This document shows, piece by piece, positions 1 through 64,000 of a stretch of DNA of 64,000 bases. Each line of letters begins with the position of its first letter. Within the stretch, counting starts at the first letter, position 1. A program made the translations under genes and the position numbers. The stretch spans positions 310,001 through 374,000 of the forward strand of contig NZ_JAQZAO010000003.1 of the NCBI RefSeq assembly GCF_028737315.1, read 5' to 3'. Source of the stretch: Actinomycetospora lemnae (GTDB taxonomy: Bacteria > Actinomycetota > Actinomycetes > Mycobacteriales > Pseudonocardiaceae). Below the pieces are notes generated by a model. It was not told the origin of the DNA. It was given only the letters and a program-made list of their open reading frames with translations, and did no database searches.

Positions 1-48
1 CGCGTCGGTGACCAGGGGATCACGGGGAGCGACCTCGCCCCGCGCACG

Positions 49-1206
49 TCAGTCGCGGGCGCGCAGGCGCTCGTGGAGGCGGACGATCAGCTCCTCGGCC
101 GTGCGTCGGGTCCGGTCCGAGGCGGTGCCGGCCAGCTCGTCGCGCAGGAGCACGGCGACCTCGCGCAGCTTGGTGTTGGTGTGCTGGGAGAGCCGGACCA
201 GGGTGTCGAACGCCTGGCTCTCGGTCAGGCCGAGGGCGTGCTCGAGCATGCCCTTGGCCTGCTCGATGTCCGGCAGCGTCGCGAGCTGGCGCTCCCGGTG
301 TGCCAGGCGCGTCAGCAGGTCCTCCTCGACGCCGGGCTCCCGGTCGGTGCACGCCGGGGCCTCGATCACGTGCACGCGGCTCAGCTCGAGCAGGTCGTTG
401 AGACGGCCGATGACGGTGCGGTTGGTGCGCAGGACGATGTCGCGGTCGAGGTCGCGGGCGTAGCGCTCGAGGGCGTCGAGCCCGCGGTGGTCGACGAACT
501 CGAGCTCGGCGGCGTCGAGCACGAGGGTGTGGCCGAGGCCGAGCGGCCCGATGCGGTCCAGGGCCCGCAGCAGGCCGGCCGAGCTGTCCATGTCGATCTC
601 GCCCGCGACGGCGGCGTCGACCGCGGGGTCGGCGTAGAGGCGGAAGCGGGCGGCACCGGGGTTCGTCAGGGGGTGCAGGCAGGTCAGCTCGGCGGCGGCG
701 TCGCCCAGTGCGCGCGCGTCGACCGCGCACAGCGCCGACACCGGCATCACGGCCATCTTCTGGTCGATGAGGAACTCGAAGCGCGCGAAGCACTCCCGCT
801 GCGCCGGCGTCCCGACGATCGGGGTGGTGTCCACGACGGCGCGGAACCCGGTGTACCCGGCGGCGACCGCCTCCTCGGTGGCGGCCATCCGGCGCCGGAC
901 CGCGACGTCGGGGTCGACGACGTCCGCGTCGGCGGGCATGTCGTAGAACTCGTGGATCGGGGTGACGGCCACCCGGTCCGGGTCGACGTCGCAGGCCCCG
1001 GAGCGGCGCAGATCGGCGAGCTCGCGGTGCAGGTCCGCGGGGTCGCCGGCGCCCACGTACTCGACCCACTGGCCCTCGGCGAGGCCGTCGGCGAGGTAGC
1101 GAGCGGCCTGCAGACCGAACTCGTCGCGGGTGCGGTAGGCCCAGCCCAGGTGTCCGAAGGGCACGAGGCCCGCCGCCGTGTCCACGACCGCCTGTCGTCG
1201 TGCCAT
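49..1206 (-). CDS. MEDS-STAS-ANTAR signalling protein
   Basis: 385 aa. Three domains are readable: an N-terminal MEDS-type sensor (about residues 10-180), a central STAS fold like anti-sigma factor antagonists (about 195-290), and a C-terminal ANTAR RNA-binding helix bundle (about 325-365, core DIEQAKGMLEHALGLT). ANTAR proteins act as antiterminators on paired hairpins, and STAS domains bind anti-sigma kinases, so the protein probably links a small-molecule or redox signal to both control levels. The ATG at 1206 is preferred over an upstream in-frame ATG at 1329 because the conserved MEDS sequence begins there and the 41 extra residues are low-complexity Arg/Gly. It stands alone and runs towards the window edge. 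Confidence 0.85.
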   Translation of the reverse strand: MARRQAVVDTAAGLVPFGHLGWAYRTRDEFGLQAARYLADGLAEGQWVEYVGAGDPADLHRELADLRRSGACDVDPDRVAVTPIHEFYDMPADADVVDPDVAVRRRMAATEEAVAAGYTGFRAVVDTTPIVGTPAQRECFARFEFLIDQKMAVMPVSALCAVDARALGDAAAELTCLHPLTNPGAARFRLYADPAVDAAVAGEIDMDSSAGLLRALDRIGPLGLGHTLVLDAAELEFVDHRGLDALERYARDLDRDIVLRTNRTVIGRLNDLLELSRVHVIEAPACTDREPGVEEDLLTRLAHRERQLATLPDIEQAKGMLEHALGLTESQAFDTLVRLSQHTNTKLREVAVLLRDELAGTASDRTRRTAEELIVRLHERLRARD

Positions 1207-1350
1207 CGCACCCTCGGTTCCTCGTCGGCCGCGGCACCACGTGCCCCGGCCGCGCCCTCGGGCGCCGGCGACTCGAGCCGCGGGCGTCCTCACCGAGGCA
1301 GTTCCCCCGGACCCAGCACCCCAACCCACCCTCGAGCGAGGAGCTCGCGG

Positions 1351-1944
1351 TCAGTGGAGAAGGGTGAGCAGGCCCTCGAGGCCCCGCCGGAACGCCTCGC
1401 CGACCCTCTCGGCGCCGTCGAGGGCGGCGCCGGTCATGGCGCCGTCGCGCATCATCGCGAAGTGGGCCGCGGCGTCCTCGGGCCTGCCGCGCCGCGGTGA
1501 GTCGTCGAAGACCTGGGCGAACAGCGCGGTCAGCGTGGCCACGTACCAGGCGCGGTGGTCGAGGATCAGCCGGCGCACCGGGTCGTCGGGGTCGGGGTAC
1601 TCGGCCGCGGCCTTGAGGAAGGCGCACCCGCGGAACGCCGGGTCGGTCAGGTCGTCGGTGACGGACGTCCCGATCGCCCGCAGCGCGTCGGCCGGTGACG
1701 CCGCGCCCTCGGTGGCGGCCTGCACCGCCGCGCGGGTGCGGGCGTCGACGCCGGCCAGGTAGGCCAGCACGAGGTCCTCCTTCGAGGGGAAGTGCCGGTA
1801 GAACGTCGCCCTCGTCGCCGGCGCCTCGCCGAGGATCCGCTCGACCCCGACGGCCCGGATCCCCTCGCGGTAGAACAGCTCGCTCGCGGTGCTCAGCAGG
1901 CGTTCCCGGGCCTCCGAGCGGCCGGGGCGGGTCGGTGTCGTCAC
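1351..1944 (-). CDS. TetR family transcriptional regulator
   Basis: 197 aa from a GTG at 1944. The N-terminal helix-turn-helix is clear (ARERLLSTASELFYREGIRA, then TRATFYRHFPSKEDLV, residues about 10-57), followed by the divergent helical ligand domain. The gene is divergent from the membrane protein at 2056, and two inverted copies of AGAAAGAMCGWTC lie between them, so it probably represses itself and that neighbour. The in-frame ATG at 2001 would put the first operator copy inside the coding region and adds residues unlike any TetR N-terminus. The ligand is unknown. Confidence 0.88.
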   Translation of the reverse strand: MTTPTRPGRSEARERLLSTASELFYREGIRAVGVERILGEAPATRATFYRHFPSKEDLVLAYLAGVDARTRAAVQAATEGAASPADALRAIGTSVTDDLTDPAFRGCAFLKAAAEYPDPDDPVRRLILDHRAWYVATLTALFAQVFDDSPRRGRPEDAAAHFAMMRDGAMTGAALDGAERVGEAFRRGLEGLLTLLH

Positions 1945-1958
1945 GGCTCGACCGTAGC

Positions 1959-2035
1959 AGAAAGAACGATCGGTCTTGCCGGCCGCGCCGCGGTGTGCCA
2001 ACCTCGCTGTGGACCGCAGAGAGAACGGTCTTTCT
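1959..2035. promoter_or_regulatory. TetR operator pair between divergent genes
   Basis: Copy 1 (1959-1971, plus strand) reads AGAAAGAACGATC and copy 2 (2023-2035, minus strand) reads AGAAAGACCGTTC, an 11/13 match in inverted orientation. They flank the space between the TetR start (1944) and the membrane protein start (2056). Assignment to this TetR is inferred from position. Confidence 0.55.
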
Positions 2036-2055
2036 TTCTATGAAAGGGACTCGTC

Positions 2056-2628
2056 ATGACCGCCACCGCCACCGCCCCGGCCGGGTTCGGTGCCGTCCCG
2101 ACGCTCCGGCGGCTCCACGCCGCGCGGGCCGTCTTCGCCGTCGTCTGGGCGGTCCTGCTGTTCCTGACCGCCTCGACCGTCGGCGTCGCGGCCGCGGTGC
2201 TGCTCGTGCTGTACCCCCTGGTCGACGCGGCGGCCGCCGTCGTCGAGGCCCGCCACGCGCGGGCCGGCGGGTCGACCGGGGTCCTGGTCACCAACGTCGC
2301 GATCAGCGTCGTCGCCGCCGTCGGGCTCGCCCTGGCGCTGACCTCGGGCGCCCCGGCCGTCCTGCGGGTGTGGGGGGCCTGGGCCGTCGTGTCCGGGCTC
2401 GTGCAGCTGGCCGTCGCCGTGCCGCGGCGCCGCCTCGGTGGCCAGTGGTCGATGGTCGCCAGCGGCGGTCTGTCGGTGCTGGCCGGGGTGGCGTTCGTCC
2501 TCATGGCGTCGGGCGCCGGGGCGTCGCTGGTGGGCGTGGCCGGCTACGCGCTGCTCGGCGGGGTCTTCTTCCTGGTCTCGGCGCTGCGGCTCGGTGCCGC
2601 GGGGAGGGGTGGCCGGCCGGCGGCGTGA
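2056..2628 (+). CDS. Small multi-pass membrane protein (HdeD/DUF308-like)
   Basis: 190 aa with about six hydrophobic helices and short charged loops, starting at ATG 2056 just after the second TetR operator copy. Length and the pattern of paired short helices resemble the HdeD/DUF308 group of acid- or stress-associated membrane proteins, but no motif settles the family. It is the only gene that the divergent TetR at 1351 could control on the right. Function unknown. Confidence 0.7.
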   Translation: MTATATAPAGFGAVPTLRRLHAARAVFAVVWAVLLFLTASTVGVAAAVLLVLYPLVDAAAAVVEARHARAGGSTGVLVTNVAISVVAAVGLALALTSGAPAVLRVWGAWAVVSGLVQLAVAVPRRRLGGQWSMVASGGLSVLAGVAFVLMASGAGASLVGVAGYALLGGVFFLVSALRLGAAGRGGRPAA

Positions 2629-2673
2629 GCGGCGCGACGGGCTGTTGCGTCTCGCCACGACGAGGAGCACGAT

Positions 2674-2705
2674 CGGACCGATCGGTCCGGGACCGGTCGG
2701 TCCGA
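2674..2705. promoter_or_regulatory. Palindromic operator ahead of the thiolase operon
   Basis: CGGACCGATCGGTCCG at 2674-2689 is a perfect 16-bp palindrome. A second, imperfect copy around GGACCGGTCGGTCC follows directly (2690-2705). The pair ends 16 bases before the thiolase ATG at 2722. The likely binder is the TetR at the end of the same operon (4643). Confidence 0.6.
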
Positions 2706-2721
2706 CTCGGAGGAGGCAGCC

Positions 2722-3933
2722 ATGAGGGACGCGGTCATCGTCGACGCCGTACGCACACCGCTCGGCAAGGGGAAGCCGAACGGCGCCTACGCCGGGGTGC
2801 ACCCGGTGGAACTGCACGCGCACGTCCTGCGGGCGCTGGTCGACCGGACGGGGCTCGACCCCGCCGACGTGGACGACGTCGTCGGCGGCGCGGTCGGCCA
2901 GGTCGGCGAGCAGAGCGGCAACACCACCCGCTTCGCGGCGCTCGCCGCGGGCTTCCCCGAGTCGGTGCCCGGGGTGACGGTCGACCGGCAGTGCGGCTCG
3001 AGCCAGCAGGCCCTGTCGTTCGCCGCCCAGGGCGTCGTCGCCGGCGCCTACGACATCGCGATCGCCTCCGGCGTCGAGTCGATGTCGCGCATCCCGATCG
3101 GCAGCCAGGCGCTGGTCGACGGGGTGCGCCAGGACGTCGCCGGCCCGTCGGTCGGCGCGCGCTACGCGCCCGGGCTCATCCCGCAGGGCGTGAGCGCCGA
3201 GCTCATCGCGCGGAGGTGGGGCCTCTCGCGCGGGCAGCTCGACGAGTTCGCCCTCGCCAGCCACCGGAAGGCCGCCGCGGCGTGGGCCGAGGGCCGCTTC
3301 GCCGGCGAGGTCGCGCCGCTCAAGGCCGCCCGCGCCGACGGCTCGGTCGCCCTGCTCGAGACCGACGAGACGGTCCGCCCCGGGACCACCGCCGAGGCGC
3401 TGGCCGGCCTGCGTCCGGCGTTCGCCGACCCGCGCTGGACCGAGCGCTTCGGCGCGATCGACTGGACGGTCACGGCCGGGAACGCGAGCCCCGTCAACGA
3501 CGGCGCCGCCGCGCTGCTCGTCACGACCTCCGAGGTCGCGGCCGCCCACGGCTGGACGCCCCGGGCGCGCGTGCACACCGCCACCGTCACCGGCGACGAC
3601 CCGGTCCTCATGCTCACCGGGATCATCCCGGCCACGGCCAAGGTCCTCGCCCGCGCGGGGCTCGCGCTCGGCGACGTCGACGCCTTCGAGGTCAACGAGG
3701 CGTTCGCGTCGGTGGTCCTGGCGTGGCTCACCGAGACCGGCGCCGACCCGTCCCGGGTCAACGTCCACGGCGGCGCCATCGCCGTCGGGCACCCGCTCGG
3801 CGCCAGCGGCGCCCGCCTGGCCACCACCCTGCTCGGCGTCCTCGAGCAGACCGGCGGGCGCTACGGCCTGCAGACGATGTGCGAGGCCGGCGGCACCGCC
3901 AACGCCACCATCGTCGAGAGGCTCGACCGATGA
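2722..3933 (+). CDS. Acetyl-CoA acyltransferase (thiolase)
   Basis: 403 aa, full thiolase length. The acylated cysteine is Cys91 (DRQCGSSQQ), the active-site histidine is His357 (VGHPLGASG) and the second cysteine is Cys387 (MCEAGG). The CEAGG form, rather than CIGGG, is common in actinobacterial degradative thiolases. It should cleave a 3-ketoacyl-CoA, or condense acetyl-CoA, in the cytosol. The RBS is GGAGG. It shares an ATGA overlap with the SDR downstream, so the two are co-translated. The substrate cannot be read from sequence. Confidence 0.92.
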   Translation: MRDAVIVDAVRTPLGKGKPNGAYAGVHPVELHAHVLRALVDRTGLDPADVDDVVGGAVGQVGEQSGNTTRFAALAAGFPESVPGVTVDRQCGSSQQALSFAAQGVVAGAYDIAIASGVESMSRIPIGSQALVDGVRQDVAGPSVGARYAPGLIPQGVSAELIARRWGLSRGQLDEFALASHRKAAAAWAEGRFAGEVAPLKAARADGSVALLETDETVRPGTTAEALAGLRPAFADPRWTERFGAIDWTVTAGNASPVNDGAAALLVTTSEVAAAHGWTPRARVHTATVTGDDPVLMLTGIIPATAKVLARAGLALGDVDAFEVNEAFASVVLAWLTETGADPSRVNVHGGAIAVGHPLGASGARLATTLLGVLEQTGGRYGLQTMCEAGGTANATIVERLDR

Positions 3934-4628
3934 TCGTCACCGGGACCCACGCCCTGGTCACCGGCGCCCACCGCGGCCTCGGCGCGGCGCTGGTCGAGGA
4001 GCTGCTCGCCCGCGGGGCGGGCACCGTGTACGCCGCCGCGCGCGACCCGCGTCACCTCGCGCACCCGGACCCGCGCGTCGTGCCGCTGCGCCTCGACGTC
4101 ACCGACCTGCGCACGATCCGCGAGGCCGCCGCACGGGCCGACGACCTCGACCTGCTCGTGAACAACGCCGGCGTCGGCGGCGCCGGGTCCCTGCTGACCG
4201 CCGATCCCGAGCGGGCGCGGGCCGAGATGGAGACCAACTACTGGGGCCCCGTCGCGGTCCTGCGCGCGTTCGCGCCCGTGCTCGCGCGCCGCGGCGGGGG
4301 CACCGTCGTCAACGTGCTCTCGGCGCTGGCCTGGGCGGCGGCGCCGTGGGCGGGCTCGTACGGTGCGACCAAGGCGGCGGCGTGGTCGTTCACCAACAGC
4401 GCGCGCGCCGAGCTGCGGGCGCAGGGCACACGCGTGGTGGGGGTGCACCTGGGGTTCATGGACACCGACATGGTGGCCCACCTCGACGTGCCGAAGATCG
4501 CGGCGCCGGACGTGGCGGCGCGCATCCTCGACGCGGTCGCGGGGGACGATGACGAGGTGCTCGCCGACGTCCCGAGCCGCACGCTGAAGGAGGCGTTGGC
4601 GGGCCCCCCGAAGGGCCTCGAGCTGTGA
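3930..4628 (+). CDS. Short-chain dehydrogenase/reductase
   Basis: 232 aa, classical SDR. The cofactor loop is TGAHRGLG near the N-terminus, followed by NNAGVGG and the catalytic YxxxK as YGATK. The start is the ATG overlapping the thiolase stop; the very long upstream frame is a shadow of the thiolase. With the thiolase it probably forms a small beta-oxidation-type or alcohol-oxidising operon under the TetR that follows. Cofactor preference is not certain. Confidence 0.88.
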   Translation: MIVTGTHALVTGAHRGLGAALVEELLARGAGTVYAAARDPRHLAHPDPRVVPLRLDVTDLRTIREAAARADDLDLLVNNAGVGGAGSLLTADPERARAEMETNYWGPVAVLRAFAPVLARRGGGTVVNVLSALAWAAAPWAGSYGATKAAAWSFTNSARAELRAQGTRVVGVHLGFMDTDMVAHLDVPKIAAPDVAARILDAVAGDDDEVLADVPSRTLKEALAGPPKGLEL

Positions 4629-4642
4629 AGGAGTGATCGTCG

Positions 4643-5233
4643 GTGCCCCGCACGCCCGACCCCGGCACGCGCGAGCGCATCCTCGACGTCGCGTCGCGGC
4701 TGTTCTACACGCACGGGGTGCGCGCGATCGGCACCCAGCAGGTCGTCGCCGAGGCCGGCACCGGGAAGAACCTGCTCTACCAGCACTTCCCGACCAAGGA
4801 CGACCTGGTCGCGGCGTACCTGGCCCGCGCCCGCGAGCGCGTCGAGCGTGCCGCTGACGCCGCCGTGGCGGCGGCCGGCGACGACCCCGGCGACCAGCTC
4901 GTCGCGCTGGTCGCCGAGGTCGGCGCGCAGGTCCGGCGACGCGACTTCCGCGGCTGCGCCTTCCGCAACCTGCTCGCGGAGTTCCCCGGCGAGGAGTCCG
5001 CGCCGGTCGCCGTCGCGCGCGCCATGGTGCAGCACTCGCGGGGGCGGGTCGACGAGCTCGTGGCCCGCCTCGGGGCCGCCGACCCCCGCGAGGTCGCCGA
5101 ACGCCTCTGGCTCGTCGTGGACGGCCTCTACGTCCAGGCCGCCTACCGCGACCGCCTCGACGGCGCCCGCGACGCGGCCGTCGACACCGCCGTCGGGCTC
5201 GCCCGCCGGATCGTCGACGACGCTCGGCGCTGA
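4643..5233 (+). CDS. TetR family regulator of the thiolase-SDR operon
   Basis: 196 aa from a GTG at 4643, 14 bases after the SDR stop. The HTH (RERILDVASRLFYTHGVRAI through YQHFPTKDDLVAAYL) closely resembles that of the TetR at 1351, including the RGCAFRN segment in the ligand domain, suggesting paralogues. As last gene of the operon it probably binds the 16-bp palindrome ahead of the thiolase and represses its own operon. The inducer is unknown. Confidence 0.88.
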   Translation: MPRTPDPGTRERILDVASRLFYTHGVRAIGTQQVVAEAGTGKNLLYQHFPTKDDLVAAYLARARERVERAADAAVAAAGDDPGDQLVALVAEVGAQVRRRDFRGCAFRNLLAEFPGEESAPVAVARAMVQHSRGRVDELVARLGAADPREVAERLWLVVDGLYVQAAYRDRLDGARDAAVDTAVGLARRIVDDARR

Positions 5234-5276
5234 CGGCACGCGTCGCCCGTCCCGAGGACGCCGGAGACGATCGCGA

Positions 5277-6767
5277 CTACCCGATCGACCGCTCGCGGTC
5301 CGCCCAGTACGGGGCCCGGAGCGCCTTCTTGTCGATCTTCCCGAACGGCGTGACGGGCAGGTCGTCGACGAGCTCGGCGGACTTCGGACGCGCGTACGCC
5401 GCGAGCCGGTCCCGGCACCAGGTCAGGATCTCGTCCGCGTCGGCAGCCCCTTCCGGGACGACCACGGCGTGGACGGCCTCGCCCCAGTCGCGGTGGGGGA
5501 CGCCGATGACCGCGACCCGCGAGACCGCGGGGTGGCCGGCGAGCACGTTCTCGACCTCGCTGCAGTAGACGTTCATGCCACCGCTGATCACCATGTCGGC
5601 CCGGCGGTCACGCAGGTGCAGGTAGCCCCGGTCGTCGAGGAACCCGAGGTCGCCGGTGCGGATCCAGCCGTCGGGCAGGAACTTGTCGGCCGTCGCCGCC
5701 GGATCGTCGAGGTAGCCCTCGAGGACGTAGGGCGACCGCAGGCAGACCTCGCCGGTCGTCCCCGCCGGTGCGGTCTCGAGGCGGTCGTCGACGACGGCCA
5801 CGTCGGCCATGATCGAGGCCCGCCCGCACGAGTCGAGGAGCTCGGGACGGGCGGGGTCGTGGTCGTCCTTGGCCAGTCGCGTGCCCCAGTTCGGGCACTC
5901 CGTCTGGCCGTAGAGCTGGACGAACACGGGCCCGAACACCTCCAGGGCACGGGCGAGGCGGTCGGGCGTGATCGGCGCCGCGCCGTAGACGACCGTCCGC
6001 AGACCGAGCGGCTCCGGCCCGTCGAGGGCATCGAGCAGGCGGTAGAGCATCGTCGGGACGAGGAAGGTCCAGGTGATCGCGCGGGTGCGCAGCGCGGTGA
6101 GCACGTGGTCGACGTCGAAGCCCGGTTCGATGACGCTCGTGGCGCCCCGGATCAGCGCGGACTGGGCGAACAGTCCCGCGGCGTGGGCGAGCGGCGTGGT
6201 CAGCAGCAGCCGGTCGTCCTGCACGATCTCGGCCTCGAGGAGCTGCGCGTACTGGACGGCGACGGTCGAGGCCTGTGTGTGCACGACGCCCTTGGGGCGC
6301 CCCGTCGTCCCCCCGGTGAAGTAGATCGCCGCAGCTGCGTCGGGACCGACGACCGCCGGTGACGTGACGGGGGGCCGGGACGGATCGGCGAGGTCGTCGA
6401 CCGGGATGACCGGCACCTCCGGGGGGAGCTCCACCCCGAGCCCGGGGTCGACGATCACGACCCGCGCCCGGGTGGCCGCGACGATGTACCGGACGGTGTC
6501 GGCAGGCAGCAGCGGGTTCACCGGCACCTTCACCGCGCCGAGGAGCGCCACCGCCACGTCCGCGACGACGAACTCGACCCCGTTCGCGAGGTACAGCGCC
6601 ACGGCGTCGCCGGCCGCCACCCCGTGCGCCCGCAGCTGCGTGGCGACGGCGCGTGACCAGGCGTCGACGTCGCCGAAGGTCCAGCTCCGTCCGGCCGCCT
6701 CCACGGCGGACCGGTCGCGGTAGCGGTGCAACGCCGCCGCGAACTCCGCTCCCAGCGTCCTCCGCAC
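5277..6767 (-). CDS. Acyl-CoA synthetase (AMP-binding family)
   Basis: 496 aa, ANL superfamily. The P-loop-like motif is YFTGGTTGRPKG, followed by YGQTE, the hinge GWIRTGDLG, and the catalytic C-terminal lysine in PFGKIDKKAL. It activates a carboxylic acid to the acyl-AMP and then the CoA thioester. It is the last gene of the minus-strand run that starts at 11010, 24 bases after the SDR stop. The neighbours (thiolase-like aldolase with DUF35, P450, LLM monooxygenase) suggest a terpenoid, steroid-like or cyclic acid substrate, but the sequence alone does not say. Confidence 0.9.
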   Translation of the reverse strand: MRRTLGAEFAAALHRYRDRSAVEAAGRSWTFGDVDAWSRAVATQLRAHGVAAGDAVALYLANGVEFVVADVAVALLGAVKVPVNPLLPADTVRYIVAATRARVVIVDPGLGVELPPEVPVIPVDDLADPSRPPVTSPAVVGPDAAAAIYFTGGTTGRPKGVVHTQASTVAVQYAQLLEAEIVQDDRLLLTTPLAHAAGLFAQSALIRGATSVIEPGFDVDHVLTALRTRAITWTFLVPTMLYRLLDALDGPEPLGLRTVVYGAAPITPDRLARALEVFGPVFVQLYGQTECPNWGTRLAKDDHDPARPELLDSCGRASIMADVAVVDDRLETAPAGTTGEVCLRSPYVLEGYLDDPAATADKFLPDGWIRTGDLGFLDDRGYLHLRDRRADMVISGGMNVYCSEVENVLAGHPAVSRVAVIGVPHRDWGEAVHAVVVPEGAADADEILTWCRDRLAAYARPKSAELVDDLPVTPFGKIDKKALRAPYWADRERSIG

Positions 6768-6791
6768 CGCGCGCTCCCTCCGACGACGTGG

Positions 6792-7559
6792 TCAGTGCAT
6801 GGCCATGCCGCCGTCGACGCCGAGGGTGGTCCCGGTCATGTAGGACCCGGCGTCCGAGGCGAGCAGCAGCAGAGGCCCGGCGAGCTCGTCGAGACGACCG
6901 ACCCGGCCGAGCGGTGTGATCGCCCGGACCGACGCGGCGCCGTCGCTCCGCGAGAGCAGCGGCGCGGTCATCTCGGACTCGAAGAACCCCGGCGCGAGGG
7001 CGTTGACCCGGATGGCGTGGCGGGCCCACTGGCGCGCCAGGTCGCGCGTCATGCCGAGGAGCCCGGCCTTGGACGCCGAGTACGCGGCCTGGGGGACGTC
7101 GCTGGTCGCGAGGGCGAGGGCGGAGGAGACGTTGACGATCGCGCCGCCGGTCTCTGCCGCGATCATGGCCCGTCCGGCGGCGGCGGCCACCTGGTAGGCG
7201 CCGAGGAGGTTGACCTCGAGGAGGCGAGCGGCCCGGGCGGGATCGTCGCGCTCGCTGCGGCGCGCGTAGCCCGCGCCCGCGTTGTTGACCAGGACGTGCA
7301 CCCCGCCGAGCTCGCCCACCGCGGCGTCCACCAGCGCGGCGCACTGCGCGGCGTCGGTGACGTCGGTCGGCACGGCGAGACAGCGCCGGCCCTCGGCGAC
7401 GACGGTCTTCGCGACCGTCTCGAGCAGGTCGGCGCGCCGGGCCGCCACGACGACGTCCGCGCCGGCCCGGGCGAGGACCACCGCGAAGTGGGCGCCGAGC
7501 CCGGACGACGCCCCGGTGACGACGGCGACGCGTCCGTCGAGGCGGAAGGGGTCGCTCAC
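6792..7559 (-). CDS. Short-chain dehydrogenase/reductase
   Basis: 255 aa from GTG 7559. Motifs: TGASSGLG cofactor loop, NNAGAG, catalytic YSASK, and a C-terminal ending typical of FabG-like enzymes (TTLGVDGGMAM). The GTGA overlap with the TetR stop fixes the start; upstream in-frame valines are GTC codons. It probably oxidises or reduces a hydroxyacyl or alcohol intermediate of the pathway encoded by the neighbouring CoA ligase and P450. Confidence 0.9.
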   Translation of the reverse strand: MSDPFRLDGRVAVVTGASSGLGAHFAVVLARAGADVVVAARRADLLETVAKTVVAEGRRCLAVPTDVTDAAQCAALVDAAVGELGGVHVLVNNAGAGYARRSERDDPARAARLLEVNLLGAYQVAAAAGRAMIAAETGGAIVNVSSALALATSDVPQAAYSASKAGLLGMTRDLARQWARHAIRVNALAPGFFESEMTAPLLSRSDGAASVRAITPLGRVGRLDELAGPLLLLASDAGSYMTGTTLGVDGGMAMH

Positions 7560-8200
7560 GACGGTGACTCCACCACGAGCGGCTCGGGCAGCGCGCCGAG
7601 CATGGCGCGCATGCTGCCCCCGGCCGCGAGACCGCCGAGAGCGAGCGCGAACAGCTGGTCCGCGAGTCGGATGTCGGCCTCCTCGCCGTGCGGCGTGAAC
7701 CAGTGCTGCATCCAGTCGATCATGCCGACGATCGCGCGCGCGACGATCCGGGGCTCTGCGGCCAACGAGAACTCGCCGCACGCCGCGCCCTCGGCCACGA
7801 GGGCCTCGACCGCCTCCATGTACCGGGCGTCCATCCGCCGGAACTCGGCGAAGCGGGCCGACTGCTCGAGTCGCCCGAGGTGCTCGAGGTAGACGAACGC
7901 GGCCGGGTAGTACTCGCTGAAGATCCGGACCTGCATCCGCACCAGCTCACGGAGCCGGACGGCGACGCCGCTGTCGGTGTCGGCGAGCAGACGCTCGAGC
8001 TCGGCGAGCAGGGCGCGCGCGGGCTGCTCGACCACCGCGAGGAGGAGGTCCTCCTTGCTGTCGACGTAGTTGTAGACGCTGCCCTTGAGGATGCCGACGC
8101 GGGTGGCGATGCCCTCGAGGGTCGCGTTCTCGTACCCGTGCTCGCGGAACTCCTGGCCGGCGGCCTGCAGGATCTCCGGCCATCGGCTGGGACGGGGCAT
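7556..8200 (-). CDS. TetR family regulator within the catabolic operon
   Basis: 214 aa from ATG 8200 (PRPSRWPEILQAAGQEFREH). The HTH includes the usual KGSVYNYVDSKEDLLLAV, and the C-terminal domain matches KstR2/FadR-like TetRs that sense acyl-CoA thioesters only in general shape. It lies between the P450 and the SDR genes, so it probably controls this locus. The best operator candidate is the 20-bp inverted repeat at 11181-11200 between the two divergent ends of the cluster. Confidence 0.87.
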   Translation of the reverse strand: MPRPSRWPEILQAAGQEFREHGYENATLEGIATRVGILKGSVYNYVDSKEDLLLAVVEQPARALLAELERLLADTDSGVAVRLRELVRMQVRIFSEYYPAAFVYLEHLGRLEQSARFAEFRRMDARYMEAVEALVAEGAACGEFSLAAEPRIVARAIVGMIDWMQHWFTPHGEEADIRLADQLFALALGGLAAGGSMRAMLGALPEPLVVESPS

Positions 8201-8214
8201 GGCGCACTCCGGGC

Positions 8215-8259
8215 GGTCGGGGTGGTCAGGGCGGTCAGGGTGGTCAGGGTGGTCAGGGC
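8215..8259. repeat. Five tandem 9-bp units at the P450 stop
   Basis: The unit GGTCAGGGT (with Y at the last base, and one GGTCGGGGT) is repeated five times without gaps. On the minus strand each unit carries TGA, and the fifth unit provides the P450 stop codon at 8253-8255. The repeat fills most of the 52-base gap between the P450 and TetR genes and may add or lose units by slippage. Confidence 0.8.
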
Positions 8260-9497
8260 AGCGTGAAGCGCGCGGGGAAGCGTTGCATGCCACGCGACAG
8301 CAGCACGGGATGCCACTGCAGCGGTTCGTCGGTGAGCCGGAGCCCGGGCAGTCGGGCGAAGGCGCGGGGGATCGCGATCGACGCCTCGAGACGGGCCAGC
8401 GGCGCGCCGAGACAGTAGTGCGCGCCGATGCCGAACCCGAGCTGGCCGGCCTTCTCGCGGGTGACGTCGAAGGTGTCCGGGTCGGCGAACACCTCGGGGT
8501 CGCGGTTGGCGGACGAGGGGCTGAGGAAGACGCGCTCCCCGCGGCGCAGCACCCGGCCGCGCAGCTCGACGTCGGCTCCCATGACGCGGGCAACGGTCTT
8601 CGCCGGGCCGTCGAACCGCAGCGCCTCCTCGACCGCGCCGCCCACGAGCTCGGGGCGTTCGTGGAGGAGCCGGCGCTGGGCCGGGTGCCGCAGCAGCGCC
8701 AGCACGCCGCTGCCGATGAGGTTCGTCGTGGTCTCGTGGCCGGCGAAGAGCAGCAGGACCCCCGTCGCGATGACCTCGTCGTGGCTCAGCGCGTCCCGGT
8801 CGTCCCGGGCGCTGATCATGGCGGAGATCAGGTCGTCGGCCGGGCGCCGCTCGTGGTCGCGGACGAGCCCCGACAGGTACGACGTCAGCTCGGCCATGCC
8901 CCGGGCACCGACCGTGTGCCGCGTCGCGTCACCCATGCCGCCGAAGACGAGCCCGGTGATCTGGTCGGACCAGTCCTTGAACTGCTCGCGGTCCTCGCGC
9001 GGTACGCCGAGCATGTCGGCGATCACCGAGGCGGTCAGGGGATAGGCGAAGTCGCCGATCAGGTCGACGGATCCGTGACCGCGCCGCACCACGTCGTCCA
9101 GGAGCTCCGCGGCGATCTCCTCGACCGCCGCGGTCATCTGCGTGACCGCGCGGGGGGTGAAAGCGCGCCCGAGCAGGCGACGCAGCCGCTTGTGGTCGGG
9201 CTGGTCCTTGAACACCATCCAGCCCTCGAGCACCTCGAACGCGGCGCGCACGCCCGGGTCGGCGTCCGGGCCCTCGAGCTTCGCGCGGCGGTAGGGCGTG
9301 ATCCGGTCGGACGAGAAGCGCTCGTCGCGCAGCGCGGCGACCACGTCGTCGTACCGCGTGATGAACCAGGAGCGGTACCGGGGGCTCCAGTGCACCGGGT
9401 CGTGCTCGCGCAGTGCGGCGAGCAGCGGATACGGGTCGGCGACGGCCTCCGGGGCGAGCAGGTCGGCGCGCTCGAGGTCGATGTGCTGCGCGGTCAC
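8253..9497 (-). CDS. Cytochrome P450
   Basis: 414 aa, the usual length for a soluble bacterial P450. I-helix AGHETT is at 252-257, the K-helix ExxR as EALR at 291-294, and the heme-thiolate loop FGIGAHYCLG has Cys362. The CYP number cannot be assigned by eye. It needs external ferredoxin and reductase, and none is encoded nearby. The GTG start overlaps the stop of the thiolase-like gene (GTGA), so it is co-translated with that gene and the DUF35 gene. Expected role: hydroxylation of a hydrophobic substrate before side-chain cleavage. Confidence 0.93.
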   Translation of the reverse strand: MTAQHIDLERADLLAPEAVADPYPLLAALREHDPVHWSPRYRSWFITRYDDVVAALRDERFSSDRITPYRRAKLEGPDADPGVRAAFEVLEGWMVFKDQPDHKRLRRLLGRAFTPRAVTQMTAAVEEIAAELLDDVVRRGHGSVDLIGDFAYPLTASVIADMLGVPREDREQFKDWSDQITGLVFGGMGDATRHTVGARGMAELTSYLSGLVRDHERRPADDLISAMISARDDRDALSHDEVIATGVLLLFAGHETTTNLIGSGVLALLRHPAQRRLLHERPELVGGAVEEALRFDGPAKTVARVMGADVELRGRVLRRGERVFLSPSSANRDPEVFADPDTFDVTREKAGQLGFGIGAHYCLGAPLARLEASIAIPRAFARLPGLRLTDEPLQWHPVLLSRGMQRFPARFTLP

Positions 9498-10633
9498 CGG
9501 GACTCCAGCACCGTCACGACGCAGGCGTTGCCGTCGAGGACCGAGACGCCGCCGCCCATGGTCTCGACGAGCCCGAGACGTGCTCCCTCCACCTGCCGCG
9601 CCCCGCACCGGCCCCGCAGCTGCCACGTGATCTCCGCGATCTGCGCGAGACCCGTGGCCCCCAGGGGGTGGCCGCGCGACAGCAGCCCGCCGGAGGGGTT
9701 GACCGGGTGCGCGCCGCCCAGCGCGGTGACCCCGCCGGCGGCGGCCTTCCCGCCCTCGCCGGGCGGCACGAGACCGAGTGCCTCGGTGGTGACGATCTCG
9801 CCGATGGTGAAGGCGTCGTGGACCTCGAGGACGTCGGCGTCGCTCGCGGCGTCGAGGTCGGCCGCGGCCAGGGCGTCGCGGGTCGTGTCGGCGACGACGT
9901 CGTGCCCCCAGACGTGGGGGGAGCGGTGGTTCCAGGGCGTACCGCTGCGGAGCGCGGCACCGCGCACGACCACCTCGCCGGCAGCGCCGGTCGCCGGGGT
10001 GAGCACCGCCGCGGCGGCGCCGTCGGACGTCGGACAGCACTGCAGCAGGGTCAGCGGGTCGGCGATCATGCGTGACGCGAGGACCTGCTCGACGGTGTGG
10101 TGCCCGGAGTACTGCGCGCGCGGGTTGTGGACGGCGTGCGCGTGGTTCTTCACCGACACCGCCGCGAGCTGCTCGGGGGTCACGGCGCCGGTGTGCAGGT
10201 AGCGGGCGGCGCTCATCGCGTACATCGCGGGCATGGCGAGCCCGGTGCGTCCCTCGGGGTCGGTGGTCTCCGGGGTGATGGCGCCGGAGAACGCGGTGCT
10301 CATCTGCTCGAGACCGAGCGCGAGCACCCGCCCGTGACGCCCCGTGCGGACGGCCTCGTGCGCCTCGACGAACGCCGTCGTGCCGCTGGCGCAGGCGTTC
10401 TCCACGGTGACGATCGGGATGCCGGTGATCCCCATGGCCCGCAGTACGCGCTGGGCCACCCCTGCCGGGGCGAACACGGTGCCGACCCAGACGGCGTCGA
10501 CGCGCTCACTCCCGGCGTCGGAGAACGCCTCCCGCACCGCGTCGTACGCGAGCGTCAGCAGGTCGCGGTCGGGCTGGCGCCCGAAGTGCGAGGTGCCGAC
10601 CCCGGCGACGGCCACCGTGCCACGGGCCGTCAC
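9494..10633 (-). CDS. Thiolase-like lipid-transfer protein / side-chain aldolase
   Basis: 379 aa from GTG 10633. It has the thiolase fold with a nucleophilic cysteine at Cys81 (ENACASGT) and the C-terminal SRGHPLGATG loop. Together with the DUF35 protein directly upstream (GTGA overlap), this matches the Ltp2-type steroid side-chain retro-aldolases, which work only with a DUF35 partner, rather than a biosynthetic thiolase. It probably removes a short acyl unit from a beta-hydroxyacyl-CoA. Assignment as aldolase rather than thiolase is inferred from the partner gene. Confidence 0.85.
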   Translation of the reverse strand: MTARGTVAVAGVGTSHFGRQPDRDLLTLAYDAVREAFSDAGSERVDAVWVGTVFAPAGVAQRVLRAMGITGIPIVTVENACASGTTAFVEAHEAVRTGRHGRVLALGLEQMSTAFSGAITPETTDPEGRTGLAMPAMYAMSAARYLHTGAVTPEQLAAVSVKNHAHAVHNPRAQYSGHHTVEQVLASRMIADPLTLLQCCPTSDGAAAAVLTPATGAAGEVVVRGAALRSGTPWNHRSPHVWGHDVVADTTRDALAAADLDAASDADVLEVHDAFTIGEIVTTEALGLVPPGEGGKAAAGGVTALGGAHPVNPSGGLLSRGHPLGATGLAQIAEITWQLRGRCGARQVEGARLGLVETMGGGVSVLDGNACVVTVLESR

Positions 10634-11010
10634 CCGGTCACCTCCACCTGCAGGTCGCCGTCGTCCGAGACGCCGATCAACCGCGCCGTGCTGCCGATCG
10701 GCGTCGGCTCGTCGGCGTTCCGGCCGGGCACGTGGGCGAGCACCCGCGGTCCGTCGTCGAGGTCGACGTAGGCCAGCGAGTACGGCGGCGCGTGCCCGGG
10801 CACCGCGATGCGCACCACCGTGCTGCTCCAGACCGTCCCCCGCGGACCGAAGTGCGCGGGCTCCACCGCGGACCCGCACGACGGGCACCGCGGCCACGCG
10901 TAGGCGACCGGCTCCGCGCAGGCACGGCAACGGCGGCCGACGACGACCCAGTCGCCCTCGGCGGTGCGGCGGATCGCCGGGCGCGGATCGGCGCCCGTCG
11001 GAGAGGACAT
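10630..11010 (-). CDS. Zn-ribbon / OB-fold DUF35 partner protein
   Basis: 126 aa. The rubredoxin-like zinc ribbon uses Cys28, Cys31, Cys42 and Cys45 (CRAC and CPSC pairs), followed by the OB fold. Proteins of this type are obligate partners of thiolase-like aldolases and acyltransferases in steroid and acyl-CoA pathways. It is the first gene of the minus-strand operon; the ATG at 11010 is chosen over an upstream in-frame start because residues after it match the family and the upstream stretch covers the promoter region. Confidence 0.9.
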   Translation of the reverse strand: MSSPTGADPRPAIRRTAEGDWVVVGRRCRACAEPVAYAWPRCPSCGSAVEPAHFGPRGTVWSSTVVRIAVPGHAPPYSLAYVDLDDGPRVLAHVPGRNADEPTPIGSTARLIGVSDDGDLQVEVTG

Positions 11011-11180
11011 GTGCGCTCCCGCTTCTCGGCTGGCGACCATGTAAGCAAACACGAAGTCGGACAACAACAGCGTGCCGGGAGGTTTGGACGGCGCGCAGGG
11101 GCGTGGTCGGGGCGTCGTCGTGGCCTGATCGCGAGCCTTGACAGCGCTGGTGAGGCAGACCACAGTGAAGCCCGTGCCGA

Positions 11181-11200
11181 TGGCAAACCTTCGTTTGCCA
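11181..11200. promoter_or_regulatory. 20-bp inverted repeat between divergent catabolic operons
   Basis: TGGCAAACCTTCGTTTGCCA: perfect 8-bp arms around CTTC. It sits 53 bases before the LLM monooxygenase ATG (11254) and 171 bases from the DUF35 start (11010). A partial copy, AGCAAACACGAAG, occurs at about 11044-11056. It is the best candidate operator for the TetR at 7556-8200, placing both halves of the cluster under one regulator (inference). Confidence 0.55.
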
Positions 11201-11253
11201 ACGAGGACCCCGCCCCCCGAGTGCGTGCTCGTGTCGAGCAGGAGGACCGATCG

Positions 11254-12363
11254 ATGAAGTTCGGCTTTTTCACCATGCCGGAGCACCCGCCGATCGAGAA
11301 CTGGACGCTGTCCTACGACCGCGACATCGCCGCGGTGGTCGAGGCGGAGCGGCTCGGGTTCTCAGAGTTCTGGATCGGTGAGCACCACACGGGCGGGTAC
11401 GAGAACGTCCCGGTGCCGGAATTCATGATCGCCAAGGCGTCGGCGCTGACCCACCGGATCCGGCTGGGCACCGGCGTGGTGAACCTCCCGTACCAGGACC
11501 CCTTCATGGTCGCCGAGCGTCTCGCCTTCCTCGACCACCTCACGCACGGCCGACTCGAGTACGGCTTCGGGGGCGGGGGGCTGCCGACCGACAAGGCGCT
11601 GTTCGGCCTCGAGCCCTCGGAGGCCGCGCCGCGGACGAACGAGGCGCTCGAGATCATCTGGCAGCTGCTGACCTCCGAGGACCCGGTCAGCTACGAGGGC
11701 GTGTACTGGAAGTACGAGGACCGCCAGCTGCAGGTCGGCCCGTACCAGGACGTGCCGCCGTTCGCGATCGCCGGCCTGACCGGCACCCACAACTACGCGA
11801 AGTGCGGCGAGAAGGGCTGGAAGCCGCTCAGCGTCCACTTCGCCCCGACCGACAACGGCACGTACATGGACGCCCCGGACCTCAAGGCGATGGGCGCCGC
11901 GATGCTGGAGGCGGGCAACAGGGCGGGCATCGCCGAGTCCGTCACCCGGGAGAACTGGCGGATCGTGCGCGAGGTCTACGTCACGGACGACAAGGACCAG
12001 GCGCTCCGCGACATCCGGGAGGGCGTCAAGCTCTCCTACGACTACCTGTTCGGGCTCGGTCTCGGCGCCCTGATGAAGATCGGTGACGGGATGACCGACG
12101 CCGACCTCACGCTCGACTGGATGGTCGAGAACATCCCCTGGATCGTCGGCAGCCCCGAGGAGTGCACGCGCCAGATCCGGGAGCTGGAGGAGGAGACCGG
12201 TGGATTCGGCACGCTGCTCATCAACTGCCGGGACTGGGTGACCACCGACAAGTGGAACCGCTCCCTGGAGATGTTCGCCCGCTACGTCATGCCGCAGTTC
12301 CAGGCCAACCAGCGCATGGCCCGCCGGCGGAAGATGGCGAACGTCGCGCTCGGCATCGCCTGA
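11254..12363 (+). CDS. LLM class flavin-dependent monooxygenase
   Basis: 369 aa, luciferase-like (beta/alpha)8 barrel. The N-terminus [13 protein letters not shown], the segment [14 protein letters not shown] and the [12 protein letters not shown] strand are typical of the subgroup that includes limonene monooxygenase. It should use reduced FMN delivered by a separate reductase; the flavin reductase at 14998 is the obvious partner. The RBS AGGAGG precedes ATG 11254. Context (P450, CoA ligases, side-chain aldolase) suggests oxidation of a cyclic or terpenoid ketone or alkene. The exact substrate is unknown. Confidence 0.9.
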
Positions 12364-12568
12364 TGCCGGCCGGGATCACCCGATCCTCGCCGGCGTCACC
12401 GACAGCATGAGGAAGACCTTCGAGGCCGCCCACGTCATCCCGCGCCCCGGTCGACCGGAGGACGTCGCCGCGGCCGCGGCCTTCCTGTTCTCCGACGACG
12501 CCGCGTTCCGCACCGGCGAGATCCTCCCGGTCGACAGCGGCTGGAACACCCAGGGCAGCGCCGGCTAG
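12362..12568 (+). pseudogene. C-terminal remnant of a short-chain dehydrogenase
   Basis: An open frame beginning at the LLM stop codon runs to TAG at 12568. Its translation holds a typical SDR C-terminus: [19 protein letters not shown], then [13 protein letters not shown]. The cofactor loop, NNAG and YxxxK parts are missing, so it cannot be an active SDR. An internal ATG at 12407 would give 53 residues. It lies between an LLM gene and an intact SDR, so it is probably the tail of a gene lost by deletion. Confidence 0.7.
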
Positions 12569-12583
12569 CCAGCCGACGAAGCA

Positions 12584-12616
12584 CGGGACCGGCGCCGCCC
12601 CCCGGCGCCGGTCCCG
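12584..12616 (+). terminator. Strong hairpin after the SDR remnant
   Basis: Perfect 14-bp arms, CGGGACCGGCGCCG (12584-12597) and its complement (12603-12616), around a CCCCC loop. There is no U-tract, as usual in high-GC actinobacteria. It probably ends the LLM transcript before the next operon. Confidence 0.7.
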
Positions 12617-12649
12617 CGCGACGTCCGCCCCGACGGCCGCGACGGCCTC

Positions 12650-12744
12650 CGACGACGCGCCCGACGACGACCCCGACGACGCCCCCGACGACCCCCCCGA
12701 CGACCCCCCCGACGACCCCGACGACCCCGACGACCCCGACGACC
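12650..12744. repeat. (CCCCGACGA)n minisatellite ahead of an SDR gene
   Basis: About ten units of CCCCGACGA and 12-bp variants run from 12650 to 12744, ending immediately before the RBS GAAGGAG of the SDR at 12756. The tract fills the leader of that gene. Similar units occur at 18321-18392 and, in related form, at 8215-8259. Confidence 0.8.
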
Positions 12745-12755
12745 GAAGGAGATCC

Positions 12756-13568
12756 ATGGACCTCACCGGACAGACCGCCCTGGTCACCGGGGCCGGCAGC
12801 GGCATCGGCAAGGGGATCGCCGCCGCGCTGCTCGAGCGGGGCGCGAACGTGGTCGGGCTCGAGATCGAGCCGGCCAACGTCAAGACGGCCGGCGAGGAGC
12901 TCGCCGGCGGCGAGCGTCTGGCCTGGTCGGAGGGCTCGGTCGCCGTGGCCGCGGACGTCGAGGCCGCGTTCGACGTCGCGGAGGCCCGGTTCGGCACGGT
13001 CGACCACCTGGTCAACAACGCCGGCACCGCGTCGTTGTCGCTCGTCGTCGACTGCAGCGAGGAGGAGTGGGACCTCATCGTCGACACCTGCCTCAAGGGC
13101 ACCTTCCTGTGCACGCGGGCGTTCGCCCGCCGGGCGATGGCGGCCGGCCGGGGCGGCTCGGTCGTCAACATCTCCTCGCTCAACGCGATCGCCGCCACCG
13201 ACGGCCTCGGGCACTACTGCGCCGCCAAGGCCGGCGTCATGAACTTCACCAAGGTCTGTGCCGGCGAGCTCGGACGCCACGGCATCCGTGTCAACGCGAT
13301 CGGGCCGGGCACGGTCAACACTCCGCTGGGCGCGGGCTTCACCGTGGGACAGATCGGCCAGGAGTTCCTCGACCGCACGCTGGTCGGGCCCCCGCGGCAC
13401 CAGGAGCCCTCGGACATCGCCGACGTGGCGCTCTTCCTGATGTCGCCGACGGCGGGCCGGATCACCGGCCACTTCATCCCCGTCGACGGCGGCCAGCACG
13501 TGCGCGGGCTGCACTCCTACTGGGACGTCGCCGAGGCGCAGGGCATCGTCGTGCGGCCGGCGCAGTGA
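12756..13568 (+). CDS. Short-chain dehydrogenase/reductase
   Basis: 270 aa. Motifs: TGAGSGIG (residues about 12-19), NNAGT, catalytic Tyr and Lys in HYCAAKAG, and C-terminal HFIPVDGGQH. It starts at ATG 12756 with RBS AAGGAG, directly after the minisatellite. The GTGA overlap with the CoA ligase makes a two-gene translational unit. It probably oxidises an alcohol to the ketone or acid later activated by that ligase. Confidence 0.9.
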   Translation: MDLTGQTALVTGAGSGIGKGIAAALLERGANVVGLEIEPANVKTAGEELAGGERLAWSEGSVAVAADVEAAFDVAEARFGTVDHLVNNAGTASLSLVVDCSEEEWDLIVDTCLKGTFLCTRAFARRAMAAGRGGSVVNISSLNAIAATDGLGHYCAAKAGVMNFTKVCAGELGRHGIRVNAIGPGTVNTPLGAGFTVGQIGQEFLDRTLVGPPRHQEPSDIADVALFLMSPTAGRITGHFIPVDGGQHVRGLHSYWDVAEAQGIVVRPAQ

Positions 13569-14959
13569 CCACCGAGGCCCGGCCGCGGGCGATCGCGGCC
13601 CTCGACGACCGTGGCTTCCCGCGCTTCTGGGACGAGGAGCGGGAGACGCGCAGCCCCGGCGAGCGCGACCGCACCATCCTCGAGCGCCTGCAGCACCAGC
13701 TGCGCTACGCGTACGCCGAGCTGCCGTTCTACCGGCGGCTCTACGACGCCCGGGGCTTCCACCCCGACCAGGTGCGTTCGATCGAGGACTTCACCACGAA
13801 GGTCCCGGTGATCACCAAGAAGATGCTGATCGCCGACCAGCGCGAACATCCGCCCTTCGGCAGTTACACCCCGGAGCTCGCACCGGGGCAGATCGCCCGC
13901 ATCCACGGCTCGTCGGGGACGTCGGGGACGCCGACGATGTACGCCGTCTCGCACGGCGACTGGCGGCGCGCCGCCGACGTGCACGCGATGGCCCAGTGGT
14001 GCGCCGGCATCCGCCCCGACGACCTGGTGCAGATCGGCTTCCCGTTCGGGCTCTTCTTCGGCGGCTGGGGCGTCGTGCAGGGCGCCGAGCGCATCGGTGC
14101 GACGGTGTTCCCCCTCGGGGTCACCGACTCCGAGCGGCACCTCGAGCTGATCACCTCGCTGGGGTCGACGGTCTTCAGCGCCACACCGTCCTACTGCATC
14201 CACCTGCTCTCGGTGGCCGAGCGCCTCGGCATCGACCTCGCGGCGAGCAGCGTGCGGCGCATCCTCGTGGGCGGCGAGCCGGGAGGCAGCCTGCCCGGCA
14301 CCCGGAAGATCATCGAGGAGGGCTGGGGCGCGATCGCGAGCGACGCGGGCTCGACCTCGGAGATGTACCCGTTCCAGACCAGCGTCGGCTGCGAGGCCGG
14401 CACCGGCACCCACCTCATCACCGACGAGGTGTTCACCGAGGTCGCCGCCGCCGACGACCTCAACACGCCGGTGCCCGCCGGCGAGCGCGGTGCCGTGGTC
14501 TACACACACCTCTGGCGCGAGTCCCAGCCGATGATCCGGTTCGCGCCCGGGGACGAGACCTTCATGTCCACCGATCCCTGCCCCTGTGGGCGCACCTATC
14601 CGCGCCTCCCCGAGGGGATCCTCGGCCGCCTCGACGACATGCTCGTCATCCGTGGTGCCAACGTCTTCCCGAGCGCGGTCGAGACCGGTCTGCGCACCGT
14701 GCCGGAGCTCGGTCCCGAGTTCCGCATCCGGGTGAGCAAGGTGGGTGCGCTCGACGAGATGACGGTCGAGGCCGAGCTCACCCACCGGGCGTCGGGCGAG
14801 CTGTCGATCGACGGGCGCGAGGAGCTGGTCCGGCGCGTCGAGGACGCGCTGCGCCGCAGCGTCCACATCCGCGTACCGGTGACGCTGCTCGAGCCCGGGA
14901 CCCTCCCCGAGACCACGTTCAAGGCCCGGCGGGTCCTGGACGAACGACCGCGGGGCTGA
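13565..14959 (+). CDS. Phenylacetate-CoA ligase-like AMP-forming ligase
   Basis: 464 aa from GTG 13565 overlapping the SDR stop. The adenylate loop is HGSSGTSGTPT, and the N-terminal FYRRLYDARGFHP and C-terminal CPCGRTYPR segments match the PaaK group rather than the longer acyl-CoA synthetases. It should make an aryl- or alicyclic acyl-CoA. This locus therefore has two CoA ligases of different type (the other at 5277), suggesting activation at two points of one pathway or two converging substrates. Confidence 0.88.
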   Translation: MTTEARPRAIAALDDRGFPRFWDEERETRSPGERDRTILERLQHQLRYAYAELPFYRRLYDARGFHPDQVRSIEDFTTKVPVITKKMLIADQREHPPFGSYTPELAPGQIARIHGSSGTSGTPTMYAVSHGDWRRAADVHAMAQWCAGIRPDDLVQIGFPFGLFFGGWGVVQGAERIGATVFPLGVTDSERHLELITSLGSTVFSATPSYCIHLLSVAERLGIDLAASSVRRILVGGEPGGSLPGTRKIIEEGWGAIASDAGSTSEMYPFQTSVGCEAGTGTHLITDEVFTEVAAADDLNTPVPAGERGAVVYTHLWRESQPMIRFAPGDETFMSTDPCPCGRTYPRLPEGILGRLDDMLVIRGANVFPSAVETGLRTVPELGPEFRIRVSKVGALDEMTVEAELTHRASGELSIDGREELVRRVEDALRRSVHIRVPVTLLEPGTLPETTFKARRVLDERPRG

Positions 14960-14997
14960 CGCCCCTCCGCCACCCGACACCGCCGCGGAGCGACCGA

Positions 14998-15531
14998 GTG
15001 ACCATCTCCACGACGCCCCGACCCGATCCGGTGCGTCCTCGCCAGGTGCCCGTCCCCCTGGACGGCGACGAGCTCCGTGACGTCTACGGGCGGTTCCCCA
15101 CCGGGGTGGTCGGTGTGTGCGCCGAGGTGGACGGTGCGCCCGTCGGCCTCGCGGTGAGCACCTTCGTCCCGGTGTCGCTCGATCCGCCGCTCGTCAGCAT
15201 CTGCGTGCGGGCCGGCTCTGCGACGTGGCCCCTCCTGCGGCTCGTCCCGCGTCTCGGGATCAGTGTCCTGGGAGCGCACCACGAGGGCGTCGCCCGCGCG
15301 CTGGCCGGACCCGCCGAGCAGCGCTTCCGCGACGTGGTCACCGAGGTGCGCGAGGGCGGCGCCGTGGTCGTCGGCGACGCGCCGCTGGCGCTGACCGTCA
15401 CCGTGGTCGACGACGTCGTCGCGGGGGACCACCTCATCGTGGTGTGCCGGGTCAACGAGGTCCTGGTCGACGACGGCCACAGCCCGCTCGTCGTCCACCG
15501 CAGCGCGCTGCGCCCCCTGGCCGCGGTCTGA
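14998..15531 (+). CDS. Flavin reductase domain protein
   Basis: 177 aa from GTG 14998. It has the split-barrel flavin reductase pattern: FPTGVVGV near the N-terminus, then SLDPPLVSICV and a late loop at DDVVAGDHLIVVCRV. It reduces FMN or FAD with NAD(P)H and most likely feeds the LLM monooxygenase at 11254. It lies 38 bases after the CoA ligase and is probably the last gene of that operon. Confidence 0.87.
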   Translation: MTISTTPRPDPVRPRQVPVPLDGDELRDVYGRFPTGVVGVCAEVDGAPVGLAVSTFVPVSLDPPLVSICVRAGSATWPLLRLVPRLGISVLGAHHEGVARALAGPAEQRFRDVVTEVREGGAVVVGDAPLALTVTVVDDVVAGDHLIVVCRVNEVLVDDGHSPLVVHRSALRPLAAV

Positions 15532-15673
15532 GGACGGGCGACACCGGCTCGGTCGCCTCATCGCCACGGATCGGGCCTCGCACTCCGCCTCCACCCGGGC
15601 CACCACCGCCGCGAGCGCGGAGCACCGACTGAGGACCGACGCGCAGGGTGACGCGGCTGGTAGACCGGAAGCC

Positions 15674-18085
15674 GTGATCGACGAGGTCGACCTCGACCTG
15701 CCGGTGCGCGCGGCGCTGCCGGAGCTCGGGGCGGCGCTGGGGGAGCGCGGGGCGGCCGTCCTCGTCGCCCCGCCCGGCACGGGCAAGACGACGCTGGTGC
15801 CGCTCGCGCTCGCCGGGTCGGTCGGCGGCCGGGTCCTCGTCGCCGAGCCGCGCCGTGTCGCCGTGCGCGCCGCGGCGCAACGGATGGCGTGGCTGCTCGG
15901 CGAGTCGGTGGGCGGGCGGGTCGGCTACGCGATCCGCGGCGAGCGGCGCTCCGGCCCGCGGACGCGAGTGGAGGTCGTCACGACCGGCCTGCTCGTCGCC
16001 CGCCTGCAGCGCGACCCGGAGCTCGCGGGCGTCGACGCCGTCGTCCTCGACGAGTGCCACGAGCGCCACCTCGACACCGACCTCGCGCTGGCCTTCACCG
16101 CCGACGCGCGCGCCGCCCTGCGTCCGGACCTGCGCCTGCTCGCCACGTCCGCCACGGCCGCCGCCGACGACCTGTCCGTCGCCCTCGACGGCCCCGTCGT
16201 CACCGCGCCCGACCCGCTGCACCCCGTCGACGTCGTCTGGAGCCCGCCGCCGCGTCCCGTGCCGCCGCCGCGCGGGATGCGGGTGGAGCCGGCGCTGCTC
16301 GACCACGTCGCGACGGTCGTCCGACGCGCCCTCGCCGACGCCGACGGCGACGTCCTCGTCTTCCTGCCCGGACGCCGGGAGATCGACGAGGTCGCCCGGC
16401 GCCTCGGCGGTGTCGGGGCCGAGGTGCTCACCCTGCACGGCGGGCAGGACGCGGCGCACCAGGACGCGGTCCTCGCCGGCTCCTCGACGGGGCGTCGCGT
16501 CGTCCTGGCCACGTCGATCGCCGAGACGAGCCTGACGGTGCCGGGGGTGCGGGTCGTCGTCGACGCGGGGCTCTCCCGCCGACCGTGGACCGACCACGCC
16601 CGCGGCCTCGACGCCCTGGTCACGGTGCTCGCGTCGCAGGCCTCGGCGACCCAGCGCGCCGGGCGCGCGGGCCGGGAGGCGCCCGGCAGGGTGTACCGCT
16701 GCTGGTCGGAGGCCGAGCACGCGCACCGCGACCGCGACGACGCCCCCGAGGTGGCGCACGCGGACCTGGCCGGGTTCGCGCTGCAGCTGGCGCGGTGGGG
16801 CACGCCCGACGGCGCGGGGCTGGCCCTGCTCGACCCGCCGCCGAGCGCCGCGTTCGACGCCGCGCGCGAGGTGCTCCGCGGGCTCGGCCTCGTCGACGGC
16901 GACGGACGGATCACCGAGCGGGGGCGGTCGGTGGCCACGGCCGGCGTCCACCCCCGGCTCGGGCGCGCGCTGCTCGACGGCGCCGAGATCGTCGGGCGGG
17001 ACACCGCCACCGAGGTCGTGGCGCTGCTCGCCGCCGACGTCACGGGCGACGCCGACGACCTCGAGGAGCGCCTGCGCCGGGCCAGGGGCGACCCGCGGTG
17101 GCGGGCCGAGGTCCGCCGGCTCCGGCAGGTGGACGGCCTCCCGCCTCGGGGCGGTCGTTCCGACGGCCCGGCGACCGTCGTCGCCCTCGCCTACCCCGAC
17201 CGCCTCGCCCGGGCCCGCGCCGCCGACGCGCGCGAGTACCTGACGACCGGTGGCACCGGGGTCGAGCTCGCGGCGGAGTCGCGACTGCGGGGCAGCCCGT
17301 GGATCGCCGTCGCCGACGCCGTGCGCGGTCCGGGCGACCGGGTCGCGCGGGTGCGGCTCGCCGCGCCGATCGACGAGGACCTCGCCCGCGAGGCCGCCGC
17401 CGGCTGGTGGCGCGACGACGCGGTGGTGGCCTGGGAGGACGGCGACGTCGTCGCGGAGCGCCGCGAGCGCCTCGGCGCGATCGTGCTGGCCCGCCGGCCC
17501 CTGACCGACCCCGACCGGGCGGCGGTCGCGGCCGCGGTGCGCGACGGCCTGGCCGCCGAGGGCCTCGGACTGCTGCGCTGGGACGACGCGGCGACGGCGC
17601 TACGTGCCCGGCTGGCGTTCCTGCACGCGGCGCGCGGCGACCCGTGGCCGGCCGTCGACGACGCGTCCCTGCTGGCCCGGCTCGACGAGTGGCTCGACCT
17701 CACGCGGGTGCGCCGGCGGGCGGACCTCGCGCGGGTGGAGGTCGCCTCGGCGCTGCGGCACCTCGTGCCGTGGTCGGAGGCCGGCCGGCTCGACGAGCTC
17801 GCCCCGACCGCCGTCACGACCCCCTCCGGACGCACCGTCCGCGTGGACTACACCGACCCCACGGCGCCGGTCGTGGCGCTGACGGTCCAGCAGGCGTTCG
17901 GGTGGGAGCGCGCGCCGGTGCTGGCCGGGGTGCCGGTCGTCGTCCACCTGCTCTCACCGGCCCGACGCCCGGCGGCCGTGACCGCCGACCTCGCGTCGTT
18001 CTGGGACACCGGCTACGCGCAGGTGCGCGCGGAGCTGCGGGGGCGCTACCCGAAGCACGCCTGGCCGGAGGACCCGCGGCGCTGA
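15674..18085 (+). CDS. hrpB: ATP-dependent helicase HrpB
   Basis: 803 aa, near full length for HrpB. Walker A is APPGTGKTT (residues 32-40), the DEAH box appears as DECHERH, followed by ATSAT (motif III), TSIAETSLTVPGV (motif V) and QRAGRAGRE (motif VI), then the HrpB-specific C-terminal domain (FGWERAPVLAGVPVV). It is an RNA helicase-like enzyme of unclear cellular role in bacteria. GTG start with no strong RBS. It stands alone, unrelated to the catabolic neighbours. Confidence 0.95.
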   Translation: MIDEVDLDLPVRAALPELGAALGERGAAVLVAPPGTGKTTLVPLALAGSVGGRVLVAEPRRVAVRAAAQRMAWLLGESVGGRVGYAIRGERRSGPRTRVEVVTTGLLVARLQRDPELAGVDAVVLDECHERHLDTDLALAFTADARAALRPDLRLLATSATAAADDLSVALDGPVVTAPDPLHPVDVVWSPPPRPVPPPRGMRVEPALLDHVATVVRRALADADGDVLVFLPGRREIDEVARRLGGVGAEVLTLHGGQDAAHQDAVLAGSSTGRRVVLATSIAETSLTVPGVRVVVDAGLSRRPWTDHARGLDALVTVLASQASATQRAGRAGREAPGRVYRCWSEAEHAHRDRDDAPEVAHADLAGFALQLARWGTPDGAGLALLDPPPSAAFDAAREVLRGLGLVDGDGRITERGRSVATAGVHPRLGRALLDGAEIVGRDTATEVVALLAADVTGDADDLEERLRRARGDPRWRAEVRRLRQVDGLPPRGGRSDGPATVVALAYPDRLARARAADAREYLTTGGTGVELAAESRLRGSPWIAVADAVRGPGDRVARVRLAAPIDEDLAREAAAGWWRDDAVVAWEDGDVVAERRERLGAIVLARRPLTDPDRAAVAAAVRDGLAAEGLGLLRWDDAATALRARLAFLHAARGDPWPAVDDASLLARLDEWLDLTRVRRRADLARVEVASALRHLVPWSEAGRLDELAPTAVTTPSGRTVRVDYTDPTAPVVALTVQQAFGWERAPVLAGVPVVVHLLSPARRPAAVTADLASFWDTGYAQVRAELRGRYPKHAWPEDPRR

Positions 18086-18100
18086 CGCCCCGGATGCACC

Positions 18101-18156
18101 CCGGATGCGGTTGTGCACTACCCCTCGTCCACGCGTGGGGATCCCGCGAACGGGAT
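18101..18156 (+). promoter_or_regulatory. Upstream elements of desaturase 1
   Basis: CCGGATGCGGTTGTGCACTA at 18101-18120 recurs with 17/20 identity at 22508-22527. A short inverted repeat follows: ATCCCG (18141-18146), CGAA, CGGGAT (18151-18156). Both lie 140-195 bases before the TTG start at 18296. They may be an operator or part of a stress promoter; no clear -10/-35 can be named. Confidence 0.35.
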
Positions 18157-18295
18157 ATCCTCCGGACGAACGTGCTGCGGCCGGGACACCCGACCGCTCG
18201 GCGAGCTGGTGCCCAGACCCCGTGCTCCTCGCCTCTCGACCCCCGGCCCACTCGGGGCCGGTCGGACGCGACGACCACGAGGCCACGGAGGCCAC

Positions 18296-19444
18296 TTGAG
18301 CTCGACCACCCTGGCACGGACGACCCCGACGACCGCCACGACCCCGACGACCGCCACGACCCCGACGACCGCCACGACCCCGACGACCGCTCACCTCTCG
18401 GCCGCCGACGTCGAGGCCCTCGGCGCCGAGCTCGACGGGATCCGCCGCGGCGTGATGGACGACCTCGGCGACGACGACGCCCGCTACATCCGGCGCGTCA
18501 TCGCCGTGCAGCGCGGCCTCGAGACCGGAGGGCGCGCCCTGCTGCTCGTCTCGGTCCTGCCGCCCGCGTGGATCGGCGGGACGGCCGCGCTCTCGGTGGC
18601 CAAGATCCTCGAGAACATGGAGATCGGCCACAACGTCCTGCACGGGCAGTGGGACTGGATGAACGACCCCGAGATCCACTCCTCGACCTGGGAGTGGGAC
18701 TCCGCGTCGTCGGCCGACGGCTGGAAGCACTCCCACAACTACGTGCACCACACGTACACGAACGTGCTCGGCAAGGACCGCGACATCGGCTACGCGACGC
18801 TGCGCGTCGACCCCGAGCAGCCCTGGAAGCCGCACCACCTCGTACAGCTGCTGATCAACGGGGGGCTCGCGCTCGGGTTCGAGTACGGCATCGCCATCTA
18901 CGACATCGAGCTCGAGGAGGTCGCGGCGGGGCGCAAGCCCTGGGCGCAGGCCCGCACCGAGCTGGGAGGCCTCTGGCGCAAGGTCCGGGGCCAGATCGCC
19001 AAGGACTACGTCCGCTGGCCGCTGCTGTCCGGGCTGTCGGCGCCGACCACGTTCGCGGCGAACCTGGCCGCGAACGTCGTGCGCAACGTCTGGACCCACG
19101 CGGTGATCTTCTGCGGTCACTTCCCGGCGGACGCGGAGACCTTCGCCGAGGAGCAGCTCGACGGCGAGACCCGCGGCCAGTGGTACCTGCGCCAGCTGCT
19201 GGGCTCGGCGAACCTCGACGGCCCGCCGCTCCTGCACCTGATGACCGGCAACCTCTCGCACCAGATCGAGCACCACCTGTTCCCGGACATGCCGTCCAAC
19301 CGCTACGCCGAGGTCGCCCCCGCGGTCCGCGCCCTCTGCGAGCGCTACGGGCTGCCGTACACGAGCGGACCGCTGCACCGGCAGTACGCCGGTGTGCTCG
19401 CCACCATCGCCCGGATGTCGCTGCCCGGCGGTGCCCGGTCCTGA
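18296..19444 (+). CDS. Fatty acid desaturase
   Basis: 382 aa from a TTG at 18296 placed 7-12 bases after ACGGAGG. Three histidine boxes for the di-iron centre: GHNVLH (His112, His116), HNYVHH (His147, His151, His152) and QIEHH (His326, His327), the last typical of front-end or acyl-lipid desaturases. Hydrophobic segments place it in the membrane. Residues 10-32 are a Thr/Pro/Ala tract (TTPTTA repeated) encoded by an 18-bp minisatellite. A longer in-frame start at 18113 lies within the putative promoter. It needs ferredoxin or a reductase from elsewhere. Confidence 0.9.
   Translation: MSSTTLARTTPTTATTPTTATTPTTATTPTTAHLSAADVEALGAELDGIRRGVMDDLGDDDARYIRRVIAVQRGLETGGRALLLVSVLPPAWIGGTAALSVAKILENMEIGHNVLHGQWDWMNDPEIHSSTWEWDSASSADGWKHSHNYVHHTYTNVLGKDRDIGYATLRVDPEQPWKPHHLVQLLINGGLALGFEYGIAIYDIELEEVAAGRKPWAQARTELGGLWRKVRGQIAKDYVRWPLLSGLSAPTTFAANLAANVVRNVWTHAVIFCGHFPADAETFAEEQLDGETRGQWYLRQLLGSANLDGPPLLHLMTGNLSHQIEHHLFPDMPSNRYAEVAPAVRALCERYGLPYTSGPLHRQYAGVLATIARMSLPGGARS
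18321..18392. repeat. Four 18-bp tandem repeats encoding TTPTTA
   Basis: CGACCCCGACGACCGCCA is repeated exactly three times (18321-18374) and a fourth unit differs in the last two bases. In frame it encodes (TTPTTA)n in the N-terminus of the desaturase. Because 18 is a multiple of three, unit gain or loss would change length without breaking the frame. Confidence 0.85.
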
Positions 19445-19512
19445 GACCGGCGCGCCCGCGCCCCTCCCTGATCGACGATCCGGAGTTCTCCGTGCCCACG
19501 CCACAGGCCCTC

Positions 19513-19941
19513 TCACCGGGTGCCGACGCCGCAGCCGCAGGCGTCGGCATCGGCCGTGGGCCGGGTCGCCACCTCCCCGAACAGCTCGGGGAAGGACGAG
19601 ACCTCGGGGGCCGTCACGAGCCGCCGTCCGAGCCCGTCGACGTGCAGGCAACCGCCCGCCCACCGCAGGCGGTGGCTCAGGGCGGCCAGCAGCTCGAGGA
19701 CCGGGACGTCGCGGCCCTGCAGCCGGGTGAGGTCGACGCTCAGGTGCCGCCCCCCGGCGCGGATCAGGTCGTCGACGGCGCGCTCGAGGGACTCCACGAG
19801 CGGTGGCCGTGCCCACCCGGTCAGCAGGACCTGGACGGCGTCACCCGTGGTCCAGACGACGAGCACCCGCGGATGGATGTGCACCGACGACCCCCGGCAC
19901 CACGTGACCGACACGGTGTCCGGGGTCCGGGGACACGCCAC
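19513..19941 (-). CDS. STAS-domain protein (anti-sigma factor antagonist-like)
   Basis: 142 aa from GTG 19941. A single STAS-like fold is suggested by LSVDLTRLQGRDVPVLELLAALSHRL followed by GGCLHVDGLGRRL. The usual phosphorylatable Ser/Thr context is not clear (DVPVLELL replaces the usual D-S-S/T-G), so it may not be regulated by a kinase. It lies divergent to desaturase 2, with its 3' end facing desaturase 1. The C-terminus CGCGVG is unusual. Confidence in the gene is good, in the mechanism low. Confidence 0.65.
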   Translation of the reverse strand: MACPRTPDTVSVTWCRGSSVHIHPRVLVVWTTGDAVQVLLTGWARPPLVESLERAVDDLIRAGGRHLSVDLTRLQGRDVPVLELLAALSHRLRWAGGCLHVDGLGRRLVTAPEVSSFPELFGEVATRPTADADACGCGVGTR

Positions 19942-20052
19942 CCGATCACCGGGCGGTCCGCTCGCGACGCTAGTCGCGCGCGCGTCCGTCCACCACTCGC
20001 AGAACCCCTCGCCGGCGTATACCGGCGGCCCGCTGCCCACGAAGGCGAGAGC

Positions 20053-21135
20053 ATGGAACCGACCCCCACGGCGGTGATCGGCGTTCCCCCGGCCGGCGCG
20101 GCCCCCGCACCGTCGACCGTTCCACCGCAGGCCCTGTTCCCGGAGCTGGTCCGGACGGTCAAGCAGGCCGGGCTCCTGCGCCGACGCCACGGCGCCTACC
20201 TCGGCCTGTTCGCCCTGAACCACGTCCTCGCGGGCCTGGGCGTCGCGGCCTTCGTCGTGCTCGGCGCGTCGTGGTGGCAGATGCTGACCGCGGTGTTCGC
20301 CGGGCTCGTCTCCACACAGCTGGCCTTCCTGGGCCACGACGCCGGCCACCGGCAGATCTTCGCCCGGAAGCGGGCGAACGACGTCGTCGGGTACCTGCAC
20401 GGCTGCCTCGTCGGGATGAGCTTCGGCGCGTGGGTGGACAAGCACAACCGCCACCACGCGCAGCCCAACCACGCCGACGAGGACCCCGACATCGACATCC
20501 CGGTGCTGGCGTTCAGCGCCGAGCAGGTCGCCGACCGTCGAGGTCCCGCGCGCTGGATCGTCGCCCACCAGGCGTTCCTGTTCTTCCCGCTGCTGCTCCT
20601 GGAGGGCTGGAGCCTGCACATGACGTCGGCGCAGGCCGCGGTGCGTGGCGAGCTGCGCCGCAGCCGCCTCGAGACGGCCCTGCTCGCCGTCCACGCGATC
20701 GGCTACCTCACGGCCCTGTTCTGGGTCCTCACGCCGCTGCAGGCGGTCGTCTTCGCGGTCGTGCACCAGGGCGTGTGGGGGGTCTACATGGGGCTCGCGT
20801 TCGCGCCCAACCACAAGGGCATGCCGATCATCGAGCCCGGGCGGCGCCTCGACCACCTGCACAAGCAGGTCCTGACCGCCCGCAACGTGCGGGGCGGGCC
20901 GGTCGTGGACTACGTCCTCGGCGGGCTCAACCACCAGGTCGAGCACCACCTCTTCCCGGGCATGCCGCGACCCAACCTGCGGCGCGCCCAGCTGCTCGTG
21001 TCCGCGTTCTGCGCCGAGCACGCGCTGCCCTACACCCGGACCGGCGCGCTCGACTCCTACGGGCAGGTCCTGCGTCACCTGCACGCCGTCGGCGCGCCGC
21101 TGCGGTCGTCCCCGGCCCCGGCGCGGCCGAGGTGA
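20053..21135 (+). CDS. Acyl-lipid fatty acid desaturase
   Basis: 360 aa from ATG 20053. Histidine boxes: GHDAGH (His95, His99), HNRHH (His131, His134, His135) and QVEHH (His298, His299). Paired hydrophobic helices lie at about 50-90 and 165-250. The very long upstream open frame (from 15889) is a shadow of hrpB and desaturase 1. This is a second desaturase type beside that at 18296, so the region can introduce two double bonds or serve two lipid classes. A TGATG junction couples it to the next small gene. Confidence 0.92.
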   Translation: MEPTPTAVIGVPPAGAAPAPSTVPPQALFPELVRTVKQAGLLRRRHGAYLGLFALNHVLAGLGVAAFVVLGASWWQMLTAVFAGLVSTQLAFLGHDAGHRQIFARKRANDVVGYLHGCLVGMSFGAWVDKHNRHHAQPNHADEDPDIDIPVLAFSAEQVADRRGPARWIVAHQAFLFFPLLLLEGWSLHMTSAQAAVRGELRRSRLETALLAVHAIGYLTALFWVLTPLQAVVFAVVHQGVWGVYMGLAFAPNHKGMPIIEPGRRLDHLHKQVLTARNVRGGPVVDYVLGGLNHQVEHHLFPGMPRPNLRRAQLLVSAFCAEHALPYTRTGALDSYGQVLRHLHAVGAPLRSSPAPARPR

Positions 21136-21497
21136 TGGCCGACGTCCCGTCGCCCGACGGCGTCGACCGAGGCGACGGGCCACTCGCCCCGGCGGGGTCC
21201 GCCAGGGCGCTGCGCGGCGCCGTCGAGTCCGCGCACGCCCGCCACGGGGACGGTCCGGCGCCGCAGTTCTCCGAGGACGGCGGCGGATCGGTCTTCGACG
21301 CGCACGGCCGCTGCGCCCGGGTCCAGCCCCTGGGGTCGCGCACCCGCATCACGCTGTCCTCCGACGGGAGCACCGTGGCCGAGGCCGAGGTCGACACCGA
21401 CCGCCTCGTCGACCGTCTCGGCCTCGTCGGGACCGCCTACGACGCGCTCGCCGCCGCCCTCGTGGAGGAGAACGGCCCGGGGACCCGCCCGGACTGA
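21135..21497 (+). CDS. Hypothetical protein coupled to desaturase 2
   Basis: 120 aa. The ATG overlaps the desaturase stop by one base (TGATG), so translation is coupled. The sequence is hydrophilic, without membrane helix or cysteines other than one; residues 45-110 (VQPLGSRTRITLSSDG, then EAEVDTDRLVDRLGLVGTAYDALAAAL) suggest a small alpha/beta domain. No family recognised. A helper or regulator of the desaturase is possible from position only. Confidence 0.6.
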   Translation: MADVPSPDGVDRGDGPLAPAGSARALRGAVESAHARHGDGPAPQFSEDGGGSVFDAHGRCARVQPLGSRTRITLSSDGSTVAEAEVDTDRLVDRLGLVGTAYDALAAALVEENGPGTRPD

Positions 21498-21582
21498 CGA
21501 CCGGGTCGTCCCGCCGCGCTCGAGCGCGTCCGGTGTCGGCGTGCCCGGCGACGACGAGCTGTACGCGGTGGCGCGGCACGCC

Positions 21583-21876
21583 TCAATCGGGGTTGCGGGG
21601 AGCGACGGCCGCGCTGCCCTGGTCCTCGGGATCGACGTCGAGCTCGAGGGCCGCTGCGGGCGGTCCGGAACCGTCCGCGGCTCCGTCGGGGTCGGCGTCG
21701 GGCACGCGGTCGTCCTGCTCGCCGGGCGCCAGGTCGTCGGGATACCCGCCGTCCAGGCGGTGCTCGGGCCCACCGAGCACCCGGTGCTCGAGCGCGTCCA
21801 CCGCGTCCTGCGGGTTGCGCCGGGCGCGGTCCGGGTCCAACGGATCCTCCTCGTGCGGGCCCGTGTCGGGGTTCAC
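21583..21876 (-). CDS. Small acidic hypothetical protein
   Basis: 97 aa from GTG 21876, overlapping the stop of the STAS gene upstream (GTGA). Rich in Asp, Glu, Pro and Gly (DDRVPDADPDGAADG), predicted disordered, with the segment LDGGYPDDLAPGEQDDR reminiscent of short DUF5709-type actinobacterial proteins, though I cannot confirm this. Its coupling to the STAS protein suggests a role in the same signalling step. Function unknown. Confidence 0.6.
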   Translation of the reverse strand: MNPDTGPHEEDPLDPDRARRNPQDAVDALEHRVLGGPEHRLDGGYPDDLAPGEQDDRVPDADPDGAADGSGPPAAALELDVDPEDQGSAAVAPRNPD

Positions 21877-22346
21877 GAGGCATCCCTCGGCGCGGGGACC
21901 TCGGGGAGCCCCGAGACGTGGGCTTGATCGAGGACGTCGGCGAGCCGGGACACGATCGGCAGCTGCCGGTCCAGACCGCACATCCGCAGGACGCGGACGA
22001 CCGGGCGGGTCGTCGCCACCAGGACCAGGCGGGCGCCGCACCGGCGGGCGGTCTCGTCGGCCTCGACGAGGGCGCCGACACCGATCGCGCCCAGGAAGGT
22101 CACCCCGCCGAGGTCGCACACCACGACGTCGGGCGCGCGTCCGCCGACGGTGTCGGACCCCACCCCGTCGGTGAGTGCCCGGCGCAGGTCGTCGACCGTG
22201 TCGAGGTCCACGTCCCCGTGGACCCGGACCAGGACGCGATCGGGCCGCGGATGGTGGACGGTGAGGGTCGGTCGCGGCGATGTCGTGCCGGGTCCGGTCC
22301 TCGGGGGGATCGGCACGGCTGGTGACGGATCGGGAGCTCGGTGCAC
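21873..22346 (-). CDS. STAS-domain anti-sigma factor antagonist
   Basis: 157 aa. The STAS fold is clear from about residue 28: VLVRVHGDVDLDTVDDLRRAL, VVVCDLGGVTFLGAIGVGAL and a C-terminal RQLPIVSRLADVL. The usual phospho-acceptor serine position holds FLGAIG, so the antagonist may be constitutive. Such proteins free stress sigma factors by binding their anti-sigma kinase; no kinase or sigma gene is nearby. It is first in a two-gene unit with the acidic protein at 21583. Confidence 0.8.
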   Translation of the reverse strand: MHRAPDPSPAVPIPPRTGPGTTSPRPTLTVHHPRPDRVLVRVHGDVDLDTVDDLRRALTDGVGSDTVGGRAPDVVVCDLGGVTFLGAIGVGALVEADETARRCGARLVLVATTRPVVRVLRMCGLDRQLPIVSRLADVLDQAHVSGLPEVPAPRDAS

Positions 22347-22768
22347 GGGCGCTCAGCCCTTCCGGTGATCGCAGAGCGGCGTCGCACGAGATCGGCGACG
22401 CGACAGCACCGGGGCCGGGGGACCGTCCGGTCGTGGCCGAGGACCACGGCGACCTCCGTCGAGGAGCCCGCGGTCCGGTCGGCGGGGACCGTACGCCCAG
22501 CATGGGACCGGATTCGGTTGTGCGCAACACCTGTCGGCGCTCCGCCGTGCTCCCGGCGTCGCCGCACACCTTCGCGCCCACCGACATCTGCGAGTTCGGG
22601 CACGAGCCCTGGGCGTACCTGACCGGCAAGGGTGCCGTCATCGACCCGATCGACCCGGGCTCCCAGGACGGCACGACACGCCGAGGGCGGCGTCCGGAGT
22701 CCGGACGCCGCCCTCGGTGTCGTGCACGGACGACGGCGAGGACCACAGGTCCCCGCCGTCGTGTGGAC
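22347..22768. other. 422-base gap between STAS and collagen-like genes
   Basis: It holds the 22508-22527 copy of the CCGGAT-CGGTTGTGC element and the very strong hairpin at 22671-22725. The plus frame from ATG 22502 translates to plausible sequence for about 55 codons (CEFGHEPWAYLTGKGAV) but has no stop before the hairpin and continues antisense to the collagen gene, so it is not called. A short plus-strand RNA ending at the hairpin is possible. Confidence 0.4.
22671..22725. terminator. Long GC-rich terminator hairpin
   Basis: A stem of about 26 bp: GCACGACAC, one bulged G, then CCGAGGGCGGCGTCCGG, loop AGT, and the full complement. It is 44 bases beyond the stop of the collagen-like gene (minus strand) and would serve transcripts from either side. 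Confidence 0.8.
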
Positions 22769-23929
22769 TCAGGAGCGGCGACCCCGGGCGACCATCGCCA
22801 CGGTGCCCGCGGCGAAGCGCGCCATCGAGCCCGCGACCTGCACCGGGAGGAACAGGGTCGCGCCGATGACCTCGGTGGCCGTGGTCGACGATCGCCCGCT
22901 CGTGCGCCGGTGGCCGTCACCGGAGTCCGCGCCGTCCGCGCCCTCCGCGCCGTCCACGCCGTCCGCGGGCGACTCGTCGGCGGCGGGACCGTGCCCGTTC
23001 GAGGAGCGCCCGGCCGGGCCCGGGGCCCAGCCCTGACGGCCCTGCGGGCCGGGAGCGCCCTGCGGTCCGGGGGCGCCCGGCGCGCCGGGGGGACCGGCCG
23101 GACCGGCCTCGCCCTGGGGACCCGCGGGACCCTGCGGTCCTGCCGGGCCGGGCTCACCCTGCACCCCGGGAGCTCCCTGCGGCCCGGGAGGACCAGCCGG
23201 CCCCGGCTCGCCCTGCCGACCCGGAGCGCCCTGCGGGCCCGTCGGTCCGGACTCGCCTTCGGGGCCCTGCTCGCCGCGCGGGCCGACGAGACCCTGGGGA
23301 CCGGGAGCACCCTGCTCGCCGGCGAGGCCCTGCTCGCCGCGCAGGCCCTGCTCGCCCTGCTCGCCCGGGGCGCCCTGCTGACCGGGGAAGCCGTGGACCC
23401 CCCGCTCGCCCTGCTCGCCGCGCAGGCCCTGCTCGCCGCGCAGGCCCTGCTCGCCCTGCTCGCCGTGCTCGCCGCGGAGGCCCTGCTCGCCCTGCTCGCC
23501 GTGCTCGCCGCGGAGGCCTTGCTCGCCGCGCAGGCCCTGCTCGCCCTGCTCGCCGTGCTCGCCGCGGAGGCCCTGCTCGCCCTGCTCGCCCTCCGACCCC
23601 TGGGGCCCGGCAGGACCGGTGGGTCCAGCAGCGCCCTTGTCGCCGGCCGGGCCCTTGTCGCCGGCCGGGCCCTTGTCGCCGGCCGGGCCCTTGTCGCCGG
23701 CCGGGCCCTGCGGACCCGGTCGCCCCTGGGGCCGCGAGTCGGCGGTGCCGCCGGTGTCGGCGGTGGCGCCCTCCGGCCGGGTACGGGCCTTCGGGCGTGA
23801 CCCGGCGGCGGTCTCCTGCGGACGCGCCTTCTCCGGCGAGCGCGGGGTGGTGCGCGCCGTCGCGTCGGCCGACTCGTCGGGGGTCGCCGAGCGGCGGGTC
23901 GCCGAGCTGGAATTGCCTGTCTGTGCCAA
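22769..23929 (-). CDS. Collagen-like Gly-X-Y repeat protein
   Basis: 386 aa from TTG 23929, five bases after AGGAG. The Ser/Thr/Arg-rich head (1-68) has no signal peptide. Residues 69 to about 300 are some 75 Gly-X-Y triplets, including four GDKGPA units and many [13 protein letters not shown] units, charged (E, K, R) like stable bacterial triple helices. A linker [10 protein letters not shown] leads to a hydrophobic segment near 354-378 ([14 protein letters not shown], then FAAGTVAMV) that could bind membrane. No sortase motif. It should trimerise; a location in the cytoplasm or on the inner face is odd for a collagen. Neighbours are STAS and GAF-ANTAR stress regulators. Confidence 0.85.
23421..23706. 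repeat. Nested tandem repeats in the collagen gene
   Basis: At 23636-23706 the 18-bp unit GCCCTTGTCGCCGGCCGG is repeated four times, encoding GDKGPA. At about 23421-23598, units built from CTGCTCGCC and GTGCTCGCCGCGGAGGCC recur, encoding [12 protein letters not shown]. The near identity at DNA level points to recent expansion by slippage or recombination. Confidence 0.85.
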
Positions 23930-24262
23930 GAGGACTCCTGCGTGTGGAGAGAGGACCGCCCTCGAGCGACGACGGCCTGAGGGGCTCGTGCCCATCGGCA
24001 CCGTCGTGGTGCCCGCGCGGGGATCAGCGCCTGTCGGAGAGGCCCGCACCCTGGTGAGCGGCCTTGAGGCCAGGTCCGGGGGCGAGTCCCACGGCGTGAG
24101 GACGGAGAGTGCGCCTGCTCGTGGTGAACTCGGCGACACGGAGGATCAGCGGGCTCGTCGAGCCATTCACCGACCACTCAACGGCTGCCCGTTCCGACGA
24201 CGGGGGAACACCGTTCCGGGTCGCGGGAACCGTGACGGTCGTCGCTCACCGGTCGTCGGCGT
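23930..24262. other. 333-base gap upstream of the collagen-like gene
   Basis: Presumed promoter region of the collagen-like gene (minus strand) and 3' flank of the GAF-ANTAR gene. A weak inverted repeat GTTCCGACGACGGGGGAAC occurs near 24190-24209. No coding frame with convincing sequence and no clear -10/-35 were seen. Confidence 0.4.
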
Positions 24263-25003
24263 TCAGCGGGTCCGCGGCACGATCCCGGCGACGTCCACGG
24301 TGCCCTGGACGACGTCGCGGGCGAGCTCGGTGAGGCGGAGCCCCCGGGCGCGGGCGTGACTGCGCAGCGCGGTGAAGGCGTCCTCCGGGCTGAGGTCGCC
24401 CCGTCCGGCGAGCACGCCCTTGGCCTGCTCGATGATCACGCGACTGTTGAGGGCCCCCTGGAGCTGCTCCTGGACCGCCTCGGCGCGACGGAGGGCACGC
24501 TCGTGGAGCAGCCCGATGCTGGCGGCGTCGGCGAGTGCCTGGCCGAGCCGGGCGTCGCCCTCCGCCATGACGTGCCGATCGGTGTGCAGCAGCGTCAGCA
24601 CGCCGATGACCTCGTCGCGCAGCCGCATGGGCAGGGCGTGGGTCGCGCGGAAACCGGCTTCCTGGGCGCCGGTGGCGTAGCGCGGCCACATCCGGGCGGC
24701 GGTGGCGTCGGTGAGGTCCTCGCTGATGACGGGGCGGCCGGTGCGCACGCACTCGACGCACGGGCCGGCGTCGATGGCCACCGCGAAGACCCCGAGCAGG
24801 CGGGACCGCTCGGAGGAGGCGGCGGCCACGGACAGGCCGCCCTGCCCGTCGCTGAGGATGACCCCGGCGGCCGACACGTCGAGCAGGTCGACACAGCTCT
24901 CGCAGAGCGTGGTCAGCATGTCCAGGGCGTCGAAGTCGCGGGTCAGGGTGTCGGTCAGCGTCAGGAACGTGTCGATCACCTGGGGCTCGCGGCTGTTGGT
25001 CAC
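24263..25003 (-). CDS. GAF-ANTAR response regulator
   Basis: 246 aa from GTG 25003, which overlaps the stop of the upstream GAF-ANTAR gene. A GAF domain (about 15-165, with [11 protein letters not shown] and [13 protein letters not shown]) precedes an ANTAR domain (about 180-235, [23 protein letters not shown]). Cys residues in PCVEC and CESC could bind a metal or respond to redox, but this is conjecture. ANTAR domains bind dual-hexaloop RNA to prevent termination. It forms a two-gene unit with a paralogue. Confidence 0.88.
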
Positions 25004-25881
25004 GGCTCCCCCTCCTCGTCGGGTGCGGTGGGCCCGTGTCCGGAACCGTTGTCGTCGGGGTGCGCCAGGACCAGGTCCCGGTCGATGATGTGTCGAGCCA
25101 CCTGCTGGATGGGCTCTTCGTGGGCGAACGCGTACGCCCGGATGCGCAGCAGCGCCGAGGGCACGTCGATGCCGCTCTGCGTCGACACCATGCCGGACGC
25201 GATGTGCACGTCGGCGTGCACGTCGGACAGCCAGCCCGGCGGCCCCGTCCGGCCCTCGTCTCCCTGGTCCTCGGGTGTCGTGTCGCCCTGGTCCTCCGCG
25301 AGCTCGAGCAGGGTCTCGGTGGCCAGCGCGGCGAGCGCCAGCGCGTCGGCCAGTTGCTCGGTCGACAGCCGGCCCGCGGTCCGGCGGTGCAGATCGAGGG
25401 TGCCCAACCGGATCACGCCGACCTGCAGGGGCAGCGAGAAGACTGCCGCGGCCCCGGACGCGACCGCCGGGGGCCCGAAGCCGAACCAGCGGTCCGGCTC
25501 GCCGGCCAGGTCCGCGGCCAGCACCGGCCTCCCGTCCCGGTAGGCGTCCAGGCAGGGGCCCTCGCCGGTGGTGAGCTGGAGATCCTCCAGACGGCGGCTC
25601 ACCGTCCCGGTGGCGGCGAGCTGGTCGCGGAGTCCGCCCAGCCCGTCCTCGGTGCTGCCCATCACGGTGATCCCGGCGCCGTCCACACCGACCACGTCGA
25701 CCGCGACGGCGCAGACCCGCTCGAGGCGGTGCAGGCCGGGCAGACGGTGCGATCGGCGGGACGACGGGGTCAGGTCGGCCGATCCCCGGCGGTCGAGCAG
25801 CGCGGCCATGCGCCGACGACGGGGCTCGTCGGCGCAGAGGCCGCCACGGAACGGGTCATGGCCGTCGTCCACCTGGAACAT
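25000..25881 (-). CDS. GAF domain protein with degenerate ANTAR
   Basis: 293 aa from ATG 25881; an ATG at 25809 (269 aa) is an alternative because neither has a good RBS. A GAF-like domain (VDGAGITVMGSTED, then TTGEGPCLDAYRDGRPV) is followed by an ANTAR-like segment, HIASGMVSTQSGIDVPSALLRIRAYAF. The AKG core of canonical ANTAR is replaced by SGM, as in a known subgroup. A hydrophilic tail of Asp/Gly ends the protein. Its stop overlaps the next GAF-ANTAR start, so the two may form a heteromer. Confidence 0.82.
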   Translation of the reverse strand: MFQVDDGHDPFRGGLCADEPRRRRMAALLDRRGSADLTPSSRRSHRLPGLHRLERVCAVAVDVVGVDGAGITVMGSTEDGLGGLRDQLAATGTVSRRLEDLQLTTGEGPCLDAYRDGRPVLAADLAGEPDRWFGFGPPAVASGAAAVFSLPLQVGVIRLGTLDLHRRTAGRLSTEQLADALALAALATETLLELAEDQGDTTPEDQGDEGRTGPPGWLSDVHADVHIASGMVSTQSGIDVPSALLRIRAYAFAHEEPIQQVARHIIDRDLVLAHPDDNGSGHGPTAPDEEGEP

Positions 25882-26062
25882 CCCCTGCCGGCGCGTGCAG
25901 CGGTGTGCGTCGCGTCCACGCCCGAGCCGGGTCCTGGGCCTCACCCGAGCCGGCGGCCCGAGGTGACGAAGACCCTGCGCACGGTAGAGCATCGGCCGGG
26001 CGCCGGGGCGGCCGTGCGGCCCGAGCGCAGCCCTCCACCACACGGACCGGCTCACGACTACG

Positions 26063-27121
26063 GTGCTGGCGGTGGCCCCGATCCTGACCTCGGACGACCT
26101 CGACGGCATCGGCGCCGACCTGCAGACCGCGCGGGACCCGCGGCCCCACGCCCGGGAGCTGGTCGACGCGGTCGACGGGGGCCGGCTCGCCGATCCCGAC
26201 GACGCCGGCTACGCGCTGAGCCTCGCGGCGGAGGCCCGCGAGCGCGCCGGGGACCACGAGGAGGCCCTCGCCCTCTCGGCCCGCGCGACCACCACGGGAA
26301 ACGGCACCCTCGACGCGTCGTGGCTGGCGGCGCACCACGCCGAGCGCCTGCTGCGCCTCGGGCGCGAGGACGAGGGGATGGCGTCGCTCGCGTCGCTGCG
26401 CCCCCTGCTGCACCGCGACGCGGACGCCGTGTCGCCGATCGTCGAGGCGCTCACCGAGAACGGGCGCGGCGAGCTCGCCGAGCAGTGGCTCACCGCGGCC
26501 CTGCTCACCGCGGTGGAGCGCGAGGAGCGGGCGACCGAGGGGTCCGAGGAGCACCTCGAGGTGGCGGAGGTGGTCGACGAGCTGGTCGTGACCCGGCGCC
26601 ACGTGCGCGCCGATCTCGGGCTCGCCCCCGACGAGTACGACGCGCTCGCCGACGACCTGGAGTCCGCGCCCGACCTGGTGTTCTTCCCGGAGGCGGCGCT
26701 CGCGCAGCTCCTCGCCGCCCACCCGGCGATGGCCGACGAGCTCGGGCGCGACTGGGACGCCCACCGCGCGCTGGTCGAGGGCGAGCTGCAGGCGGCCGAC
26801 GCGGAGGGCGAGGTCCTCGAGGTCGAGGTCGCGACCCCGGAGCTGGTCGCCGCGATGCTGTCGGACGGTGGTGACGCCGCCGACGACGGTGATCCCGCGC
26901 CCGGTCCCCGACTGCCCTGGCCGCCGGGTCGCAACGACCCGTGCTGGTGCGGGTCCCGGGCGAAGTACAAGAAGTGCTGCCTGCCCCGCGGCCGTGAGAG
27001 GGCCGCGGACACGCCGCCCACGCCGGTGGAGGCGCCCGCGCCGGCCCCGACCACCCCGACGACGGCCTCCACGGAACGCGTGCTCAGCCGCCGCCCCGGC
27101 TCGCGGACGCGGGCGCGCTGA
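26063..27121 (+). CDS. SEC-C motif protein
   Basis: 352 aa from GTG 26063, divergent from the GAF-ANTAR pair. The N-terminal two thirds are helical, TPR-like (YALSLAAEARERAGDHEEALAL). A SEC-C zinc motif lies at about 290-309: GRNDPCWCGSRAKYKKCC, with the CxCx8CC ligands. SEC-C motifs occur at the SecA C-terminus and in many stand-alone proteins that contact ribosomes or SecB-like partners. The C-terminus is a Pro/Thr-rich tail. Specific role unknown. Confidence 0.85.
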   Translation: MLAVAPILTSDDLDGIGADLQTARDPRPHARELVDAVDGGRLADPDDAGYALSLAAEARERAGDHEEALALSARATTTGNGTLDASWLAAHHAERLLRLGREDEGMASLASLRPLLHRDADAVSPIVEALTENGRGELAEQWLTAALLTAVEREERATEGSEEHLEVAEVVDELVVTRRHVRADLGLAPDEYDALADDLESAPDLVFFPEAALAQLLAAHPAMADELGRDWDAHRALVEGELQAADAEGEVLEVEVATPELVAAMLSDGGDAADDGDPAPGPRLPWPPGRNDPCWCGSRAKYKKCCLPRGRERAADTPPTPVEAPAPAPTTPTTASTERVLSRRPGSRTRAR

Positions 27122-27217
27122 TCGGGCGCTGATCCCGCCGGCGGTCGTCGACGCGCGGGAGCCGACACGGATCGGCGTCAGCTCGGGCTGACGGCCCCCA
27201 GGTCCTAGCCTGAAGCC

Positions 27218-28264
27218 ATGTCCACGGCGATGGAGGGTGGCGGGCACTACAACGCCCACGCGTCGGCCCAGGCGGCGTCGGCCACCTTCGGTCTCGACCA
27301 GGTGCGCGTCGCCGCGACGAGTGCCCCCGTCGGTCCGGCCGGCACGGTCACGATCGCGGACTACGGCGCCTCGGAGGGCCGCAACTCCCTGGCGCCGGTG
27401 GGCGCGGCGGTGGAGGTCGTCCGGCACGTGCGCGGTGAGCACCAGCCGATCTGGGTGGTCCACACCGACCTGCCGGACAACGACTTCGGTTCGCTCTTCC
27501 GCACCGTCGCCGACGACCCGGGCAGCTACCGGCGGCCCGGCGTCTACACGGCGGCGGTCGGCCGGTCGTTCTATGAGCAGCTGCTCCCGGACGCCTCGGT
27601 GGGGCTGGGCTGGAGCTCGATCGCCGTGCACTGGCTCAGCGCGGTCCCGGGCCCCCTGGACGGCTTCTGGTTCAGCACCGCGACCGCCGGCCAGTACGAC
27701 GCCTGGGCGCGGGCCGGTGCCACCGACTGGCGCGCCTTCCTCACGGCGAGGGCGTCGGAGATGCTGCCGGGGGCGCGGCTCGTGGTCGTCGTCGGTGCCG
27801 CCCACGGCGACGGGCGGGACCGTCGTTCCGGGGCGGAGCGCGCGATGGACGAGGTCGCCCGCGGCCTGGAGGTCCTGGTCGAGCGCGGCACCGTCACCGA
27901 CACGGAACGGTCCGCGATGACGATCCCGGCGTGGTACCGCACCGCGGCCGAGTGGGAGGCCCCGTTCGTCGACGGCAGCGACCTGGTCCTCGAGCAGCTG
28001 CGGCTCGTGGACCTCGGCGACCCGCTGTGGCACCAGACCCGCCGGGCCGACCCTGACGGCCCCGCCGGCTATCCGGCCACCGTCGCCGCCGCCCTGCGCG
28101 TGTCGTTCGGTCCGTCCCTGCTCCAGGGCCTCGACCCGGACCGGCGCGGCGCCGTCGCCCACGCCCTGTTCGACGGCCACCTCGCGCGCGCGATCGCTGC
28201 AGCGCCGCCGGCGCCCTGGTTCGACTGGCGGCTCGCCGTCATGGTCATCGCCAAGCCGCGGTGA
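27218..28264 (+). CDS. SABATH-type SAM-dependent carboxyl methyltransferase
   Basis: 348 aa. The order GGGHYNAHASAQA, VTIADYGASEGRNSL, IWVVHTDLPDNDFGSLF, SFYEQLLP and WSSIAVHWLS follows the SABATH family (plant salicylate/jasmonate carboxyl methyltransferases), with the acidic residue of IADYGA in the SAM site. Length matches. Bacterial members methylate benzoate- or salicylate-like acids. The gene is monocistronic, with TCCTAGCCT about ten bases before the ATG as a possible -10 region. The acid substrate and biological use are unknown. Confidence 0.82.
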   Translation: MSTAMEGGGHYNAHASAQAASATFGLDQVRVAATSAPVGPAGTVTIADYGASEGRNSLAPVGAAVEVVRHVRGEHQPIWVVHTDLPDNDFGSLFRTVADDPGSYRRPGVYTAAVGRSFYEQLLPDASVGLGWSSIAVHWLSAVPGPLDGFWFSTATAGQYDAWARAGATDWRAFLTARASEMLPGARLVVVVGAAHGDGRDRRSGAERAMDEVARGLEVLVERGTVTDTERSAMTIPAWYRTAAEWEAPFVDGSDLVLEQLRLVDLGDPLWHQTRRADPDGPAGYPATVAAALRVSFGPSLLQGLDPDRRGAVAHALFDGHLARAIAAAPPAPWFDWRLAVMVIAKPR

Positions 28265-28276
28265 GAGCGCTCTCGG

Positions 28277-28300
28277 CGGGCGCCTCGCCGTCGGCGCCCG
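28277..28300. terminator. Bidirectional hairpin between convergent genes
   Basis: CGGGCGCC (28277-28284) and GGCGCCCG (28293-28300) around TCGCCGTC, between the methyltransferase stop at 28264 and the small minus-strand gene ending at 28354. Confidence 0.55.
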
Positions 28301-28353
28301 TCACCCCCGGCGGACGGCGCGCGGGTGCCTCGAACCGGCCGCGCCGGGTCCCG

Positions 28354-28563
28354 TCACAGGTCTCCCGCCAGGGCCTGCGCCGCGGTCACGAGCTCCGGGT
28401 CCACCCAGCTCGTCGTGTCGATGCCGGCGTCGTGCGCGCGGTCCAGCAGATCGAGCAGGCGTGCGGCGTGCGCGGTCGCCTCGTACGGGAGGTCCTCGCG
28501 ACGGGCGCGCCGCAGGCCGTCCTGGGCCCGTTCGACGCCCTCGCGCAGAGCTTCCTCGAACAT
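28354..28563 (-). CDS. Small hypothetical helical protein
   Basis: 69 aa from ATG 28563. Almost wholly amphipathic helix (EEALREGVERAQDGLRRARR, then ATAHAARLLDLLDRAHDAG), without cysteines or membrane helix. Codon usage and composition look like a real gene in contrast with the overlapping frames. No family recognised. Confidence 0.6.
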   Translation of the reverse strand: MFEEALREGVERAQDGLRRARREDLPYEATAHAARLLDLLDRAHDAGIDTTSWVDPELVTAAQALAGDL

Positions 28564-28702
28564 GCCGTCCTCCCGACGAGGCCGCCGTCCCTGGGTCGCG
28601 GGCCCACATCGTGGGCCGGGCACCCCGGCTCGGGCCTCATCCGCCGGAGGTGAGGCGAGCGGCTCGTCCGGGCGGATCGAGGTTCGCCGGGGAGGTCCGA
28701 CG

Positions 28703-28972
28703 TCAGCGGGCGTAGCGCTCGCGCGCCCGCTCCCGGGCCTTGGCCGCCTCGACCTCGCGGTCCTTCGGCGGGGCGGTGGTGACCAGCTCGTCGAGCAGCG
28801 TGCGGGTGCTCGCCGTGATCTCGGCGACGGCCCGGGCGAAGGCCTCCTCGTTGGCCTTCGAGGGCCGCGCCGCGCCGCTGATCTTGCGCACGTACTGGAG
28901 GGCGGCCTCGTGCACCTCGCCGTCGGTGGCCGGGGGCTCGAAGTTGTGCAGGACCCGGATGTTGCGGCACAT
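28703..28972 (-). CDS. DUF2277 family protein
   Basis: 89 aa from ATG 28972. The N-terminus MCRNIRVLHNFEPPAT is the hallmark of DUF2277, followed by ALQYVRKISGAARPSKANE. The family is widespread in actinobacteria and proteobacteria with no known function. The in-frame upstream ATG at 29143 adds residues outside the family. Confidence 0.9.
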   Translation of the reverse strand: MCRNIRVLHNFEPPATDGEVHEAALQYVRKISGAARPSKANEEAFARAVAEITASTRTLLDELVTTAPPKDREVEAAKARERARERYAR

Positions 28973-29117
28973 GCCGCGATCGTGCCGCACGCCGTGCCGA
29001 CGGTTCGAGGCCCGATGTCGAATCCGGCGGGACCCGTTCGTCGTCGTGTCGCGCTCGCGCCGATCACCGCGAGGCTGGTGGCCGCCGGCTCGCGGTGACG
29101 CCCGGCCGGCAACGTCT

Positions 29118-29132
29118 AGACATCTGATGTCT
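29118..29132. promoter_or_regulatory. GntR-type operator ahead of the sugar-acid operon
   Basis: AGACATCTGATGTCT, a 15-bp perfect palindrome around a central T, lies 77 bases before the dehydratase ATG at 29210. Size and symmetry suit a FadR-subfamily GntR dimer; the GntR encoded by the second gene (30508) is the expected binder. Confidence 0.65.
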
Positions 29133-29209
29133 TGCCCTGGCACGGTGAAGAAGCCGCTGCTCCGTGTGGTAGGCGCCTGACGACGAGGTCGAGACGTCAG
29201 AGGAGTGAG

Positions 29210-30511
29210 ATGCCCGGGGTCATCGTCGACGTGGAGACCGTCGATCTCCGCTTCCCGACGTCACGCGCGCTCGACGGGTCGGACGCCATGAACGAGGCGC
29301 CCGACTACTCGGCGGCCTACGTCGTGCTGCACACCGACGTGGGGCTGGAGGGGCACGGCTTCACGTTCACCATCGGACGCGGCAACGAGCTCGCCGTCGC
29401 GGCCGCGGAGGCCATCGGCCGGCGGGCGCGGGGGTGGCCGGTCGACGAGCTCGTCGCCGACCCGGGCGCCTTCTCGCGGTACCTGCAGGCCGACAGCCAG
29501 CTGCGCTGGCTCGGGCCGGCGAAGGGCACCATCCAGCTCGGGCTCGCCGCCGTGGTCAACGCCGCGTGGGACCTCATCGGCAAGGTCGCCGGTCAGCCGG
29601 TGTGGAAGGTCCTCGCCGACATGACCCCGCAGCAGCTGGTCGACCTCGTCGACTGGCGCTACCTGCGCGACGTGCTGACCCCCGAGGCCGCCCTCGAGAT
29701 GCTCGAGAAGCAGGTGCCGGGACGCCCGGAGCGCGAGGCCCGGCTGCGCGAGGAGGGCTACCCGGCCTACACAACCAGCGCGGGGTGGCTGGGCTACGAC
29801 GACGACAAGCTCGCGCGCCTGTGCCGCGAGGTCGTGGCCGCGGGCTGGGACGCGGTCAAGCTCAAGGTCGGGCGGGACCTCGCCGACGACGTGCGCCGCT
29901 GCGCGCTCGCGCGGGAGGTGATCGGGCCGGGGCGCCGCCTGATGATCGACGCCAACCAGACACTCGGGGCCGCCGAGGCCGTGCGCTGGTCCGAGGCGCT
30001 CGCGCCCTACGACATCTGGTGGTTCGAGGAGCCGACCAGCCCCGACGACGTCCTCGCCCACGCCGCCATCGCCCGCGCCATCGCCCCCACCCGCGTGGCC
30101 ACCGGCGAGCACGCGCACAACGCGGTGATGTTCAAGCAGTTCCTGGCTGCGGGCGCCATGGGCGTCTGCCAGCTCGACGCGGCCCGGCCCGGCGGTGTCG
30201 ACGAGGCCGTCGCGGTCCTGCTGCTCGCCGCCGCCCACGACGTCCCCGTCTGCCCGCACGCCGGCGGTGTCGGGCTCTGCGAGCTCGTCCAGCACCTCTC
30301 GATGCTCGACTTCGTCGCCGTCAGCGGCTCCCGCGAGGACCGGATGATCGAGTACGTCGACCACCTGCACGAGCACTTCGTCGACCCGGTGCGGATGCGG
30401 GGGCCGTCCTACCTCCCGCCGGCACGGCCCGGCTACAGCGCCGAGATCCTCCCGGCGTCACGGGCCGCGTACGCCTTCCCCCACGGCTCGGCCTGGAGGG
30501 CCGCGACGTGA
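29210..30511 (+). CDS. Enolase-superfamily sugar-acid dehydratase (L-fuconate dehydratase-like)
   Basis: 433 aa from ATG 29210 with RBS AGGAG. Mandelate-racemase-type motifs: KLKVG with the general-base lysine, metal ligands in LMIDANQT, WWFEEPTSPDD and the GEHAHN strand. Overall order and the N-terminal VDLRFPTSRALDGSDAMN match fuconate dehydratases. It should turn an aldonate such as L-fuconate into the 2-keto-3-deoxy acid. It is the first gene of a six-gene operon with GntR, IlvD/Edd dehydratase, DapA-type aldolase and a permease. Exact sugar is uncertain. Confidence 0.9.
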   Translation: MPGVIVDVETVDLRFPTSRALDGSDAMNEAPDYSAAYVVLHTDVGLEGHGFTFTIGRGNELAVAAAEAIGRRARGWPVDELVADPGAFSRYLQADSQLRWLGPAKGTIQLGLAAVVNAAWDLIGKVAGQPVWKVLADMTPQQLVDLVDWRYLRDVLTPEAALEMLEKQVPGRPEREARLREEGYPAYTTSAGWLGYDDDKLARLCREVVAAGWDAVKLKVGRDLADDVRRCALAREVIGPGRRLMIDANQTLGAAEAVRWSEALAPYDIWWFEEPTSPDDVLAHAAIARAIAPTRVATGEHAHNAVMFKQFLAAGAMGVCQLDAARPGGVDEAVAVLLLAAAHDVPVCPHAGGVGLCELVQHLSMLDFVAVSGSREDRMIEYVDHLHEHFVDPVRMRGPSYLPPARPGYSAEILPASRAAYAFPHGSAWRAAT

Positions 30512-31230
30512 CGCGGACCGCGGGGAGCACCAGGACCGGGAGCGTCGTCGACCGCGTGATCGGGGCGCTGGTCGCCCGCGTGGAGAACGGCGAGTTCTCG
30601 GCGGGGGAGCGCCTGCCGCCGGAGGCCGACCTGGCGGCCGAGCTCGACGTCTCCCGCCTGTCTCTGCGCGAGGCGGTGCGCACCCTGGCGGGGGCGGGCG
30701 TGCTCGAGGTGCGGCGCGGGGACGGCACGTTCGTCAGCGACCTGCGGCCGGACCGGCTCGTGCGGGCGAGCGGGACGTTCCTCGACCTCGTCGGCGAGAA
30801 CGGGGTCGCCGAGCTGTTCGAGTGCCGCCGCGTGCTGGAGCCCGGCGCCACCGCCCTGGCCGCGACCCGCATCGACGAGGCGGCCCTGCAGGACCTCCAG
30901 GACCGGCTCGAGCACATGCGCGGGCTGGACGACCCCGAACGGCTCGTCGCCGCGGACCTCGACTTCCACGCCGCCATCGCCACCGCGGCCGGCAACGCGA
31001 CGCTCGCGTCGCTGACCGCCGCCGTCGCGGGACGCACCGCCCGCGTGCGGATCTGGCGCGCGCTCGTCGAGCACGACGTCCTGTCCTGGACCCACGACCA
31101 GCACGTGGCGATCCTGCGCGCCCTGCGCGCGCGGGACTCGCTCGCCGCGTGGACCGCGGCGACCACCCACGTCGTCGAGGTCGAGGAGTGGGTCCGCGCC
31201 CACCTGACGACCGCGGGAGGCCGGGGATGA
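30508..31230 (+). CDS. GntR/FadR-subfamily regulator
   Basis: 240 aa from GTG 30508 overlapping the dehydratase stop. The winged helix (GERLPPEADLAAELDVSRLS, then LREAVRTLAGAGVLEVRRGDG) is followed by an FCD ligand domain with metal-binding DLDFHAAI and late HDQHVAILRAL histidines. Members with FCD domains respond to sugar acids or other carboxylates. It probably represses this operon through the palindrome at 29118 and is induced by the substrate or a keto-deoxy intermediate. Confidence 0.92.
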   Translation: MTRTAGSTRTGSVVDRVIGALVARVENGEFSAGERLPPEADLAAELDVSRLSLREAVRTLAGAGVLEVRRGDGTFVSDLRPDRLVRASGTFLDLVGENGVAELFECRRVLEPGATALAATRIDEAALQDLQDRLEHMRGLDDPERLVAADLDFHAAIATAAGNATLASLTAAVAGRTARVRIWRALVEHDVLSWTHDQHVAILRALRARDSLAAWTAATTHVVEVEEWVRAHLTTAGGRG

Positions 31231-32942
31231 GCGGACGCAGCACGGCCTGGTTCGGTGCCGAGGGCCGGTCGGGGATGATCCACCGCTCCTGGATGCGCAA
31301 CCAGGGCGTCACCGACGAGGTCTTCGACGGCCGCCCGGTCATCGGGATCGCCACCACGTGGTCCGAGCTGGTGCCCTGCAACGCCCACCTGCACCGCGTC
31401 GCCGAGGCGGTCAAGCGGGGCGTGTGGCAGTCCGGCGGGTTCCCGCGGGAGTTCCCGTGCACCGGGCTCGGCGAGACGCTGCTGCGCCCCACCGCGATGC
31501 TCTACCGCAACCTCCTCGCGATGGAGGCCGAGGAGCTGGTGCGGGCCAACCCCCTCGACGGGCTGGTCCTGCTCTCGGGCTGCGACAAGACGACGCCCGG
31601 GCTGCTCATGGCCGCGTCCAGCGTCGACCTCCCGGCCGTGGTGGTCACCGGCGGGCCGATGCTCAGCGGCCGCTACCAGGGTCGTCAGCTGGGCTCGGGC
31701 ACGCAGGTGTGGCGCTTCGAGGAGGAGCTCGCCGCCGGCACGATCACCCCGGCGGAGTGCGCCGTCGCGGAGGGCGCGATGGCCCGCTCGCCCGGGCACT
31801 GCATGACGATGGGCACCGCGTCGACGATGGCGTGCCTGGTCGAGGCGCTGGGGATGCAGCTGCCGTACTCCGCGACCTGGCCCGCCGTCGACGCCCGCCG
31901 CGACGAGACCGCGCAGCGTGCGGGCCAGCGCATCGTCGACCTCGTCCGGGACGACGTGCGGCCCTCGACGATCATGACCCGCGAGGCGTTCGAGGACGCG
32001 GTCCGGGTCAACGCCGCGATCGGCGGCTCGACCAACGCCGTCATCCACCTGGCGGCGATCGCCGGCCGCCTCGGCGTGCCGTTCTCGCTCGACGACGTCG
32101 ACGCCCTCGGCCGCGACGTCCCGACGCTCGTCGACCTCGAGCCCTCGGGCCGGTTCCTCATGGAGGACCTCTGCTATGCCGGGGGGCTCCCGGCGGTGAT
32201 GGCCGAGATCGCCGACCTGCTCCACCTCGAGCGCCCGACCGTCGCGGGCGGCACCGTCGGCGACGCGCTCACGGACGCTGCGTGCTGGAACCGCGAGGTC
32301 ATCCGCCCGTTCGCCGAGCCCCTGGCGCCCGCGGGCAGCGGCACCGCCGTCCTGCGCGGCAACCTCGCGCCCGACGGTGCGGTGATCAAGCAGTCGGCCG
32401 CGTCGCCGGAGCTGCGCCGGCACCGGGGCCGCGCGCTGGTCTTCGACTCGCCCGAGGAGTACCGGGCGGTCGCCGACGAGCTCGACGCCCCGGAGTGCGA
32501 CCCGTCGACCGTGCTGGTCCTGCGCAACAACGGGCCACGCGGCTACCCGGGGATGCCCGAGGTCGCCAACGTCGGGCTGCCCCGCAAGCTGCTCGAGCGC
32601 GGGGTGCGCGACATGGTGCGGGTGTCCGACGGACGGATGTCCGGCACGGCGTACGGCACGGTCGTGCTGCACGTCGCCCCCGAGGCCGCCGTCGGCGGCC
32701 CGCTCGCGCTGGTCGAGACCGGCGACGAGATCGAGCTCGACGTCCCCGGCCGGCGGCTGGTCCTGCACGTCGACGACGACGAGCTCGCCGAGCGGCGCGC
32801 GCGGTGGCGGCCGCCCGCGGCGCCCAGCCGCCGCGGCTGGACCCGGCTCTACACCGAGCACGTGCAGCAGGCCGACCGCGGCGCGGACCTCGACTTCCTG
32901 GTCGGACACAGCGGCGCCGAGGTCCCGCGCGAGTCCCACTGA
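31227..32942 (+). CDS. IlvD/Edd family dehydratase
   Basis: 571 aa from ATG 31227 (ATGA overlap). The three iron-sulfur cysteines are Cys51 (VPCNAHL), Cys119 (SGCDKTTPG) and Cys192 (GHCMTMGTAS), as in the [2Fe-2S] sugar-acid dehydratases such as L-arabinonate dehydratase, and the C-terminal SDGRMSGTAYGTVVLH holds the serine base. It probably dehydrates a second aldonate or acts beside the enolase-type dehydratase, so the operon may handle two stereoisomers. Confidence 0.9.
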   Translation: MSGRSTAWFGAEGRSGMIHRSWMRNQGVTDEVFDGRPVIGIATTWSELVPCNAHLHRVAEAVKRGVWQSGGFPREFPCTGLGETLLRPTAMLYRNLLAMEAEELVRANPLDGLVLLSGCDKTTPGLLMAASSVDLPAVVVTGGPMLSGRYQGRQLGSGTQVWRFEEELAAGTITPAECAVAEGAMARSPGHCMTMGTASTMACLVEALGMQLPYSATWPAVDARRDETAQRAGQRIVDLVRDDVRPSTIMTREAFEDAVRVNAAIGGSTNAVIHLAAIAGRLGVPFSLDDVDALGRDVPTLVDLEPSGRFLMEDLCYAGGLPAVMAEIADLLHLERPTVAGGTVGDALTDAACWNREVIRPFAEPLAPAGSGTAVLRGNLAPDGAVIKQSAASPELRRHRGRALVFDSPEEYRAVADELDAPECDPSTVLVLRNNGPRGYPGMPEVANVGLPRKLLERGVRDMVRVSDGRMSGTAYGTVVLHVAPEAAVGGPLALVETGDEIELDVPGRRLVLHVDDDELAERRARWRPPAAPSRRGWTRLYTEHVQQADRGADLDFLVGHSGAEVPRESH

Positions 32943-32977
32943 ACCCCACTGGACAACTCCGACGAGGAGGTACCGAG

Positions 32978-33739
32978 ATGGATCCCGTCTTCACCGGCGT
33001 CGGCGTCGCCCTCGTGACGCTGTTCGACGATCACCGGGCGCTCGACGCCGACGCCACCGCCGACCTCGCCGCACGGCTGGTCGACCTCGGCGTCGACGCG
33101 GTCGTCGTGGCCGGCACGACCGGCGAGGCCGACGCGCTCGACGACGACGAGCGCCTGCGGCTGTTCGCGACCGTGCGCGCCGCGGTCGGGGACGCCGTCG
33201 TCATCGGCGGCACGGGCGCCGCGTCGACCCACCAGGCGGCCCGCGTCACCGCGCGGGCCACCGAGACCGGGGTGGACGCCGTCATCGCCCGGACCCCGCG
33301 GGGCCTGGCCGATCCCAGCGGCTACTACCGCGAGATCGCCGCTGCGGCGGGCTCGACGCCGGTGCTCGCGTACCACTTCCCGGCGGTCTCCCCGCCCGGG
33401 ATCCCGGTGGAGATGCTGCCCTCGCTGCCCGTCGCGGGCTGCAAGGACTCCTCGGGCGACGCGACCCGGCTGCTGGCCACCGTCGACGCGTACGCCGGGC
33501 CCGTCTGGACCGGGCAGCCGGGGCTGATGCACATGGCCGGGGCGCTCGGCTGCGCGGGCGGCATCCTCGCGCTCGCCAACGTCGCCCCCGAGCTCTGCGC
33601 CGCGGCCTTCGCCGGCGACGGCGACGCGATGCGCAAGTTCACGCCCACCCACCTCGCCGCCGAGCGCGACTTCCCCCGCGGGGTCAAGCAGCTCGTCGCC
33701 GAGCGGTTCGGGACGTCCGACGTCGTACGGATGGGGTGA
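32978..33739 (+). CDS. DapA-type 2-keto-3-deoxy sugar acid aldolase/dehydratase
   Basis: 253 aa, shorter than typical DapA (about 290). GTTGEAD (residues 47-52) binds the substrate carboxylate, Tyr132 (AYHFPA) and Schiff-base Lys156 (GCKDSSGD) complete the catalytic set. In context it should cleave, or dehydrate, a 2-keto-3-deoxy acid to pyruvate plus aldehyde, or to a semialdehyde. It starts at ATG 32978 with RBS GAGGAGG. True dihydrodipicolinate synthase is unlikely given the neighbours. Confidence 0.9.
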   Translation: MDPVFTGVGVALVTLFDDHRALDADATADLAARLVDLGVDAVVVAGTTGEADALDDDERLRLFATVRAAVGDAVVIGGTGAASTHQAARVTARATETGVDAVIARTPRGLADPSGYYREIAAAAGSTPVLAYHFPAVSPPGIPVEMLPSLPVAGCKDSSGDATRLLATVDAYAGPVWTGQPGLMHMAGALGCAGGILALANVAPELCAAAFAGDGDAMRKFTPTHLAAERDFPRGVKQLVAERFGTSDVVRMG

Positions 33740-33745
33740 CGCACC

Positions 33746-35206
33746 ATGGCCACCGAGACGAGCCGGGACCCGAGCCCGGTGCTCCGTCCGCCCGAGGCGC
33801 CCGCGGCGCTGCGGAAGCGACGGGTGGGGGTGGCGACCGCTCTGCGGTACTTCGGACCCGGAGCGATCATCGCGTCGCTGACGATCGGCAGCGGCGAGTC
33901 CATCCTCGCCTCCCGCGAGGGTGCGGTCTTCGGCTACGCGGTGCTCTGGGCCGTCGTGGTCGGCTGCGTCGCGAAGGGCGCACTGGTCTACGCCTCGAAC
34001 CGCTACATCACCCTGACCGGCGAGCACCCGATGCGGCGCTTCGCGCGGGTCCTGCCGGGTCCGCGCGGGTGGTTCCCGATCGTGCTCGTGGTGATCTGCT
34101 TCGCCTCCTTCCCCGGCTGGGCCAGCGGCGTGGCGACCGCCCTCGGCGACTACCTCGACGCCCTCGGGTTCGGGAACGCCACCCTGTGGGCGATCGGCGT
34201 GCTGCTCCTCGCGGCGGTGCTGTCCTTCGTCGGCGGCTACGCGGTGCTGGAGAAGGTGCAGGTCGCGATCGCCGGGCTCATGGTGCTGCTGGTCCTCATC
34301 GCGGTGTTCGTGTCGAACCCGGACTGGCTCGCCGCCCTGCGCGGACTGCTGCCGGTCTTCCCCGACTACGCGCCGTTCGTGGCGGAGCGGTACCCCGACG
34401 TCGCGGAGACGTCGGTGTGGGTCGAGCTCGCGGTGTTCATGGGCGGTCTCGGCGGCGGCATGTACGACTACATCGGCTACACCGGCATGTTGCGCGAGAA
34501 GAAGTGGGGGATGCTCGGCCACCGCGACGCCGCCCGCATCGAGGAGGACCTGGCGGCGCAGGACGAGCGCGCGCCGATCCCGCTGTCGACCACGCCGGAG
34601 GACGTCGCCACCGCGCGCGCCTGGAGCCGGGCACCGTTCTTCGACATGCTCGCGGCGTTCCTGGCCCTGGGCGTCATCGCCGCCGCCTTCATGATGAACG
34701 GCGCCACGATCCTCGGCGCGCAGCAGCAGGTGCCCGAGGAGAACGACGTCCTGACCTACCAGTCGCAGTTCTTCGGCGTCGTCGCGCCCGTGTTCGAGTA
34801 CTTCTACATCGTCGCGATCGTCATGGTCCTGTTCGGGACGATCTACGCGCTCTGGGAGGCGTACTCCTGGACCGCGTACGAGAGCCTCGCGGCCGTGTCG
34901 GAGAAGGTGCGGGCACGCGGTCAGCGCGGCATCCGGCCCCTCGTCTACGGCTGGACCGGGATCATCGCCCTGGTCGCGATCCTCTCCGACCTGAGCTTCA
35001 CCGACCTGGTCACGCCGGCGTCCATCCTCGGCGGCGTCTTCGCCTGCGGCATCTACGGCGCCGGGCTGCTCTACGTCGACAGGGTCAACCTGCCGGGGCC
35101 CTACCGGATGAGCAGGACGCTGCGCGTGCTCGTCGCGCTCGGCTCGCTGTTCCTCACGGTCTGCGGCGTGGTCGCGATCCTCGAGCTGGTGGGGGCGATC
35201 GCGTGA
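33746..35206 (+). CDS. Nramp-fold transporter lacking the metal-site motifs
   Basis: 486 aa, about 11 membrane helices. The first helix reads FGPGAIIASLTIGSGES, the Nramp position, but without the DPGN metal ligands; the sixth-helix region (FMGGLGGGMYDYIGYTG) lacks the MPH motif. It therefore belongs to the Nramp-related superfamily but is unlikely to move Mn or Fe. As the only transporter in a sugar-acid operon, six bases after the aldolase stop, it probably imports the acid substrate (inference). Confidence 0.8.
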   Translation: MATETSRDPSPVLRPPEAPAALRKRRVGVATALRYFGPGAIIASLTIGSGESILASREGAVFGYAVLWAVVVGCVAKGALVYASNRYITLTGEHPMRRFARVLPGPRGWFPIVLVVICFASFPGWASGVATALGDYLDALGFGNATLWAIGVLLLAAVLSFVGGYAVLEKVQVAIAGLMVLLVLIAVFVSNPDWLAALRGLLPVFPDYAPFVAERYPDVAETSVWVELAVFMGGLGGGMYDYIGYTGMLREKKWGMLGHRDAARIEEDLAAQDERAPIPLSTTPEDVATARAWSRAPFFDMLAAFLALGVIAAAFMMNGATILGAQQQVPEENDVLTYQSQFFGVVAPVFEYFYIVAIVMVLFGTIYALWEAYSWTAYESLAAVSEKVRARGQRGIRPLVYGWTGIIALVAILSDLSFTDLVTPASILGGVFACGIYGAGLLYVDRVNLPGPYRMSRTLRVLVALGSLFLTVCGVVAILELVGAIA

Positions 35207-35676
35207 GGACGACGGTGACGTGGCGCCACGTGGTGCTCGCGGTCGGGTTCCTGGCCCTGGCCGGCGTCCGCGCGACGCAGGGGGCGACGGTCTGGGCGGT
35301 GGTCTTCGGGCTCGCCGCCGTGGCCAACGCCTGGCTCGCGCTGCGGAGCGAGGAGACCGGGGCGGCCCCGGCGGTGCCCGCCGACGCCGACCCGCGCGAG
35401 GTCGCCGCCGAGGAGGTCCGCTGCCGTGCCGCGCTGCGCCGGTGGCAGCTGTTGGCGCTCGCCGGCGCGCTGGTCGCCGCCGGGCTGCTGCTGGTCGAGC
35501 CGCCGCTGGCGGTGCTCGCCGCCGGGGCGGTGCTGGTCGCGGTGCTCCGGGGTCGGCGCGTGCAGCGCTACGCGGCGACGCTGCCGTCCGCGACGGGCGC
35601 TCCGACCCCGCCCGCGACGAACGGCGCGGCTCGCGGTACGGCCGCCCCCTGCGGTGCCTCCGGCGTCGGGTCCTGA
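35203..35676 (+). CDS. Small membrane protein at the end of the sugar-acid operon
   Basis: 157 aa from GTG 35203 overlapping the permease stop. Two pairs of hydrophobic helices (about 8-45 and 80-115) flank a hydrophilic loop with one cysteine; the last 40 residues are Ala/Pro/Gly-rich. No family recognised. Coupling to the permease suggests a subunit or assembly partner. Confidence 0.65.
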   Translation: MRTTVTWRHVVLAVGFLALAGVRATQGATVWAVVFGLAAVANAWLALRSEETGAAPAVPADADPREVAAEEVRCRAALRRWQLLALAGALVAAGLLLVEPPLAVLAAGAVLVAVLRGRRVQRYAATLPSATGAPTPPATNGAARGTAAPCGASGVGS

Positions 35677-35924
35677 TCCCGCGCCGGGTGACGTCGAGAT
35701 CGGCGGCCGCGCGCTGGGGCGCCCTCCTCGAGGCGCAGCACGGCACGGTCCGCTCGACGGGGGACCGCCGGGCCCCTGATCGCGAGGTCGTATGCGCCCC
35801 GGGCGTCGAGGACGACGCGCTGCTCGAGGCCGTGTCCCGCCGACCTCGCCGCCTTCGCCGGCCAGATCCCGCGTCTCGCCACCCGGTACCGGACGACCTG
35901 ATCCGGCAGCTCGGGCCGCGCGCG
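35677..35924. other. Short gap after the sugar-acid operon
   Basis: All frames are open for long stretches through GC bias, but none reads as a protein. No hairpin with arms above ten bases was noticed. Confidence 0.4.
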
Positions 35925-36164
35925 TCAGTGGCCCGGCAGCGTCCAGAGGTCGGGGGCGAAGCGGTGGACCCCGCCGATGACGTAGAACGCCAGGAGCCCC
36001 GCCAGCGCGACCACGCCCCGCACCCGGACCCGCACGTCCTGACGCCGCCGGCGTGGGCGGGCGGTCTCGTGTGTGCGTGCGGACGGGTCGGCACGCTGCT
36101 GACGTCCAGGGCGCGGCGCAGGCGGGGCAAGGGTGTCCGCGACGGGCCCGGTCGACGGGGTCAC
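35925..36164 (-). CDS. Small one-helix membrane protein next to Asp23
   Basis: 79 aa from GTG 36164, overlapping the Asp23 stop. The first 45 residues are basic and Pro-rich; one membrane helix follows (GVVALAGLLAFYVIGG) and the end is VHRFAPDLWTLPGH. Small membrane proteins beside Asp23 genes are common in actinobacteria and may anchor Asp23 to the membrane. That role is inferred. Confidence 0.6.
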   Translation of the reverse strand: MTPSTGPVADTLAPPAPRPGRQQRADPSARTHETARPRRRRQDVRVRVRGVVALAGLLAFYVIGGVHRFAPDLWTLPGH

Positions 36165-36670
36165 CGGACCCGCGCCGACGCGGTGGTGTCAGCGCCCTGG
36201 TCGTCGGCGTCGCCGTCGGACGGGATGTGCAGGTCGACGACGGTGACGTCGACCTCGACGACCTCGAGCCCGGTCATCTGCTCGACGGCACCGATGACGT
36301 TGCGGCGGATGGCGCGGGCGAGCTCGGCGATCGAGACGCCGTACTCGACGACGACGGTGATGTCGACGGCGGCCTGGCGCTCGCCGACCTCCACCGACAC
36401 GCCTCGGCTCGACGAGGAGCGCCCGCCGGGGATGCGCTCGGTCAGCGCGCCGAGGGCCCGCGCGGCGCCGCCCCCGAAGCCGTGCACGCCGTCGACCTCG
36501 CGGGCGGCGAGCCCGGCGACCTTGGCGACGACGCCGTCGGCGATCGAGGTCCTGCCCTGCGGCGTGTTCAGCGTCGAGCCGTCCGCCGGGAGAGCGACCG
36601 CGGCGGTGGCGCCGCGGGCCGGGACCGGAGCGGTGCTGGCGGTGCTGGCGGTGCTGGACGGGGTGCTCAT
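36161..36670 (-). CDS. Asp23/Gls24 family envelope stress protein
   Basis: 169 aa. After a Ser/Thr/Ala-rich head, the Asp23 domain runs from about residue 37 to 150: TSIADGVVAKVAGLAAREVDG, VSVEVGERQAAVDITVVVEYG, then VIGAVEQMTGLEVVEVDVTV. Asp23 proteins form filaments at the cell membrane and respond to alkaline or envelope stress. It is flanked by two small genes with start-stop overlaps, making a three-gene unit. Confidence 0.9.
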   Translation of the reverse strand: MSTPSSTASTASTAPVPARGATAAVALPADGSTLNTPQGRTSIADGVVAKVAGLAAREVDGVHGFGGGAARALGALTERIPGGRSSSSRGVSVEVGERQAAVDITVVVEYGVSIAELARAIRRNVIGAVEQMTGLEVVEVDVTVVDLHIPSDGDADDQGADTTASARVR

Positions 36671-36876
36671 GGCGGTCCTCCCTCTCGTGTCGACGGAGCC
36701 GCCCCCGGTCGGGCGGCGCCGCCCGTCGACCTCATTCGGTTGGACACGACCGATCGCGCATCCTCACGCGCTCGCGGGCGTGAGCGCGACCACCAGGCGA
36801 GGTCGGCGCCGCGCTCGCGCGCCCCGTCCGCCAGGTCCTCGGTGACCGCGATCGCCCGTTCCGCGAGGCCCGCCAC
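36667..36876 (-). CDS. Possible small gene upstream of Asp23
   Basis: 69 aa from GTG 36876, with an ATGA overlap into the Asp23 start. The N-terminal half (AERAIAVTEDLADGARERGADL) could be a helix; the rest is Arg/Ser/Pro-rich. The overlap favours a real gene, but the composition resembles non-coding GC-rich frames. Confidence 0.35.
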   Translation of the reverse strand: MAGLAERAIAVTEDLADGARERGADLAWWSRSRPRAREDARSVVSNRMRSTGGAARPGAAPSTREGGPP

Positions 36877-36946
36877 CAGGGCCTACCGGTCGCGGAAGTC
36901 CAGACGGTCGGGACACCTGGCCAACCTGCCCGGTCGAGAAGTCGTT

Positions 36947-36995
36947 GATGTCATGGCGTGACATCGGTGCTAGCGTGATGTCACGCCGCGACATC
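36947..36995. promoter_or_regulatory. Twin TetR operators
   Basis: GATGTCATGGCGTGACATC (36947-36965) and GATGTCACGCCGCGACATC (36977-36995), two 19-bp palindromes with the same arms, start-to-start 30 bp apart. TAGCGT at 36971-36976 between them could be the -10 region. They end 53 bases before the TetR start at 37049, so autoregulation is likely. Confidence 0.75.
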
Positions 36996-37048
36996 ATGCG
37001 GCCAGAGGTGGAGAACGAGGTCGACGTGGACGACACCGGTGGGGGTGG

Positions 37049-37657
37049 GTGGCCGTGCCCCGATGGGAAGAGGGCAGCGCGGAGCGTCTGACGACGGCTG
37101 CCCTGGAGCTGTTCGAGGAACGGGGCTTCGAGGACACGAGCGTCGTCGAGATCGCCGAGCGCGCGCGGGTCACGACCCGCACGTTCTTCCGGTACTTCCC
37201 GGACAAGCGCGAGGTGCTGTTCGCCGAATCGGACCGCATCCGCACGGCGATCGTGCAGGCGGTCCTCGACGCCCCCGACGTCACGCAGCCGCTCCGGGTG
37301 GTCACCACCGCCCTGGCGCAGTTCGACTGGGACGTCGGTGGCGCCGAGATCCAGCGCCGGCGGCACGCCGTGATCGCGGCGAACCCGGGGCTCCTGGAAC
37401 GGGAGCTGATCAAGCAGGACGAGATCGCCACCGAGGTCGTCCGGGCCCTGCGGCGACGCGGGGTCGAGGAGGAGGCGGCCCGTCTCGCGACGCGCGTGGG
37501 GATCCAGGTCTTCGCCACGGCGTACGCGCGATGGGCCGAGGGCGACGGCGGCGCTGACCTGACCGAGCTCACCGAGGCCGCGACGGACCTCCTCCGCGCA
37601 CTCGTCCCGACCGAAGGCCCTCCGTGGCCGCGAACCCGAGAAGAGGTCCGATCATGA
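37049..37657 (+). CDS. TetR family regulator
   Basis: 202 aa from GTG 37049, or GTG 37055. The HTH (AERLTTAALELFEERGFEDT, TRTFFRYFPDKREVLF) is canonical. It is the first gene of a two-gene unit with the membrane protein at 37654 (ATGA overlap) behind twin palindromic operators, so it is an autorepressor that also sets the level of that protein. The inducer is unknown. Confidence 0.9.
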   Translation: MAVPRWEEGSAERLTTAALELFEERGFEDTSVVEIAERARVTTRTFFRYFPDKREVLFAESDRIRTAIVQAVLDAPDVTQPLRVVTTALAQFDWDVGGAEIQRRRHAVIAANPGLLERELIKQDEIATEVVRALRRRGVEEEAARLATRVGIQVFATAYARWAEGDGGADLTELTEAATDLLRALVPTEGPPWPRTREEVRS

Positions 37658-38094
37658 GTTCGAGGAAGACGGCGTCAGGCGTGCTGGTCGGCCTGGTCGC
37701 CGCGGGGACCGCCGTCGGGGCACTGCTCGTGGACGCCGTCCTGCCGGAGACGGCGAGACAGCACATGCGCAATCCCCGCTGGCCCGGTCACGCCAAGTTC
37801 CACAACGCGCAGTACATCGTCATGAGCGCCGTGCTCGGTGGTCTCGGGCTGCGGCTGCTGCGTTCGCCGCACGGCGATCCGGACCACAACCGCGTGATGG
37901 CCGCAGCCATCGTGTCCGTGCCGTACCTGGGCATGTACGGCGCCGCCGCCTTCCCGGGCACGGCGCTGAGCGACGAGGAGTTCGGCGACTCACCGGCCAA
38001 CAGGGTCGGCGGGGTGGAGGACAACCTCCTCTCGGCGACCGTGTGCCTGGCCGTGCTCGGCACCTCTCTCGCGCTGGGGCGGCGCGCGCGCTGA
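37654..38094 (+). CDS. Membrane protein co-transcribed with a TetR
   Basis: 146 aa from the ATG overlapping the TetR stop. Four hydrophobic segments; conserved-looking loop HMRNPRWPGHAKFHNAQY between helices 1 and 2, and a loop FPGTALSDEEFGDSPANRVGG later. It resembles small four-helix proteins of DUF6640 type, though I cannot confirm that. His, Asn and Asp in the loops could bind a ligand. Confidence 0.75.
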   Translation: MSSRKTASGVLVGLVAAGTAVGALLVDAVLPETARQHMRNPRWPGHAKFHNAQYIVMSAVLGGLGLRLLRSPHGDPDHNRVMAAAIVSVPYLGMYGAAAFPGTALSDEEFGDSPANRVGGVEDNLLSATVCLAVLGTSLALGRRAR

Positions 38095-38130
38095 GGGGCA
38101 GCGCCGGGGCGGCTGGGGGGCTCCCGCCCG

Positions 38131-38169
38131 GACGGTGAGGGGCGCGGCGTCCCCGCGCCCCTCACCGTC
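38131..38169. terminator. Bidirectional terminator between convergent genes
   Basis: Perfect 17-bp arms: GACGGTGAGGGGCGCGG (38131-38147) and its complement (38153-38169), loop CGTCC. It separates the membrane protein (ends 38094) from the LLM monooxygenase (ends 38183). Confidence 0.85.
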
Positions 38170-38182
38170 GCCGGGTGCCGTC

Positions 38183-39361
38183 TCAGTGGCGCAGCCCCGC
38201 CTGCTTGAGCAGCGGCATGACGTTCTCGTCGAAGTACTTGAGCTCCTCGTTGTAGTCGATGAGCCCGAAGATCATGCCCTGCATGCCGGCCTCGTTGAGC
38301 TCGCCGAGCTTCTCGGTGACCTGCTCGGGGGTCCCGACGACCGGGTAGCCGCCCCAGCCCGCGATGAAGCGCTCCTGCATCTTCGTCGCGGCGTGGTCGA
38401 ACGACTGGCTGGCCCCGGAGGTGGCCATCTTGATGACGTTGCCCGCCGCGCCCCAGTCGCCCTCGTCCACGACCTGCTGGAAGGCGCGCTGCGCCTCCTC
38501 CTCGGTGTCGCGGCAGACCACCAGGCCGTAGGTCATGACCTGGATCTCCCGCCGGTAGTCGTCGCGGGCCTTGGCGCGGACCTTGTCGCTGTACGCGCGG
38601 ATGTTCTCGAGGGTGTCGAGGGACGCGAAGTTGATGTCGACGTTGCGGGCGGAGAACTCGATGCCCGACGCCGAGTTGCCGGCGTTGAGCAGGGCCGGGC
38701 GCGGGGCCTGGTGGGGCTTGGGATAGGCCTCGAGCAGCTCGCCGTCGAAGTACCGGGAGTGGACGGCGAACGTGCCCTCCTCGCTCCAGAGGCGGTCAGC
38801 GAAGTCGAGCCAGTCCTGGCCGAACGCGTAGCGCTCGTCGTGCTCGCGCTGCTCGGAGCCGAACATCTCCATCTCGGGGGCGACCCAGCCCATGACCAGA
38901 TTGAGCGCGAACCGCCCGCCCGAGATGTGGTCGATGGTGGTCGCCATCTTGGACGCGACGATCGGGTGCACGGTCGGGAGGTGGGAGGTCGACGCGACCG
39001 CGATCCGCTCGGTGGCCTCGGCGACGCCGGCGGCCCAGGTGAACGTCTCGAAGCAGTTGCCGTTGAAGTTGGTGGAGCCACCGAAGCCCTTCCACCGGGC
39101 GACGGGGACGAGGACGTCGAAGCCGATCCGGTCGGCGCGCTGGGCGATCTCCTTGGTGTGGGCCCACGTGATCTCGTAGGTGCTCGGCGCGTGGCTCATG
39201 ATCAGCCCGTAGGAGCAGTTCACGCCGAACAGGCCGAGCTTCATCTTCTGGTCGCCGAACAGCGGGTTGGTGAGGGTGCGGTCCACCAGGGGGCGCGTCT
39301 CGCTCGCGGGTCGCGGGTCGGTGGGGGCGAGGCCGAGGCGCTCGTTGGCGGTGACGGTCAC
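38183..39361 (-). CDS. LLM class flavin-dependent monooxygenase
   Basis: 392 aa. Luciferase-like barrel with KLGLFGVNCSYGLIMSHAP, VPVARWKGFGGSTNFNG and GRFALNLVMGWVAPEMEMFG. The order resembles the SfnG/RutA/alkanesulfonate group of two-component monooxygenases that use FMNH2. It follows the aldehyde dehydrogenase by 42 bases, so the pair should oxidise a compound and its aldehyde product. FMNH2 supply is encoded close by (42154 and RibBA at 42839). The ATG at 39361 is kept although residues 1-38 are an extension over the usual start. Confidence 0.88.
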   Translation of the reverse strand: MTVTANERLGLAPTDPRPASETRPLVDRTLTNPLFGDQKMKLGLFGVNCSYGLIMSHAPSTYEITWAHTKEIAQRADRIGFDVLVPVARWKGFGGSTNFNGNCFETFTWAAGVAEATERIAVASTSHLPTVHPIVASKMATTIDHISGGRFALNLVMGWVAPEMEMFGSEQREHDERYAFGQDWLDFADRLWSEEGTFAVHSRYFDGELLEAYPKPHQAPRPALLNAGNSASGIEFSARNVDINFASLDTLENIRAYSDKVRAKARDDYRREIQVMTYGLVVCRDTEEEAQRAFQQVVDEGDWGAAGNVIKMATSGASQSFDHAATKMQERFIAGWGGYPVVGTPEQVTEKLGELNEAGMQGMIFGLIDYNEELKYFDENVMPLLKQAGLRH

Positions 39362-39403
39362 GGGGTCTCCTTCGTCGGGGTGGGTGTCGTCGGGTGGGGC
39401 GCG

Positions 39404-40882
39404 TCAGCCGAGCTGGAACGGGTCGCGGGTGCCGCCGGTGAGCTCGACGAAGACGGACTTGTTCTCCGTGTACTCAGCGATGGCGTCGACCCCGTTCTCG
39501 CGGCCGATGCCGCTGGAGCCGAAGCCGCCGAAGGGCATGTTCGGTGCGATCACGCGGTAGGCGTTGATCCAGACGGTGCCGGCGCGCAGCCGGGCGGCGA
39601 CGCGGTGTGCGCGGTGCACGTCCTTGGTCCACACGGCGCCGGCGAGGCCGTAGGGGGTGTCGTTGGCGAGCTTGAGGGCCTCGTCCTCGTCGGTGAACGT
39701 GTAGGCGGCCAGCACCGGCCCGAAGACCTCCTCGCGGACCACGGTGTTCTCCGGGGTGACGCCGGTGATGACGGTCGGCCGGACGAACAGCCCACCGCGC
39801 TCGTCGTCGGGGCCGCCGCCCGAGGCGAAGGTGGCGCCCTCGTCCGCGGCGCCGCGCAGGTAGCCCAGGACCTTCTCGTACTGCGGGCGGTTGGCCACCG
39901 GTCCCATCTCGGTCGCGGCCTCGGTGGGGTCGCCGAGCACGATCGCCTCGGCGCGGGCGGCGACCTTCTCGACCAGGGCATCGTGCACGTCCGCGTGCAC
40001 GATGAGGCGCGAGCCCGCCATGCAGGTCTGCCCGGTCGCGGCGAAGACGCCGGCCACCAGGCCGTTGGCGGCGGCGTCGAGGTCGGCGTCGGGGAACACG
40101 ATCTGCGGTGACTTGCCGCCCAGCTCGAGCGTGACGCGGTTGATGTTGGCGCCGGCGGCCTGGGCGATCTTCGCGCCGGTGGCGGTCGACCCGGTGAAGG
40201 CGATCTTGTCGACGCCCGGGTGAGCGGCGAGCGCCTCGCCGGTGGCGCGGTCCCAGCCGGTGACGACGTTGAGCACGCCGGCGGGGAGGCCGGCCTCGTG
40301 GAGGACCTCGGCGAACGCCACGGTCGAGGCGGGGGAGTGCTCGGAGGGCTTGACCACCATCGTGCAGCCCGCCGCCAGCGCCGGGGCCAGCTTGAAGGTG
40401 AGCAGCAGCAGGGGCGAGTTCCACGGCGTGATGGCGCCGACCACGCCGACCGGCTCGCGCTGGGTGTAGCCGAAGTAGTTCGGGTTCACCGGGGGCACCG
40501 TGCGGCCCTCGACCTTGTCCGCCAGCCCGGCGAAGTAGTAGTACCACTGCGGCAGGCTGGTCAGCTGCCCGCGCATCTCGCGCAGCAGCTTGCCGGAATC
40601 GTTGACCTCGAGTCGGGCCAGGCGCTCGGCGTTCGCCGCGATCGCGTCGCCGCACCGCCGGATGATCGCGGCGCGCTGGAACCCCGTCATCCGCCCCCAT
40701 TCGCCCTCGAAGGCGGACCGGGCGGCGGCGACGGCCTCGTCGACGTCCTCGGCGCGCCCGTCGGCGAGGCGTGCCCACGCCGCGCCGGTGTAGGGGTTCT
40801 GCGATGCGAACGTGCCCCCGGCGGCGGCCGCGACGGATTTCCCGTTGACGAAGAGGCCGAACTCCTCCAGCGATGTCGTCAT
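39404..40882 (-). CDS. Aldehyde dehydrogenase
   Basis: 492 aa from ATG 40882. Catalytic Cys287 (GQTCMAGS), general base Glu253 (TLELGGKSP) and oxyanion Asn155 (TPWNSP) are all present, with the NAD-site FTGST at 229-233. It probably oxidises the aldehyde released by the LLM monooxygenase in the same transcript. An AraC-type tandem site lies 83-116 bases upstream, so the AraC gene at 41147 probably activates it. Confidence 0.95.
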   Translation of the reverse strand: MTTSLEEFGLFVNGKSVAAAAGGTFASQNPYTGAAWARLADGRAEDVDEAVAAARSAFEGEWGRMTGFQRAAIIRRCGDAIAANAERLARLEVNDSGKLLREMRGQLTSLPQWYYYFAGLADKVEGRTVPPVNPNYFGYTQREPVGVVGAITPWNSPLLLLTFKLAPALAAGCTMVVKPSEHSPASTVAFAEVLHEAGLPAGVLNVVTGWDRATGEALAAHPGVDKIAFTGSTATGAKIAQAAGANINRVTLELGGKSPQIVFPDADLDAAANGLVAGVFAATGQTCMAGSRLIVHADVHDALVEKVAARAEAIVLGDPTEAATEMGPVANRPQYEKVLGYLRGAADEGATFASGGGPDDERGGLFVRPTVITGVTPENTVVREEVFGPVLAAYTFTDEDEALKLANDTPYGLAGAVWTKDVHRAHRVAARLRAGTVWINAYRVIAPNMPFGGFGSSGIGRENGVDAIAEYTENKSVFVELTGGTRDPFQLG

Positions 40883-40964
40883 CGACGTCTCTCCCTGATG
40901 TCGGTCCCGCCGGGAACGGCGGGAGGAATGCACCGACGCTAGGAAGTCGGGGAACGGTGCCGAT

Positions 40965-40998
40965 ATCCGCGGACGGCACGCGCCGATCCGCTCCGTGC
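40965..40998. promoter_or_regulatory. AraC-type tandem site upstream of the aldehyde dehydrogenase
   Basis: ATCCGCGGACGGC begins at 40965 and a second half site, ATCCGCTCCGTGC, begins at 40986, 21 bp later (two helical turns). The same arrangement recurs at 42703-42736. An inverted half site AACGGATGG lies at about 41047-41055. Confidence 0.65.
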
Positions 40999-41146
40999 AG
41001 GCGTGCCGTGGCGCAGCGCACCGGGGGCGGAGCCGTTCCTGCACGCAACGGATGGCGGGTCGCGCTCATCGGCTGTTCGCCGGCGGGCAGCGCCCCTACG
41101 GTTCGGGGAAGCGGGGCCTCGCCACGGCACGAGGAGGTGTCGACGC

Positions 41147-42157
41147 ATGCGGATCCGGAGCGACGACGAGCCCGGTGCGGCTCGCGGGCGGCTGACCGAG
41201 CACGCGGTGCTGGACACGCGCCACCTCGACGAGGCCCGCGAGGCCGTCGCCCGTGTCTACCTGGCCCACGACCTGCGCGCGCCGACGGGCGACATCGCGA
41301 TGACGCTCAACGCGACGTCGGACCGGCTCTTCACCTTCGGCTACCTGACCTACCAGTCGCCGGCGACGCTGGTCATGCCGCCGACCGAGGACAACTACCA
41401 CGTCAACCTGACGATCGCCGGGGAGACGAACGGCGAGCGCTCGGACGGGACCCGGCGCGTGACGGCGGCCGGCCGGTCGGGGCTGGTGCTGCTCCCGCAC
41501 CACACGACCACGGTGCACTGGTCCGCCGACGCCGAGCAGTGGCACCTCAAGATCCCGCGGGTGACGCTGGAGTCGCACCTCGGTGACCAGCTCGGACGCC
41601 CGGTGCACGACGTCGTCGACTTCGACTTCGGGGTGGACCTCACGACCCCGGTGGGGCGCACGCTGCTGTCGTCGGTCGAGTTCCTCGCCCGCGAGCTCGA
41701 CCGGCCCGGCGGCCTCGGGGAGATGCCCCTGGCGCGCGAGCAGCTCGAGGCGTTCATCGTGACCCAGCTGCTGCACGCCGGCCGACACCGCTACAGCGAC
41801 GCGCTCGCCGCGCCCGCGGACCCCGTGCGCCGGGGCCGGCTGGGGCCGGTGCTCGAGTACATGGAGCAGCACGCCGACGAGCCGCTCACCCCGCAGGAGC
41901 TCGCGCGGGTCGGGTGCCTGAGCGTCCGCACCCTGCACGCGACGTTCCAGCAGGAGCTCGGGGAGTCCCCCATGAGCTACCTGCGACGCCTGCGTCTCGA
42001 CCACGTCCGTGCCGAGCTCCTGCGCGGCCACCCCGCGGATGTGCAGGTCACGGAGGTGGCGCTGCGCTGGGGCTTCCTGCACCAGAGCCGCTTCGCCCAG
42101 CAGTACCGCGAGCGCTTCGGGGAGCTGCCCCGCGAGACGCTCCGCGACCGCGGCTAG
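41147..42157 (+). CDS. AraC family activator
   Basis: 336 aa from ATG 41147 with RBS GAGGAGG. A cupin-like AraC sensor domain (about 25-200) precedes the two HTH motifs (LTPQELARVGCLSVRTLHAT and VTEVALRWGFLHQSRFAQQY). It lies between the two promoter regions that carry identical 21-bp-phased direct repeats, so it is the probable activator of both the ALDH-LLM operon and the flavin reductase/RibBA divergent pair. The inducer is presumably the pathway substrate. Confidence 0.92.
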   Translation: MRIRSDDEPGAARGRLTEHAVLDTRHLDEAREAVARVYLAHDLRAPTGDIAMTLNATSDRLFTFGYLTYQSPATLVMPPTEDNYHVNLTIAGETNGERSDGTRRVTAAGRSGLVLLPHHTTTVHWSADAEQWHLKIPRVTLESHLGDQLGRPVHDVVDFDFGVDLTTPVGRTLLSSVEFLARELDRPGGLGEMPLAREQLEAFIVTQLLHAGRHRYSDALAAPADPVRRGRLGPVLEYMEQHADEPLTPQELARVGCLSVRTLHATFQQELGESPMSYLRRLRLDHVRAELLRGHPADVQVTEVALRWGFLHQSRFAQQYRERFGELPRETLRDRG

Positions 42158-42666
42158 ACCTCGCCGCCCACCGCGAGGACGCCGTACGCGCCCCGGTGGA
42201 ACAGCAGCGGGGCGAGCTCCGGGTCGGCGTCGAGGGACCGGACACGGCCCACGACGATCGTGTGGTCGCCGCCGGGGAACTCGCCGTGCAGCGTGCAGTC
42301 GATCCAGGCGACCACCCCGTCGAGGCGCGGCGAGCCCGACGGCGCGGGCGACCAGTCCACCCCGGCGTACTTGTCGGCGCCGGAGCGCGCGAAGGCGGTG
42401 CTCGTGTCGCGGTGGCCGTCGGCCAGCACGTTGACGCAGAAGTGCCCGATCTCGCGGATCCGGGGCCACGTGGTCGACGTGCGCGCCGGCGAGAACGAGA
42501 CGAGCGGCGGGTCGAGCGAGAGCGAGCTGAACGACTGGCAGGTGAATCCCGCCGGCCCGTCCGGCGTCATCGCCGTGATCACCACGATGCCCGACGCGAA
42601 GTGGCCGAGCACGTGGCGCAGGTGCGTGGATTCGATGCGGGTCGCGTCCGCCGACCATTCGTCCAT
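42154..42666 (-). CDS. Flavin reductase (two-component monooxygenase partner)
   Basis: 170 aa from ATG 42666. The split-barrel flavin reductase domain shows HFASGIVVITA, FTCQSFSSLSLDPPLVSFSP, FCVNVLAD and the late GGDHTIVVGRV. It reduces FMN with NAD(P)H for the LLM monooxygenase at 38183. It is convergent with AraC (4-base overlap of the 3' ends) and divergent from RibBA across the shared AraC-type site. Confidence 0.93.
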   Translation of the reverse strand: MDEWSADATRIESTHLRHVLGHFASGIVVITAMTPDGPAGFTCQSFSSLSLDPPLVSFSPARTSTTWPRIREIGHFCVNVLADGHRDTSTAFARSGADKYAGVDWSPAPSGSPRLDGVVAWIDCTLHGEFPGGDHTIVVGRVRSLDADPELAPLLFHRGAYGVLAVGGEV

Positions 42667-42702
42667 GGGCCGAAAAGTAGCGACCGACCGCGGGCCACGA
42701 CT

Positions 42703-42736
42703 ATCCGCGGACGGCGCCGTCACATCCGTTGACGGC
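42703..42736. promoter_or_regulatory. AraC-type tandem site in the flavin reductase-RibBA intergenic region
   Basis: ATCCGCGGACGGC (from 42703) and ATCCGTTGACGGC (from 42724) are direct repeats 21 bp apart, sharing 11 of 13 bases. The first copy is identical to that at 40965. The site is 37-70 bases from the reductase start (42666) and 103-136 from RibBA (42839). An inverted AACGGATGG follows near 42769. Confidence 0.7.
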
Positions 42737-42838
42737 GACCTGCGGGCATCGGTCAATGGCCCGCGCGGAACGGATGGTGGCGGCCCCTTCGGGATTCCTA
42801 GCGTCGCAGCAGGAATCGTCGCGCGAGAGGACACCACC

Positions 42839-44110
42839 ATGACCGACACCGCCCCGGGCCCGCACACACCCGTGGCCGAGCTGCCGTCGACGACGTCGGT
42901 GCAGCGCGCGGTCGCGGCGCTCGCCGCCGGCCGGATGGTTGTCGTCACCGACGACGCCGATCGCGAGGACGAGGGCGACCTCGTCGTGGCCGCCGACGCC
43001 GTGACCCCCGCCCAGCTCGGGTTCATCGTGCGGCACACCACCGGGATCGTGTGCGCCCCGATGACGGGCGAGCGCGCCGACACCCTCGGTCTGCCGCCCA
43101 TGGTCGACGCGAACGGCGACCCCCACGGCACCGCCTTCACCGTGACCGTCGACCACGTGGCCACCGGCACCGGCGTCTCGGCCGCGGACCGCGCGCGCAC
43201 CATCGCCGCCCTCGCCGACCCCGCGACCCGCGGCGACGATCTCCGCCGTCCCGGCCACGTCTTCCCCCTGCGCGCCCGCGACGGCGGCGTCCTCGTCCGG
43301 GCCGGCCACACCGAGGCCGCCGTCGACCTGCTCCGGCTGGCCGGCCGCACCCCGGTCGGGGTCATCGGCGAGATCGTCGACGACGAGGGCGGCATGCGCC
43401 GCGGGGCGGGGCTGGTCCGGTTCGCGGCCGAGCACGACCTGCCGGTCGTCGCGATCTCCGACCTCGTGCGCCACCGTCGCGCCACCGAGAGCTTCGTCGA
43501 GCACGTGGCGACCTCCGCGATGCCGACCGCGTTCGGGCTCTTCCGGGCCGTCGCCTACCGCTCCACCGTCGACGGCACCGAGCACCTCGCGCTCGTCCAC
43601 GGCGACGTGGCGGCCGCCGGTCGCTCACCACGCGGCGCCCTGGTGCGGGTCCACAGTGAGTGCCTGACCGGCGACGTCCTCGGCTCCCTGCGCTGCGACT
43701 GCGGCGCGCAGTTCGAGCAGGCGCTGCGCGCGATCACCGCGGAGGGCGCCGGGGTGCTGGTCTACCTGCGCGGACACGAAGGCCGTGGCATCGGCCTGGC
43801 GCACAAGATCCGTGCCTACGCCCTGCAGGACACGGGCCTCGACACCGTCGACGCGAACACGGCCCAGGGCCTGCCCGTCGACACCCGCACCTACGGCACG
43901 GGTGCGCAGATCCTCGCCGACCTCGGCGTCACCCGGCTCCGGCTGATCACCAACAACCCGGCGAAGTACACCGGGCTCGCGGGCTACGGCCTCGCGATCC
44001 TCGAGCGTGTCGGCCTGCCGCCCGCCGCAGGCCCGGACAACCTGCGCTACCTGCGCACCAAGCAGCAGCGTCTCGGTCACGTCATCGGCCTCGACAGCGC
44101 GACCAGCTGA
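42839..44110 (+). CDS. ribBA: Bifunctional riboflavin biosynthesis protein RibBA
   Basis: 423 aa from ATG 42839. Residues 15-215 are DHBP synthase (RibB) with DREDEGDL at 41-48 and GHVFPLRA; about 225-410 are GTP cyclohydrolase II (RibA) with zinc cysteines in HSECLTGDVLGSLRCDCG and RGHEGRGIGL. It makes the two precursors of riboflavin. It is apart from other rib genes and shares a regulatory site with a flavin reductase, so it is probably a second, pathway-linked copy raising FMN supply for the monooxygenase. Confidence 0.95.
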   Translation: MTDTAPGPHTPVAELPSTTSVQRAVAALAAGRMVVVTDDADREDEGDLVVAADAVTPAQLGFIVRHTTGIVCAPMTGERADTLGLPPMVDANGDPHGTAFTVTVDHVATGTGVSAADRARTIAALADPATRGDDLRRPGHVFPLRARDGGVLVRAGHTEAAVDLLRLAGRTPVGVIGEIVDDEGGMRRGAGLVRFAAEHDLPVVAISDLVRHRRATESFVEHVATSAMPTAFGLFRAVAYRSTVDGTEHLALVHGDVAAAGRSPRGALVRVHSECLTGDVLGSLRCDCGAQFEQALRAITAEGAGVLVYLRGHEGRGIGLAHKIRAYALQDTGLDTVDANTAQGLPVDTRTYGTGAQILADLGVTRLRLITNNPAKYTGLAGYGLAILERVGLPPAAGPDNLRYLRTKQQRLGHVIGLDSATS

Positions 44111-44234
44111 CGGCCGCCGTCCGTGAGCCCCGTCACGATCGCTCGAAACTGCCACCGGCGTCAGGTCCTAGCGTCGATCACGCCGAAGGGGTGGCCACCG
44201 GGGCCGCGCCCGGCGACGACGGGGAGGACCGGAC

Positions 44235-45161
44235 GTGCCTCGTGCACTGGGATATCGCGCCTTCGGGGGGCCGGAGGTCCAGGAGTTCGTCGACCGGCCC
44301 GACCCGGTGCCGGCGGCCCGTGAAGTGGCCGTCGCCGTGCGCGCGGCGGGGGTCAACCCGATCGACCACCTGCTGCGCGCCGGGGTGCTCCCGGCGCTCA
44401 ACGGGGCCGTGCCGTTCCCGCAGGTCCTCGGCATGGAGGCGGCGGGCGTGGTGACGGCGGTCGGGGCCGACGTACGCGGGCTCGACGTCGGCGACCGCGT
44501 CGTCGGGTTCGCGCTCACCGGTGCCGGCACGTACGCGCACAGCACCGTGCTGCTCGGCTCGGCCACGGCCCGGACCCCGGACGGTCTGTCCGACACCTGG
44601 GCGGCGACGATCCCGGTGGCGGGCACCACCGCCCTCGACGTGCTGGACCAGCTGGACCTGCCGGCAGGCGCCCGGCTGCTCGTCAACGGCGTCGGCGGCG
44701 GCGTCGGCCTGGCCACCGCCCAGCTCGCCCGCGCCCGCGGCCTCGAGGTCGTCGGCACCGGGAGCACCGCCAAGCGGGCCGTCGCCACCGCGACGGGGGC
44801 GACGTTCATCGACTACACCCGCGGCCCGGTCGACGAGCTCCTGCGGGAGGTCGCCCCCGAGGGCGTCGACGGCATCGTGGACACGGTCGGCGGTGCCGCC
44901 CTCCGCGTCGTGGCGCCGCTCGCCGTCGAGCCCTCGCGGGTCGTCGCCGTCGGGGACCCCGGCGTGGTCGAGATCGGCGGCGCGATGGTGGAGCGCCACA
45001 CCGACCGGGCGACCCTGGAGCGCGTCGCCGACCTCATGGTGCAGGGCGTCCTCGACCCGCAGATCACGGCCGTCCGGTCCCTGGAGCACGCGGACGAGGC
45101 CCTCGCGGACGTGGAGAACGGCCACGCGGTCGGCAAGACCGTCATCGACCTCGCCCTCTGA
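44235..45161 (+). CDS. Quinone oxidoreductase-like medium-chain dehydrogenase
   Basis: 308 aa from GTG 44235. MDR fold without the zinc ligands: AGVNPIDHLLRAG, the cofactor-site LLVNGVGGGVGLATAQLA and the late GTGST. Matches zeta-crystallin-like NADPH:quinone reductases. TCCTAGCGT near 44168 resembles the -10 region of several genes here. It is convergent with the GntR gene. Confidence 0.88.
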   Translation: MPRALGYRAFGGPEVQEFVDRPDPVPAAREVAVAVRAAGVNPIDHLLRAGVLPALNGAVPFPQVLGMEAAGVVTAVGADVRGLDVGDRVVGFALTGAGTYAHSTVLLGSATARTPDGLSDTWAATIPVAGTTALDVLDQLDLPAGARLLVNGVGGGVGLATAQLARARGLEVVGTGSTAKRAVATATGATFIDYTRGPVDELLREVAPEGVDGIVDTVGGAALRVVAPLAVEPSRVVAVGDPGVVEIGGAMVERHTDRATLERVADLMVQGVLDPQITAVRSLEHADEALADVENGHAVGKTVIDLAL

Positions 45162-45167
45162 CGCGGA

Positions 45168-45851
45168 TCACGACGACGCCGTGGGGCCACCGCCGTCCAG
45201 GCTGTCGATGAGCGCGGCCAGCGTCTGCCAGTTCGCGCGGTTCGCCGCGGCCGCTGCGTCGACGTCCCCGGCCTCGCAGAGCGCGATGATCTGCTCGTGC
45301 TGCGCGACCGAGTCCCGGCCGCTCAGCGAGGAGAAGCGCAGTCGCTCCAGGCGGCGCAGCACGGGCGTGTACCGCTCGAGGACCTCGCGGAGGGCGTCGT
45401 TGGCGCTGGCCGTGACGAGGACGCCGTGGAAGTCGTCGTCGGCGGCGATGGCCGCGTCGGCGTCGCCGCGGTGCAGGGCGTCGGCGAAGCGCGCGTTGGC
45501 ACTCCGCATCGCGTCGAGCTCGGTGGCGGAGAGGTCGGGCAGCGCCTCCCGGACCGCGAGCTCGTGCATCGCGGCCGTGACCGACTGGGCGTTGCGGGCC
45601 GCGCGGACGTCGAGCGGGCTGACCATCGTGTAGCGGCCGGGCTTGGTCTGCACCAGACCCGCCTGCTCCAGCCGCGCGAGGGCCTCACGCACCGGGGTGC
45701 GGCTGACGCCGAGCCACTCGACGAGGTCGGCGTCGACGAGGCGCTCGCCCGGGGCGAGCGTGCCGTCGACGATCGCGTCCCGGATCGCCCGGTAGGCGTC
45801 CTCCCGCAGGAGCGACCTGGCGACGAGTCCGCGACCCCCGGGTACCGGCAT
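45168..45851 (-). CDS. GntR family regulator (FCD domain)
   Basis: 227 aa from ATG 45851; a TTG at 45887 would add 12 residues. Winged helix (GERLVDADLVEWLGVSRTPV, REALARLEQAGLVQTKPGR) then an FCD domain with DDFHGVL and AQHEQIIALCEAG histidines. It is divergent from the hydrolase at 46018, with an AT-rich palindrome between them. It probably represses the hydrolase or the quinone reductase. Confidence 0.88.
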   Translation of the reverse strand: MPVPGGRGLVARSLLREDAYRAIRDAIVDGTLAPGERLVDADLVEWLGVSRTPVREALARLEQAGLVQTKPGRYTMVSPLDVRAARNAQSVTAAMHELAVREALPDLSATELDAMRSANARFADALHRGDADAAIAADDDFHGVLVTASANDALREVLERYTPVLRRLERLRFSSLSGRDSVAQHEQIIALCEAGDVDAAAAANRANWQTLAALIDSLDGGGPTASS

Positions 45852-45918
45852 GCAGCACACCGCATCCCGAACGCCCGCGTCTGTCAACGCGACACTCCTT
45901 GACCCCCGTTAGCCGGAG

Positions 45919-45932
45919 TGCAATATTTTGCA
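45919..45932. promoter_or_regulatory. AT-rich GntR operator candidate
   Basis: TGCAATATTTTGCA: 5-bp inverted arms TGCAA/TTGCA around TATT. It stands out as AT-rich in a GC-rich region and lies between the divergent GntR and hydrolase genes. Confidence 0.6.
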
Positions 45933-46017
45933 TGTCGGCAGGCCAGTGGCCTCCACCGACCCCCTGCTCGACCTCCCCGGACGGCCCGGTGCCGTCCCGA
46001 CACCGAAGAGGGACCTC

Positions 46018-46767
46018 ATGAGCAATCCCGCCGACACGCCGACCGTGGTCCTGGTCCACGGGGCGTTCGCCGACTCCTCCAGCTGGAACGGCGTGATCCG
46101 GGACCTCGCGGGCGACGGCCACCGCGTCGTCGCCGTCGCGAACCCGCTGCGCGGCCTGCACGACGACGCCGCCTACGTGCGCAGCGTCCTCGACGGCGTG
46201 ACCGGCCCGATCGTGCTGGTCGGTCACTCCTACGGCGGGTCGGTGATGAGCGAGGCCGCCGACGGCCACCCGGGCGTCCGGGCGCTGGTGTACGTCGCGA
46301 GCTTCATCCTCGAGCCGCGTGAGAGCACCTCGCAGCTGGCCGCGCAGTTCCCCGGTGCCCAGCTGGGTGCCGCCCTCGACACCGTGCCGATCCCGCTGCC
46401 CGGCGGCGGCACCGGCAGCGACCTCTCCATCCGGCCGGAGGAGTTCCGGAAGGTGTTCGCCGCCGACGTCCCCGAGGACGTCGCGGACCTGATGGCGGCC
46501 ACCCAGCGCCCCATCACCTCGGCCGCGCTCGAGGAGCCGGCGACGACGGCCGCCTGGAAGACCATCCCGTCGTGGAACCTCGTCACGACCGACGACCTCG
46601 CCATCCCCGCCGCCTCGATGCGGTTCATGGGGGAGCGCGCGGGCGCGCACACCGTGGAGGTCACGGCCTCCCACGCCGTCACGGTGTCCCGCCCCGACGC
46701 CGTCGCGGCGCTGATCCGTGACGCGGTCCGGGCGACCGCGTCACCGGATGTGCAGCAGCTCCGCTGA
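46018..46767 (+). CDS. Alpha/beta hydrolase
   Basis: 249 aa from ATG 46018. Oxyanion-hole strand VVLVHGAFADSSSW, nucleophile elbow GHSYGG, and a late His in VTASHAVTVSRPD. The pattern matches the salicylate esterase/hydroxynitrile-lyase-like group of small hydrolases common in actinobacteria. A strong hairpin follows. Possible target of the divergent GntR. Confidence 0.9.
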   Translation: MSNPADTPTVVLVHGAFADSSSWNGVIRDLAGDGHRVVAVANPLRGLHDDAAYVRSVLDGVTGPIVLVGHSYGGSVMSEAADGHPGVRALVYVASFILEPRESTSQLAAQFPGAQLGAALDTVPIPLPGGGTGSDLSIRPEEFRKVFAADVPEDVADLMAATQRPITSAALEEPATTAAWKTIPSWNLVTTDDLAIPAASMRFMGERAGAHTVEVTASHAVTVSRPDAVAALIRDAVRATASPDVQQLR

Positions 46768-46789
46768 CCGCGGGGACGCGAGTCGGGGA

Positions 46790-46845
46790 CGGACGGGGGA
46801 CAACGTCGCCGGCCCCCCTCCCGGCGACGTCGCCTCCCCCCGTCC
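46790..46845 (+). terminator. Two-part hairpin after the hydrolase
   Basis: Outer arms CGGACGGGGG (46790-46799) and CCCCCGTCCG (46836-46845); inner arms ACGTCGCCGG and CCGGCGACGT. It starts 22 bases after the hydrolase stop. Confidence 0.75.
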
Positions 46846-47075
46846 GCGGATCAGGGCCCCCGACACACCAGGCCCGCGCCAGAACCGTACCCAGCGGTAC
46901 GGTTCTGAGGGAAGGGCTCGATCCGCTCGATGGCCACCTGACGCGCTCGTCGGCCAGGAATTGAGCTGACCGGCCGACGGGACACCGTCCGGTGGGCTCC
47001 CCCTGGTGGGGGTGGATGCCGACCGGCAGGCTGTGGGGTCGGTGGCGCAGGTCGACCGGGCGGGACGGAGGTGCC
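46846..47075. promoter_or_regulatory. Leader of the butyrolactone-receptor-like TetR with a 26-bp palindrome
   Basis: Arms AGAACCGTAC (46881-46890) and GTACGGTTCT (46897-46906) around CCAGCG. Size and sequence resemble the autoregulatory elements bound by gamma-butyrolactone receptors (ScbR/ArpA type). It is 170 bases before the TetR start. The rest of the gap shows no gene. Confidence 0.65.
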
Positions 47076-47810
47076 GTGGCGAACGACGCGATGTCGGCGA
47101 CGGACGCGACACGGGCCCCGCAGCAGGCGCGGTCCCGGGCCACGAGGCGTGCGCTGCTCGCGGCGGCGGGCGAGCGCTTCGCGGTCCAGGGCTTCCACGG
47201 CACGGCGCTGGCGGAGCTGGTGGGCAACGGCGCCCCGACCAAGGGCGCGCTCTACTTCCACTTCTCGTCCAAGCACGCCGTCGCGGAGGCGCTCGTCGCG
47301 GCGATGAGCGAGTCGTGGGACCGGGTCCTGCCCGCGGTCCGTCGGGTCGCCGGTGACCCCCTCGAGGCGCTGGTCCTCCTGACCGACGCCGTGATCGTGC
47401 GGCTCGACGACCCGATCGTGCGCGGTGCGGGGCGCGTGCTGCGTGACCGCGTCGTCGCCTCGCCGACCCTGAGCGAGGTCAGTGCCTGGTGGCGGGGCCA
47501 GGCCGAGGAGCTGCTCGTCGAGGCGCAGGAGGCCGGCCTGCTCCGGGACGAGGCCGACCCCGTGTGGGTCGCCGGCGAGGTCGTCGCGGGCTTCGCGGGC
47601 CGGGCGACGATGTCCGACGGCTGGTGCGGTGACACGCCGCTGTGGGACCTGGTGAACGACTTCTGGGCCGGGTTCCTCCCGCTGATCTCCACGCCGGCCT
47701 GGGCGCAGCGATGGGCGGCGCGGCCCTGGCGGCACCGGCGGCCTCCGGTCGGGGTGGGTCCCCGGGACGTCGACGACCTCGAGATCCACGCGGTGGGCAC
47801 GTCGCACTGA
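47076..47810 (+). CDS. TetR regulator, gamma-butyrolactone-receptor-like
   Basis: 244 aa from GTG 47076, six bases after GGAGG. The HTH (RATRRALLAAAGERFAVQGF, then TKGALYFHFSSKHAVAEALV) is that of the ScbR/ArpA receptor group, which sense butyrolactone or butenolide signals and control antibiotic and developmental genes. It has a long leader with a 26-bp palindrome. No butyrolactone synthase (AfsA-like) gene is in the window, so it may be a receptor without its own synthase or a pseudo-receptor. Confidence 0.85.
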   Translation: MANDAMSATDATRAPQQARSRATRRALLAAAGERFAVQGFHGTALAELVGNGAPTKGALYFHFSSKHAVAEALVAAMSESWDRVLPAVRRVAGDPLEALVLLTDAVIVRLDDPIVRGAGRVLRDRVVASPTLSEVSAWWRGQAEELLVEAQEAGLLRDEADPVWVAGEVVAGFAGRATMSDGWCGDTPLWDLVNDFWAGFLPLISTPAWAQRWAARPWRHRRPPVGVGPRDVDDLEIHAVGTSH

Positions 47811-47968
47811 CGCCCGCGAGCCGTCGACGTCGTCGACCCGGGAGCGCGACGCGCGGCGGAGTGCCACCATGGTGGTGCCGGTCCCGGACGCGGTTCCTTC
47901 CCCCCGGGACGAAGTCCGGGGCCGGCCCTCCGCGCGGGTCGTTCGAGGTCTCCGCCGCGACGCCCTGC

Positions 47969-48637
47969 TCAGCGCTGCGGGGTCGGCGCCGGTGTCGCGT
48001 CGCCGGGGGCGGGGCCGCGGCGACGGGTTTGGTCGGACACCAGCGCCGCGATCAGCCGGGCCACCCGCTGCGTCATCTCCTCGGCGCCCTGGTCGGGGTG
48101 GGCCACCCACCAGTCCATGAGCGAGTCGACGATGCCGAGCCACGTCCGGACCATCGCGGACACGTCGAGCTCGTCGGTGGTCCCGGCGTCGCCGAGCAGC
48201 TCGAGGACGCCGTCCCGGGCGAGGGCCTCGATGCGGGCGGTGTACTGCGCGACGACCTCGGCCGCGGGTCCGTCCGCCGGGGCCGTGCGGTCGCGCAGGA
48301 GACGCCAGACGTGGCGGCGGTCGTCGAGCACGGCGAACATCGCCGCGAGGGTGCGCACCCCCCGCTCGACGCCGGCGCTCCCGTCGCGCGCGACCCGCTC
48401 GATCTCCGCGGCGAGCAGGCCGCCGGCCTCGGCGAGGCACGCGGCGTGGAGGCCCTCCTTCGAGCCGAAGTAGCTGTACACCAGCGCCTTGGAGATTCCC
48501 GCGGCGTGCGCGACGTCGGCGACGCCGGTGGCGGCGAAGCCGTCGGTGCCGAAGGCCACCGACGCGACCCGCACGATCTCCTGCTCCCGATCGGCGCGCG
48601 GGACGCCCTTCGTCCCGGCGTTCGGTCGCGGAGCCAC
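47969..48637 (-). CDS. TetR family regulator
   Basis: 222 aa from GTG 48637. HTH ADREQEIVRVASVAFGTDGF, then ISKALVYSYFGSKEGLHAA. It is divergent from the sterol-desaturase-like gene at 48706, with a 37-bp palindromic region between, so it probably represses that gene. The C-terminal tail is Pro/Thr-rich. Confidence 0.9.
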   Translation of the reverse strand: MAPRPNAGTKGVPRADREQEIVRVASVAFGTDGFAATGVADVAHAAGISKALVYSYFGSKEGLHAACLAEAGGLLAAEIERVARDGSAGVERGVRTLAAMFAVLDDRRHVWRLLRDRTAPADGPAAEVVAQYTARIEALARDGVLELLGDAGTTDELDVSAMVRTWLGIVDSLMDWWVAHPDQGAEEMTQRVARLIAALVSDQTRRRGPAPGDATPAPTPQR

Positions 48638-48656
48638 GGTCCGACCCTATCGCGCA

Positions 48657-48693
48657 GATATGACCCTGAGGTAACTTACCCTGAGGTCATATC
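48657..48693. promoter_or_regulatory. 37-bp TetR operator region
   Basis: Outer inverted arms GATATGACC (48657-48665) and GGTCATATC (48685-48693), a central GGTAACTTACC palindrome, and CTGA repeated directly on both sides. It fills the divergent gap between the TetR (48637) and desaturase (48706) starts. Confidence 0.75.
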
Positions 48694-48705
48694 ACAGGAG
48701 GGCTG

Positions 48706-49593
48706 ATGGACGCATTGCTCGACCCCATGCAGAACCCGGTCACGTACGCGGTCCCGTTCTTCGTCCTGGCGATCCTCATCGAGCTCGCGGCGCTGCGGTG
48801 GCTCGACCACGACGATTCGGTCACGGGCTACGCCCTGCGCGACGCGCGGACGTCGATCTCCATGGGCGTCGTGTCGCTGGTGTTCCTGACGCTGTTCAAG
48901 GTCGTCACCTTCCTGGCGTTCAGCGTCGTGTACCTCCACCTCGCCCCGTTCCACCTGCCCACCGACACGTGGTGGTACTGGGTGCTGGTCGTGCTCGGGG
49001 TCGACCTCGGCTACTACGGGCACCACCGCTTCAGCCACCGCGTCCGGATCGCCTGGGCCGGCCACCAGGCGCACCACTCCAGCGAGTTCATGAACTTCGG
49101 CACCGCCCTGCGTCAGAAGTGGAACCCCTGGTTCGAGTTCTTCTTCTGGCTGCCGCTGCCGCTCCTCGGCTTCGCCCCGTGGACGCTGTACGCCGCGTTC
49201 GGCGTCAACCTCGTCTTCCAGTTCTTCGTCCACACCGAGCTCGTCGACAAGCTCCCGCGGCCCGTCGAGTACGTGTTCAACACGCCGTCGCACCACCGCG
49301 TGCACCACGGCCGCGACCCGGAGTACCTCGACCGCAACTACGGCGGCATCCTCATCGTCTGGGACCGCTTGTTCGGCACCTTCGCCGCCGAGGAGCGGCG
49401 ACCGTCGTACGGGCTGACCACGCCCGTGGAGACCTACGACCTGCTGCGGCTGCAGTACGGGCACTACGGCGACATCGCCCGGGACGTCCGGGCGGCACGC
49501 CGCTGGCGCGACCGGCTCGGCTACGTCCTGGGCCCGCCCGGCTGGCAGCCGTCGGGTGGCCCGGCCCCGGAGCCGAGCCTGCCGCGGCGCTGA
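48706..49593 (+). CDS. Sterol desaturase / fatty acid hydroxylase family protein
   Basis: 295 aa, four to five membrane helices. Histidine clusters typical of the family: GHHRFSH, HQAHHSS and HHRVHHG. These bind a di-iron centre for hydroxylation or desaturation of lipid or isoprenoid substrates (carotenoid, sterol or alkylglycerol). It starts at ATG 48706 right after the TetR operator with RBS GGAGG. Substrate unknown. Confidence 0.9.
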   Translation: MDALLDPMQNPVTYAVPFFVLAILIELAALRWLDHDDSVTGYALRDARTSISMGVVSLVFLTLFKVVTFLAFSVVYLHLAPFHLPTDTWWYWVLVVLGVDLGYYGHHRFSHRVRIAWAGHQAHHSSEFMNFGTALRQKWNPWFEFFFWLPLPLLGFAPWTLYAAFGVNLVFQFFVHTELVDKLPRPVEYVFNTPSHHRVHHGRDPEYLDRNYGGILIVWDRLFGTFAAEERRPSYGLTTPVETYDLLRLQYGHYGDIARDVRAARRWRDRLGYVLGPPGWQPSGGPAPEPSLPRR

Positions 49594-49644
49594 CCTCGAG
49601 CCGGGCGGCGGACGGCCCGGCGAACTGCCCACCGGCGGTCGGCG

Positions 49645-51087
49645 TCAGCCGCCCTCGTCGGTCGGTCGGTCGTCCACGGCCCGCCGCAGCCGGGAGGCCC
49701 CGAGGGCGGTCCCGACCGCGGCGAGCGGCCAGGCGAGCAGGCGCGGGAACCGGGCGGCGAGCAGGGAGGCGAGGATCGTGGTGGCGCCCGCCGCGGCCGT
49801 GGCGGTCCGGCGGCGGGGCCGGGAGGGCTCCCGGGCCACGCGCAGGAGCTCGCCGCCGAGCCGCGAGAACGAGGCCGGGACGCCGGGTGCGCGCCGCAAC
49901 GGTGACCGCCGCCCGGCGCTGCGGGCTCCCCAGGGCTTCCCGTCGCGAGGCCGGTGGGTGCCGCCGGGCTCGATCGCGCGGGAGTGCGCGAAGTCGTGCT
50001 CGAAGAGGGCCTCCAGCTCCTCGGCGAAGGGGCGGTCGTCGACGAGCAGGTCGAGGTCCCAGCTGGTGACGAAGTTGGCGGCGGTGAGGTTGGTCGAGCC
50101 GATGCGCGCCCAGTGGCCGTCGATCACGGTGGTCTTGGCGTGCATCATCGGTCCGAGGTACTCGAAGATGCGCACGCCGGCGTCGAGGGCGCGCCCGTAG
50201 CCGGCGCGCTCGAGCGCGCCGATCGAGGGGTGGTCGTTCGTGGCGGGCACCACCACGCGCACGTCGACGCCGTCGGCCGCGGCCTCGAGGAGCGCGCGGC
50301 TCAGCCGCGGTGTGGACAGGAAGTAGGGATCGGAGATCCAGAGTCGGTCCCGGGCGGCGAGGATCGCGAGCTCCATGATCCGCAGCGCGCGCAGCCGTCC
50401 GGGCGCCTGGAGCGCCACGCGGGCCTCCGCGCTGCCCGGGTGACCGTCGGCGGGGGCGACGTCGCCGGGGGTCTCGTCGAGGCGTTCGCCCGGGGGCAGC
50501 GGCGGGCCGACGGTGGCCCACATCCGCGCGAAGGCGAGTTCGAGGTCGGCGACGGCCGGGCCCTCGATGCCGACCGCCGTGTCGCGGTAGACCAGACCGT
50601 TCTCGGCGTGCTGCACCCACGCCTCGGAGATGCACACCCCGCCGGTGGAGGCGTACACCCCGTCCACGCCGACGATCTTGCGGTGGTCCCGGCACAGCCC
50701 GGCCAGGGGGGTGAGCAGCGACGGCGGGTTCGCGGCGCGGACCTCCACGCCCGCACGCCGCATGTCGTCCCAGTAGCGCCGCGGCACGCTCGACGACCCG
50801 ACCGGGTCGTAGATCACGCGCACCGGCACGCCCGCGCGCGCCTTCTCCGACAGGGCGTCGGCGAACCGCCGGCCGATCTCGTCGGCCATGAAGAAGTAGT
50901 TCTCGAAGTGCACCCAGCGGCGCGCCCCGGCGATCCGCGCGAGCCACTGGTCGAAGGTCGCCGCCCCGTCGCGGAGCAGGGTGAGGCGGTTACCGGGACG
51001 GCGCGGCGCGTGCCCGGCCCGTGCCAGCGCCTGGTCCCACCGCGCGCCCGGCGAGCCGAGCGCGTCCGTGGCCGGAACGGTGGGCAT
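49645..51087 (-). CDS. Cardiolipin synthase-like phospholipase D family protein
   Basis: 480 aa from ATG 51087. Two HKD motifs: DHRKIVGVDG and MHAKTTVIDG, each followed by the GSTN-like segment (STGG, GSTNLTAANF). The spacing is that of ClsA-type phosphatidyltransferases. The C-terminus holds a basic stretch and one hydrophobic helix. The much longer upstream frame covers the antisense of the ThDP enzyme and is not used. Convergent with the sterol desaturase gene. Confidence 0.92.
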   Translation of the reverse strand: MPTVPATDALGSPGARWDQALARAGHAPRRPGNRLTLLRDGAATFDQWLARIAGARRWVHFENYFFMADEIGRRFADALSEKARAGVPVRVIYDPVGSSSVPRRYWDDMRRAGVEVRAANPPSLLTPLAGLCRDHRKIVGVDGVYASTGGVCISEAWVQHAENGLVYRDTAVGIEGPAVADLELAFARMWATVGPPLPPGERLDETPGDVAPADGHPGSAEARVALQAPGRLRALRIMELAILAARDRLWISDPYFLSTPRLSRALLEAAADGVDVRVVVPATNDHPSIGALERAGYGRALDAGVRIFEYLGPMMHAKTTVIDGHWARIGSTNLTAANFVTSWDLDLLVDDRPFAEELEALFEHDFAHSRAIEPGGTHRPRDGKPWGARSAGRRSPLRRAPGVPASFSRLGGELLRVAREPSRPRRRTATAAAGATTILASLLAARFPRLLAWPLAAVGTALGASRLRRAVDDRPTDEGG

Positions 51088-51279
51088 GATCGAGACCTCG
51101 CTTCGTCGCCGACGGGCGGCGCCAGCCTGACAGCCACCCGACCGGGCCGCCGGACCCGGTCGCCCGCGGGCCGGCAGGAGCCGCCGCCCCCACTTCCGCC
51201 ACCGGCCCCGGACCGTGTGAGGTGGACCCATGACGATCTCGTGGTGCTCCCCGTCCACCACCCGCGACCGGCGCGCCGC

Positions 51280-52836
51280 GTGAGGGGCGCCGAGGCCCTG
51301 GTCGGCTCGCTGGTCGGGGCGGGTGTCGACGTCTGCTTCATGAACCCCGGCACGTCCGAGATGCACTTCGTGCAGGCCCTGGACGACGTCCCGGAGATGC
51401 GGGGCGTGCTGACCCTGTTCGAGGGCGTCGCCACCGGCGCGGCCGACGCCCACGCCCGGATCACCGGACGGCCCGCCGCGGTGCTGCTGCACCTGGGGCC
51501 GGGGCTCGGCAACGGCATGGCGAACCTGCACAACGCGCGGCGGGCCGGCACCCCGCTGCTCTGCGTCGTCGGCGCGCACGCCACCGACCACGTCCGGCAC
51601 GACGCCCCGCTCGAGTCCGACATCACCGCGCTGGCCCGGACGGTCTCGGGCTGGGTGCACACCTGCGGCGACGTGCGCGACGTCGCCGACGACGCGGTGC
51701 GCGCCGTGGCGGCGACCGCCGAGCGCGGCGGCCAGGTCGCGACGCTGGTCCTGCCGGCCGACGTGTCGTGGTCCGAGGGCGGCGCCCTGGCGCCCGCGCT
51801 GCCGGTCGCGGCGCCGTTCCCGCCGGCGCCCTCCCGCGTGGCGGCCGCCGCGAAGGCGGTGCGCGAGGCCGGCGCGGTGATCCTGCTGGGCGGCCCCGCG
51901 CTGACCGCCCGCGCGATGGACGCCGCGGGCCGCGTCGCCGCCGCCACCGGTGCCCGCCTGCTCGTCGAGACGTTCCCGCGGCGCTGGGACACCGGCGCCG
52001 GACGCCCCCGCGTCGACAAGCTCGCCTACTTCGCCGAGCAGGCGCTCGAGCAGCTCGACGGGGCGTCGTCGCTGGTGCTGGCGGGCGCGCGCTCCCCGGT
52101 GTCCTTCTTCGGCTACCCCGGGGTCCCCGGCGACCTGGTGCCCGACGGCGCCGCCGTGGTCGGGCTCGCGGACGCGGCGTCCGACGCGGCCGCCGCCCTG
52201 GAGGCGCTGGCCGCCGAGGTGGCGCCGGACGCGGTCGCCGAGCCGGCGCCGCGGGACACCCCGGAGCCCGCGCCCGGGCCGCTGGACGTGCGCTCGCTGT
52301 GCGCGGCGGTCGCGGCGACGCTGCCCGAGGACGCGATCGTGGTCGACGAGTCGCTGACCGCCGCGGCCGTGCTCGCCCCGGCCCTGCAGACCGCCGCCCC
52401 GCACACCCAGCTGGCGCTCACCGGCGGCGCGATCGGTCAGGGGCCGCCCGCGGCGGTGGGCGCGGCCGTCGCCGCCCCCGAGCGGCCGGTCGTCGCGGTG
52501 CAGGCCGACGGGAGCGCCCTCTACACGCTGCAGGCGCTGTGGACCCAGGCCCGCGAGCAGCTCGACGTCACCACCGTGCTGATCAACAACGCGGCCTACG
52601 CGATCCTGCGCGTGGAGCTGGCGCGGACCGGCGCCGGGGAGGCGGCCCACTCCGGGCGCGCCGGGCGGATGCTGACCCTCACCGACCCGACGCCGGACTT
52701 CGTGTCGCTCGCGACCGGCTACGGCGTCCCGGCACGACGGGTGGAGACGACCGAGGACCTGCTCGACGCCCTGCGGTGGGCCCACGGCGAGCCGGGCCCG
52801 CACCTCATCGAGGCGATCGTCCCCGCGCTCGGGTAG
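51280..52836 (+). CDS. Thiamine diphosphate enzyme (acetolactate synthase large subunit-like)
   Basis: 518 aa from GTG 51280 (RGAEALVGSL), with GTG 51241 as alternative. N-terminal FMNPGTSEMHFVQALDD and FEGVATGAADAHA hold the catalytic glutamate; the C-terminal ADGSALYTLQALW and INNAAYAI form the diphosphate-Mg site. The NPGTSE form and lack of a small-subunit gene fit the actinobacterial ALS-like or benzoylformate-decarboxylase-like group more than IlvB. Substrate unclear. Confidence 0.87.
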   Translation: MRGAEALVGSLVGAGVDVCFMNPGTSEMHFVQALDDVPEMRGVLTLFEGVATGAADAHARITGRPAAVLLHLGPGLGNGMANLHNARRAGTPLLCVVGAHATDHVRHDAPLESDITALARTVSGWVHTCGDVRDVADDAVRAVAATAERGGQVATLVLPADVSWSEGGALAPALPVAAPFPPAPSRVAAAAKAVREAGAVILLGGPALTARAMDAAGRVAAATGARLLVETFPRRWDTGAGRPRVDKLAYFAEQALEQLDGASSLVLAGARSPVSFFGYPGVPGDLVPDGAAVVGLADAASDAAAALEALAAEVAPDAVAEPAPRDTPEPAPGPLDVRSLCAAVAATLPEDAIVVDESLTAAAVLAPALQTAAPHTQLALTGGAIGQGPPAAVGAAVAAPERPVVAVQADGSALYTLQALWTQAREQLDVTTVLINNAAYAILRVELARTGAGEAAHSGRAGRMLTLTDPTPDFVSLATGYGVPARRVETTEDLLDALRWAHGEPGPHLIEAIVPALG

Positions 52837-52860
52837 GGATTGCGGCGTCGAGCCTGCGCG

Positions 52861-53787
52861 TCAGGCGTCGGTGTCGCCGCGGTCGGGCGGGTCGGCGGTC
52901 ACCAGCAGGAACTCGGGGACGCCGGCGAGCATCCGCTGCCAGGAGGGGCTGAAGCTCTCCGTGACCTGGGCCGCGGGCACGACGCGCGGCGCGGTGACGG
53001 TCCGGCGCCGGCCGTCGAAGGTGACGGCTCCGCCCCCGGCGGCGAGGAGGTTGAGGCACCAGTCGGTGTCGCGGCCGTACGGCAGGGGGAGGGCGAAACC
53101 GTCGGGCACGGGTCGCGCGGCGACGGGGGTGGCGTACGCGCGTCCGGAACGGCGCCCGACGTGCTCGATCCGCGCCGCGTACCAGTGCCGTCGCCCGGCC
53201 AGGCGCAGCATCAGCGGGTTGAGGACGTACTTGTTGAACGTCCGGACGGCCTCGTTCGAGCGCGAGTGCCCGCCGGCTCCGGGCGCGGTCGTGCAGCGGT
53301 ACTCCTCCACGACCGACCACGGGCCGCCGTCGACGCTCGTCTCCTTGCGCCGGACGAGCTCGTCCGGGCCCTGCAGCTCCCACGTGAGCCGGGTCCGGAC
53401 CGTGGGGTCGCCGGTGGACTCGAACACGAGCCGGTCACCGTCGATGTGGCCGGACATCACCTCGGCGTGGCCGTGGCAGTCGGCCAGCACGGCGCGGTAC
53501 TCGTGACGTGCGGGATCCCATCCCGCGACCCAGTGGAGCTGCCGGCTCTCGACGTGGGTGCCGTCGAGCAGGTACTGCTCCTGACGGTGGTCGCCGACGA
53601 CCCACCGGCCGTCCTGGATCCGGTGGTGGGTCGCGGCGCCGGTGGCCGTCATGGCCGGGGTCCCGGGCCCCGCGCCCCCTTCGGCGATGGTGCCGGTCCA
53701 GGTGGTGTCGCGGTGGAAACGCATCAGGTCCGCCATCTCGTCACCGGTGGTGACGGGCTGCGGCACGGTGTCCTGCACGGTCGTCAC
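52861..53787 (-). CDS. DUF1579-DUF385 fusion (F420-type split-barrel)
   Basis: 308 aa from GTG 53787. Residues about 15-150 resemble DUF1579 (lipocalin-like: QYLLDGTHVESRQLHWVAGW). From about 165 there is a DUF385/Ddn-like deazaflavin fold: FNKYVLNPLMLRLAGRRH, HVGRRSGRAYATPVAA, then LNLLAAGGGAVTFDGRRR. Ddn-type enzymes reduce quinones or nitro compounds with F420H2; whether this one binds F420 is inferred. A GGGACC-type box 56-70 bases upstream suggests hypoxia/redox control. Confidence 0.8.
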   Translation of the reverse strand: MTTVQDTVPQPVTTGDEMADLMRFHRDTTWTGTIAEGGAGPGTPAMTATGAATHHRIQDGRWVVGDHRQEQYLLDGTHVESRQLHWVAGWDPARHEYRAVLADCHGHAEVMSGHIDGDRLVFESTGDPTVRTRLTWELQGPDELVRRKETSVDGGPWSVVEEYRCTTAPGAGGHSRSNEAVRTFNKYVLNPLMLRLAGRRHWYAARIEHVGRRSGRAYATPVAARPVPDGFALPLPYGRDTDWCLNLLAAGGGAVTFDGRRRTVTAPRVVPAAQVTESFSPSWQRMLAGVPEFLLVTADPPDRGDTDA

Positions 53788-54540
53788 GGCGGTCTCCTCG
53801 GTCGGTGGCCACCCAGCGTGGGCGGGTCCGGATGCGTGGACAGCCGCCGAAGGTCCCGTTCCCGGGCGCCCGACCGCCCGCACCCCGCGGTCCCCGAACG
53901 GCCCTTGCCCGCGGCCGACCTCGACGTGGTCCCCCGGAGACGGGCGCACCGCGGTGCCCGACCAGGTCTGCAGGGGACGGGGATCCGGGACGTTCGGTCC
54001 TGTCCCGGGACGGGGGGTCACCGCATCGTCGGGGTCGGGCCCGCCGCGGAGCCACGGTCGGTGTGGAGGAGAAACGCCGCCCCCCTCGGTCGGCGGGCCC
54101 ACCCGGAGCACGGGCACCCACGCGGAGGTCACGACCGCGGAGGTCGTACGCCGTGGGTCTGCGTGCACGCGCCGGCCGGCGGCGCGTGGCGCCGAGACCC
54201 GCTCGAACGGTGTCTGCACGCATGGTCACCCGCGGCTCCGGGTTGCCGGGCGTCGGCCTGGCCGCCCCCGTGGGTGCGCCGGGCCGGCGCCCGGTCCCAC
54301 GCGCGCCGCGAGGACGACGTGACCGTCGGCGACGAGCCGCCCGAGCCGTCCGAGCCGCCCGAGGCCGGACGACAGGACAGGAGGCAGGGGCGAACGTCCT
54401 GGCGCACGACCCCGGCGGCGGCCGCGTCCCCGTGCCGAGGGACCTGCGGGCCCGGTCCTCCCGGCCTCTGCCCGGCGCTGCGCGTCCGGCCCACGCTGCG
54501 GAACGCACCGACGTCGGGACGCAGCGGGAGGGCGTGCGCC
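53788..54540. other. 753-base gap with several GGGACC-type boxes
   Basis: No frame reads as a protein. It holds four motif matches: 53843-53857 (minus, GGGACCTTCGGCGGC), 53889-53905 (GGTCCCCGAACGGCCCT), 53987-54001 (minus, AGGACCGAACGTCCC) and 54439-54453 (plus, GGGACCTGCGGGCCC). The first faces the DUF1579-DUF385 gene and the last the DUF998 gene. An unannotated RNA in the middle cannot be excluded. Confidence 0.5.
54439..54453 (+). promoter_or_regulatory. DosR-like box upstream of the DUF998 gene
   Basis: GGGACCTGCGGGCCC, 87 bases before ATG 54541. It matches GGGACC-N3-GGNCCC fully. Confidence 0.5.
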
Positions 54541-55263
54541 ATGTCGACACTCGAGCAACCGAGCCCGGTCGAGCGGTCCCGTCCGGGCACCGGCAGCCAG
54601 GCGCTCACCCGCGTCCTGCTCTCCTGCGGGATCGCCTACGCCCTGCTCTACGTCGTGGGCAACGACGTGCTCGCCGCGGGCCGGTTCCCCGGCTACGACC
54701 GGCTCGCGCAGAACATCAGCGAGCTGTCCGCCATCGGGTCGCCGGTCCGGACCCTCGAGCTCGCCGTGCTGCTCCCGGCGGGGACCGCCCTGATGGTCGC
54801 GTTCGGCGTCGGTGTGTGGCGCTCCGCAGCGGGCCGGCGCTCCCTGCTGGTCGCCGGCGGCCTCATCGTGGCGTGCGGGCTCGTCGGGCTTGTCGCCCTC
54901 GCGTTCCCGATGACCTCGCGCGCCCTGCTGGTCGCCGCGGGCGCGATGCCGTCCAACGATCTCGGGCACATCGTGCTGACGGGGGTCACCGTCCTGCTGA
55001 TCGTCGGGATGATCGCGGCGGCGGCGGTGCCGTTCTCGACCGGGTTCCGGGTGTACTCGGTGGTCTCGGCGCTCGTCGTCCTCGTCTTCGGCGCCCTGAC
55101 CGGGACGCAGGCCCCGCAGCTGGCGGCCGGGGCGCCGACGCCGTGGATGGGCCTGTCGGAGCGGGTCAGCATCGGGGCCTGGTTGCTGTGGCTGGTCGTC
55201 CTCGCCGTCGTCCTGCTCGCCGGCACTCGGCGAGTCGCCTCGACCGGGAGCGACGCACGATGA
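54541..55263 (+). CDS. DUF998 family membrane protein
   Basis: 240 aa with about six membrane helices. RLAQNISELSAIGSPVR after helix 1 is the conserved DUF998 loop. Function unknown; members are often in stress or lipid loci. It starts at ATG 54541, 87 bases after a GGGACC-type box, which places it in the putative redox regulon. Confidence 0.85.
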   Translation: MSTLEQPSPVERSRPGTGSQALTRVLLSCGIAYALLYVVGNDVLAAGRFPGYDRLAQNISELSAIGSPVRTLELAVLLPAGTALMVAFGVGVWRSAAGRRSLLVAGGLIVACGLVGLVALAFPMTSRALLVAAGAMPSNDLGHIVLTGVTVLLIVGMIAAAAVPFSTGFRVYSVVSALVVLVFGALTGTQAPQLAAGAPTPWMGLSERVSIGAWLLWLVVLAVVLLAGTRRVASTGSDAR

Positions 55264-55336
55264 CCTGAGGTTGCGTGCCACCGGTGACCGGTCCGGCGCC
55301 GGAAAGGTCGTCAGCGGCACCGGCCACGCCGCGAGC

Positions 55337-55604
55337 ATGGAGGTCGGCTGCCCTCGCGAGCGCGTGTTCGCCGGGTTCGTCGACGGTGACCTGTACAGCC
55401 GGGCGTGCCGGTCCTGACCGAGAACGGCCGCCCCGCCGCCACCCTCGAGTGGGGCACGCAGGCCCGGGGACGTTACGACACTGGTGTGGAGCCCGAGCTC
55501 GTCCTCGTGGTGTGGGACTTCGACCGACGAGGTGCGATCCGCGGGACGGCTGCCGTGTGCGGGTGGACCAGCCCGGGCGCGCTCGAGTGCGGGGGCGAGC
55601 GCGT
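55337..55604 (+). pseudogene. Possible remnant of an AHSA1/SRPBCC gene
   Basis: From ATG 55337, CPRERVFAGFVDGDLYSR resembles the start of AHSA1-type SRPBCC proteins but stops after 26 codons. A shifted frame then reads PELVLVVWDFDRRGAIRG, which also resembles the family interior. The middle part is missing, so this looks like a decayed copy. The 341-base interval 55264-55604 holds no other gene. Confidence 0.35.
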
Positions 55605-56282
55605 TCACGGAGGTGGCGCCGACGTCCCCGCGCTCTCGATGGTGCGTTTGAGGATGACGGTCATCCGGGCCTGCATGGGCCACACGAGCAGGACGAACAG
55701 CCACGGGACGAGGAATCGCTCGATCCAGCGGGGACGGAACACCTGGTGACCGCTGATCACGAGCCGGGTGTGCCCGTGCGGTGTCTCGTCGAGCCGGAAT
55801 CCCCAGGTGCCCTCCATGTAGGCCTCGGGACGCCGGTCGTCGGGCTCGAGCCAGCGTCCCCGCAGGTCGGTGCACCCGTACAGGCACAGGAAGTGCGGAG
55901 GGTCGAGCACGGCGACCCGGTAGGCGTCGACGACGTGGCCCAGCGCCCAGTACCGGAGCTGGTCACCGACGGCGAGGTCCTGCCACTCGGGATGGACTTC
56001 CGTCGCGCTCGGGCGGCCGGCGTTGTCGAGGTGGTCCCAGGAGTACCAGCCTCCGCGGTCCCACCCCATCTGCACGAGCCACGGCCAGACCTGGTGGGGC
56101 GGCGCCTCGATGGTGACCGCCATCGTCGGGGACCGGGTTCCGCCGGGGACGAGGTCGCCGCCGGGGAAGGCGTCGTTGACCTCGGCGTCGGTCGCACCCC
56201 ACCGCATGAGGGCAGGACGGACCCACCGATCGATCGCACCCGCTGACGCCGCGGCCAGCATCACCTTGCGCACCAGGCCCAC
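55605..56282 (-). CDS. SRPBCC family protein
   Basis: 225 aa from GTG 56282. A START-like helix-grip fold is suggested by MAVTIEAPPHQVWPWLVQMG, then YSWDHLDNA, GDQLRYW, and a late hydrophobic helix (FLVPWLFVLLVWPMQARM) that may anchor it to the membrane. Such proteins bind lipids or small hydrophobic ligands. It is divergent from the GyrI-like gene, with a DosR-like box in the gap 121 bases upstream. Confidence 0.8.
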   Translation of the reverse strand: MGLVRKVMLAAASAGAIDRWVRPALMRWGATDAEVNDAFPGGDLVPGGTRSPTMAVTIEAPPHQVWPWLVQMGWDRGGWYSWDHLDNAGRPSATEVHPEWQDLAVGDQLRYWALGHVVDAYRVAVLDPPHFLCLYGCTDLRGRWLEPDDRRPEAYMEGTWGFRLDETPHGHTRLVISGHQVFRPRWIERFLVPWLFVLLVWPMQARMTVILKRTIESAGTSAPPP

Positions 56283-56402
56283 CTGGCCAGCGTCGGCCGC
56301 GATCGCCGGCCCCGTCAGGGGCGAACGGCCTCGAAGCGGGAGCTGAAGGGAGGACCGTGCTGCCCGCCGCCACCGTGTCCTGGTGGTCGCTGAACGTCGT
56401 CA

Positions 56403-56417
56403 CGGGACTTCGGTCCC
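56403..56417. promoter_or_regulatory. DosR-like box between SRPBCC and GyrI-like genes
   Basis: Plus strand CGGGACTTCGGTCCC; minus strand GGGACCGAAGTCCCG. The 14-bp core GGGACTTCGGTCCC differs from the mycobacterial DosR core (GGGACT-WW-AGTCCC) at three positions. It is 59 bases before the GyrI-like ATG at 56477. Confidence 0.55.
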
Positions 56418-56476
56418 TGGCGCGGGCGGCCCGTTCCCGGTTGCGTCCCGAACCCCAGCGGCAGGAAGGACGACCC

Positions 56477-56947
56477 ATGGGCCACGACGACATCACCATC
56501 ACCCACGAGACCGGACGCCGGCTGGCCGCCGTCCGCTACGAGGCCCGGGCGGCGGACATCGCGGCGAAGGCCGGCGAGGCCTTCCGGAAGGTCGCCGTCC
56601 ACCTCGCCCGCACCGGGGTGCCCATCACCGGTCCGGCCGTCTCCGTCTTCGAGGCGGACGAGGACGCCTTCTCCGTCACCTCCGGCTTCGTCGTCGAGAG
56701 CGACGTCGAGCCGGGCGAGGGGGTCGAGCCGTTCCGGCTCCCGGAGGTCGAGGTCGCGACCACCACGCACGTCGGGCCGTACGACGAGCTGGACAAGGCC
56801 TACGAGGCACTCGGCCGAGGGGCCACCGCTCGTGGGCGCCGCGTCGACGACACGGGCCCGATGTGGGAGGAGTACTGGAGCGGTCCCGAGACGCCGCCGG
56901 CCGAGGCCCGCACCGTCGTCTTCCGCCCGTTGGTGCCCTCGCGGTGA
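56477..56947 (+). CDS. GyrI-like / AraC effector-binding domain protein
   Basis: 156 aa from ATG 56477 with RBS GGAAGG. A stand-alone GyrI-like small-molecule-binding domain: RLAAVRYEARAADIAAKAG, VEVATTTHVGPYDELDKAY with the conserved GPY, and MWEEYWSGPE with the binding-site glutamate. It probably binds a cationic or hydrophobic ligand; no DNA-binding part is attached. The box 59 bases upstream suggests redox induction. Confidence 0.82.
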   Translation: MGHDDITITHETGRRLAAVRYEARAADIAAKAGEAFRKVAVHLARTGVPITGPAVSVFEADEDAFSVTSGFVVESDVEPGEGVEPFRLPEVEVATTTHVGPYDELDKAYEALGRGATARGRRVDDTGPMWEEYWSGPETPPAEARTVVFRPLVPSR

Positions 56948-57017
56948 GCGGGCGGGCAGCCCCGTCAGGCGTACGCGACCCCGGCACCGTGGTGCAGCCG
57001 AGCGGCACGGAGGCGCC

Positions 57018-57031
57018 GGGGCCTTGGTCCC
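57018..57031. promoter_or_regulatory. DosR-like box upstream of the PRTase-hydrolase gene
   Basis: Plus strand GGGGCCTTGGTCCC; minus strand GGGACCAAGGCCCC. It lies 87 bases before ATG 57119. Confidence 0.5.
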
Positions 57032-57118
57032 GCCCCGCCGGGTCCCGCGACCGTGCCGCGATCCGGCGCGAGGGCGAGGGTCGCGGGTGAGCCATCGCCG
57101 TGGTCGGGGAGGCAGGAC

Positions 57119-58441
57119 ATGGGGTTCATCGATCGTGTCGACGCCGGGCGACAGCTGGCCGGCGCTCTGCAGCACCTGCGCACCGAGGACGTGGTCGTGC
57201 TCGGCCTGCCACGCGGTGGCGTCCCGGTGGCCGCCGAGGTCGCCCGAGTGCTCGGCGCGCCGCTGGACGTGATCGTCGTGCGCAAGCTGGGGGTGCCGTT
57301 CCAGCCCGAGCTCGCCCTGGGGGCGGTCGGTGAGGGCGACGTGCTGGTGCTCAACGAGCGCATCTTCCACTGGGCGCACGTCAGCGAGGCGGAACTGGCC
57401 GAGATCGAGCGCCGGGGCCGGGGTGAGGTCGAGCGCCGTGCCCGACGATTCCGTCGCGACCGCGCCCGGCTCCCGCTGTCCGGGCGCACCGCCCTGCTCG
57501 TCGACGACGGCATCGCGACCGGGGCGACGGCTCGTGCCGCGTGCCAGGTCGCCCGGGCCCAGGGCGCGGTGCGCGTCGTGCTCGCCGCACCGGTCTGTGC
57601 TCCCGACGCCGCGGCGCGGTTGCGTGAGGAGGTCGACGAGCTGGTGTGCCTGGAGCTCCCGCACCGGTTCCTCGGGGTGGGCCAGTCCTACGGCGACTTC
57701 AGCCAGGTCGCCGACGAGGAGGTCGCGGACCTGCTGCGGCGGGCGGTGCACGAGGAACCGACGCCGTCGGCGCCGGCCCACGGTGACCCGCCCCCGCACA
57801 CCTCAGAGGTCCGCATCCCGGTGGGGGCGGTCCAGCTCGAGGGCCGGCTCGTCCTCCCGGACGGGGCCGCCGGAGTGATCGTCTTCGCCCACGGCAGTGG
57901 CAGCAGCCGTCACAGCCCGCGCAACCGGTACGTGGCCGGGGTCCTGCAGCGGGCCGGGTTGGCGACGCTGCTGGTCGACCTGCTCACGCCCCAGGAGGAG
58001 ACCAGCCGCGGCCACGTCTTCGACATCGATCTCCTGGGTCGCCGGCTCGTCGGGGTGACCGAGTGGGTGGCGCACCGACCCGAGTGCGCCCAGCTGCCCG
58101 TCGGCTACTTCGGCGCGAGCACCGGTGCGGCCGCGGCTCTGTACGCGGCGTCCCAGGTGGACGTCGCGGCGGTCGTCTCGCGCGGGGGACGACCGGATCT
58201 CGCCGGTCCGCGTCTGGGGGAGGTGCGCGCACCGACGCTGCTGATCGTGGGCGAGCACGACAGACCGGTGATCGAGCTCAACCGGCGCGCCCAGGCCCGC
58301 CTGCGGTGCGAGAACCGCCTGGAGATCGTGCCGGGTGCCACCCACCTGTTCGAGGAGCCCGGCACGCTCGAACTGGCCGCCGCGCTCGCTCGCACGTGGT
58401 TCGTCGACCATCTCGCCCCTGTCCGGCTGGCGCGGACCTGA
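57119..58441 (+). CDS. Phosphoribosyltransferase-hydrolase fusion (Rv0571c-like)
   Basis: 440 aa from ATG 57119. Residues 1-215 are a type I PRTase-like domain with VVLGLPRGGVPVA and the PRPP loop ALLVDDGIATGATA (about 123-137). From 225 on there is an alpha/beta hydrolase of dienelactone-hydrolase type (VIVFAHGSGSSRHSPRN, FGASTGAAAAL, LLIVGEHDRPV, GATHLFEEPG). Length and order match Rv0571c of M. tuberculosis, a DosR-regulon gene. Its reaction is unknown. It is followed by a universal stress protein after ten bases. Confidence 0.9.
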   Translation: MGFIDRVDAGRQLAGALQHLRTEDVVVLGLPRGGVPVAAEVARVLGAPLDVIVVRKLGVPFQPELALGAVGEGDVLVLNERIFHWAHVSEAELAEIERRGRGEVERRARRFRRDRARLPLSGRTALLVDDGIATGATARAACQVARAQGAVRVVLAAPVCAPDAAARLREEVDELVCLELPHRFLGVGQSYGDFSQVADEEVADLLRRAVHEEPTPSAPAHGDPPPHTSEVRIPVGAVQLEGRLVLPDGAAGVIVFAHGSGSSRHSPRNRYVAGVLQRAGLATLLVDLLTPQEETSRGHVFDIDLLGRRLVGVTEWVAHRPECAQLPVGYFGASTGAAAALYAASQVDVAAVVSRGGRPDLAGPRLGEVRAPTLLIVGEHDRPVIELNRRAQARLRCENRLEIVPGATHLFEEPGTLELAAALARTWFVDHLAPVRLART

Positions 58442-58451
58442 CACCCCCGGG

Positions 58452-58964
58452 ATGGACTCGACAGATCGCACGGCGCCCGGACCCGATCCCCGCTCCGGCC
58501 TCGTCACGGGCGTGGTCGTGGTCGGGGTCGACGGGTCCGACGCCTCGTGCCGGGCCCTCGGCCACGCCTCGCGCTCGGCGGCGGCGCGGGGCGCCCGCCT
58601 GCGCGTCGTCACGGCCTACCAGCCACCGGAGTGGATGCGCGCTCGCGGACTGGGACCGGCGGAGGTCGCACCGGCACCCAGTCGGCCCGTCCCCGCCTGC
58701 GAGGACCTGGCGACGGCGCGGCGGATGACCGACGAGGCGCTCGCCGCACTGCGGGACGGGACGCAGCTCCCGAGGGATGTCGAGGTGCTGGCGCTGCCGG
58801 GGGACCCGGTCGACGTGCTGAGCGAGGCGGCGCAGGGTGCGGACGAGCTGGTGGTCGGGCACAGGGGTCGCGGACCGGTCGCCGGCCTGCTGCTGGGATC
58901 GGTCGCTGTGGGGTGCCTCTTCCGGGCGACCTGCCCGGTGACCGTGGTGCGCGGGAAGCGGTGA
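58452..58964 (+). CDS. Universal stress protein (single domain)
   Basis: 170 aa from ATG 58452. One USP domain: VVVVGVDGSDASCRAL near the N-terminus and VGHRGRGPVAGLLLGSVA, the G-2x-G-9x-G-S ATP-binding pattern, near the end. It is in an operon with the PRTase-hydrolase fusion. USPs with ATP motifs occur in DosR-type regulons and slow growth in hypoxia. Confidence 0.9.
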   Translation: MDSTDRTAPGPDPRSGLVTGVVVVGVDGSDASCRALGHASRSAAARGARLRVVTAYQPPEWMRARGLGPAEVAPAPSRPVPACEDLATARRMTDEALAALRDGTQLPRDVEVLALPGDPVDVLSEAAQGADELVVGHRGRGPVAGLLLGSVAVGCLFRATCPVTVVRGKR

Positions 58965-59179
58965 CCGGTCGGGACGGGGGGTGCCCGACGCCCGCGGTTG
59001 GTCCGCTCGGGCGGGGGCGCTGTCTCCCGGGCGCGGGTCGGCCCGGACCTCACCCGTCCCGTGGGTAGCTCGCGACCACCGGCCTGCTCCTCCTGCCCGG
59101 ACGGCCCGGGCGCCGTCCGGGCTCCCGGCGAACCGTTGCCGACGGGATGGGCGATGGCTCATCGGCAGAGAGGCGTGTG

Positions 59180-59335
59180 ATGGACACGGAACGGGCCGGT
59201 CATGGCGAGGACCACGCGGGAGTCAGGATCGGGAGGGTCGACGGCCTCGGTCTGCCCGTCGAGCGGCTGCTCGACGACGGCGTCACGGGTGCCCACGTCG
59301 GTCTCCTCGTCGCGCAGCCGGCGGTGGCGGCGTGA
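59180..59335 (+). CDS. Small hypothetical protein before the tandem USP gene
   Basis: 51 aa from ATG 59180, RBS AGAGAGG. Its TGA overlaps the GTG of the next gene (GTGA), which supports a real, translated gene. Sequence (DGLGLPVERLLDDGVTGAHVGLLVAQP) has a short amphipathic helix; no family recognised. It may only couple translation. Confidence 0.55.
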   Translation: MDTERAGHGEDHAGVRIGRVDGLGLPVERLLDDGVTGAHVGLLVAQPAVAA

Positions 59336-60273
59336 GCGCGGGTGGGTCCGGCCGCTCCCCGGGATCGGTCGTGGTCGGTGTCGACGGTTCGGAGCCGTCC
59401 CTGCGCGCGGTGCGGTGGGCCGCCCGTGAAGCGGCCCGGCGCGGCCGCGGCCTGCGGATCGTGCTGGCCCACGACGATGTCGATCCGGCGGTGATCGCCG
59501 ATCCGCAGATGTGGCGTCGCCTCCAGCAGGACCTCCTCGACCGCGCCGAGCACGCCGCGGAGCGCGCGGTCGCGGCAGCCGGCGAGGTCGCTCCGGAGCT
59601 CTCGGTCACCGAGGAGCTCGTCCACGGCCCGGCGGCGCCGGTGCTGCTCGACCGGGCCGGCGACGGGCTCCTCGTGGTGGGTGCAGGGGGAGAGGGCGGC
59701 CTCGGCGAACCGTTCACCGGATCGGTCGGCTCGACGGTGGTCGCCCACGCCGCGGGGCCGGTCGTCGTGGTGCGCGGGAACGAGGGGACGGACGCGGAGG
59801 CACCGGTGGTCGTCGGGGTCGACGGGTCCCCGGCCAGCGACGCGGCGATCGACTTCGCGGTGGAGGCCGCTGACGCCGCCGGGTGCCCGCTCGTCGCCGT
59901 GCACACCTGGTGGGACACGCTCCTGGGCCCCGAGCTGGAACCCCTGCTCGACTGGGGGGCGATCTCGGTCGACGAGCACCGGGTCCTGGCCGAGCAGCTC
60001 GCCGGGCGCTCCGCCGAGCACCCCGACGTCGCCGTGTCCACCGTCCTCGAGCGGTCCCATCCCTCGCGGGTCCTGCTCGAGCAGGCTCAGGGCGCGCGGC
60101 TGCTCGTGGTCGGCACCCGCGGACGGGGCGGCTTCGCCGGGCTCGTCCTCGGGTCCGTCAGCCGGCGGATGGTGCACCGGGCCCCGTGCCCGGTCGCGGT
60201 CGTGCCGCCGCCGGGGAGTCCCCACCACCCGCTCGCGGGCACGCGGGGGGCCACCGTCGCGGCGAGGACGTGA
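59332..60273 (+). CDS. Tandem-domain universal stress protein
   Basis: 313 aa from GTG 59332. Two USP domains: SVVVGVDGSEPSLRAV with GAGGEGGLGEPFTGSVG, and PVVVGVDGSPASDAAI with GTRGRGGFAGLVLGSVS. Both ATP-binding patterns are intact. Layout and length match the tandem USPs of the DosR regulon (Rv2005c, Rv2623 type). The only nearby motif candidate (58971-58986, GGGACGGGGGGTGCCC) is weak. Confidence 0.92.
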   Translation: MSAGGSGRSPGSVVVGVDGSEPSLRAVRWAAREAARRGRGLRIVLAHDDVDPAVIADPQMWRRLQQDLLDRAEHAAERAVAAAGEVAPELSVTEELVHGPAAPVLLDRAGDGLLVVGAGGEGGLGEPFTGSVGSTVVAHAAGPVVVVRGNEGTDAEAPVVVGVDGSPASDAAIDFAVEAADAAGCPLVAVHTWWDTLLGPELEPLLDWGAISVDEHRVLAEQLAGRSAEHPDVAVSTVLERSHPSRVLLEQAQGARLLVVGTRGRGGFAGLVLGSVSRRMVHRAPCPVAVVPPPGSPHHPLAGTRGATVAART

Positions 60274-60332
60274 CCGGGCGTCCGACGACGCGGACCCGGC
60301 CCGGCCGGCGACCCTGACGATCGGCCGAGGGA

Positions 60333-60572
60333 TCACGACGGTCGGGTGCGCCCGACCCGCCCGCGGAGGAAGTAGACGATCGGCACGAGGCCGGCGGCGT
60401 TGACCAGGGTGATGGCGGCGGCCCACGCCGCCTTCTCTCCCCGGACCTCCTCACGGGGTCGTGACGCGAGGTCGATCAGTGCCGCGATCTTCAGGCCGAA
60501 CTCGAGTCCGGCGCCGAAGACGATGGCTCGCTGGAGTCGGGGATCGAGGTCGTTCCACCGGGTGCTGCCCAC
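60333..60572 (-). CDS. Small two-helix protein
   Basis: 79 aa from GTG 60572. RLQRAIVFGAGLEFGLKIAALIDL and the later ITLVNAAGLVPIVYFLRGR form two hydrophobic helices around a charged loop. The second helix resembles the N-terminal membrane helix of PLDc_N-type small proteins. It is divergent from the CBS protein, sharing an upstream region with a DosR-like box. Confidence 0.7.
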   Translation of the reverse strand: MGSTRWNDLDPRLQRAIVFGAGLEFGLKIAALIDLASRPREEVRGEKAAWAAAITLVNAAGLVPIVYFLRGRVGRTRPS

Positions 60573-60718
60573 GAGGGCAGTGTCGCCGTCGTGGGCCTCG
60601 CGACGAGGACCGCTCGTCCCGGATGCGCCGGCCGGTCGACCTGCCGACGGTCGACGGCGCCGGGGCGACGGCGACCGTGGGAGCGATGCGACCACGGACC
60701 ACGCGCCGCCGCTCGCCC

Positions 60719-60733
60719 GGGACCAAGGGTCCC
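60719..60733. promoter_or_regulatory. DosR-like box upstream of the CBS protein
   Basis: GGGACCAAGGGTCCC, perfect 6-bp arms around AAG, 56 bases before ATG 60790 and 146 from the divergent small gene. Confidence 0.55.
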
Positions 60734-60789
60734 CGATCTCGGGATGTTCGCCAGGGTGGACGGCCCGTCCCGGGCCGCAGGCTCGAGCC

Positions 60790-61722
60790 ATGGTGCTACG
60801 GGCCCGGGACGTCATGACCCGCCGAGTCGTCACGGCGTTCCCCGAGACGACGATCGAACGGGCCGCCGAGGTGCTGACCGAGAACCGCTTCAGCGCGCTG
60901 CCCGTGGTCGACGACCGGCACCGCCTCGTCGGCATCGTGACCACCTCGGACCTGCTCCGCGCCGCGGTCGTGCACGATCGCGTGGGGGAACCGGTCGGAG
61001 AGGTGATGACCACAACCCCGATGTTCATGACCTCGGACGCCGACGTGCGCATCATCGCCCACCGACTCCGTCGTTACGGGGAACGACGGGCCATGCCGAT
61101 CGTCGACAAGGGCGTGGTGGTCGGGATCGTCACCCGCGGCGACATCCTGCGCCGACCTCCGCGAGGGGGCCCGGTGGGGCGGTGGTTCGACCGCCTCACC
61201 CCGGGGAGACCGCATCACCGGGGGTGGCGGTCCGGGGGCCGCGGGGGACGGTGTGCGGCCGACGTGATGACTCCCCTCGAGGACGTCATCTGCGTCGACG
61301 AGGACGCCCTGGTCGACACCGCCGCCGCGCTGCTGACGCAGAACCGCTGGAGGGCGCTGCCGGTGCTGAGCGGGGACGACCTCGTCGGCGTCGTCAGCGA
61401 GGCCGACCTGTTGCCCGACCGGCTCACCGGCCGGCGCACACCGCTGCCGCGCACGGTCGGCGGTGCGATGTCCCGCGACCTGGTCACCGTGCGCGCCAGC
61501 ACCTCGACCGACGATCTCGCCCGAGCCATGGTCTCTCGGGGTCTGCGGATGGTGCCCGTCGTCGACGACGACGACCGGATGGTCGGCGTGGTGAGCCGAG
61601 GGGATCTCCTCCGCGAGGAGTATCGCCGGAGGCGGTCGACGAGGGCGGCGTCCTCGCCGTCGTCGTCCTCACCCGGATCAGTCGACGAGCGGCACACGTC
61701 GGACGTCGTCGAAGGTCCGTGA
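60790..61722 (+). CDS. Four-CBS-domain protein
   Basis: 310 aa from ATG 60790. Two Bateman pairs: CBS1 from ARDVMTRRVVTAFPE, CBS2 from GEVMTTTPMFMTSD, CBS3 from AADVMTPLEDVICVD, CBS4 from GGAMSRDLVTVRAS, each with the closing VGIV/VGVV-S/T-xxDLL motif. A basic linker separates the pairs. CBS pairs bind AMP, ATP or SAM. The nearest known parallel in a redox regulon is Hrp1 (Rv2626c), with only two CBS domains. Its last 45 bases overlap the hydrolase on the other strand. Confidence 0.92.
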   Translation: MVLRARDVMTRRVVTAFPETTIERAAEVLTENRFSALPVVDDRHRLVGIVTTSDLLRAAVVHDRVGEPVGEVMTTTPMFMTSDADVRIIAHRLRRYGERRAMPIVDKGVVVGIVTRGDILRRPPRGGPVGRWFDRLTPGRPHHRGWRSGGRGGRCAADVMTPLEDVICVDEDALVDTAAALLTQNRWRALPVLSGDDLVGVVSEADLLPDRLTGRRTPLPRTVGGAMSRDLVTVRASTSTDDLARAMVSRGLRMVPVVDDDDRMVGVVSRGDLLREEYRRRRSTRAASSPSSSSPGSVDERHTSDVVEGP

Positions 61723-62160
61723 GCCCGAGATCAGGGGCAGCTGTGTGACCACGGCCTTGACGCGCCGGTCGCTCGCCGCCACGACGATGGCGTGCCCGCC
61801 CGCGAAGCTCGTCCCCCAGAGCCCGATGCGGTCGGCGTCGACCTCGGGTCGCGACTGCGCGTAGGAGATCGCGTCCTGGATGCACCGCACCTGCTGCCAG
61901 GGGTCGATCTCCTGGCGCGGGGTCGGGGTGAGGGCGTCGCTCGCGCCGAAGCCGGGGTGGTCGTAGACCAGGCACGCGAGTCCGGCGGCCTGCAGCACCT
62001 CGGCGTAGTCGGGCGTCGCCATCTCCTTGACCCCGGAGAAGCCGGTCTGCAGGACGACGCAGGGGCCGGCGCCATGCCCCTCGGGTGGCGGGTAGAACCA
62101 GCCGCGCAGGGTGGCGCCCTGGGCGGTGAACTCGACGTCCTCGACAGCCTCGACAGGCAC
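61678..62160 (-). pseudogene. C-terminally truncated alpha/beta hydrolase
   Basis: 160 aa from GTG 62160 (RBS GAGGAGG). The strand VVLQTGFSGVKEMATPDY, YDHPGFGASD, EIDPWQQVRCIQDAISYAQ and nucleophile elbow GTSFAGG match a family of about 300 aa. It stops after PLISGSRTFDDVRRVPLVD, so the cap and the catalytic Asp and His are missing. The break falls within the 3' end of the CBS gene, as expected for a deletion that joined the two. An ATG at 62250 is an alternative start. Confidence 0.7.
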
Positions 62161-62278
62161 GCGATCCTCCTCGATCCGGCGATCTCGAGGAGTGATGCTG
62201 GTCGGTGCGTCCCGCGTGCGGCTGGTGTCGCCGTGCCACGAACCGGCCATCGGCTGCCGACCTCGCGGCGCGGCAGCG

Positions 62279-63073
62279 TCAGCAGACGGCGGAGAACCGC
62301 TCGCGGTAGTCGCTCGGGGAGTAGCCGTAGGCGCCGCGGAACGCCCTGCTGAAGTGGCTGGCGTCGGTGAAGCCCCAGCGGATCGCGATGTCGGTGATGG
62401 TCCCGGCGGTGGTGACGATGTCGTGCCGCGCCCGCGCCAGACGTCGGGTGCGCACGTACGCGGCCACGGTCTCCCCGGACTCCTCGAACATGCGGTACAG
62501 CGTGCGCACCGAGACGCCCTGGGCGGCGGCGATCCGTTCCGGTCGCAGGTCGCCGCTCGGCAGCTGCCCCTCGATCCAGGCGTCGACCAGGGCGCGCGGC
62601 GGGGTCGGGACATGCGTCCCGGACGACGGGCCCGCACCGGCGAGCGCGGCGGCGACCAGCTCCAGCGCCGCGTTGCGCGCGGCACCCCGCGCCGCGGTGT
62701 CGAGCTGTGCGCCGCTGCGCGCCAGCAGGTCCAGGTAGCCGGCCAGGAGCTGCGTCGCGGACGCCGTCGGCTCGAGCACGGCGGACCGGAAGAGGCGGGA
62801 AGCTCCGCCGACCTCGTCGAGGGCCGGGGAGGTCCGCGCCGCCCGCCGTCGGCTCCGGACGCCGCTGCAGGGGTCGCAGGCCGTGTCGACGATCGTGAGG
62901 TCGTGCAGCCGGTGGCGGCGGACCCGCGCCCGGAACGCCGACCGCGGCCGGTCCGGGGCGAGCCGCACCGCCATGTCGAGGTGGGTGCGCGACATGAGGG
63001 CCTCGACGGCGGCCTCGCGCTGGTCCGGGAGGACGTCGTCGACGTCCTCGACGAGCGCCGGGAGCCCGGTCAC
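62279..63073 (-). CDS. AraC family regulator with shortened sensor domain
   Basis: 264 aa from GTG 63073, overlapping the TetR stop (GTGA). The C-terminal two HTH motifs are complete (LRPERIAAAQGVSVRTLYRM, ITDIAIRWGFTDASHFSRAF). The N-terminal domain resembles the AraC-binding-2 type, but passes from TACDPCSGVRSRRRAART directly to RLFRSAVLEPTASATQLLAG, lacking about 60-80 residues of the usual cupin. It may sense nothing or bind a different ligand. Confidence 0.8.
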   Translation of the reverse strand: MTGLPALVEDVDDVLPDQREAAVEALMSRTHLDMAVRLAPDRPRSAFRARVRRHRLHDLTIVDTACDPCSGVRSRRRAARTSPALDEVGGASRLFRSAVLEPTASATQLLAGYLDLLARSGAQLDTAARGAARNAALELVAAALAGAGPSSGTHVPTPPRALVDAWIEGQLPSGDLRPERIAAAQGVSVRTLYRMFEESGETVAAYVRTRRLARARHDIVTTAGTITDIAIRWGFTDASHFSRAFRGAYGYSPSDYRERFSAVC

Positions 63074-63639
63074 GCCGTGCCCCGGACGACGTCCCGGCCT
63101 CCGAGCGCCGGCACGGCGATCACGTCGAACAGGTGCTCGGCGCGCGGGGCGAGGGCGGCCTGGTCGCCGAGCCACGCGAGGGCGGCGATGAGCGCGAAGA
63201 GGTCGGTGCCGTCCATGCCGGGACGGGCGACGCCGGCCTCCTGCGCCCGGAGCAGCAGCCGGGCGCCGGCGGCGCGGAGCGCGACGCACGACGCGTGGAG
63301 GGCCGAGTCGGGGGCCTCGATCGCCGCCACCATGATCTCGGTGACCCCGTGGTACGTGGTCGTGAACCGGGTGCAGTCACGCACCCAGGTCAGGAGGGCC
63401 TCCTCCGGCGTGCCGGTCCGCTCGAGGTCCGCGGCGTGCGCGGTCAGCTCGTCGAAGCTGGTGCGCAGCAGTGCCTCGAGCAGGGCCTCCCGGGTGGGGA
63501 AGTGGCGGTAGAGGGTGCCGAGCCCGACGCCCGCCCGGCGGGCGATGTCGCGCAGGGAGGCGTCCGCGCCGTGCTCGGCGACGACCCCGCGAGCGACCTC
63601 GAGGAGGTGGTCGTAGTTCTTCCTGGCGTCCGCCCGCAT
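63070..63639 (-). CDS. TetR family regulator
   Basis: 189 aa from ATG 63639. HTH: KNYDHLLEVARGVVAEHGAD, then VGLGTLYRHFPTREALLEAL, of the actinobacterial TetR type with a C-terminal TetR_C_33-like domain. It is divergent from the quinone reductase at 63730 and co-transcribed with the AraC gene. Twin operators occupy the gap. Confidence 0.9.
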   Translation of the reverse strand: MRADARKNYDHLLEVARGVVAEHGADASLRDIARRAGVGLGTLYRHFPTREALLEALLRTSFDELTAHAADLERTGTPEEALLTWVRDCTRFTTTYHGVTEIMVAAIEAPDSALHASCVALRAAGARLLLRAQEAGVARPGMDGTDLFALIAALAWLGDQAALAPRAEHLFDVIAVPALGGRDVVRGTA

Positions 63640-63648
63640 GCCACCAGC

Positions 63649-63691
63649 TTGACACACGGAGCACCGCTCCGAATATTCTGAGCACTGCTCC
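63649..63691 (+). promoter_or_regulatory. Promoter overlapped by twin TetR operators
   Basis: Operator copies GGAGCACCGCTCC (63658-63670) and GAGCACTGCTC (63680-63690), about 21 bp apart. TTGACA (63649-63654) and TATTCT (63674-63679), 19 bp apart, form a plus-strand promoter that the first operator would block, as in a TetR-repressed gene. Confidence 0.65.
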
Positions 63692-63729
63692 GCTTAGGGG
63701 TGGGGCGCTCGACGAGGGGAGAGGTGCGC

Positions 63730-64000
63730 ATGTCGACGACCATGACGGCGATCCGGCAGCACGAGTTCGGCGGCCCGGAGGTGCTGCGCGCTGACGAGGT
63801 GCCGGTGCCGGTGCCGGCGGCGGGGGAGGTCCTGGTCCGCGTCCGTGCGGCGGGCCTCAACCCGCCGGACTGGTACCTGCGCGCGGGCATGCCCGAGGTG
63901 CCGGCGCACCTGCGTCCCCCGATGGACCTGCCGATGACGCTCGGTACGGACGTCTCCGGTGTGGTGGCTGCCGTCGCGGACGGCGTCACGGAGTTCGCCG
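63730..64000 (+). CDS. Quinone oxidoreductase-like medium-chain dehydrogenase (partial)
   Basis: The first 90 codons, cut by the window edge. IRQHEFGGPEVLRADEVPVP and AAGLNPPDWYLRAG followed by LGTDVSGVVAAVADG are the N-terminal GroES-like part of a zinc-free MDR enzyme. It is the probable target of the divergent TetR, a common pair for electrophile or quinone response. Confidence 0.85.
   Translation, partial: MSTTMTAIRQHEFGGPEVLRADEVPVPVPAAGEVLVRVRAAGLNPPDWYLRAGMPEVPAHLRPPMDLPMTLGTDVSGVVAAVADGVTEFA

Follow-up and report, generated by a model that had tools for sequence, protein, structure and literature searches.

Outlying genes of Actinomycetospora lemnae with DosR/DevR-type boxes are very probably part of a DosR-type regulon

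The region at about 53.8-57.1 kb of the analysed DNA, with the genes from 52861 to 58964, very probably belongs, as an outlier, to a DosR/DevR-type regulon of Actinomycetospora lemnae. The window is the whole stretch of 64,000 nucleotides (contig C24, positions 310001-374000) taken from genome G000, which comprises 6.06 Mb in 30 contigs. DosR, described in tuberculosis bacteria and in Streptomyces, governs dormancy under low oxygen. Judged from its sequence, the motif found in the window is a DosR/DevR/OsdR-type box, and the cluster most likely holds lineage-restricted members of a regulon, the system itself being an extension of a known kind. A DosR-like regulon had been proposed in a first-pass annotation of this DNA, and that proposal is supported by the presence of a regulator and a kinase in a box-rich island on another contig, C1, the window being without a DosR or DosS gene.

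The search for a DosR/DevR orthologue in the genome returned one, C1:74091-74732, which matches DevR (3c3w) with an E-value of 5e-88 over 209 residues, contains a receiver domain (PF00072) and a LuxR-type helix-turn-helix (PF00196), and is identical to 3c3w in the recognition-helix stretch LAEKTVKNYVS; it is the single DosR-like gene of the genome at E 1e-75 or better. The same contig encodes a DevS-like kinase (C1:26914-28548), which matches DevS GAF structures at E 1e-46 to 1e-49, has a second GAF domain matching 2vjw (E 3e-11) and a kinase domain matching DevS/DosT, and carries a GFPPxHPPM stretch in which a histidine, presumably the haem ligand, aligns. Among NCBIfam models, the top ones for the regulator and the kinase were MadR and MadS, both below cut-off. 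Relatives of both DevR and DevS of Mycobacterium tuberculosis are present, with the difference that 46 kb of C1 separates the two genes, whereas devR and devS are adjacent in M. tuberculosis. Sites were scored with a 20-bp matrix trained on the intergenic DNA of C1, i.e., off the window, and this matrix found 58 sites in 9.5 kb of intergenic DNA in C1:1-100000 (L001-L005), including one scoring 20.2 about 160 bp upstream of the called dosR start, both of these results being in-sample. The 100-kb island holds 23 of the 40 Usp matches of the genome, and also two nitroreductases, Hsp20, WS/DGAT, a CBS protein, two pyridoxamine oxidases, cytochrome bd, phosphoketolase, alcohol dehydrogenase and a PPDK-like protein.

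Genes were called with a custom script, and the starts of the window's two universal stress protein (USP) genes were set by hand ahead of the upstream-region statistics. Pfam and TIGRFAM profile matches bore out the earlier gene list for the cluster, with DUF1579 falling just under its cut-off. On the minus strand, 52861-53787 encodes a fusion of a DUF1579 domain (Pfam, 23.8 bits, slightly below the cut-off of 25.2) with a DUF385-type half, a deazaflavin (F420)-type nitroreductase domain (TIGR00026, 52.6 bits against a cut-off of 46.35, E 6.5e-14). It is followed by a DUF998 membrane-type protein (54541-55263, plus strand; PF06197, 58.7 bits) and by a protein without a Pfam match (55605-56282, minus strand), which is divergent from the gene for a GyrI-like protein (56477-56947, plus strand; PF06445, 46 bits). 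Further along the plus strand, 57119-58441 encodes a phosphoribosyltransferase (PRTase)-hydrolase fusion, which we take to be Rv0571c-like and in which PF00156 scores above cut-off and the hydrolase families slightly below. A USP gene (58452-58964, plus strand; PF00582) starts 10 bp downstream of it and is probably co-transcribed with it; of the typical DosR-regulon member classes, the window has USP genes and the PRTase-hydrolase. Beyond these are a tandem USP (59332-60273, plus strand) without a supported box (top score 6.3), a small protein with PLDc_N slightly below cut-off (60333-60572, minus strand) and a four-CBS-domain protein (60790-61722, plus strand; PF00571 in four stretches).

All seven sequences that had been quoted as copies of the motif were found in place, and a shared motif is real, as a DosR-type box; the form first given to it, GGGACC-N3-G(G)NCCC, mixes two spacings. 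Its pooling of spacers of four and five bases was the reason for rejecting it, since enrichment upstream of genes in the C1 island is confined to four-base spacing; the form that is supported, 20 bp long, has a spacer of four bases, GGGAC-N4-GTCCC, and a strong half GGGACC. With half-sites allowed at most one mismatch, the upstream intergenic DNA of C1:1-100000 holds 21 pairs with a spacer of four, against 3, 5, 6, 3 and 1 with spacers of 2, 3, 5, 6 and 7, while 500 kb of other stretches gave 3, 6, 6, 7, 4 and 12 upstream pairs for spacers 2 to 7. In the window itself the upstream counts for spacers 3, 4 and 5 are 3, 3 and 7, so that five-base pairs exceed four-base pairs, which counts against the four-base box; these five-base matches may be partly shifted versions of the same sites together with G-runs. 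Across the genome the perfect GGGAC-N4-GTCCC was counted 17 times and the reversed control pattern four times. A 5-kb stretch of contig C1 accounts for three of the perfect copies, and one more is at 56404. Another perfect copy is seen at 62607-62620, within a called gene (62279-63073, minus strand; AraC-like by eye), and is probably due to chance.

Three of the five main sites proposed earlier stood up, namely those at 53843, 56403 and 57018, and the distances of the five to the start codons, put at 50-90 bases, are actually 56-102 bases. They correspond to a box at 53841-53860 (minus strand, score 12.0), which lies 54 bp upstream of the DUF1579 fusion gene, to the sole perfect GGGAC-N4-GTCCC of the cluster at 56401-56420 (plus strand, 11.5), and to a box at 57015-57034 (minus strand, 10.1), for which relatives have boxes at a comparable distance. 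The other two have five-base spacers and are unsupported: that at 54439 (54436-54455, plus strand) scores 7.7 and that at 60719 (60716-60735, plus strand) 8.1, both close to the 90th percentile (7.9) of the region maxima in 221 control regions. One of the two extra copies, at 53987, proved to be the top-scoring box of the cluster (53984-54003, plus strand, 16.3), and the other, at 53889, scores below 6. Two further boxes had been missed, at 54384-54403 (minus strand, 13.1) and 57037-57056 (plus strand, 10.1). Taken gene by gene, the assignment of boxes holds for the DUF1579 fusion, the GyrI-like gene, the PRTase-hydrolase and, via 54384, the DUF998 gene; the CBS site and the site that had been named for DUF998 are not supported.

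A second matrix was built from 23 of the 26 printed OsdR sites of Streptomyces (of the three others, one is a duplicate and two were overlooked), and shuffle controls preserved dinucleotides approximately. In the per-gene test, support from both matrices went to the DUF1579 fusion, to DUF998 and to the divergent pair formed by the GyrI-like gene and 55605-56282. The PRTase region is supported by the C1 matrix only (shuffle P 0.05; OsdR matrix score 1.3), the upstream regions of the tandem USP and CBS genes by neither matrix, and directly upstream of the window's USP genes there was no site scoring above 6.4.

Comparison with related genomes adds box evidence that does not depend on how the window region was picked. 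The GyrI-like gene occurs in five of 18 genus genomes (E 1e-20) and in five of 249 family genomes (E 1e-30), the identical five, and all five copies have GGGAC-N4-GTCCC with the box end 55-69 bp upstream of the start codon, amid differing neighbours; the sequence upstream of the box is poorly conserved and the box-to-gene stretch partly so. The DUF1579 gene is found in the same five of the 18 genus genomes (the match in G011 covering the first half only), all of which have DosR. The fusion has its own upstream site in three of the five, including a similar box scoring 15.1 in G006, and in G005 it is reached via a likely operon; no box was seen upstream of the gene in G002. It lies on the dosR contig in G002, G005 and G011, and away from dosR in G000 and G006. 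A DUF1579 homologue outside the genus (L091), which has two sites close to its start scoring 8.1 and 9.2, was excluded from these counts. A set of three genes common to the same five genomes was rejected, given that G002 has only the PRTase half and the full-length match of G005 is 49% identical; co-distribution is therefore claimed for two genes only, the GyrI-like and DUF1579 genes.

For the PRTase-hydrolase, sites scoring about 10 or more were found upstream in seven of eight full-length relatives from other genomes (L039-L043, L049, L050 and L056, of which L056 has no site of at least 8 and L042 reaches 10.0 only). The search gave 16 loci beyond that of the window, ten of which were scanned (L039-L044, L049-L051, L053), the other six (L045-L048, L052 and L054) being partial matches. 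From the count, L051 (14.5) was excluded because it sits in the matrix training region, and L044 and L053, both without a site of at least 8 directly upstream, because they are partial matches. Scanned from a second set of eight PRTase-hydrolase loci were L055, the record matching L039, and L056. The window protein is 87% identical to the copy of G011, whose locus L039 agrees in its genes and boxes with the Actinomycetospora lutea record L055; in the latter, a run of strong boxes (18.1, 15.8, 17.6 and 16.0) is seen at 700-6470, around the PRTase-hydrolase orthologue. In G006 a PRTase-hydrolase (L040) adjoins dosR. The Streptomyces netropsis PRTase-hydrolase showed no box upstream.

How many of the window genes belong to the regulon is finely balanced. 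We give about an even chance to a narrower membership, in which only the GyrI-like gene, the PRTase-hydrolase (plus the USP that follows it) and the DUF1579-nitroreductase fusion are controlled by DosR, while the DUF998, tandem-USP, PLDc_N and CBS genes simply lie alongside, their GGGACC sequences being due to chance. The conservation of the boxes of the first three is as this would predict, as is the failure of the CBS and tandem-USP regions, the CBS gene being present in 11 of 18 genus genomes with an upstream site in one of ten other orthologues. Against it, the DUF998 gene has the site of 13.1 (shuffle P 0.01), and the only other copy in the 18 genus genomes, that of G005, has a 12.1 box 58 bp upstream; moreover, the distance between the CBS gene of G006 and a PRTase-hydrolase with boxes is about 2 kb.

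It is improbable that the window boxes are read by some other LuxR-type regulator of similar site preference and not by the DosR of C1. DosR is present in 12 of the 18 genus genomes, related LuxR-type regulators do exist, and five of these 12 (G006, G009, G010, G011 and G015) encode two or three DosR-like proteins at the E 1e-75 threshold. The strict pattern GGGACCWYCGDCCC is also about equally frequent with and without DosR, with 120 matches to 42 for the control in the 12 DosR-positive genomes and 36 to 14 in the six others (three of them 59-84% complete and three 97-99%, the count for one, G007, being among the matches listed), i.e., no difference, which also counts against the DosR reading itself, and the genome-wide count was rejected as an indicator of DosR because these ratios do not differ. 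Near dosR genes the picture differs from expectation, with 49 of the 120 strict boxes in the 12 genomes lying within 100 kb of a dosR gene and 6.0 expected. The alternative is opposed by the lone DosR-like gene of G000 and by the match of the window boxes to a matrix derived from the dosR-bearing island.

The enrichment in the window was measured in upstream regions of 40-300 bp, for eight cluster genes against 351 control genes (sets of 310 and 41). The cluster genes had a median best score of 10.8, the control sets medians of 2.4 and 2.5 (Mann-Whitney p 4e-6 with the C1-trained matrix; p 7e-5 with the matrix from the published Streptomyces OsdR sites), where the eight genes amount to six distinct sequences from five intergenic regions, since two gene pairs have a common region. 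Three of these five regions exceed the 95th percentile (9.8) of the 221 control regions. The densest 4-kb stretch of the cluster has six sites scoring at least 10, compared with a maximum of three among 1008 overlapping control windows, and out of sample, nine sites scoring at least 9 were found in the 9.0 kb of non-coding DNA of the window, six of them at 53.8-57.1 kb. It had been said beforehand that a motif no commoner upstream of genes than elsewhere would speak against the regulon, and the enrichment in C1 and the window, together with the 4-kb density, shows otherwise. That the boxes are chance GGGACC-rich sequence within GC-rich intergenic DNA is very unlikely indeed, as a background exists (20 sites scoring at least 9 in 53.6 kb of control non-coding DNA; of the 23 control stretches, ten were picked around other USP genes and 13 at round coordinates) but is exceeded by both the enrichment and the density, and the conservation of the GyrI-like and PRTase boxes in other neighbourhoods contradicts this reading for both.

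Of the known systems, the OsdR regulon of Streptomyces coelicolor, as described in PMC5069765, has the same box type: its printed site CGGGACCTTCGGCCCT is contained whole in a C1 site, a C1 site has 16 bases in common with the printed site of SCO5979, and the OsdR-controlled USPs, nitroreductase, pyruvate phosphate dikinase and pyridoxamine oxidase also occur on C1. The OsdR consensus is given there as AGGGCCGATCGGCCCT, whereas the strong half here is GGGACC, and the GyrI-like and DUF1579-nitroreductase genes are absent from its printed table of predicted sites (PMC5069765). The DosR/DevR box of M. tuberculosis appears in PMC2275270 as the palindrome TTSGGGACTWWAGTCCCSAA, from which the box here differs at the centre; the same source includes Rv0571c among the genes with a DosR motif. 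The literature searches, with most subscription journals outside their scope, gave no report tying Actinomycetospora, Pseudonocardia or GyrI-like proteins to DosR. To our knowledge, DosR/DevR regulons do not usually include GyrI-like or DUF998 genes. Within the GyrI-like proteins, PMC5684135 describes cyclopropanoid hydrolases with an essential Glu pair (E157 and E185 in lin2189) and an aromatic cage; the protein here matches the Pfam family at family level only.

In the DosR-type regulon that we favor, the DevS-like GAF-GAF histidine kinase from C1 would sense oxygen loss or NO, and the phosphorylated DevR-type regulator would then bind the window boxes about 55-155 bp upstream of the genes and presumably switch them on. 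The induced products would be the PRTase-hydrolase, probably the USP directly behind it, the GyrI-like protein, the DUF1579-nitroreductase fusion and perhaps the DUF998 protein, with putative redox or detoxification roles. The window cluster appears to bring a few uncommon genes into the DosR system. It is conceivable, though we lean somewhat against it, that the GyrI-like and DUF1579-nitroreductase genes form a portable module which joined the DosR regulon in some Actinomycetospora and moves between the island and outlying clusters. If true, dormancy would gain a “detoxification arm” undescribed for DosR in the papers searched. The findings suggest that a complete dormancy regulon of the DosR type, including a regulator, a sensor and Streptomyces-like boxes, exists in a bacterium that has nothing to do with the virulence of the tuberculosis germ and whose genus had no such report in the searches made, and they point to a regulon that would take in lineage-restricted genes via movable boxes, its GyrI-like and nitroreductase members being hints at what such regulons may guard against.
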